NCBI GenBank assembly: GCA_002733105.1
Contig: NVUI01000008.1
Coordinates: 1-36,148, forward strand
DNA length: 36,148 bases
Reading direction: 5' to 3'
From: Methylophaga sp.
GTDB taxonomy: Bacteria; Pseudomonadota; Gammaproteobacteria; Nitrosococcales; Methylophagaceae
The notes under the pieces were generated by a model. It ran no database searches, was not told where the DNA came from, and saw nothing but the letters and a program-made list of their open reading frames with translations. Each line of letters begins with the position of its first letter. The stretch's first letter is position 1. Below are positions 1 to 36,148 of this stretch, piece by piece. The translations under genes and the position numbers were made by a program.

Positions 1-429
1 TCGAGTAGTGTTATTAGAATTTAAAACAAGATTTCTTATAACATAGCCACCATCTTGATCAGCAGCGCCACCATCCATAAAAAGAAAACCTGCTTCGACA
101 CTTTGGGGAACAATATAAGGTCTATCCTTTGATTCATCGCCATAGTCAGCAATAGTACACAATGCGGATGCGCTACAATTTGGGTTGTAAACAGATTTGT
201 ATTTATCTGTTGTCGTGAAAACGCCACCTCGACAAAACAGAACACTATCACCTGCCGGCATAGCATTAAAAGTATTAATTGCTTTTACAAAACTGCGGAA
301 AGGTGTAGATTCTGAAAGCCCGTCATTACTGTCGTTGCCTGTGTCACATACGTAATAATTTTTGGCCTGTACAGTGTTAGCCATAACGAATAATAGTAAT
401 GCTGCTAAATAAGTAAGTGTTTTTTTCAT
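1..429 (-). CDS. Secreted right-handed parallel beta-helix (polysaccharide lyase/epimerase-like) protein, N-terminal part, truncated by the left window edge
   Basis: Manual translation of the minus strand from ATG at 429..427 stays open to base 1: MKKTLTYLAALLLFVMANTVQAKNYYVCDTGNDSNDGLSESTPFRSFVKAINTFNAMPAGDSVLFCRGGVF...GGYVIRNLVLNSNNTTR. Signal peptide followed by the YYVxxxGNDSNDGLSxxTPFRS signature typical of beta-helix proteins. Missing from the ORF track because it has no stop in the window. Confidence 0.8.
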   Translation of the reverse strand, partial: MKKTLTYLAALLLFVMANTVQAKNYYVCDTGNDSNDGLSESTPFRSFVKAINTFNAMPAGDSVLFCRGGVFTTTDKYKSVYNPNCSASALCTIADYGDESKDRPYIVPQSVEAGFLFMDGGAADQDGGYVIRNLVLNSNNTTR

Positions 430-513
430 GGTTGTTGTCCCATAAGAAGATTTAGGTACGTGGGACACATGATACTAGAAAGGCGTGAAAGATCTGCGAC
501 CAACATCACAGAT

Positions 514-1404
514 TTAAATTAATTGGATATTATATTTTTCTAGCAGCCAGCCTTTAACACGTTTTACATCAGGATTTTGACTAGGTTTTGATTTAATAAT
601 GCGTGATGCTTTTCTCTCTCTTACCATGTCGAGTATAGTCTGTATATCAACAGTATCTTTATCATCTGCAAAAGCGTATACCAAAGCAAAATCACACAAA
701 TTGTTAATACGTCGAGGTATACCCTCACTGTAACAGAAGATAGCTGCACAAGCTTCATTACTAAAAATTTTTCGTTCCGCTCCGGCAACATCTAATCGAT
801 ATTCAATATATTTTTGAGTTTCAGAGTAACCGAGCGCTTTTAAATGATATTCAACACCAATCCGTTGGGCAAACTGCTCTAATTCTGGCCGATTAAGCTT
901 TTCAATTAATTCAGGCTGGCCGGTAAGAATGAGTTGTAAAAATATATTGGTATCTATATTTACATTGGAAAGTAATCGTAACTCTTCCAAAGCTTGGACT
1001 GTCAGATTTTGAGCTTCATCAACAATCATTACAACACGTTTGCCTTGCGCATGCTGTTCTATAACATAATCAATGTAGTCTCGATAACGCCCGGCATTAT
1101 CCGTCGCATCAGACTCTATATCTAAAGCATCTAATACCCAAACCATGAGTTCACCAAATGACTCGTGTGTATTATTAATAAGGCCAATAACACAGTCATC
1201 ACCCATTTTACTTAATAGTGTGCGAATTAAGGTTGTCTTTCCGGATCCTATTTCACCAGTAACGACCGTAAAGCCTGCATGGCTCATTAGTCCATATTCA
1301 AGCATTGTTAATGCTTTTTTATGATTTGGGCTTAAATAGAGGAAGGTGGGATCGGGAACCAAATTAAAGGGTTTATGATTTAAGCCAAAATGTTCAGTGT
1401 ACAT
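514..1404 (-). CDS. ExeA-like AAA ATPase, XrtA/PEP-CTERM-EPS locus type
   Basis: MYTEHFGLNHKPFNLVPDPTFLYLSPNHKKAL...TGEIGSGKTTLIRTLL (Walker A), VVMIVDEAQNL (Walker B); position next to the tyrosine kinase. Confidence 0.9.
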   Translation of the reverse strand: MYTEHFGLNHKPFNLVPDPTFLYLSPNHKKALTMLEYGLMSHAGFTVVTGEIGSGKTTLIRTLLSKMGDDCVIGLINNTHESFGELMVWVLDALDIESDATDNAGRYRDYIDYVIEQHAQGKRVVMIVDEAQNLTVQALEELRLLSNVNIDTNIFLQLILTGQPELIEKLNRPELEQFAQRIGVEYHLKALGYSETQKYIEYRLDVAGAERKIFSNEACAAIFCYSEGIPRRINNLCDFALVYAFADDKDTVDIQTILDMVRERKASRIIKSKPSQNPDVKRVKGWLLEKYNIQLI

Positions 1405-1406
1405 AA

Positions 1407-2249
1407 TTAATAATTTTGATGTTTCGGTGCTCTTTCAGACTTATTTAGCACTGTGCCTAGGAGGTTAGTACCTTCCAGTAACTGTAATGATTTTACAATG
1501 CTGTCTTCAGAGTTATGACCATCTTCTATCACCATAAGTGTACAGTCAAAATACTTTGATGCCAGTAGTACATCATCTGTCTGTAGCAATGGTGGTACAT
1601 CAAAAATAAGTAATCGCGAATCATATTGAGACTTAATGTCTGATACCAAATTAGTCATTTTAGGGCCTGATAATAGTTCTGCAGAATCTTCAGCCCTACC
1701 CTTACCGGGGAGAATAACTAACCGCTCTATTCCAGGATTGACCAATACTTCTGGTAAAGAAAGATCTCGTTCCAAATAATCTTTTAATCCCAAATTAACA
1801 TTCAAACTAAAATAATCACTGATACTAGGATTGCGTAAATCCATGTCTACCAGTAATACCGTCTGATTTAATTCCATTGCAATGGCTACAGCGAGATTTG
1901 AAGCAATTAGAGATTTCCCTTCACCTGCTGTAGGTGATGTTATTGCAATAGTTTGCCAGTTATTTTCACGCATTTTTTTTAATATCTGCGTACGTAACAT
2001 CCTAAACACAGATGACTGTGGATTATTATACAAGCTTGCAACTATTCGTTTCTCTTCAAGTGCTTCTGGAGCAATATTAATCACTTTAGTTTGTGAATAA
2101 GTGATCCCTTCTACGGCTGATTGCTCTAACGGATCAGGACGGCGAGGAGAATCAATTTTATTTGCAAATTTGGCTTGCTTAGGCACTAAAACATTCTGCT
2201 GTGTATTTCTTTCTTTGGCCTTATCCAGTGCTTTTTGTATTCTATCCAT
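1407..2249 (-). CDS. Tyrosine-protein (BY-)kinase, exopolysaccharide type
   Basis: ITSPTAGEGKSLIASNLAVAIA (Walker A), VLLVDMDLRNPSI (Walker A'), LLIFDVPPLL (Walker B). Confidence 0.9.
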   Translation of the reverse strand: MDRIQKALDKAKERNTQQNVLVPKQAKFANKIDSPRRPDPLEQSAVEGITYSQTKVINIAPEALEEKRIVASLYNNPQSSVFRMLRTQILKKMRENNWQTIAITSPTAGEGKSLIASNLAVAIAMELNQTVLLVDMDLRNPSISDYFSLNVNLGLKDYLERDLSLPEVLVNPGIERLVILPGKGRAEDSAELLSGPKMTNLVSDIKSQYDSRLLIFDVPPLLQTDDVLLASKYFDCTLMVIEDGHNSEDSIVKSLQLLEGTNLLGTVLNKSERAPKHQNY

Positions 2250-2283
2250 TTTTGATAAATCCCACGTCTATTTTGATCATCAA

Positions 2284-4080
2284 CTATACCTGACTTACTT
2301 TTCGCATAATTTTAAACCATAATACTTCTAGATCCATCACATAAAAATGAAAACCTGCGATTGCAGCTAAAAATAAGATAAAAACTAACATCAGCCATCT
2401 ATTTCTAACAATTTTTTGTTTTTTAATATCAAATGCAGTCAGGATGATAGGTATTACAACTAACGGAGTACGCCTTGTTACGCGAGTGATTTCATTATAG
2501 CCTCTCACTCCACCAAATATTATTTCAACAAGTAATGCTAAACCTAACCCAACAGCAATTGATACCATGAAGCCCATAATCATAACTTTTTGCCGATTCG
2601 GTTTTTCTGCTTTCGTTGGCGCTAGTGGGGGCTCAATCAAAGTAAAACTTTCACCCTTTTTTTCTGACTCAAGATTTTCGGCTAATTCAGCTTCAAGTTG
2701 TTTAGCCCTAAGATCTGTATATTTTGCTTTTGTGTTATCGTGATCACGGGTTAAATCATCGTATTCTCGCTTGACTTGATGTGTTTTAAAAACGCGATTT
2801 TCGTAATCAGCCAATTTAACTTTCACATCTCCTTGTCGTCCCCTAATGCGTACAATCTCACGTTCAGCAGAATCCATCCTACCTTTAATCTGTACATATA
2901 TCGGGTTTAGATCTCGTGTAGTATTATTTGTAGCTGCGGTACTTAATCTTGAGCTCGCTGGCGTTGCTGCAATTATTGTTTTTAACTCTGTTTCTAAATT
3001 AGCTATTTTATTTTTTAGTGCTTTAATATCCGGATGCCCTACTGAATATCGCTGTAGAAGTATCGTTAGTTGTGCTTTAGCATTTACAATTTCCTTTTCC
3101 TTTTCGAGCTGAGATCCTTTAGTAGAACTACTAATACCTGTCTCTTCTTCCAAAAATTTAAGCTGTCGTTTTAAACTAATCACATCCGGATGACTAGCAG
3201 AATATTTACCAACTAATGCGTTATATTGATTTTTCAATTCAATAAGCCGCTCCTCTGCTGAGGAGATGCTAGGCACTGAATTTCCTGTCAAAGATGATCT
3301 ATCAAGATAAGCTGGTATCGTGCTTAGCTGCAAACTCATTGTTGTTATCTGATCTTTTAACAATAAGATTGAATTTTGATTGGTCAGTAACTCTTCTTGC
3401 AGTCGTTCTACAGCTGATAAGTTATATTGTAAAAGCTCAGGTAGACTTTCACTATATTGATCTTTAAACTCTCCGATCGCCTTTTCTATTTGTTGTAGCT
3501 TAACTTGAAATTTATCACCTTCTGACTCCAAGAATTTTTTTGTTTGACTAGCCCTTTCAGTACGAATACGTACATTTTCATTCAGAAATGATGTCACTAA
3601 ATCATTAGTGACTTTTTGCGCGGTTTGAGGAGATCTATTTAAAAATGAGACCCTAAAAGCAATACTCGCTTTTTTACTCCATCCATTCCTATCTGTAACA
3701 GTAGCCTGAACCATATCTACAGCCACATTACCTCGAAACCTATCTACAAGAGCAGAAATAGGTGGATTTTTCTCACGCTGTTCGGCATAAAGATTGTGCT
3801 TTTTGATAAGCTCAATGATATTAGGAGTCGTCATCAAACGTTGTTTAATAACAGCTATACGCTGATCTGCATAACTAGTGACTGTAGATTTAATCAGATC
3901 ATTAGGAATTTCCTGTGACTCAATTAGAATCAAACCTTCAGATTTATATGTGGCAGGTAACCAATAGGCAAGTCCTACACTTAGGGCCATCAATATTAAT
4001 GCAGGGAATATAACCCAATACTTTCTACGGCGGATTATATCCAAATAATCGCCAAGGCCCTTACCTTCTTCTTCTTCCAT
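2284..4080 (-). CDS. Wzz-like polysaccharide chain-length determinant / polysaccharide co-polymerase
   Basis: N-terminal GLGDYLDIIRRRKYWVIFPALILMALSVGLAYWLPATYKSEGLILIESQ, long coiled coil, C-terminal TM after APTKAEKPNRQKVMIMGFMVSIAVGLGLALLVE. Confidence 0.9.
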   Translation of the reverse strand: MEEEEGKGLGDYLDIIRRRKYWVIFPALILMALSVGLAYWLPATYKSEGLILIESQEIPNDLIKSTVTSYADQRIAVIKQRLMTTPNIIELIKKHNLYAEQREKNPPISALVDRFRGNVAVDMVQATVTDRNGWSKKASIAFRVSFLNRSPQTAQKVTNDLVTSFLNENVRIRTERASQTKKFLESEGDKFQVKLQQIEKAIGEFKDQYSESLPELLQYNLSAVERLQEELLTNQNSILLLKDQITTMSLQLSTIPAYLDRSSLTGNSVPSISSAEERLIELKNQYNALVGKYSASHPDVISLKRQLKFLEEETGISSSTKGSQLEKEKEIVNAKAQLTILLQRYSVGHPDIKALKNKIANLETELKTIIAATPASSRLSTAATNNTTRDLNPIYVQIKGRMDSAEREIVRIRGRQGDVKVKLADYENRVFKTHQVKREYDDLTRDHDNTKAKYTDLRAKQLEAELAENLESEKKGESFTLIEPPLAPTKAEKPNRQKVMIMGFMVSIAVGLGLALLVEIIFGGVRGYNEITRVTRRTPLVVIPIILTAFDIKKQKIVRNRWLMLVFILFLAAIAGFHFYVMDLEVLWFKIMRKVSQV

Positions 4081-4110
4081 TTTATGCTCTTGAGTTACTT
4101 GTCTTATGTG

Positions 4111-5310
4111 CTAGCGAGAGAATCTAATTCCTTCCCAATTATATGATAATGTGAGAGATATCGCATTGCTGTCATTTGAACTTCCAGCTGAACTACCACC
4201 AGATCTTTTTTGCTTCCGATATGAATAAGCCATGATAAGATCTAGGTTTTCTTCAATACTCCACGTCAAGGCGGGTGAGAAATTAATGTTTTCTCGCTTT
4301 TCATCGGATGAATCATCTGAAGCATTGGTAGATTCTTGATAGCTAAAATCAGCACCCATCGTTAAGCGTTCAGATAAATTTCGCGACCAAGACATACTTA
4401 GTCTATCTTGTTCATTCACATCACCATCGCTTGAAGGGCTCAACACTCTAGCCAAATTTATTGTAAATGTATCAATTTCTCTAGTACGTGTCGCCGAGAA
4501 ATCTAATGTGGATCCTGAGCTTTGATCACTATTCGTTATTCCAGCCGTTTTTCGTTCACTATTCAATCTTCGTAAACCGATGCTGCCACTAATATCCCAC
4601 AGTTCCGATAATTCATATGTAAAAGATGTTGCTATACCATAGGTATCATCATCCGTTGACGAAATAGATGAATCAGCCTGATAATTTGATGCTGTTAGGT
4701 CTAGTCCTGCACTCAATCTTTCACTAAACTCACGTTGCCAGCCAGCTGATAATGACTTTGTTTCATTGTCAGAAAAGTCATCAGTTGAGTATTCTCTTTC
4801 CGAATAACCTGCAGTCAATGATAATGAATCACGCTCAGTTAGCTGATATCCGTATGAAGGATTAATTGACCGTGTTCTGACCGTTGATCGAGTTGTAAAG
4901 TCACCGGTATCTTCTACCGCATTATTTCTGGTCGTATCCTCTTTATAACTCATTGCCAATCCATACTGACTTCTTTCAGTATTGTATGAACTATTCAACT
5001 CAATAAATGGATTCTCAGTATCGTTGTCTGAAATTGCTATATATTTATCAATTTGATACCCAAGACTTAAACTCATTTCAGAATTTTCAAGGCCACGTGC
5101 AATTGTCAGGGTTGGTGTCACAGCATAATGCATACTTGATTCTTCGTCATTACTCAGAAAAGTATTGTCATCATATTCAGCTGATGGATTTAAATTCCCT
5201 GTCAATGACCATTCAGCGGCATGAGTTACTGGGGAAAAGTATATCAATGCCAAAGGCAGAACTTTTATTATTCTGATGTGATTAAGATTCATAATTTTCC
5301 ACATATTCAT
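4111..5310 (-). CDS. Outer-membrane beta-barrel protein associated with the PEP-CTERM/EPS locus
   Basis: Signal peptide, then repeated amphipathic SLSAGW/LSLTAGYSERE-type strands ending LSLTYNWEGIRFSR (the actual end reads LTLSYNWEGIRFSR) with a terminal aromatic region; position between Wzz-like and Wza-like genes. Confidence 0.75.
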   Translation of the reverse strand: MNMWKIMNLNHIRIIKVLPLALIYFSPVTHAAEWSLTGNLNPSAEYDDNTFLSNDEESSMHYAVTPTLTIARGLENSEMSLSLGYQIDKYIAISDNDTENPFIELNSSYNTERSQYGLAMSYKEDTTRNNAVEDTGDFTTRSTVRTRSINPSYGYQLTERDSLSLTAGYSEREYSTDDFSDNETKSLSAGWQREFSERLSAGLDLTASNYQADSSISSTDDDTYGIATSFTYELSELWDISGSIGLRRLNSERKTAGITNSDQSSGSTLDFSATRTREIDTFTINLARVLSPSSDGDVNEQDRLSMSWSRNLSERLTMGADFSYQESTNASDDSSDEKRENINFSPALTWSIEENLDLIMAYSYRKQKRSGGSSAGSSNDSNAISLTLSYNWEGIRFSR

Positions 5311-5335
5311 GTACCATTTTTAGAGAATTAAAGCC

Positions 5336-5905
5336 TCATGGAATTAAGATAACATCGCCGCTTTTTAACATAATATTTGTTGCTAAATCTTTACCTTTTT
5401 TAATAGATCCATAACGTACATGAATGACCTGTCGTTTATCACCATTACGTCGTACAACTATGATATTGTTTTCTTCAGCATATGGTGACAAGCCACCAGC
5501 TAAGCTCAATGCTTGTATTGCATCTATAGGCTGAATCATAATAAATTGGCCAGGGGTTATCACCTTACCCAAAACATGGACAGTGTTACCATCAACACTT
5601 AGCACAGATACTGTAACAACTGGATCTGCTAAATATACTGATAATTGTTTTTTCAATGATGCTTGGACATCAGCAACTGTTCTGCCCTGTGCCAAAACCT
5701 CGCCCGCTAAAGGAAATGTAATGACGCCATCAGGTAAAACAATCACTTCTTTTTGTAATGATTCTTCATTCCAAACTGAAATTTCAAGGACATCACCCGC
5801 ATTTAACAAATAGCGATCCGCTGCCAAAGCGGTTCCTGAGGCTATAAATGCGAACCCCAAAATTATTGCTTTCACAAACATGTCCATCGTTTGTCCCCTA
5901 ATCAT
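5336..5905 (-). CDS. Polysaccharide export protein (Wza/EpsE-like, poly_export + SLBB)
   Basis: YLLNAGDVLEISVWNEESLQKEVIVLPDGVITFPLAGEVLAQGRTVADVQASLKKQL...VHVLGKVITPGQFIMIQPIDAIQALSLAGGLSPYAEENNIIVVRR...LKSGDVILIP. Confidence 0.93.
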   Translation of the reverse strand: MIRGQTMDMFVKAIILGFAFIASGTALAADRYLLNAGDVLEISVWNEESLQKEVIVLPDGVITFPLAGEVLAQGRTVADVQASLKKQLSVYLADPVVTVSVLSVDGNTVHVLGKVITPGQFIMIQPIDAIQALSLAGGLSPYAEENNIIVVRRNGDKRQVIHVRYGSIKKGKDLATNIMLKSGDVILIP

Positions 5906-5952
5906 AATTTACTTGTGAAATGAAGTATAACATCTTATTTTTAAAAAAAAAA

Positions 5953-5968
5953 GGGAGCCTAAACTCCC
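5953..5968 (-). terminator. Rho-independent terminator downstream of the VPxPA-CTERM gene
   Basis: Minus strand GGGAGTTTAGGCTCCC followed by a run of about 10 T. Confidence 0.8.
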
Positions 5969-6009
5969 TTTTCTTAAACTAGCAATATTGTTAACTCAAT
6001 TTGTTTCAA

Positions 6010-6519
6010 TTATGCTACCGATGTAACTCGACGGCGTAAACCGAATAAACCAAGTAGTGCTGGCACAAACAAAAATAACGCTGCAGGTACAGGCACTGCT
6101 GTCACTGTCATTGTCACACCCAAGTTACCTAATGATTCACCGATAATATCGAAGAAATAGATTTCAAGAGCCTCTAAATAGACGTATGTAGCAAATGCAC
6201 CTGAGACTGTTTCAAAAAACGGAACAAAACCACTAACTGTGCTATCAAACGCTAAATCAGCCCAAGCTAGCGTAGTTGAAGGGTTAAATGTCCACTCAAC
6301 TATTGCCCAAGTATTAACATCTGTTACCGCGCTATATAAAACTTCAAACTCGCCTTCAGTCGCGACAGCATTTGATACAACAGAAGATGTATCATTAAAA
6401 GCAGTTCCTAGAAACGCAGCCGAACCAAACACATCGTCATTTACAACGTTAATTGATGCTGCAGATGCGTTCACCGAAAACAATAAAGCTATTGCAAAAA
6501 GCATTACTTTTTTCATCAC
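6010..6519 (-). CDS. Small secreted protein with VPxPA/PEP-CTERM-like sorting signal
   Basis: Signal peptide MMKKVMLFAIALLFSVNASA; C-terminus VPVPAALFLFVPALLGLFGLRRR = VPxPA motif + hydrophobic helix + Arg cluster. Confidence 0.88.
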   Translation of the reverse strand: MMKKVMLFAIALLFSVNASAASINVVNDDVFGSAAFLGTAFNDTSSVVSNAVATEGEFEVLYSAVTDVNTWAIVEWTFNPSTTLAWADLAFDSTVSGFVPFFETVSGAFATYVYLEALEIYFFDIIGESLGNLGVTMTVTAVPVPAALFLFVPALLGLFGLRRRVTSVA

Positions 6520-6541
6520 AATTTCCTTTTAAAATTATTAA

Positions 6542-6632
6542 GTAATGCAACCCAGCCATCTTTAAATCGATTGTCTGAAATAAAAGACCTGTGGCTTTCC
6601 GACCTTGCCTCACGACAAGTTTGGCTTTTTAA
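6542..6632 (-). ncRNA. Probable cyclic-di-GMP-I (GEMM-I) riboswitch in the 5' UTR of the VPxPA-CTERM gene
   Basis: Minus strand AAAAAGCCAAACTTGTCGTGAGGCAAGGTCGGAAAGCCACAGGTCTTTTATTTCAGACAATCGATTTAAAGATGGCTGGGTTGCATTAC. Stem CTTGTC-[GTGA GNRA loop]-GGCAAG, GGnCGnAAAGCC block and GGCnGGGTTGC 3' block align with the GEMM-I layout. Confidence 0.78.
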
Positions 6633-6922
6633 CTAAGTTAGTCACCCATAAAACAGATGATGACAATATATCTACTCTGAAACACCTCACAAGCAGATAG
6701 AATAAAAATACAGTTTCTCACTATTAAATCATATTGTACTTTGGTACTAATACACTAAATTTTGTGACATTTAACACATTTTCTCAGTACGGTGATATTT
6801 TGACACAAATTTGCTGAACTGAAACTGAACACCCAAAAGAATAAAAAATTTAATCTGGACGCAGAACATTATAATGCATAGAGCACATATTATCACTGTG
6901 CAAATTAAATAATTTAAAATTA

Positions 6923-8389
6923 TCAATAAGCATTTTTGTGAGTGAATCCTTTGAATACTGTCAAAAAGATAATTTTCAAATCTAGAAATAACGACCAAGT
7001 CTGTATATACAATAAATCATACCGAACACGACCAGCCATCTTATCTAATGTATCAGTTTCACCACGAAAACCATTAATTTGTGCCAAACCAGTGATACCT
7101 GGCTTTACCTTGTGTCGCAGCATATAACCTTGGATCTGAGATCGATATTCTTCGTTATGAGCTACGGCATGCGGTCTCGGCCCTACTATCGACATTGTGC
7201 CACCCAGAGTATTAAAAAATTGTGGCAACTCATCTAACGAGGTCTTTCTTAAAAAAGCACCATAGGGTGTTATACGCAGATCACCTTTTGTCGCTTGAGT
7301 CACTGTTTCGCCATCCTCTGTCACTGTCATTGATCGAAACTTCCAAACTTTTATTTTTTCACCATCAACACCATATCGTGTTTGTTTGAAAAGCACAGGT
7401 CCGCTTGAAGTCAACTTTACACCGGCTGCGATGATGAGCATAGGAAAGGCAATCAAACACAGGATTAAAAAACTCAACAAAATATCTTCAAACCGTTTGA
7501 TAACACTATTGATTCCTGCAAAAGGTGTTTCATAAATACTGATAGCAGTGATGCCCTGAAAATCAACCCAACGAGAATTCAATAAATTAAATGTAAACAA
7601 ATCAGGTACCAAATAAACTGAAACAGTAGTATCGGCTAATGCTTCGGTAATAAGTTTAATTCGCTTTTCAGCCGATAATGCTAATGTAATATAAACCGCA
7701 TCAATCTTTGAGGCCTTACAGTCCTTTATTAATTGTTCAACATCACCCATAACTTCAATTTTATCTGCTATTAACCTTCTTTCAGAGGATAGATCAGTTC
7801 GGTCATCATAATAGCCAAGAAAGTTAAGACCACTCCAATCCATGTCACTAAATGATTTTTCTAATCTTTGCCCAAGTTGGGTTGCCCCAACAATAGCAAC
7901 TCGCCGAGTGTTAAATCCTTTTGATCGTAAAATGCCTAAACACATACGAACAATTGCATGCCAAGAAATAAGTTCAATCGGTGTAAGGATGATCCAAACG
8001 GCAATAAATGGCGAAGAGTAAACTTGTCGAGCAATAAACAAAAAGTCGATAGCTATCAGCACAAATATAGCTGCAAGCCATGAAAATAATAGTGTGGATA
8101 TTTCTTCTCCCAAATAGGAACCACGCCATGAGCGATAAGCATCCTCAGACTCTGCAAAAAAGTTAAATAGTAGGATGGAGAAAAGTAATGCCCAAACATA
8201 TATTGGTTCCCAATCGGCTTGAAACAAGTCAATAAGAGCCAAAAATGTCAGTAAAATAATCCCACTATCCATAAGCCGTGAAAGTGCGTTTATTTTTGAA
8301 TCGTAGCGTCTTATTTTTCCACTAGCCATAATAAGCTGAACCTGTTTACCTTTAATTTCCGGTTTGTTAGTCTCGATTATAGCAGTCAT
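6923..8389 (-). CDS. Undecaprenyl-phosphate glucose phosphotransferase (WcaJ-like)
   Basis: N-terminal TM region, CoA-binding-like domain RRVAIVGATQLGQRLEKS, and bacterial sugar transferase domain KQTRYGVDGEKIKVWKFRSM...LRKTSLDELPQFFNTLGGTMSIVGPRPHAVAHNEEY...KPGITGLAQINGFRGET. Confidence 0.93.
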   Translation of the reverse strand: MTAIIETNKPEIKGKQVQLIMASGKIRRYDSKINALSRLMDSGIILLTFLALIDLFQADWEPIYVWALLFSILLFNFFAESEDAYRSWRGSYLGEEISTLLFSWLAAIFVLIAIDFLFIARQVYSSPFIAVWIILTPIELISWHAIVRMCLGILRSKGFNTRRVAIVGATQLGQRLEKSFSDMDWSGLNFLGYYDDRTDLSSERRLIADKIEVMGDVEQLIKDCKASKIDAVYITLALSAEKRIKLITEALADTTVSVYLVPDLFTFNLLNSRWVDFQGITAISIYETPFAGINSVIKRFEDILLSFLILCLIAFPMLIIAAGVKLTSSGPVLFKQTRYGVDGEKIKVWKFRSMTVTEDGETVTQATKGDLRITPYGAFLRKTSLDELPQFFNTLGGTMSIVGPRPHAVAHNEEYRSQIQGYMLRHKVKPGITGLAQINGFRGETDTLDKMAGRVRYDLLYIQTWSLFLDLKIIFLTVFKGFTHKNAY

Positions 8390-9767
8390 TCAACCGAACA
8401 ATGTCATCTTCACCAAGATAACTGCCTGATTGTACCTCAATGATTTCAAGCATGACACGCCCAGGGTTATGAAGTCTATGAACACTCCCTAAGGGTATGA
8501 ACGTTGATTCATTTTCACTCAGCATCATCACTTTATCATCACATGTCACTTCAGCAGTACCTGTGACCACCACCCAGTGTTCTGCGCGATGATGATGCTT
8601 TTGCAATGATAAGGATGCGCCAGGCTTAACAGAAATACGTTTTACTTGAAACCGATTACCACTATCAATTGAATCATAAAAGCCCCAAGGTCGGTAACAT
8701 TTACGGTGTGTCGTTGCCTCATTTCTATCTTTTTTTATTAACGCTTCAACCACTGATTTAATATTTTCAGCTTTTTCCTTAGAGGTCACCAATACAGCAT
8801 CAGGAGTCTCAATAACAACGACATCATCCACCCCTAATACTGTAACCAAGCGGCTATCACTGTGGATATATGAATTATTCACATCTTGAATAATCACATC
8901 TCCTACCGTGACGTTATTATTTTCATCATGCGCGTGTGTTTCCCATAAAGAGGCCCAAGATCCCACATCACTCCAACCGGCATCAAGTGGAATAACAACC
9001 GCTTTATCTGTTTTTTCCATCACTACATAATCAATTGAATCTGAGGGACAAGCAGCAAAACTGTCCTTTCCCAAGCGTATAAAATCTAAATCTTCGACCG
9101 AATCGACTACTGCTTGATGGCAACTTGATAACATCTCTGGTGCAAAATGTTCTAGCTCTTCCAACATAGTAGATGCCTTGCACATAAACATACCACTGTT
9201 CCAATAATAATTGCCAGACTCAACATAGGCCTTTGCCGTCTCTTGATCAGGCTTTTCTACAAATGCTTCGACGCTACTTGTTTTATTCTTTTCTTGTGCT
9301 TTTATATAACCGTACCCCGTATGAGCGACTGTCGGCACAATGCCAAAAGTCACTATATAACCTTGCTCAGCCTGTAATTTTGCCTGTTCGATTGCTTGAT
9401 GAAATGCAGCGTTATCACGGATAACATGATCAGCTGCCAAAACTAATAAGATGGGATCATTGCCAGTCTGCTGTGCTTGAATTGCTGCGACAGCGATTGC
9501 TGGCGCCGTGTTCCTAGCATACGGTTCAAGCAGTATTTTAGCGTCTGTAATCGCTAGTTCATGTAAGTGTTCTGCTACCATAAAACGATGATCTTCATTG
9601 CAAATAACAATTGGCGCTTCCAATCCATCAATATTAGCAAGGCGTATTATGGTTTCTTGAAATAAAGAGTGCTCTCCCAGCAAAGCTAAAAATTGTTTAG
9701 GTTTGTTTTTTCTTGATAATGGCCATAGACGCGTACCACTACCACCAGACATAATTACAGGGATCAT
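8367..9767 (-). CDS. manC: Mannose-1-phosphate guanylyltransferase / mannose-6-phosphate isomerase (ManC/AlgA type)
   Basis: MIPVIMSGGSGTRLWPLSRKNKPKQFL, FVEKPDQETA, C-terminal cupin YRPWGFYDSIDSGNRFQVKRISVKPGASLSLQKHHHRAEHWVVVTGTAEVT. Confidence 0.95.
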   Translation of the reverse strand: MIPVIMSGGSGTRLWPLSRKNKPKQFLALLGEHSLFQETIIRLANIDGLEAPIVICNEDHRFMVAEHLHELAITDAKILLEPYARNTAPAIAVAAIQAQQTGNDPILLVLAADHVIRDNAAFHQAIEQAKLQAEQGYIVTFGIVPTVAHTGYGYIKAQEKNKTSSVEAFVEKPDQETAKAYVESGNYYWNSGMFMCKASTMLEELEHFAPEMLSSCHQAVVDSVEDLDFIRLGKDSFAACPSDSIDYVVMEKTDKAVVIPLDAGWSDVGSWASLWETHAHDENNNVTVGDVIIQDVNNSYIHSDSRLVTVLGVDDVVVIETPDAVLVTSKEKAENIKSVVEALIKKDRNEATTHRKCYRPWGFYDSIDSGNRFQVKRISVKPGASLSLQKHHHRAEHWVVVTGTAEVTCDDKVMMLSENESTFIPLGSVHRLHNPGRVMLEIIEVQSGSYLGEDDIVRLNDCYNRD

Positions 9768-10105
9768 CTTGTTACCTTCAATTAAAATTTCTTATTCCAA
9801 AGCCACTGATTAAGATATAGCAATGATCTTCTCAATATTTTAAATTATTATTGCTAACCTACTCTCTGGTAACCAATGGAGCAACAACTAGCAGAAAAAC
9901 GAGATCACTTGATGTTAGCATTTCAATATTAAATAAAATGGGTTGCCCCACTACTTTTCCTGCCACTATTATCAATGGTATAGCATATGTACGCTCTTGC
10001 TTTTTCTATTAAATTTGAATTACTACACAATTTAATTTAATTTCTACGCTTTCAACTGTAAACTATACTAAACTATAGACTTTTTTGACAAGGAATATTA
10101 TTAAA

Positions 10106-10957
10106 ATGGCCAAATCACCACTGATTCGTAAATGTTTATTTCCAGCAGCTGGTTATGGCACTAGATTTTTGCCTGCTACAAAAGCGATGCCTAAAGAAAT
10201 GTTACCCATCGTCAATAAGCCACTTATACAATATGGTGTAGAAGAAGCCTTAGAAGCAGGCATGACTCAGATAGGCTTTATTACCGGTCGTGGAAAGCGA
10301 GCGATTGGTGATCACTTTGACACTAGCTACGAACTCGAACATCAGATCCAAGGAACATCCAAAGAAAGATATCTTGATGACATTCGTAATGTTATGGATA
10401 ACTGTGACTTTGTCTTTATGCGTCAACGTGAAATGCTTGGGTTAGGCCATGCTATTTTAACGGGTGAACCCATGATAGGACCTGAACCATTTGCTGTGAT
10501 TTTAGCCGATGATTTATGTGCCGCGCCGACTGAGGGAGATGATAAAAAAGCATTATCCCAGCTTACTGCTTTGTATGAACGTTATCAATGTAGCATTATC
10601 GCTATTGAAGAGGTGCCCAACGAAGATACCGGTAGCTACGGTATTATTTCAGGGGATGAAATTGCTGATGGTATTTATCAAGTCAAAGATATGGTAGAAA
10701 AACCAAACCCTGAAGATGCACCCACTAATATGGCTATTATTGGACGTTATATTCTTACACCTGAGATTTTTGGCTACTTAAGAAATACCAAACCCGGTGC
10801 AAACGGTGAGATTCAAATTACAGATGCATTACGTCAGTTAGCACAAGAACGACAAGTACTTGCGGTAAAATTTAAAGGGCGACGTTTTGACTGCGGCAGT
10901 GTTGAAGGCTTTATAGAAGCTACTAATTACTATTATGAAAATGACTATATAAAATAA
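10106..10957 (+). CDS. galU: UTP--glucose-1-phosphate uridylyltransferase
   Basis: MAKSPLIRKCLFPAAGYGTRFLPATKAMPKEMLPIVNKPLIQYGVEEALEAG. Start set at ATG 10106; the track start at 10085 is a TTG. Confidence 0.95.
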   Translation: MAKSPLIRKCLFPAAGYGTRFLPATKAMPKEMLPIVNKPLIQYGVEEALEAGMTQIGFITGRGKRAIGDHFDTSYELEHQIQGTSKERYLDDIRNVMDNCDFVFMRQREMLGLGHAILTGEPMIGPEPFAVILADDLCAAPTEGDDKKALSQLTALYERYQCSIIAIEEVPNEDTGSYGIISGDEIADGIYQVKDMVEKPNPEDAPTNMAIIGRYILTPEIFGYLRNTKPGANGEIQITDALRQLAQERQVLAVKFKGRRFDCGSVEGFIEATNYYYENDYIK

Positions 10958-10968
10958 CGCTTCGTTCT

Positions 10969-12453
10969 CTATCGCCAGTTTACAAGGATTTCCATACAGC
11001 TTTGATTTAATTCTTTAGATCGCTGTTCTGTATCAGCTTCATTATAGCAACGTAATTCTGGTGCATTCCCTGAAGGCCTTAGATGTACAATTTCGCCATT
11101 ATCAAAGGTGATCCTTAGACCATCAGTCTGATCGAGGGATATAGCCTTGCCCATATTGGTAAATAGTTCAGTAATATTGGCTAAATTGGAAGCGTCGTCA
11201 TTAACCACCATATTTGCTAATATCTGTTGGCTACGATGGGTAGGAAAATCCTTTAACCGGTCACTAGAAGTAAAACGCTGTGGCAAATTTGCTAACAAGC
11301 CTGACACTGTTGTGTTGTCTTTTATAGTCAGCATTAAAATGGATAATGGTACAATAGCAGCATCTCGCGTGGGTAGTGCCATTAAGATTTTGCTACCCTT
11401 GTTGATACTAGTGTGCTGTAGAAAACCACCATTTGCTTCATAACCAGCCACATTATTCCGTCCTTCATTCTGTGCATTATTCATTGCCTCAATCACATAT
11501 GGCGATCCAATTTTAGTACGAACAACTTGTTTGAATAAAGCACTCTTCTCTACTGCCGTATTACTACTAACGGGTGTCACAACAATATCAATTTTTAAGT
11601 ATTGTGCACATAAGATACCAGCCACATCGCCTCGTAACCAGTTGCCAAACTCATCACTTATCAGTGGTCTATCACCATCACCATCCGTCGAGATAATACA
11701 ATCAAATTGATATTCTTTTGCCCATTTTTTACCCAACACCACATCTTCAGGTCGAATAGCCTCCGTGTCCACTGATATAAATTTATCTGAATAACCTAAT
11801 GCAGTAACTTCGGCCCCTAAAGCCTGCAAAATAGCTTTTAGACATACGCTAGCTACAGATGAATGTTCATACAGACCAATTTTTTTATTTTTTAGACAGT
11901 CCTTGGGGAAAAATTGGATAAACCGATCAATATAATGCTGCTCAGCAGCTTCCGTCATTTCAGGTAAGACTGGCCCAGCTAACAGATCACCCTTAGATGA
12001 AAATAAGTGGTGATCAATAGATACTCTTTGAGCTTTTATCCCTTGTTCATCTGTTTTCAGGATCTCTCCTAAAGGTGTATTAAATTTAATACCATTTCTA
12101 TCATCAGGAATATGGCTACCTGTCACCATAATGGTTGAAATAGAACGATGTAAACCATATAAAGCAATGGCTGGCGAGGGTATTGTGCCATAGTTAATGG
12201 GCTGCAATCCGCTATCCAATACTGCTTGTGCGGCAGCATTCATTATTCGTGGGCTACTATCTCTTAAATCACCTGCAATTCCAACGTCATCACCATCTTG
12301 GACGAGATTATTATCTTTCAAATACTGCAAAAAACCGGTGACATAAGCCCAGCACACTTGGTCCGTCATATCGGCGACCAGTCCTCTCACCCCACTAGTA
12401 CCAAATTGAACACCACTGCTTTCCATCAACTGATTTATTTCAATTTTTATCAA
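10969..12453 (-). CDS. Phosphomannomutase/phosphoglucomutase family
   Basis: VQFGTSGVRGLVADMTD, phosphoserine loop VTGSHIPDDRNGIKF, metal loop STDGDGDRPLI, sugar-binding GYEANGGFL, C-terminal RPSGNAPELR. Confidence 0.92.
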   Translation of the reverse strand: MIKIEINQLMESSGVQFGTSGVRGLVADMTDQVCWAYVTGFLQYLKDNNLVQDGDDVGIAGDLRDSSPRIMNAAAQAVLDSGLQPINYGTIPSPAIALYGLHRSISTIMVTGSHIPDDRNGIKFNTPLGEILKTDEQGIKAQRVSIDHHLFSSKGDLLAGPVLPEMTEAAEQHYIDRFIQFFPKDCLKNKKIGLYEHSSVASVCLKAILQALGAEVTALGYSDKFISVDTEAIRPEDVVLGKKWAKEYQFDCIISTDGDGDRPLISDEFGNWLRGDVAGILCAQYLKIDIVVTPVSSNTAVEKSALFKQVVRTKIGSPYVIEAMNNAQNEGRNNVAGYEANGGFLQHTSINKGSKILMALPTRDAAIVPLSILMLTIKDNTTVSGLLANLPQRFTSSDRLKDFPTHRSQQILANMVVNDDASNLANITELFTNMGKAISLDQTDGLRITFDNGEIVHLRPSGNAPELRCYNEADTEQRSKELNQSCMEILVNWR

Positions 12454-12455
12454 GC

Positions 12456-13622
12456 TTAATCACTCCCAAACAAATCTCGTGTATAAACCTTATCTGTTAC
12501 ATCTTTAATGTCATCTGTAAGCCGGTTTGCCACAATCACATCTGCCAATTGCTTAAACTCAGCTAAATCTTTAACAACTTTTGAATGAAAAAAAGTATCT
12601 TCATCTAAAACCGGCTCATAAACGATCACTTCTATTCCTTTCGCTTTTAACCTTTTCATAATCCCTTGAACTGAAGAGGCTCGAAAATTATCAGAACCTG
12701 CTTTCATAATAAGACGATGGATCCCAACCACTTTGGGCCGACGTTTAAGGATGGATTCTGCCACATGGTCTTTACGTGTTGTATTAGCATCCACAATGGC
12801 ACTAATTAAGCTATTTGGTACTTCTTGGTAATTAGCACGCAATTGTTTAGTATCTTTTGGTAAACAATATCCGCCATAACCAAATGATGGATTATTATAA
12901 TGATCGCCAATACGAGGATCTAAACAAACGCCCTTGATGATCTGTTTGGTATCAAGATCATGTACTTCAGCATAACTATCTAGTTCATTAAAATAAGCTA
13001 CTCGCATTGCCAAGTATGTATTTGAAAATAATTTAACCGCTTCCGCTTCCGTCGAGTTTGTGTATAAAACCTCGATATTATCTTTGACTGCGCCACCTAC
13101 CAGTAAACTAGCAAACTGCTTTGCCCTTGCTGAATCTTCTCCAATAATAATACGTGATGGGTATAAATTATCGTGCAGTGCTTTACCCTCCCTCAGAAAT
13201 TCTGGAGAAAAGATAATATTGTCACTCGATAATACTTGTTTGATATGAGCTGTATATCCCACAGGAACAGTCGACTTAATAATCATCACTGCATTAGGGT
13301 TAATGGCAATAACATCATTGATCACGGCTTCAACTGAACTAGTATTAAAATAGTTCGTTTCAGAATCGTAATCAGTCGGGGTGGCTATTACAACAAAATC
13401 AGCTTCTAAATAAGCCTCTTCTTTATCCAATGTTGCTTTCAGGTTTAACGCTTTATTGTTGAGAAAATCTTCTATTTCTATATCAACAATGGGAGATTCT
13501 CCCCTATTGATCATCGCTACCTTATCAGCGATAACATCCAAAGCAACTACTTCATTATGCTGTGCCAATAAAACTGCATTTGAAAGACCTACGTAACCCG
13601 TGCCTGCTATAGCAATTTTCAT
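12456..13622 (-). CDS. ugd: UDP-glucose 6-dehydrogenase
   Basis: [30 protein letters not shown] Rossmann motif; [42 protein letters not shown]. Confidence 0.94.
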
Positions 13623-14050
13623 TTTTATTAATCCCTAAACCATTGTCTTGTATTATCTAATTAAACAATAATCTCATACTTTCAGATCTCATTAAAATTG
13701 CTTTTAAAAAAAAATAGCTAGAACGATGTAAGTCAATATAAAAAATGCGGCGATGCTCTAAAAAACACTTTGTATTAATGACGGTGATAATTGTGTTATC
13801 TCATTGTTTTTTATCGGAGTTTAATGGTGACTTTAGACATTCCCCCCTCCACATTATGCTCTCAGTTAATTTGCTATTAAATTATCGTAATGAGCTCTCT
13901 AAACAATTAGAATGGCACCCATTATTTCTAGCCTGTTTATGAGCTGCGCTACATATCAATGACTGTTTGCTAGAACAACACCCAACAGAAGTTTAAAATA
14001 TGGCAATAACACTGGATTTTTCCCCAAAAATTCTGGGGCAATTTTTAATG

Positions 14051-14620
14051 TTAATTAACCCACTGTCTAGCTTCAAACACACCATCCAGCTTTGTATGAA
14101 ATAAGTGATTAGCGTAATTACTGATTGTTTTAACAGATATAGCTAAAATAATTTCCAATATATGATGCTCCGTATATCCTGCAGCAAGAAACACATTAAC
14201 ATCATCGTTTGTAGGTAACCCCCGGGTGTTAAACATCACTCTAGTGAACAAAGTCAGCGCAGCTAGTTTGACATTGGGAATGGTAGTGTCATTACGGATA
14301 GCATCCGTCACTTCAATAGGTACTTTTGACATATTATCTGCCACAAAGCTATGTGCTGACATACAATAATCACATCCGTTTGCACGGCTTATGGCCAGAA
14401 AAATAACCTCCTGCTCTACCGGGTTAAATTTAGACTCATCTCTAAGAAGTTGATAGCCATGACTATAGCTGTCCAATAGTATTGAAGAGTTAGCCATCGC
14501 CGCATACATATTTGGCACAAAGCCCATTTTCTGTTTTGTATTATTTAATAAATCCTTTACTCTAGGCTCCGAATTTGTCATTGTTCTAGGTTGCAAAGTT
14601 AATTTATATTCTGCGTTCAT
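14051..14620 (-). CDS. Carboxymuconolactone decarboxylase / AhpD-like alkylhydroperoxidase family protein
   Basis: LAISRANGCDYCMSAHSFVADN (CxxC...H signature). Start trimmed to ATG 14620 (MNAEYKL), preceded by AGGAG; the track start overlaps the upstream glutaredoxin gene. Confidence 0.88.
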   Translation of the reverse strand: MNAEYKLTLQPRTMTNSEPRVKDLLNNTKQKMGFVPNMYAAMANSSILLDSYSHGYQLLRDESKFNPVEQEVIFLAISRANGCDYCMSAHSFVADNMSKVPIEVTDAIRNDTTIPNVKLAALTLFTRVMFNTRGLPTNDDVNVFLAAGYTEHHILEIILAISVKTISNYANHLFHTKLDGVFEARQWVN

Positions 14621-14681
14621 TGTCGTACTCCTAAAAATAAATGATGGTGCAAGATTAATTATTCCAACCCTGCAATCATTG

Positions 14682-14930
14682 TTAATTGATGCCAAACATC
14701 GTTGAGAGAGCCTTGTAGCCGCCGATCGAAACGCCATCAATAAATATTTGTGGCACAGTCCGTTGACCTGACCTGTTCACAACATCAATTGCAATCCGAT
14801 AATCTTGCTCGATAAATACCTCAGCATAAGACAATTGTTTTTGATCTAATAACTGCTTGGTTTTTTCACAATTGACACAGTTTTTCATTGAATAAATCTC
14901 TATGTTTGGCATTGTGTTCACCTTTATCAT
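14682..14930 (-). CDS. Glutaredoxin (CxxC)
   Basis: IEIYSMKNCVNCEKTKQLLDQKQLSYAEV...[21 protein letters not shown]. Start may be the internal MPNIEIYS. Confidence 0.9.
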   Translation of the reverse strand: MIKVNTMPNIEIYSMKNCVNCEKTKQLLDQKQLSYAEVFIEQDYRIAIDVVNRSGQRTVPQIFIDGVSIGGYKALSTMFGIN

Positions 14931-14943
14931 CCTGTTAACTTAT

Positions 14944-15333
14944 TTACTTACTCACACCCACCTCATACCAAGGTGTTGGATTGATTGGGCAGCGGTAACG
15001 AAAGCCATTATCAGTAATGGTGACCCTAGTTTTAATGGTTTCCCCTACTTCAATAGATGTTTTTTCTAAAAGCTCATGAGTAACAGCATCTTGCAACCAA
15101 AAACCCACCAACTTATTTGACTTGTTTTCTACAATAAATTCATAGGTACCAGGCTTTAATCCTGCTAATGTTTCTTCAGCGGAAAAATAACCGTTGTATT
15201 CCTCCAAATGTATCGTTGTGACACCATCTACTGTCTGTGGTACATCAGCAAAAGAAACACCTGTTGCTAAAATAACTATCCCAAAAAATGCACTGGCTAA
15301 TATATTGCTAATTTTCATTTCTTTAATCCTCAT
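14944..15333 (-). CDS. Small periplasmic protein, cupredoxin-like fold suspected
   Basis: Signal peptide then short beta-rich domain (LKPGTYEFIVENKSNKLVGFWLQ...YRCPINPTPWYEVGV). No complete Cu-ligand set seen. Confidence 0.6.
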   Translation of the reverse strand: MRIKEMKISNILASAFFGIVILATGVSFADVPQTVDGVTTIHLEEYNGYFSAEETLAGLKPGTYEFIVENKSNKLVGFWLQDAVTHELLEKTSIEVGETIKTRVTITDNGFRYRCPINPTPWYEVGVSK

Positions 15334-15448
15334 TAATCTGCATCGTCATTATTAACGACTGTCGACTATTATAAAGATTGAAAAAAGATGATATATGCCA
15401 TAGAATCCATATTTAATGTCATTTAGTATTTTTTTGTGGTGAATTAGA

Positions 15449-16363
15449 ATGGATGTATTAAGTGCTATATTAAAGTTGTTACGCTTGAAAGCCAGCGTAT
15501 ATTTTCATGCTAATTTTTGTGGCGCTTGGTCTCTTCATCCACCTGAATCTAATAAAGCTACATTCCACATCATTCAACGTGGTACCTGTTGGCTGCATAT
15601 GGCTGATGATTCCGATCCCGTTACATTGCGTAGTGGTGATCTGATTTTTTTCCCTAGAGCAACCAAACATATAATTACAGACACGAGTGAATCACCACCT
15701 AAATCGCTAGAACTAGGCATCATTTCAGATCCTGATAGTGTTGGTCCGACAACCAAAATTATCTGTGGACACTTTGAGTTTGAAAGCAACTTGGTTAACC
15801 CTATCCTAACGGCCCTACCAGATGTCATCCATATAAGAAGTGATGATCCAGAAAATGCTGTCTGGTTAGATTCCCTTATCGGTTTTATTTATCGAGAAAC
15901 CGAAAGTGACTCTCTCGGGTCCACAGCTGTCGTTGATAAACTATGTGATGTTTTATTTGTACAAATTATTAGAAGCTGGATAAACAAAAAAGAAACCGAC
16001 CAAGGCTTTCTAGCAGCCTTGGCCGATCCACAGCTATATCAAGCTTTGCAACAATTTCATTCCTCACCTCATGCTGCCTGGTCAGTTGAACTATTAGCCG
16101 CAAAAGCAGGCATGTCTCGCTCTGCTTTCGCAAAACGTTTTCAATCTATCATGGGGATAACGCCCATGTATTATGTTGCCCACTGGCGGATGCAACGTGC
16201 TCATGAGATGTTAGTCACCAGCAATAAATCCATTGCTCAAATTGCCGAATACTTTACTTATCAATCAGAAGCATCGTTTAGAAAGGCTTTTAAACAACAT
16301 ATGGGGATCCCTCCCGGTGCTGTTAGAAAATCTAAAGAAAAAAATATGCTAGTCAGTGTCTAA
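15449..16363 (+). CDS. AraC family regulator with N-terminal cupin sensor
   Basis: Cupin part HIIQRGTCWLHMADDSDPVTLRSGDLIFFPRATKHII; C-terminal AraC HTH WSVELLAAKAGMSRSAFAKRFQSIMGITPMYYVAHWRMQRAHEML...IAQIAEYFTYQSEASFRKAFKQHMGIPPGAVRK. Confidence 0.94.
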   Translation: MDVLSAILKLLRLKASVYFHANFCGAWSLHPPESNKATFHIIQRGTCWLHMADDSDPVTLRSGDLIFFPRATKHIITDTSESPPKSLELGIISDPDSVGPTTKIICGHFEFESNLVNPILTALPDVIHIRSDDPENAVWLDSLIGFIYRETESDSLGSTAVVDKLCDVLFVQIIRSWINKKETDQGFLAALADPQLYQALQQFHSSPHAAWSVELLAAKAGMSRSAFAKRFQSIMGITPMYYVAHWRMQRAHEMLVTSNKSIAQIAEYFTYQSEASFRKAFKQHMGIPPGAVRKSKEKNMLVSV

Positions 16364-16488
16364 TGCTAGCAGGTCTTAACATTCATCTAATTTTTAACAT
16401 TCAAAATAATTTTATCAATTTAGTTATTCGTTATATAAAACAGTAAAATATTTTTACTACTCAACCAGTAACCAATTCAAGCCTACGT

Positions 16489-17241
16489 TTAGGCTGCTTT
16501 GATAATTTTTTCAGCAAAATTCTCAGACATTCTGATTGCCTTAACAAGGCGTTCAGGCATTGAGTTCAAAGGGAAATGACCTGACTCTAAAGTAACAACC
16601 TGCTCTACTTTCCAGTTAGAAATCATTTGCTGTTGCAGCGACAAAGTCAGCACTTTATCTAATCTTGCTTTAATGTAATATTTGGGCACAGAGCCAAATT
16701 TTTCTTCACTTAACTCAGCTACTGCCATAAAGGGCTGCGTTGCTTGTTTCATTGCAAATGTAGGGATCAGTTTAGCTATTTTTTTCTTATCGTCTATGTC
16801 ATGAAGAAAAAGGTTTGATACATCTTTGTCACTTAGAGTTGCATAGCTCTGATCTTCAGAAAAAATAATATTGGGTAATAATTCACCCTGGGTATCACTC
16901 TGCATCAAACTTAATGGTGAGTCTCCTGTTTTAGGCAACATTGCCGCCACATAAATAAGTTGTTCAATATCTTCGGGGATCAATTCTGCTGCTTGAGAAA
17001 TAACAGCGCCAGCTAATGAATGTCCAACAAGAATTACTTTTCCATTGATTTGATTAATTGTGTCAATAACTCGCTGAACATAAGCATCCATAGTCACTTC
17101 CTCGATCGGCTCATGGCTTTCTCCATGTCCTGGCAGATCAATGGTAGTAACACTATTTTCTTCACTAGATAGCAGTTTAACCACATCATCAAATTCACGT
17201 GCATTACCCCACGCACCGTGTACTAATACATAATTTTTCAT
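16489..17241 (-). CDS. Alpha/beta hydrolase (esterase/hydroxynitrile-lyase-like)
   Basis: YVLVHGAWGNAREFDDV, nucleophile elbow VGHSLAG, ESGHFP near the C-terminus. Confidence 0.9.
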   Translation of the reverse strand: MKNYVLVHGAWGNAREFDDVVKLLSSEENSVTTIDLPGHGESHEPIEEVTMDAYVQRVIDTINQINGKVILVGHSLAGAVISQAAELIPEDIEQLIYVAAMLPKTGDSPLSLMQSDTQGELLPNIIFSEDQSYATLSDKDVSNLFLHDIDDKKKIAKLIPTFAMKQATQPFMAVAELSEEKFGSVPKYYIKARLDKVLTLSLQQQMISNWKVEQVVTLESGHFPLNSMPERLVKAIRMSENFAEKIIKAA

Positions 17242-17277
17242 TTTTAAATCCTCATATAAATTTAGTTTTAGCAGGCT

Positions 17278-17688
17278 CTAAGAGATGGCTGCCATAATTT
17301 CTTCATTTGTCATTGCTCTACCATCAAAATTCCAGGCTCCATCTACCGTATGAATAACATTCACATAGATATTGTCTCTAGGTTGTTTGCCGCCAGACAG
17401 TGCTTCAATAATGTTGGTTGCTTCTTCAAAATAGCCCAATTGAACTTCTCTTGAAGCAAAAGCAAATGAAGGAACCTTCCACTCGACCCAGGCCCCAGAA
17501 AATTCTTCTCCGCCTGAAAATGTTGTGGTTTTTGGCAGCACATGAACCGTCGCGGTGATATTGGGTGTCATCACTTTATTAGCTGTTAACCCATGATGCT
17601 TTAACATCGCTGCTGATAATTGTGCAACAGCTTGTTTTTCTGAACCGGCAGGTATAACACCCTCTGTAAGCGTTAATGTAAGTGGCAT
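17278..17688 (-). CDS. Tautomerase superfamily-like protein (Pro-1)
   Basis: MPLTLTLTEG start exposes Pro-1; length and DNIYVNVIHTVDGAWNFDGRAMTNEEI resemble tautomerase family members. Confidence 0.7.
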   Translation of the reverse strand: MPLTLTLTEGVIPAGSEKQAVAQLSAAMLKHHGLTANKVMTPNITATVHVLPKTTTFSGGEEFSGAWVEWKVPSFAFASREVQLGYFEEATNIIEALSGGKQPRDNIYVNVIHTVDGAWNFDGRAMTNEEIMAAIS

Positions 17689-17774
17689 AATATTTTCCCT
17701 TTATAGATTTAGTTATTGTTTAATTAAATGTTTATGCTTATTCGCAATGTTTCTGTACAGCGGTTATAATAAAT

Positions 17775-17844
17775 ATAACGACCGTGATATTATTAAAGCA
17801 TAACGATCGTTATATTGTCAACAATAAAATAACGATCGTTATTT
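17775..17844. promoter_or_regulatory. Cluster of three palindromic operators in the tautomerase/TetR divergent promoter
   Basis: ATAACGATCGTTAT exact at 17800-17813 and 17829-17842 (extended to 18-bp perfect palindrome AAATAACGATCGTTATTT, 17827-17844); degenerate ATAACGACCGTGAT at 17775-17788. Confidence 0.85.
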
Positions 17845-17856
17845 ATGGAGAGTTTA

Positions 17857-18441
17857 ATGAACGATTTGCCGACAAAAAAACAGCAGACTTATCAACGCAT
17901 TCTTGATGCTGCCAGTCAGAGTTTTCGAAGCCATGGCTATGCCGGCATTGGAGTAGATGGTATTGCTAAAAAGGCCGGTGTAACATCCGGAGCTTTTTAT
18001 GCACATTTAGGCTCTAAAGATAAGGCATTTAATGCAGCACTCGAAATAGGTCTTGGTGAGGTTATTGCTGCTGTACCCAAATTTCAACAAGATGCTGGTT
18101 CGAACTGGGTTGAAGTATTTGTTAACTATTATCTTGGCCAGCCACATATAGAAGATCTTGCTTGTGGTTGTGCAATGACAACTCTTTCACCTGAAGTTGT
18201 GCGTACAGATCCAGAAATACATGCTCTATATGAAGCAAAGATGAAACAAATCGTAGCTTTAATCGCAGAGGGGCTTGAAGGGAATTCAACAGATGAATGC
18301 ACCGCTAGAGCATGGTCACTCATTGGCATATTGATTGGTGGGCTAACGATGATAAGAGCCGTCAAAACACGCAAAACAGCAAAGCAGATCACATCATCAA
18401 TATTGGTTGCGGCCATTAATATCGCCGGAAAAACCAAATAA
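17857..18441 (+). CDS. TetR/AcrR family regulator
   Basis: KKQQTYQRILDAASQSFRSHGYAGIGVDGIAKKAGVTSGAFYAHLGSKDKAFNAAL. Start at 17857 chosen because GGAG precedes it; the track uses 17845. Confidence 0.94.
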   Translation: MNDLPTKKQQTYQRILDAASQSFRSHGYAGIGVDGIAKKAGVTSGAFYAHLGSKDKAFNAALEIGLGEVIAAVPKFQQDAGSNWVEVFVNYYLGQPHIEDLACGCAMTTLSPEVVRTDPEIHALYEAKMKQIVALIAEGLEGNSTDECTARAWSLIGILIGGLTMIRAVKTRKTAKQITSSILVAAINIAGKTK

Positions 18442-18574
18442 AACTTAACAGGGATAACCTTGAACTAAGCAAATATCTTCAGAATTACGATGACAAATTT
18501 TCGGTGTTTTCCCTTAGTTTCATTATTGTATTAACCCAAGTTAACCCCTGCTTTTGCTAATTAAATTTGGCTAT

Positions 18575-19111
18575 TTATTTAACACTGTATCTTGGGGTGA
18601 TGTGTTGTGGGCAATTCCTATCCCACGTTTCAACTTTGATGATAAAGGCACGTTCAACCTTGCCTTTGTAATCTGAGACAGACAATTGGCTGATCAGCTG
18701 TTGATCATCCTCTATCACCTCAGCAGTACCCCATATTTTGACTCTGCTTCTGTTTGGATAATCCATCAGAAATAGACTCACTTTGTTATTGTCTTCTAAA
18801 TTGCCATATGAAATGTATTGTCGATTACCTCTAAAATCAGCAAAACCTAGAGTATGATCATCTATTACTTTTAGAAAACCTTTGGGTCCACCACGATGTT
18901 GGATATAAGGCTGTCCATCACTATTCACGGTGGCCATATAAAAAGAGTCACGCTGAGCAATAAATGCAGCCAATTCAGGTGTAATCATATCTGGCCACCA
19001 GTGTTTTTCAATCTTGGCATAAGACTCTCTAGAGCCATTTTGTGTTTGGATCTTTTTCACACTCTTGGTAAAAGCTATATCACTTGCATACTGTTTCATG
19101 ATGTTCTCCAT
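18575..19111 (-). CDS. Pyridoxamine 5'-phosphate oxidase family / FMN-binding protein
   Basis: FIAQRDSFYMATVNSDGQPYIQHRGGPKGFLKVIDDHTLGFADFRGNRQYISYGNLEDNNKVSLFLMDYPNRSRVKIWGTAEV. Confidence 0.9.
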   Translation of the reverse strand: MENIMKQYASDIAFTKSVKKIQTQNGSRESYAKIEKHWWPDMITPELAAFIAQRDSFYMATVNSDGQPYIQHRGGPKGFLKVIDDHTLGFADFRGNRQYISYGNLEDNNKVSLFLMDYPNRSRVKIWGTAEVIEDDQQLISQLSVSDYKGKVERAFIIKVETWDRNCPQHITPRYSVK

Positions 19112-19200
19112 GTTGTGTACTGTTCAACACTGAGGTTGAATAAGCCGCCGAAACAAAATATTAATGAATATCGACGGCCCGTTCAAGTTAATTATTGATA

Positions 19201-20220
19201 CTATTTGGCTGGAATAAAGTTTCTAATATAGTCGGCAACCACTTCACTATCTTCTTCTAAAACAAAGTGGCCCGTATCCAAAAGATGGAATTCTAAATTA
19301 TTTAGATCACGCTTATATGGATGAGCACCTGCCGCTGGGAAAATTTCATCTTTTTGTCCCCACACAATTAATGTAGGTGGTTGGTGTTTACGCATATAAG
19401 CCTGCCATGCTGGATATAACGGTGGATTTGAACCATAGCTGTAGAAAAGCTGCAGCTGAATGGCATTGCTACCTTCACGATCTAATAACGGCTGCACATG
19501 GTTCCATGTATCAGGGCTAATGTCTTCAACATTACGCACCCCGTTGGTGTACTGCCATTTTGTTGCACCTTCGGTTAGTAGAAAGCGTAGTGCTGCATCA
19601 TTAGTCATATTAGGTTGTTTATACGCTGCTTTGACGTTTTTCCACCAATCATTGTCTAAGCCTTGGTTTACTGCATCACGATCTTGCCAATACGCTTTAA
19701 TAGGCTCCCAAAAATTATTGTTGATGCCTTCAACATAAGCGTTACCATTTTGAATAATCAATGATTCAATACGTTCTGGATGTTTTGTAGCAATACGGAA
19801 ACCAATAGGTGCGCCATAATCCATCATGTATAGGCTGTATTTTTTCAGACCCACTTTATTGATAAATTTATCAACAACATTAGCTAGATTATCAAAACTA
19901 TAGTCGAATTTATCGACTGCGGGCATTGAACTGTAGCCATAACCCGGGTAATCCGGCGCTATGAGATGAAAACGTTCCGATAACGCTGGGATCAAATCAC
20001 GAAACATATGTGATGAGGTAGGGAAACCATGCAATAACAATATGGTTGGATTTTGGGGATCGCCAGCTTCACGATAAAAAATATCTAAGCCATCAATGAC
20101 AGTTGTTTTATATTTAACGTCGCTAAATGATTCTGTAGCAAAGGCAGCTGAGAATAATGCAAAATTAAAAACCATACTGGCTAACACTAATTTTAGAATT
20201 TTTATTGCTTGAATTTTCAT
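19201..20220 (-). CDS. Exported alpha/beta hydrolase with Asp nucleophile (haloalkane dehalogenase / epoxide hydrolase-like)
   Basis: Signal peptide [47 protein letters not shown]; nucleophile [14 protein letters not shown]-terminal [12 protein letters not shown]. Confidence 0.9.
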
Positions 20221-20243
20221 TATTGAATCTCCTGATAAATGTT

Positions 20244-20507
20244 TTAAATTAAAGGTTGAGTTTGGCTTAACTCGAATTCACTGCTACTAAGCAATTTAGA
20301 TAACTCGGTAAATCCTCCAATCGGCTTTTTATTAATAAAGATTTGAGGAACTGTACGTTGTCCGCTTTGAGCTAAAAGTTGTTGTGCCTTCTGTCTATTT
20401 TTAACAACATCAACTTCTTGATATGAGATGCCTTCACGCGCTAATAAATCTTTAGCCGCATGGCAATAGTTACAGCTAGGGCTGGTCAATATTTGAACCT
20501 GATTCAT
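20244..20507 (-). CDS. Glutaredoxin (GrxC-like, CxxC)
   Basis: [31 protein letters not shown]...[21 protein letters not shown]. Confidence 0.93.
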
Positions 20508-20546
20508 ATTTTTCTCCTTAAATAACCAAAATGGTGATGTAGTTAT

Positions 20547-20562
20547 TGCAGAAGACGTGCCA
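20547..20562 (-). promoter_or_regulatory. Sigma54 (-24/-12) promoter upstream of the glutaredoxin/dehalogenase operon
   Basis: Minus strand TTGGCACGTCTTCTGCA: TGGCAC-N5-CTGCA with GG-N10-GC spacing. Confidence 0.82.
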
Positions 20563-20651
20563 ACACAACCATAGAATATATAGTCGTTTATATTCAGTAT
20601 GTTATAATTATTTTGTGATATTACTGCTGAATGTGACAGAGGATACAGATA

Positions 20652-20681
20652 ACGATATATCGTTATATGACGATATTATGT
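20652..20681 (-). promoter_or_regulatory. Upstream activator sequence (two sites) for the sigma54 activator
   Basis: Perfect palindrome ATAACGATATATCGTTAT at 20649-20666 plus degenerate site ACATAATATCGT (20670-20681, minus strand) centred 18 bp further upstream. Confidence 0.75.
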
Positions 20682-20733
20682 TTTTATAATTTAATTATAA
20701 TTCAAAACTATTCTATATAGAATGCTGGTGATG

Positions 20734-22173
20734 TCACGCTGCAGATGTAGAGCGCCTAACACCTAATTTACTCATCCTAGAGCGCAGAGTATTGGGATGC
20801 ATTTCTAAAATAGAGGCCGCCCCCTGTTCACCAGATATTCGCCAATCTGTGTATTCAAGAACTTGAATAATGTAGCCTTTCTCCATAGCAGCAAATGTTT
20901 TCAAATTAGCTGCAACATTTGCATTATTTTCATCGATCAGCCTGTCATGCAACGTCAACACATTGTTGTTCGAAAGGATCACAGCACGCTCGATAATATT
21001 TTCTAATTCACGTACATTCCCTGGCCAAGAATATTGACTCAATTCATCCATGACTTTCTGAGGGATAGCCTCAATATTTTTAGCCATTTTTTTAGCAAAT
21101 CTATCAACAAAAAATTGGACAATTATCGAAATATCTTTACCCCGCTCTCTTAGTGGAGGCAGAGTAATTGGAAACACGTTGAGTCGGTAAAATAAATCCT
21201 CTCTAAAATTACCTTTTGCTACCATCGCTTTTAAATCTCTATGAGTAGCCGCAATCATTCTTACATCAACTGAAATAGTGGTTGAGCCGCCTAAACGTTC
21301 AAACTCCCCTTCTTGCACTACTCTTAATAACTTAACTTGAAGATCTAACGAGAGCTCGCCAATTTCATCTAAGAAAATAGTACCGCCATCAGCTAATTCA
21401 AACCGACCAATTCGTCGTGCAACAGCACCCGTAAAGCTACCTTTTTCATGACCAAATAGTTCACTTTCTATTAAGTTAATCGGTAGTGCTGTGCAATTTA
21501 CCTTTACTAATGGCCGTTCTTTTCGTTGACTTAAGTTATGAACAGAACGAGCAAATAACTCCTTACCTGTACCCGTTTCACCTAACAATAAAACGGTTGT
21601 ATCTGTTGGTGCAACTTGTTCTACTTGATGAAATACTTTTTTCAATTTTGGACTTTGACCTAAAATCTCTTCAAAATTGCTATTATGTTTTATCTCTTCT
21701 TGCAAGTAGGTATTTTCTGCTTCAATACGCTCTTTGAGCTGACTTATTTCTGCTAAGGCTTGCTTTAATTTAGCTTCAGATTGTTTTATCTCTGTTACAT
21801 CTTGGAACACAACAACCGCGCCGATGATTTCACCATTATCTATAATAGGTGTGCTGCTGTAATACACTGGAAAACTGGTACCATCCTTACGCCAAAACAC
21901 CTCATCACGTACTTGATGATGCACTTCACCATCTTTCAATGCGGCATAAATAGGACATTCCTCACGGGGGTAAGGGTTACCATCTACACGACTATGATGA
22001 TGCTGTTCATGTCCTGCTTCACCCAGCGTATCTTCAACACTCCACCCTGTTATTTCAACTGCAGCAGGGTTAACAAAGGTGATCTTGCCATTTTTATCTA
22101 GACCATAAATACCTTCACCAGCAGCATTTAATATCAGTTCATACCTTTCTTTTATTTGATCAACTTTATTCAT
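20734..22173 (-). CDS. PAS-containing sigma54-dependent transcriptional activator (bacterial enhancer-binding protein)
   Basis: PAS domain [33 protein letters not shown]+ [59 protein letters not shown]; Fis-type [30 protein letters not shown]. Confidence 0.96.
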
Positions 22174-22200
22174 GGCTTCACCTACATAGAACAGGAAATT

Positions 22201-22230
22201 TAAATATATCGTTATTCCACGGTATATCGT
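22201..22230 (+). promoter_or_regulatory. Upstream activator sequence (two sites) for the sigma54 activator, divergent copy
   Basis: TAAATATATCGTTATTCCACGGTATATCGT; ACGGTATATCGT at 22219-22230 and half-site TATCGT at 22207-22212, centred 18 bp apart. Confidence 0.72.
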
Positions 22231-22321
22231 ATTTAACGTAAATGCAAGCCTATCAATACTTGAAAGACAAAAACCACCTATCTGACTGTTTTATATTGAC
22301 TTATCTTTATTTTTCACCTGT

Positions 22322-22337
22322 TGGCACATCATCTGCA
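22322..22337 (+). promoter_or_regulatory. Sigma54 (-24/-12) promoter upstream of the DUF1348/OYE/GST genes
   Basis: TTGGCACATCATCTGCA: TGGCAC-N5-CTGCA with GG-N10-GC spacing, 45 bp before the ATG at 22383. Confidence 0.83.
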
Positions 22338-22382
22338 ATGTAATTACCATGCTTAGCTTTTAACCTTACATAGGGAGAAATT

Positions 22383-22796
22383 ATGAATATTAAACCACCA
22401 TTACCCCCGTTTAATCATCAGACGGCTACAGAAAAAGTGCGCTTGGCAGAACAAGGATGGAACTCTCGTGATCCGCTAAAAGTCGCTCTGGCCTACACCA
22501 TGGATAGTGAGTGGCGTAATCGAGCTGAAATATTCTCAGGACGAGACAACATAATCCAATTTCTTACCAGAAAATGGCAAAGAGAACTTGATTATCAGCT
22601 AAAAAAAGAACTGTGGTGTTTTGATGACAATAGAATTGCCGTGACGTTTAACTACGAATGGCATGATGATTCAGGACAATGGCATCGTTCCTACGGTAAT
22701 GAACTGTGGGAATTTGCACCAGATGGTCTGATGCAGCGCCGAATAGCCAGTATCAATGACAAACCTATCACACTTGATGATCGCGAAATATTTTAA
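22383..22796 (+). CDS. NTF2-like / DUF1348 family protein
   Basis: [64 protein letters not shown]...[26 protein letters not shown]. Confidence 0.9.
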
Positions 22797-22889
22797 TTAC
22801 TTCCGAAACACATAAAAGACTTTCAGACATAAGATAGAGACTAACCGACATAGATAGTCTCTATATCAACATATAAAATATTTATTAAC

Positions 22890-24008
22890 ATGGAAACAAT
22901 CATAAAAAGGTATCAGCACGTGAATAGTCAAACAGTTTTAGAACAAGATTTATTTAGCCCAGTTCAAATTGGGCCATATCAGCTGAATAATAGAATAGTG
23001 ATGGCACCATTAACAAGGTGTCGTTCTGATGATGATAATGTACCCACAGAAATGAACCGGATTTATTATCAGCAGCGTGCTACAGCTGGGTTGATTATCA
23101 CAGAAGGGACTCAGATCTCTCCCCAAGGTGCAGGATACCCAAATACACCGGGTATATATAACGATCAGCAAGTGGAAGCTTGGAAAAGAATCACTGATTC
23201 CGTACATGCACAAGGCGGCCATATATTTTTACAGTTATGGCATGTTGGTCGTGTCAGCTATCAAGGGATCCAACCAAATGATCAGGCACCCGTAGCCCCT
23301 TCATCAATAAAAATAGCAGGTGATTATAAGCAACCGCATGCCTTAAAATTATCTGAAATTGATGATATTCTTTATGACTATAGAAATGCTGCGAAAAACG
23401 CACTTGCAGCTGGTTTTGATGGTGTTGAAATACATGCTGCAAATGGCTATTTAATTGATCAGTTTTTGCGCGATGGCAGTAATAATCGAACAGATCAATA
23501 TGGTGGTGATTATAAAAATAGAATACGATTCTTATTCGAAGTACTTCATGCCGTAACACATATATGGGGCAATGACCGTGTTGGAGTACGCTTATCTCCC
23601 ACCAACCCATTTAACAGCATGTCTGATTCTAACCCTGAAGAATTATTTAAATATGTTGTTAAGCAATTAAACTCATTTAATTTAGCTTATCTCCATATGG
23701 TAGAAGGGGCTCTCTCGTTTTCTGATACAACGACTGAAATACCTGCATTTGATAGTCGCAGCCTACGTGATATTTACCAAGGCACTTATATGGCTAATCT
23801 TGGATATACCAAACAATCTGCTAACCAAGCGATTCAAAATGGTAAAGCTGATCTCGTCTCGTTTGGTGACTTGTTCATATCAAACCCTGATTTACCTGAA
23901 CGTTTTTTACACAATGTTCCTTTAAATAAAACAAATATGGACACTCGATATGGCGGTACAGAAAAAGGTTATATTGATTATCCACAATTTGACTTCTCTT
24001 ATGTCTAA
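22890..24008 (+). CDS. Old yellow enzyme family NADH:flavin oxidoreductase (N-ethylmaleimide reductase-like)
   Basis: LFSPVQIGPYQLNNRIVMAPLTRCRSDDDNVPTEMNRIYYQQRATAGLIITEGTQISPQG; LQLWHVGRVS; GFDGVEIHAANGYLIDQFLRDGSNNRTDQYGG. Confidence 0.95.
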   Translation: METIIKRYQHVNSQTVLEQDLFSPVQIGPYQLNNRIVMAPLTRCRSDDDNVPTEMNRIYYQQRATAGLIITEGTQISPQGAGYPNTPGIYNDQQVEAWKRITDSVHAQGGHIFLQLWHVGRVSYQGIQPNDQAPVAPSSIKIAGDYKQPHALKLSEIDDILYDYRNAAKNALAAGFDGVEIHAANGYLIDQFLRDGSNNRTDQYGGDYKNRIRFLFEVLHAVTHIWGNDRVGVRLSPTNPFNSMSDSNPEELFKYVVKQLNSFNLAYLHMVEGALSFSDTTTEIPAFDSRSLRDIYQGTYMANLGYTKQSANQAIQNGKADLVSFGDLFISNPDLPERFLHNVPLNKTNMDTRYGGTEKGYIDYPQFDFSYV

Positions 24009-24123
24009 GCTAGGATTGTTTTTACAGAAAAATTAAGATGGTAAAGTCAAAACATTAATATAGAAATAAAACAACTCACAATCCACAACAAGAATTGAGT
24101 CTTAAATTAAAGGTCATATTGCT

Positions 24124-24831
24124 ATGAATAATCAACCATTCCACCTCGTTGCACACGTGCTATGCCCTTATGTACAACGTTCTATTATTCTTTTAAAAGA
24201 GAAAAACATCACCTATAACCGCACTGACATTGATCTTGGCAATAAACCTGAGTGGTTTAAACGTATTTCTCCTCTAGGTAAAGTCCCTGTATTAACCATA
24301 AATGAAGATAGATCCCTGTTTGAATCTACTGTTATTTGTGAATACATCAATGAAGTAACGCCTAACTCTTTGCACCCGCAAGACCCTTTAGAAAAAGCCT
24401 ATCACCGGTCTTGGATTGAATTTGGTTCAGGCATACTCAACAATATCTCAGGACTTTATAATGCACAGAATAAAGATGAGTTTGATGCTAAACGTCTAGA
24501 AATAAAAACAAAATTCCAGCAAATTGAGCAAGAAATAATGGGGTCATCTTATTTTTCAGGTGAAGAATTCCATTTAATTGATGCTGTCTATGGCCCTATT
24601 TATCGTTATTTTGATATTTTTGATCTTATTCTAGATTTAGAAATTTTTGATGCTTTACCTAAAGTCAGCGTATGGAAAGAGGCATTACAGAAACGACATT
24701 CTATCCAACAAGCTGTATCCATAGAATATCCTCGTTTGCTACTGAATTTTTTGATAAACCGCCATAGTTATATTTCAGATTTAATTTTAAATTCACAAAC
24801 AATACTAAATACTGAGGGCGAAGTAATATAA
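24124..24831 (+). CDS. Glutathione S-transferase family protein
   Basis: FHLVAHVLCPYVQRSIILLKEKNITYNRTDIDLGNKPEWFKRISPLGKVPVLTINEDRSLFESTVICEYINEV. Confidence 0.93.
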   Translation: MNNQPFHLVAHVLCPYVQRSIILLKEKNITYNRTDIDLGNKPEWFKRISPLGKVPVLTINEDRSLFESTVICEYINEVTPNSLHPQDPLEKAYHRSWIEFGSGILNNISGLYNAQNKDEFDAKRLEIKTKFQQIEQEIMGSSYFSGEEFHLIDAVYGPIYRYFDIFDLILDLEIFDALPKVSVWKEALQKRHSIQQAVSIEYPRLLLNFLINRHSYISDLILNSQTILNTEGEVI

Positions 24832-24923
24832 CTTACTTATATCTCATTTATATTGTAATCTAATATAGGGTTATGTAATAAATAATCGGTGTTTAAAAAT
24901 AAACCTCATAAGCTATAAACCAA

Positions 24924-24954
24924 AACAGTATTAATAGCTAAAATTAATACTGTT
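24924..24954. repeat. Perfect 12-bp-arm inverted repeat upstream of the RND operon
   Basis: AACAGTATTAAT-agctaaa-ATTAATACTGTT; not followed by a T-run. Confidence 0.8.
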
Positions 24955-25053
24955 GACAAAGAAAATACAGAAATAAAGTTGGACTAGTATCATTTCTCAG
25001 TTTGTAGACTATACGGACAATATATCCTTGAATATAAAGTGAATATTATTAGG

Positions 25054-25090
25054 TTCAAGACCCTTCATTATTAATCTCAGTGGTCTTGAA
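25054..25090. repeat. Inverted repeat (9-bp arms) between GST and RND genes; possible terminator or attenuator
   Basis: TTCAAGACC-N19-GGTCTTGAA followed by TTTTC. Confidence 0.55.
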
Positions 25091-25161
25091 TTTTCATACA
25101 TTCTTAATATTTAGGAAGCATCGTTAAATCGCAACATCAAACAACAATTCGGACAAAATTA

Positions 25162-26304
25162 ATGGCCAATAACTTAATAATCGTCATCCTCACCGTTGGT
25201 ATGATAGCTTCTCTTCAAAATACGTTTGCGGCTGACGCGCAAGCAAATGTCGGTGAAAAGCCACCGGCAATGCCGGTCGAAATCACCATTGTTAAGCAGC
25301 AATCCCTTCGATTATGGAAAGAGTTTTCTGGCCGCCTAACAGCTGTAGACTATGTTGAAATACGACCTCAAGCAACAGGACTTATTACTGAAATAAAATT
25401 TGAGGATGGCCAGTTTGTCACTAAAGGCGACATTTTATATGTCATTGATCCTCGCTCACTAAAAGCCATTGTTGCACAGAAAAAAGCAGAGTTAATTACA
25501 GCACAAAACCGTCATGATTATGCTGAAAAAGAATATACAAGAGCGGTAGATTTAATCCATAAAAAGATGGTTGCAGAACAAGTTATGGATACACGACTAA
25601 ATGACAAATTAGTGGCTAATTCAGCGATAAAACACGCTAGAGCCGAGCTGTCGGAAGCAGAAATAAACCTGAGCTATGCCTACATCAAAGCCCCTATTTC
25701 AGGCCTGATTAGTCGTACAGAACTCACTGAGGGCAACTTAGTCTCGGCAGGCCCTAACGCGCCACTATTAACATCCATTGTCTCAAACAAAACTATTTAT
25801 GCTGATTTTGAAGTAGATGAGCAAACTTATTTGCGTTATAGAATAGAAGCAACCGGAGAACATGGTGCAACCTATGAAAATCCTGTTGAGTTGAGAATAC
25901 AAAATGGTGATTGGATGTTCCCTGGAAAAATCCATTCATTTGATAACAAAATAGACCCAACATCAGGGACTATTCGTGCTCGTGCAATATTTGATAACTC
26001 AGATGGGAAGCTATTGGCAGGCATGTATGCACGCTTGAAACTTGGTAGTGCTAATGAACATGAACAAGTTTTAATAAGCGAACGAGCTATCGGTACCGAT
26101 CAAAACCGAAAATTTGTTTATGTGGTAAACGACCAAAACAAAACCACCTATCGCGAAGTGCAACTTGGTGACAGTATGGATGGAAAACGACTTATTCACT
26201 CAGGCCTGATGGCTGGAGATAAAGTGATTGTGCGTGGCCTGATGCGGATTCAGCCCGATATGCTCGTTGATCCACAAGAGCCTACAACAGGTAATGTTCA
26301 ATGA
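25162..26304 (+). CDS. RND efflux periplasmic adaptor (membrane fusion) subunit
   Basis: RLWKEFSGRLTAVDYVEIRPQATGLITEIKFEDGQFVTKGDILYVIDPR; INLSYAYIKAPISGLISRTELTEGNLV; GLMAGDKVIVRGLMRIQPDMLV. Confidence 0.95.
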   Translation: MANNLIIVILTVGMIASLQNTFAADAQANVGEKPPAMPVEITIVKQQSLRLWKEFSGRLTAVDYVEIRPQATGLITEIKFEDGQFVTKGDILYVIDPRSLKAIVAQKKAELITAQNRHDYAEKEYTRAVDLIHKKMVAEQVMDTRLNDKLVANSAIKHARAELSEAEINLSYAYIKAPISGLISRTELTEGNLVSAGPNAPLLTSIVSNKTIYADFEVDEQTYLRYRIEATGEHGATYENPVELRIQNGDWMFPGKIHSFDNKIDPTSGTIRARAIFDNSDGKLLAGMYARLKLGSANEHEQVLISERAIGTDQNRKFVYVVNDQNKTTYREVQLGDSMDGKRLIHSGLMAGDKVIVRGLMRIQPDMLVDPQEPTTGNVQ

Positions 26305-29300
26305 GTTTTTCAAGCCACTTTATTGACAGGCCTATTTTAGCGAGTGTGATTTCACTGGTAATCTTTGCGTTCGGTTTAGTCGCAATGTTTCAATTACCTA
26401 TTTCTGAATACCCTGAAGTTGCACCTCCTTCCGTGATTATTAACGCCTCTTTTCCTGGCGCTAATCCATCTGTTATTTCTGAAACCGTTGCTACACCGTT
26501 AGAAGAGCAAATAAACGGTGTAGAAAACATGTTGTATATGAACTCGTTAGCCTCAACAGACGGCCAACTCACCATGACAGTGACCTTTGCTATAGGCACC
26601 GATCCTGACTTATCACAACAACTCGTGCAAAACCGGGTTTCCCAAGCGCTACCGAGATTACCTGAAGTCACTCGTCAATTAGGTGTTACCGTCACTAAGA
26701 GCTCTCCAGACTTAACTATGGTAGTGCATCTACGCTCTCCCAATGAACGTTATGACATGCTCTATTTACGAAACTATGCCACTCTGCATGTACGTGATCA
26801 ATTAGCTAAAATTGCTGGAATTGGCCAAGTCAGATTATTTGGTTCGGGCGATTACGCCATGAGAATTTGGCTGAATCCCGATAAAATTGCTGAGCATAAT
26901 ATGTCGCCTAATGAGGTTATTGATGCCATTCGTGGGCAAAATATCCAAGTAGCCGCAGGCATCATTGGTGGCCCTCCTTATAAAGATAATATTGAGCTAC
27001 AGTTGCCTATTAATGTGCAAGGTCGATTAAAAAGTGTTGAAGAGTTTGAGCAGATCCTCGTTAAGCGTGGCAGTAATGGTGCTGTAACACGACTAATTGA
27101 TGTTGCCCGTGTTGAATTAGATGCTCAAAGTTATGGGCTACGCTCTTTATTAAATAATCAACCCGCGGTTGCTATTCCCATTTTTGCTGCGCCCGGTGCT
27201 AATGCTCTGGATATTTCTGATAATGTCCGTGCAACCATGGCAAAATTAAAGCAATACTTTCCAGAAGATGTTGATTACAGCATTGTTTATGACCCGACCA
27301 TATTCGTTCGCAGTTCAATCAATTCGGTCATCATCACTTTGCTAGAAGCGATCGCCCTTGTGGTATTTGTAGTGATCCTATTCCTACAAACTTGGCGTGC
27401 CTCTATTATCCCTTTTCTTGCCGTGCCCGTTTCTATTGTTGGTACCTTTGCCTTTATGTACCTACTTGGCTTTTCAATCAATGTACTGTCATTATTCGGT
27501 TTGATATTGGCGGTGGGGATCGTGGTGGATGATGCCATCGTTGTTGTTGAAAATGTAGAACGAAATATTCGCGAAGGTAAAACACCGCGTGATGCCACTG
27601 TGCAAGCAATGAAAGAAGTCACCAGCCCCATTATTGCCACCTCATTAGTAGTTGCCAGTGTATTTATTCCTATTGCCTTTATTAGTGGTTTATCTGGCCT
27701 GTTTTACCAACAATTCTCCTTAACAATTGTAATTGCAACGTTCATCTCAACATTGAATTCACTCACACTAAGCCCTGCTTTATGTGCATTATTATTACGT
27801 GCACCTGATGCCCCAAAAGATAAACTATCCAAAGTAATGCAGTTTCTTTTTGGCTGGGGCTTTAATCTCTTTAATAAAGTATTTGATAAAAGTCAGCGTG
27901 GATACACAAAAAGCGTTCGTGTATTTGCCTCTCGAAAAGTCATCATGATGGTGATTTTTTCAATTCTTGTTGGCCTCACAGTGCAAAGCTTCAAACTAGT
28001 GCCACCGGGTTATATCCCCTCACAAGACAAACAATATCTTATTAGCTTTGCTCAACTGCCCACCGGTGCAACGCTGGATCGAACAGAAGATGTGATGCGT
28101 AAAATAGCCGATGCTGCACTTGCTGAAGAAGGTGTTGTCAGCGCCGTACAATTTCCGGGTCTATCTGTTAATGGATTTGTTAACTCAGCCAGTGCTGGCA
28201 TTGTATTTGTGACTTTAGAAGACTTTGACAAACGTACAACGCCTGAACTCAGTGCTAATGCCATTGCGGGTCGATTACAGCAAAAATACAACGCCATTCC
28301 TGAAGCCTTTATTGCCATCTTCCCACCACCACCAGTCCGAGGCCTTGGCACCACTGGTGGCTTTAAATTACAAATCCAAGATCGTGCAGATCAAGGTGAA
28401 AAAATATTAGATGATGTGGTTAATGAAGTGAAGGCCAAAGCCTATCAAAACCCTGCCTTGACTCAAGTTTATTCAAACTACAACGTCAATGTACCTCAAC
28501 TATCTGCCAATCTTGATCGTACTAAAGCAGTGCAGCTGGGGATCCCTATTGAAGAAATATTCCGCACCATGCAAATCTATCTTGGCTCTTTATATATTAA
28601 TGACTTTAATCAGTTTGGCCGAACCTACCAAGTGATTGCACAAGCTGATAAAGAATTTCGCTCTACGCCACAAGATATTACCCGCTTACAGGTAAGAAAT
28701 AGCGAAGGAAAAATGGTGCCTTTAGGTGCAGTTATCAATGTAGAAGAATCCTTCGGCCCTGATGTGGCCATGCACTACAATGCCTATCGTTCAGCTGATT
28801 TAAATGGCAGTCCTGCTCCTGGGTACTCCTCAGGTCAGGCACAACAAGCTATCACCGAAATCCTTGAAGAAACCTTACCCATGGGAATGGAATTTGAGTG
28901 GACCGAACTCACCTACCAACAAATTTTAGCAGGCAATACAGCACTGTACATCTTCCCTTTATGTATCTTTTTGGTGTTCTTAGTACTAGCAGCACAATAT
29001 GAAAGTCTCGCCCTACCGCTTGCTATTATTCTTATCGTCCCGATGAGTATTTTGTCCGCCATGATCGGGGTTTACCTCTCTGGAGGCGACAACAATATTT
29101 TCACCCAAATAAGTCTATTTTTACTGGCAGGATTAGCCTCTAAAAATGCGATATTGATTGTTGAATTTGCACATAACTTAGAACACCAAGGCCGCAGCAC
29201 ATTAGAAGCCGCTATCGAAGCCTCACGGCTAAGACTACGCCCTATCCTAATGACATCTTTTGCATTTATTATGGGTGTATTACCACTGGTCGTGAGTACT

Positions 29301-29465
29301 GGAGCCGGGTCAGAAATGAGACAAGCCATAGGTATTGCCGTATTTTCAGGTATGTTAGGCGTCACATTTTTTGGCTTAGTTTTTACCCCAGTCTTTTATG
29401 TCGTATTCCGAAAGATAGAGATATTTTTTACAAAAGCTAAAAGCAATGAAATAAAAACACAGTAG
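26301..29465 (+). CDS. RND efflux transporter permease (HAE1/AcrB-like)
   Basis: FIDRPILASVISLVIFAFGLVAMFQLPISEYPEVAPPSVIINASFPGANPSVISETVATPLEEQINGVENMLYM; GIVVDDAIVVVENVERNI; 4-bp overlap with the adaptor gene. Confidence 0.97.
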   Translation: MSFSSHFIDRPILASVISLVIFAFGLVAMFQLPISEYPEVAPPSVIINASFPGANPSVISETVATPLEEQINGVENMLYMNSLASTDGQLTMTVTFAIGTDPDLSQQLVQNRVSQALPRLPEVTRQLGVTVTKSSPDLTMVVHLRSPNERYDMLYLRNYATLHVRDQLAKIAGIGQVRLFGSGDYAMRIWLNPDKIAEHNMSPNEVIDAIRGQNIQVAAGIIGGPPYKDNIELQLPINVQGRLKSVEEFEQILVKRGSNGAVTRLIDVARVELDAQSYGLRSLLNNQPAVAIPIFAAPGANALDISDNVRATMAKLKQYFPEDVDYSIVYDPTIFVRSSINSVIITLLEAIALVVFVVILFLQTWRASIIPFLAVPVSIVGTFAFMYLLGFSINVLSLFGLILAVGIVVDDAIVVVENVERNIREGKTPRDATVQAMKEVTSPIIATSLVVASVFIPIAFISGLSGLFYQQFSLTIVIATFISTLNSLTLSPALCALLLRAPDAPKDKLSKVMQFLFGWGFNLFNKVFDKSQRGYTKSVRVFASRKVIMMVIFSILVGLTVQSFKLVPPGYIPSQDKQYLISFAQLPTGATLDRTEDVMRKIADAALAEEGVVSAVQFPGLSVNGFVNSASAGIVFVTLEDFDKRTTPELSANAIAGRLQQKYNAIPEAFIAIFPPPPVRGLGTTGGFKLQIQDRADQGEKILDDVVNEVKAKAYQNPALTQVYSNYNVNVPQLSANLDRTKAVQLGIPIEEIFRTMQIYLGSLYINDFNQFGRTYQVIAQADKEFRSTPQDITRLQVRNSEGKMVPLGAVINVEESFGPDVAMHYNAYRSADLNGSPAPGYSSGQAQQAITEILEETLPMGMEFEWTELTYQQILAGNTALYIFPLCIFLVFLVLAAQYESLALPLAIILIVPMSILSAMIGVYLSGGDNNIFTQISLFLLAGLASKNAILIVEFAHNLEHQGRSTLEAAIEASRLRLRPILMTSFAFIMGVLPLVVSTGAGSEMRQAIGIAVFSGMLGVTFFGLVFTPVFYVVFRKIEIFFTKAKSNEIKTQ

Positions 29466-29491
29466 CTAAAATTAGCTAGATTATTGATTTA

Positions 29492-29785
29492 CTATTCAGG
29501 AAATAGAAACTCAACGCTGACTTGATCGCCAACTAATAACGACAAATCTAGATCAACAAAGGCATCTTCATGTGGGCTGGCCCCAAACTGTATCGCTAAA
29601 CTAAGCGCTTTTGGAGAAAAATATAATGTCACTATATTGGACGCTTCACTATAGTTAGAAAATATAGCCATACCTAATGGTTGACCTGCACCTACATATT
29701 TGGGCATAAACGCATCCATCACCCGCTTTATTATTTTCTTTGCAGCTTCACCTTCACCAATTTCTAATGAGTACCATGTTGTCAC
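29492..29785 (-). CDS. Hypothetical small protein
   Basis: 97-aa ORF with GTG start (MTTWYSLEIGEGEAAKK) and AAGGAG just upstream; no family recognised. Confidence 0.6.
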   Translation of the reverse strand: MTTWYSLEIGEGEAAKKIIKRVMDAFMPKYVGAGQPLGMAIFSNYSEASNIVTLYFSPKALSLAIQFGASPHEDAFVDLDLSLLVGDQVSVEFLFPE

Positions 29786-30038
29786 TATCTTCTCCTTTGT
29801 TAGGCAAGAGATCCTATCTTAAAAGGAATGGAAAATATAGCGATGCTATGAGACATTAATAGATATTGTTATAAGTATAAATGGTGTGGTCTCAATCTAA
29901 TTAAGTCATTTAGCACCTTATACATATAGATTTAAGAAGTTAACATTGTTAATGTTGCCCACAATATATTTTGATGAGCCGATCTTTTTTCTAAAGTTTC
30001 TGGCTGAAAAAGGTTGATCCATCAAAATTAATACCTCA

Positions 30039-33000
30039 TCACGGTGAATTTTTCGTTGCTGTCAACAAATCAAATACGATACGAGAAAAACTTTTTGCCC
30101 TAGCTGTATCCGATAAAATTTGCATCATCTGATTTTTATGAGCCTCACTACTATCCAAAACGGCACCATCCAGTGCTTTTGAGAAATGACCTAGCATTGC
30201 CTGTTCAGCTGAATTATTGGCAATTTGGCTCATGACCAATTTATTTTCACTGATTTTATCTCGGATGGTATAAGCATAATTCACCATATCTTTATCGGTG
30301 AGTTCATCGGTAATAAATAACTCATTTAAGCGGTTTATAATCTGTGACAGAAACTCTTCTTTTTTATCTTTGGCTTTTGCTGTTCCAGCTTCATTACCTG
30401 GCACAAGATAGTCTGCTACATCCTCTTTGAGTCTGATGTCTTGTTGGCGAATAACTGAAAGACGGTAATGGCTTAAGACTACATTGTCCAAATCTATTTC
30501 ATCATCAATTTCAATTGCTTCACGCAACATGGGACGAAGATTTCGGGCATATAAACTCAGTTTTTCTAATTCTTTATTATCGTAATCAACAATCTGTGAC
30601 ATAAATTCATAAAAACGAACAAACGTACCCAAATCCTTTTTAAATATTTCCAATGCATCTTTTTCTTGTTTACAGTCTTTAAAACTATTTTCAGCATTAG
30701 CAATCAACACTGCATCACCGATTTTCTTAGTACGCTCAAACATTTTTTTAGCTTGTTTAAATGCCTCCACAGCTGATTTATAACGTTTTTGCCAACGCTC
30801 TACTGCAGGTTTACATATGTTAGCAATAGCGGCGTTATTTTTGCTTTTAACGAAGAAAGCATCACAAAACTGTTCCACTTCTTGCCACTGAAATATACCC
30901 AAAGCCCGTAACTTATCGAATAAATCAAAAATCAGGTCCGGATCAGATACATCCTCTAATTCAGCTGTTTGGTAATACGGCTGGAATGCCTCTAATATTT
31001 CATCTGGTTCATTGAAGAAATCTAATATAAATGTACCCGTTTCAGCTTTACCCGGGAAAGTACGATTTAAACGTGAAAGTGTTTGTACACACTCCACTCC
31101 GCCCAGTTTTTTATCTACATACATCGCACATAATTTAGGTTGGTCAAAACCCGTTTGAAACTTGTTGGCGACGAGCATTACTTGATAATCATCACTATTA
31201 AAGGCTTTACGCATATCTCGGCCTTTAAGGTTTGGATTCATATTCGTTTCAGTAAATTTCTTACCTATTAAAGACTCAGAATTGGGATCTTTATCGTTAA
31301 ACTCAACTTCACCCGAAAACGCCACCATCGCATGAATCTTTTGGTAGCCTTTTTCAATAATATATTTATCAAAAGATAATTTGTAACGCACCGCTTCTTT
31401 ACGCGAGCTAGTCACCACCATCGCTTTAGCTTGGCCACCTAGCAGCCCCATCACATTATTTTTAAAGTGCTCAACAATCACCTGCACTTTCTGGCTGATA
31501 TTGTAGTCGTGCAAACGCACCCATTGATTAAGTTTTACCTTGGCTTTTTTGCTCTCTACCTGTTCATCTCTGCCATCAATTTTCATGGCTAGGTTATAAG
31601 CCACCTTGTAGTTGGTATAATTCTTCAGCACATCTAGGATAAACCCCTCTTCAATAGCCTGTCGCATACTGTAAACATGATAGGCTTCGGGCTTATTAGT
31701 TTTTGAAGGTTGCTCATCAGGTTTAGGCAGGCGGCCAAACAACTCTAGGGTTTTGGTTTTAGGTGTGGCCGTAAAGGCTAAATAACTTAAGTTGCTGGAG
31801 GCTCGACGTGATGCCACGGCGGCATCTAAAATTTCATCACTAGAGAGTTCTTCATCACCCTCTTTTGACTCTATCATCAACACTTCTTTTAACTGTCGAG
31901 CCGTGCTGCCCGTTTGTGAACTGTGCGCCTCATCGGCAATAACGACATAGTTTCGCTCTTTCAAACTAACACTGTTTTCAATGGCTTTTAAAACATAGGG
32001 AAAGGTTTGAATAGTGACAATAATAATTGCTTGTGAGCTTTCCAAGGCACTAGCAAGCTTTTCTGATTTAGAACCACTGCCCTCTTCTCGGTTGATCCTA
32101 CCTACCACCCCCTCCACCGAAGTGAACTGAGAAATTGTTTCTTGTAACTGGTCATCAAGCACCGTTCTATCAGTAACCACAATCACCGAATCAAACAGCT
32201 TATTCCCCTCAGCCGTGTGAATGGCCGATAACTGATGTGCTGTCCATGCAATAGAATTAGATTTGCCGGACCCCGCACTGTGTTGTATCAAATATTTATG
32301 GCCTGGGCCTTCCGTACGGGCGGCATCCACCAGCTTATTAACCACATCCCACTGATGATAACGCGGAAATATCAAGGTCTCTTTCTTAAACTTACGCCCT
32401 TCCCAATCTTCTTTTTCTTCAATCTGTAAATGAACAAAGCGGGCTAAAATATTTAATAGATTATCCGGCTGTAATACCTCATTCCACAAGTAATCCGTAG
32501 CATACTGATTAATATCTTCCGGCACATCATTGCCGGCACCACCTTCTTTAGTGCCTTTATTAAACGGCAAAAAGAAGGTGTTCTCTCTTTCTAAGCGAGT
32601 CGTCATATACACTTCATACTGGCTAACGGCAAAATGCACTAGTGCACCGCGTTTAAAAGTTAATAAAGGCTCCGGCTTTTTAGTGGCAGGGTCAATAGCA
32701 AAACGGGTGGTTTTATATTGTCTAATGGCATTTTGCACCGCTTGTTTAAATTCAGACTTTAATTCCAAGGTGACTATCGGCAAGCCATTAACAAACAATA
32801 CCAAGTCAATGCGCCATGCTTTAGCTTTTTTACCTGTTGCCGCTAACTCTTCTTCATTCGCCCATGGTGAATACACCAGTTCAGGCACCACTCGCAAACG
32901 GTTCTGTTTATAACGCGCCAAGGTATCAGGGTTTAAATCATGTTCAGGCTTAAACTGGCATAAGGTGAATCGCGTGCCGCGATCACGCAGCTCATGGCGT

Positions 33001-33290
33001 AATACACCCAAAGTACCATAAGTGCGCATCTCTTTATTGGCTGTATTAGGGTCGGCTTTGTTTAACTGTGAAGCAACACGTTCTAAAAACTGCTGCTCAG
33101 GATTATTAGGATATAAACCGCAAAACTTTTGCCATTGCTCATCCTGAGTGTCTTTAACAAAACCCAAAACATCTTCTTCATACAATGCTAGTTCACGATT
33201 ATAGTGTTCAGATTTACCTAGCAACCAACCGTTAGCAATGAGTTGACGAATCATATCATTCTGGAATGTAAGTTCATTTGTGCTTGCCAC
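30039..33290 (-). CDS. hsdR: Type I restriction endonuclease subunit R
   Basis: N-terminal nuclease region IDLVLFVNGLPIVTLELK; Walker A QHSAGSGKSNSIAWTAHQLS; DEAH VVIADEAHSSQTG; helicase YLAFTATPKTKTLELFG. Confidence 0.96.
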   Translation of the reverse strand: MASTNELTFQNDMIRQLIANGWLLGKSEHYNRELALYEEDVLGFVKDTQDEQWQKFCGLYPNNPEQQFLERVASQLNKADPNTANKEMRTYGTLGVLRHELRDRGTRFTLCQFKPEHDLNPDTLARYKQNRLRVVPELVYSPWANEEELAATGKKAKAWRIDLVLFVNGLPIVTLELKSEFKQAVQNAIRQYKTTRFAIDPATKKPEPLLTFKRGALVHFAVSQYEVYMTTRLERENTFFLPFNKGTKEGGAGNDVPEDINQYATDYLWNEVLQPDNLLNILARFVHLQIEEKEDWEGRKFKKETLIFPRYHQWDVVNKLVDAARTEGPGHKYLIQHSAGSGKSNSIAWTAHQLSAIHTAEGNKLFDSVIVVTDRTVLDDQLQETISQFTSVEGVVGRINREEGSGSKSEKLASALESSQAIIIVTIQTFPYVLKAIENSVSLKERNYVVIADEAHSSQTGSTARQLKEVLMIESKEGDEELSSDEILDAAVASRRASSNLSYLAFTATPKTKTLELFGRLPKPDEQPSKTNKPEAYHVYSMRQAIEEGFILDVLKNYTNYKVAYNLAMKIDGRDEQVESKKAKVKLNQWVRLHDYNISQKVQVIVEHFKNNVMGLLGGQAKAMVVTSSRKEAVRYKLSFDKYIIEKGYQKIHAMVAFSGEVEFNDKDPNSESLIGKKFTETNMNPNLKGRDMRKAFNSDDYQVMLVANKFQTGFDQPKLCAMYVDKKLGGVECVQTLSRLNRTFPGKAETGTFILDFFNEPDEILEAFQPYYQTAELEDVSDPDLIFDLFDKLRALGIFQWQEVEQFCDAFFVKSKNNAAIANICKPAVERWQKRYKSAVEAFKQAKKMFERTKKIGDAVLIANAENSFKDCKQEKDALEIFKKDLGTFVRFYEFMSQIVDYDNKELEKLSLYARNLRPMLREAIEIDDEIDLDNVVLSHYRLSVIRQQDIRLKEDVADYLVPGNEAGTAKAKDKKEEFLSQIINRLNELFITDELTDKDMVNYAYTIRDKISENKLVMSQIANNSAEQAMLGHFSKALDGAVLDSSEAHKNQMMQILSDTARAKSFSRIVFDLLTATKNSP

Positions 33291-33313
33291 TGCATTACTT
33301 CCTTATTTTTATT

Positions 33314-34300
33314 TTAGCGAAGAGAATGAATCTCAGCTTCTAATTTTATTAACGTTTCAATAATGTTTTCAAAACTAGGTTTGTCACCAAATAACATTTC
33401 TTGCATGTTTTTATAATCTGCTTCCAGTGCTGCAATATGATGCGTTGACGGTTGTAATAACAGGCCGGTGAAGGTGGCACTATCATAATTTGCCCAGCCA
33501 CTTGGATAGAATTTCTTTTTAAACGCTACCACATCACTCAATAAACGCTGCTGCTCCATTGCCTTTTTATACATTCCCGTTTCTACCAATTTATAGACAT
33601 CATAATAATGGCGTGCATATCGATGGGGTAAAACTTTATCGTTTGGTCGATGCGCTTCGGCATGCAGAATAGTTAACTTCTCCCAAAAGGTACGTGCAAC
33701 AACAATAGTAGGAACAGCTACACTGGCTTGTTGGAAAAGGTCTGGAAAGTATTGCGCCGCATAAGGCTGAATATCACAATACTCCATTGGCAACATGGCT
33801 GCTAACGGTCCAATCTCTAACCTAACCTGAGGTCTTAAATATTCAGAATAAAATGCCTTAGGGTAGGTTATATTAATGGTCTGTGGATCTTCCACATCAA
33901 TGGCCAGATCACAAATATCACCCATTAGTGCAATTAGGCGAGGTAACAAGGTAGTAGCAATAAACGCCTGTGCATCTTCATTGATATTTTGATTGAATTG
34001 ACTTTGTTTGGTTTTGCTACGCTTTGCGGCGGCAGGATCTTCACCTGTTAACTGAGTCCAATCTAAAATCAGATCAATATCTTCAGAAAACCGCTCAATA
34101 ACGCCATAACACTTTGAAAGACTGGTGCCACCTTTAAAGCGTAAATAGCGTTGTAACTCCTCATCGTCAAACACATGAAACAACACCCAACAAATCCAAA
34201 AGACTTTTTCTGCAGCAGCGGCAGTAATACTCATAGCATTGGCCGTTTCGCCAAACAACTCCTTTCGTTGTTGCTCACTCAGCTGCGCAACCTGCTTCAT
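33314..34300 (-). CDS. AbiEii-type nucleotidyltransferase toxin
   Basis: LRFKGGTSLSKCYGVIERFSEDIDLILDW (GGTSL...SEDIDL NTase motif). Confidence 0.92.
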   Translation of the reverse strand: MKQVAQLSEQQRKELFGETANAMSITAAAAEKVFWICWVLFHVFDDEELQRYLRFKGGTSLSKCYGVIERFSEDIDLILDWTQLTGEDPAAAKRSKTKQSQFNQNINEDAQAFIATTLLPRLIALMGDICDLAIDVEDPQTINITYPKAFYSEYLRPQVRLEIGPLAAMLPMEYCDIQPYAAQYFPDLFQQASVAVPTIVVARTFWEKLTILHAEAHRPNDKVLPHRYARHYYDVYKLVETGMYKKAMEQQRLLSDVVAFKKKFYPSGWANYDSATFTGLLLQPSTHHIAALEADYKNMQEMLFGDKPSFENIIETLIKLEAEIHSLR

Positions 34301-34968
34301 GCAGTCTTACTCTCTGAATGTTTATTTGTGTCTAACAAAACCTGACGAATATTGCGCACAATCCAACTGGTCACGTATTGCGTATCCTTCAAGGTTCGCT
34401 CAATCACCTTCTGACTTAATACGTCCTTCTCTGAACTACTACTGAGCAGATAAGCATAGATTTTTTGTCGCTCATCTTCCAATAAAGATCGATTGCCTAG
34501 GGCCTGAATAGCCTGCACCAATATTTCACTTTGTGAATATTTCAAGCCTAGCTGAGTAAAATGTATTTTTTTAAAATGAACATCAATATTACCCACCTGA
34601 TAAGTTTTGCTAGGCCCATCACTAAGGTAAATATATTGCGTAGGAACCTGAGTCGACAGGCCCATTAAATTTAAGGCAGCATTACCCGATATTTGAATCT
34701 GCCAACCAAACTTACGTGCCAATGCATGGGCAAGCTGATCAATATCAGGACTTAAGGTTGTCTTTAAAAGTGTACTGTAAGCAGGATAGTCATAAAGCCC
34801 ACGCATAACGCGCCGAATAAGCCCTTTTTCGGCCATTCGGCTCAAGGTGCGATCAATACTGGATGAATCACCCAAACGCGAAAAATCTTTCTTAGAAAAA
34901 GACCAACCCCTACCATTACCATAAATACGGCTAATCAATTGTTCTTCAATCGTTTTAACCTTATTCAT
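34297..34968 (-). CDS. AbiEi-like / DUF6088-type antitoxin with N-terminal winged helix
   Basis: WSFSKKDFSRLGDSSSIDRTLSRMAEKGLIRRVMRGLYDYP; SGNAALNLMGLSTQVPTQYIYLSDGPSKTYQVG; 4-bp overlap with the toxin gene. Confidence 0.9.
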   Translation of the reverse strand: MNKVKTIEEQLISRIYGNGRGWSFSKKDFSRLGDSSSIDRTLSRMAEKGLIRRVMRGLYDYPAYSTLLKTTLSPDIDQLAHALARKFGWQIQISGNAALNLMGLSTQVPTQYIYLSDGPSKTYQVGNIDVHFKKIHFTQLGLKYSQSEILVQAIQALGNRSLLEDERQKIYAYLLSSSSEKDVLSQKVIERTLKDTQYVTSWIVRNIRQVLLDTNKHSESKTA

Positions 34969-34978
34969 TTAACACAAC

Positions 34979-35010
34979 CTGTCCGAAAAAGAAGTAGCTA
35001 TTTCGGACAG
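34979..35010. promoter_or_regulatory. Perfect inverted repeat directly upstream of the antitoxin gene (candidate autoregulatory operator)
   Basis: CTGTCCGAAA (34979-34988) - N12 - TTTCGGACAG (35001-35010). Confidence 0.75.
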
Positions 35011-35175
35011 AGTAGCAGAAATACTAAACCAATACAAAGTACTATCGCCGTTGATAATTTCTCGTTAACATTGGCGGCTCTGAAAGGCCAACTAGTTAGC
35101 CTTGTCTACAGATATGTAGATACGCCGAGAACAAAATTCTGTACCACCTACAGACAATGTACTCATGCGGCTATA

Positions 35176-36148
35176 TTAGTTAGTGGCTTTAAAGAGTCTT
35201 ACATCTATTTTGCCAGTGACAGCTGCTGATATTAAGGCTGTTCGGCGTTCTTGAAGCAAAGTAATTCCTTTAGCAGATCGGTCTTCCAAATTCTGAAAAA
35301 TGGACATTCGCTTTTTCAGATCGTTGTTAATAGCAGCTTGTTCTTCCTTTGGAGGTACTGGAATCAAGCTCCCAGACAAATACTCCTGTTCGATACTTTC
35401 AACCGTCGCGCCTTCTTTAGACCATTCAAGCAACAGTGATGAAACGTTACCTAGAATATAATTAGCTACATATTCAGTGTCAATCCGATCATTGAACTTT
35501 AATGCTTTCATATCTTGGTTAAGGGTTACTTTAATGGTGTTAATAGCTATAGGGATTGTTCTCTGGATAATTCCAGAACGCACAACAATTAGAAGCGCTC
35601 CAGCTTCTACAAAATTGGTAGAAGATTCTTCAACAGCTTTTCCAGTCAATTTATCCTGCGTATCAGATAACCAAAATGATTTCATATCCTTAGGTGATAC
35701 CCACGGGATATCTCCACCAGTCCAGTAGCTAAGATTATCTTTGCTTGGTGTGCCACCACCACTGAAGTTACAAAGATATTTTAGCGGAACCATCTCCCAA
35801 TGCTCCGGCACTTCACCTAACCACTCAACACCTGAGTCACGCATGGGGGCGTTGGGGTTGAGGCCTTTGGTGACAGCATGGCTGATCACGGCTAGGCGTT
35901 TTTCTTTTAGCAGTTTGATCAGCTGTTGCTGTTTTTCGACCAGTGTGTCGATTTTGGCGGTTTCGTGGTCGAGGAAGTTTAGGATTACTTCTTGATCAAA
36001 TGGGCTAGGAAAAGGAAGTGTCAAAGATTTAACAATGCTTGAATTTAGCCCATGCATGATAGAGCCTTTACCTGAAATCTTTATTTGATTTTCGATTTCA
36101 TAGCACTCATCAATAAGAAGCCTAAAATATCTCGGTAATATTTCAGTT
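35176..36148 (-). CDS. hsdS: Type I restriction-modification specificity subunit S, truncated by the right window edge
   Basis: Reading frame is open upstream of the track start (TEILPRYFRLLIDECYEIENQIKISGKGSI|MHGLNSSIVKSLTLPFPSP); central helix EKQQQLIKLLKEKRLAVISHAVTKGLNPNAPMRDSGVEWLGEVPEHWE; C-terminal KGITLLQERRTALISAAVTGKIDVR. Confidence 0.94.
   Translation of the reverse strand, partial: TEILPRYFRLLIDECYEIENQIKISGKGSIMHGLNSSIVKSLTLPFPSPFDQEVILNFLDHETAKIDTLVEKQQQLIKLLKEKRLAVISHAVTKGLNPNAPMRDSGVEWLGEVPEHWEMVPLKYLCNFSGGGTPSKDNLSYWTGGDIPWVSPKDMKSFWLSDTQDKLTGKAVEESSTNFVEAGALLIVVRSGIIQRTIPIAINTIKVTLNQDMKALKFNDRIDTEYVANYILGNVSSLLLEWSKEGATVESIEQEYLSGSLIPVPPKEEQAAINNDLKKRMSIFQNLEDRSAKGITLLQERRTALISAAVTGKIDVRLFKATN

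Follow-up and report, generated by a model that had tools for sequence, protein, structure and literature searches.

A putative two-sided sigma54 regulon around a PAS-type activator in Methylophaga

The window analyzed here, a stretch of 36,148 nucleotides from Methylophaga sp. (contig NVUI01000008.1), carries a sigma54 activator gene between two outward-facing operons, raising the question of whether a single activator could drive both of them. The gene (positions 20734 to 22173, minus strand) encodes a bEBP of 479 amino acids in which Pfam identified PAS, AAA+, and Fis-type HTH domains (PF00989, PF00158, PF25601, and PF02954). The PAS domain spans residues 9 to 126 approximately, the AAA+ domain residues 170 to 336, followed by the lid, and the HTH residues 428 to 469. 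The AAA+ sigma54-interaction domain matched PF00158 at 6.5e-74, and the HTH scored 27.0 bits against PF02954, for which the cut-off is 22. When the translation was read, the ATPase motifs, LDEIGE, and GSFTGA were found to be unbroken; the protein thus has the Walker motifs and GAFTGA-type loop in the AAA+ domain that characterize bEBPs, and the locus has the corresponding -24/-12 promoters with upstream enhancer-type sites. An AlphaFold2 model was confident, with a mean pLDDT of 84, and Foldseek matched its AAA+ part to structures of FleQ, ZraR, NtrC1, and DmpR. No name was assigned to the protein by NCBIfam, as every equivalog cut-off was missed.

Two sigma54 promoters, both 16 bp long with the arrangement GG-N10-GC, face outward from the activator gene. 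The promoter of the glutaredoxin (Grx) operon, TGGCACGTCTTCTGCA, lies at 20547 to 20562 on the minus strand, and that of the DUF1348 operon, TGGCACATCATCTGCA, at 22322 to 22337 on the plus strand. Using a weight matrix, these were scored at 16.8 (the best in the window) and 16.6, respectively, with the next-best sigma54 site in the 36-kb window reaching 13.4. Both had been placed at these positions by the sequence-only reading, whose letters differed trivially in one extra leading T. Each promoter is accompanied by an element composed of a proximal palindrome, ACGRTATATCGT, and a half-site, TATCGT, located 18 bp further out. On the left, the putative proximal activator site ACGATATATCGT (20652 to 20663) is 103 bp from the promoter center and is followed by the distal half-site ACATAATATCGT (20670 to 20681, minus strand, given in promoter orientation); on the right, the proximal site ACGGTATATCGT (22219 to 22230) is 105 bp from the promoter center, with the distal half-site TAAATATATCGT at 22201 to 22212 on the plus strand. 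Both distances and the 18-bp offset agree exactly with those first proposed; the distal site had been described as a degenerate palindrome, for which a conserved half-site must be substituted.

Only two exact ACGRTATATCGT palindromes exist in the 2.06-Mb, 22-contig genome bin, and both are at this locus. When each flank was Markov-shuffled 20,000 times, a sigma54 site of equal quality arose at a frequency of at most 1.5e-4 and a comparable palindrome at a frequency of at most 1.3e-3, while the combination of a promoter and a palindrome, correctly placed, did not arise for either flank. A recount by eye returned the earlier figure of 21 matching positions between the two 30-bp elements. Almost all of these matches lie within the operator core or AT-rich filler, so that two sites for one protein suffice as an explanation, and a mirror-image duplication was rejected. 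A possible IHF bend site, TAACATACTGAAT (20592 to 20604, minus strand), lies at -42 and is a weak match in the window. Near -42 a TAAC-like block is conserved, which is IHF-like in the promoters of several relatives and matches better there than in the window. Over 11 promoters, the summed best mismatches to the IHF-like pattern were 14, compared with a mean of 20.3 after shuffling, and 1 in 300 shuffles was as low.

The genes behind the two promoters are those listed in the sequence-only reading, as their Pfam and NCBIfam assignments bear out. The left operon, on the minus strand, begins with a glutaredoxin-3-like protein (20244 to 20507; PF00462), followed by an alpha/beta hydrolase with a hydrophobic N terminus (19201 to 20220; PF00561) and a PNPOx-fold flavoprotein (18575 to 19111; PF01243). 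The hydrolase resembles haloalkane dehalogenases and scores below the cut-offs of the models for that family. The right operon, on the plus strand, begins with a DUF1348 protein of the NTF2/SnoaL-like type (22383 to 22796; PF07080, 1.8e-62), followed by an old yellow enzyme (OYE) resembling N-ethylmaleimide reductase (22890 to 24008; PF00724; PRK10605 at 8.5e-111, just under the cut-off) and a glutathione S-transferase (GST) family protein (24124 to 24831; PF13409). The OYE and GST genes, which follow gaps of 93 and 115 bp, are putative cotranscripts of the DUF1348 gene. By their predicted functions, the target genes look like a set for the detoxification of electrophiles or oxidants. A search of the literature for this gene set returned no match, and DUF1348 was scarcely mentioned; a fungal DUF1348 protein conferred resistance to cercosporin, a photo-oxidant toxin, when expressed in sensitive Neurospora (PMC4608573).

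Beyond the left operon, the island from 14051 to 18441 encodes a CMD/AhpD-like protein, an AraC/cupin_6 regulator, an esterase, two small unnamed proteins, and a TetR protein, whose predicted functions fit the theme of detoxification. Homologs of the AraC and CMD proteins were also found near the activator and PNPOx genes in relative G002, and an AraC homolog adjoins the activator in G032. The DUF1348-OYE-GST operon is followed directly by an HlyD/RND efflux pair (25162 to 29465). The type I restriction-modification genes HsdR, HsdS, and HsdM lie at 30039 to 36057, continuing to about G000:C16:38886, with an AbiEi/AbiEii pair between HsdR and HsdS.

Orthologs of the activator were identified in relatives G016 (91%), G012 (83%), G003 (84%, with one in-frame stop), and G032 (71%), and as a fragment in G002; the named copies place this group near Methylophaga/Piscirickettsiaceae. 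The Grx-side promoter is retained in G016, G012, G003, and G002, and the DUF1348-side promoter in G016, G012, G003, and G032. The DUF1348 gene is encoded divergently on one flank in G016, G012, and G003, and the opposite flank carries the hydrolase gene, together with PNPOx where the contig extends that far. G032 has the DUF1348 side only, and G002 has the hydrolase side only. Individual genes have moved between the operons, as OYE is in the left rather than the right operon in G012 and Grx is in the right rather than the left operon in G032, each still behind one of the two promoters. That targets switch sides and stay under one of the two promoters argues strongly that both promoters serve a single response.

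With few exceptions, the element in these relatives reads TATCGT-N6-ACG(A/G)(T/A)AT(A/C/T)TCGT. The palindrome-to-promoter distance is 101 to 106 bp at 10 of the 11 promoters and 93 bp at the other, which is one helical turn less, and the distal half-site is 18 bp out at all of them. The composite TATCGT-N6-ACGDWATHTCGT was used as a query to scan 59 relatives, counting matches with no more than one mismatch; those with two mismatches occurred at control level. Such composites adjoin the activator in G000, G016, G012, G003, G032, and G002 and an activator remnant in G028. The sole other match, in G044, adjoins ribosomal genes; no intergenic sigma54-type site was found in its vicinity, and it was judged to be due to chance. 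In G028 (L162, 1913 to 2850), the element and the sigma54 promoter are intact, and only a C-terminal remnant of the activator survives, next to an IS110-type transposase; the promoter precedes a 223-amino-acid, secreted-looking protein without a Pfam match, and a similar protein of 225 amino acids follows the activator in Methylomonas (L053). In G016, the region upstream of the activator gene contains an additional inverted repeat, GTAAACGAT-N8-ATCGTTTAC, which is perfect (L043, 9632 to 9657).

The stop in G003 and the remnant in G028 indicate that loss of the activator does occur in the genus, and rpoN was not found in the genome bin of the window organism. A rival reading to which both observations lend weight is that the system is in decay or silenced in this lineage, with sigma54 lost and the promoters persisting as relics. 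However, the activator is intact here, being one of at least six proteins in the bin with strong sigma54-activator domains, and the whole rpoN locus is missing, as a binning gap would give: neither hprK, the neighbor of rpoN, nor DNA of the locus was found in the bin, in searches that were run without a positive control. As the bin is 82.5% complete and rpoN is present in 31 of 36 relatives, the absence of rpoN is likely to reflect a gap in the bin, and decay of the system is considered improbable.

To identify homologs of the activator more widely, genomes were scanned, yielding 80 named loci from many phyla. In 66 of them, the activator gene is adjoined by a sigma54-like site with a score of 12 or more. 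When the 100-bp upstream stretch was searched for ACGA-N4-TCGT, allowing up to one mismatch, at least one site was present in 46 of these 66 loci (4.5 in shuffles) and at least two in 31 (0.2 in shuffles), with neighboring sites mostly 17 to 23 bp apart. The operator was found to vary with the recognition helix. TLRSRM is paired with ACGA..TCGT operators, and six Bacteroidota homologs have TLEARM in its place; the four of these with a readable promoter (L056, L058, L065, and L067) have GCCAA..TTGGC-type sites, the operator being GCCAATATATTGGC, and no ACGA..TCGT. Similarly, a KRW-type helix end (L093 and L099) is paired with ACGC..GCGT, and RRW (L127) with TGCA..TGCA. As the operator changes with the recognition helix in distant homologs, the sites are tied to the activator's own HTH.

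This covariation bears on whether the palindromes could instead be operators of another local regulator, namely, the TetR protein (17845 to 18441) or the AraC/cupin protein (15449 to 16363), with the promoters still being sigma54 dependent and the activator using other sites. Both regulators are encoded within the same gene island, and TetR proteins also bind short palindromes. However, wherever a relative has the activator, the sites accompany it, no TetR or AraC homolog is present beside the activator in the local open reading frame lists of G016, G012, and G003, and in distant loci the operator tracks the recognition helix of the activator itself, making this explanation, like decay, improbable. 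That the sites are a chance resemblance in AT-rich intergenic DNA, where loose patterns do arise randomly and two-mismatch matches reach control level, is the least credible explanation, being refuted by the shuffle frequencies and the conservation across genera.

We therefore return to a compact, two-sided sigma54 regulon, in which the PAS activator is predicted to act at two matching elements and to drive both flanking operons, and assign this reading a probability of roughly 0.9. The earlier proposal that the activator probably drives both operons gains from the conservation of the elements with the activator, their absence elsewhere in the related genomes, the retained spacing, and the match of operator to helix. 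Following general sigma54 biology, activator dimers would bind the enhancer elements on both sides of their own gene. Upon perception of a signal by the PAS domain, an AAA+ ring would assemble on the element, as NorR does on its enhancers (PMC2941729), and a DNA loop, possibly helped by IHF, would bring the ring into contact with the sigma54 polymerase, at a distance of about 100 bp. ATP hydrolysis would then open the sigma54 complex at both outward promoters, yielding glutaredoxin, the alpha/beta hydrolase, and the PNPOx flavoprotein from the left and DUF1348, the old yellow enzyme, and the GST from the right. As the right-hand element is located 28 to 57 bp upstream of the ATG of the activator gene, the activator probably also regulates its own expression.

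Comparisons with known systems revealed partial counterparts. NemR is a TetR-type repressor acting at a housekeeping promoter. The NemR-nemA system resembles the window regulon in that an OYE/N-ethylmaleimide reductase is induced together with detoxification genes, and differs in its regulator, which is not a sigma54 activator. NorR of Escherichia coli is a one-component activator whose AAA+ oligomer assembles on several enhancer sites (PMC2941729); it shares with the window activator a sensory domain, several enhancer sites, and stress-defense targets, but has a GAF domain with nonheme iron rather than PAS, three sites, a single operon, and specificity for NO (PMC2941729). The sigma54 regulator of a thiocyanate cluster (PMC5744179) was rejected as a match; as a member of a two-component system, it represents a different design.

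Judged by gene context, the closest characterized relative is CynF, the cyanate activator. Mutation showed CynF to be essential for cyanate-induced expression of cynABDS in Pseudomonas pseudoalcaligenes CECT5344, and, like the window activator, it is sigma54 dependent, of the Fis type, and divergent from a target operon with a sigma54 promoter (PMC6627978). The CynF targets are cyanate uptake and cyanase, whereas the window has two target operons of redox and xenobiotic enzymes. Homologs of the window activator at 49 to 52% identity are divergent to an operon for an NMT1-like binding protein, an ABC transporter, and cyanase, and carry comparable operators, double or triple. No cyanase, NMT1, or ABC genes are present at the window locus; cyanase is present at homolog loci L106, L112, and L113. 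In a tree of 81 homologs, the window protein was placed with detoxification-type loci, apart from the clade of cyn-type activators.

The detoxification-type loci occur in Bacteroidota, Gemmatimonadota, Myxococcota, and Methylomirabilota and carry some of the alpha/beta hydrolase, PNPOx, and DUF1348 genes, with an isochorismatase-family hydrolase in several. A second group adjoins NMT1-like/ABC-transporter operons, several with cyanase and DUF1348. DUF1348 adjoins cyanate-operon genes near a CynF-like activator in L106, L113, and L127 (cyanase being seen in L106 and L113), a gene context that suggests a link of DUF1348 to cyanate or isocyanate chemistry. In a third group, from Colwellia and Pseudoalteromonas, a CcoG/FixG-like protein follows the activator, sometimes with a COX3-like protein. 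Both genes follow the activator homolog in L071 and L061 (Colwellia and an acidobacterial metagenome-assembled genome), and open reading frames of CcoG length occupy the same place in Pseudoalteromonas.

Across 36 to 82 homologs compared, the PAS domain contains a constant EVFWRKDG motif and invariant H55, H59, and C73, with H60 nearly so, and this His/Cys type is common to the window activator and the cyn-type homologs. The PDB sequence matches shown in alignment lacked the His/Cys cluster, and fold comparison returned FixL, NifL, LOV, and other domains at similar scores, so that neither the PDB nor the Foldseek search with the PAS domain singled out a cofactor. The cluster may be a metal site or a reactive thiol, and the signal that it would sense is most likely a reactive electrophile, an oxidant, or a cyanate-like small molecule. 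Tentatively, and at somewhat less than even odds, the domain could represent an uncharacterized class of sensor in several phyla, with His55, His59, possibly His60, and Cys73 forming a metal-binding or thiol-reactive site that detects a cyanate-like or electrophilic molecule, and with one operator architecture coupled to varied sets of targets (electrophile detoxification, the use of cyanate, and CcoG/cytochrome oxidase genes).

A one-component sigma54 activator and its regulon are a known design, while the sensor family and the regulon appear uncharacterized. The His/Cys PAS sensor and the readable covariation of helix and operator are the parts of most interest, the latter serving as a code by which the specificity of Fis-type HTHs can be read. 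The locus provides a base-exact model of operator and promoter for a widespread, apparently uncharacterized family of sigma54 activators, from which targets can be predicted. In the predicted regulon, DUF1348, PNPOx, and a dehalogenase-like hydrolase, all poorly characterized, would be joined with OYE, GST, and glutaredoxin in one stress response.
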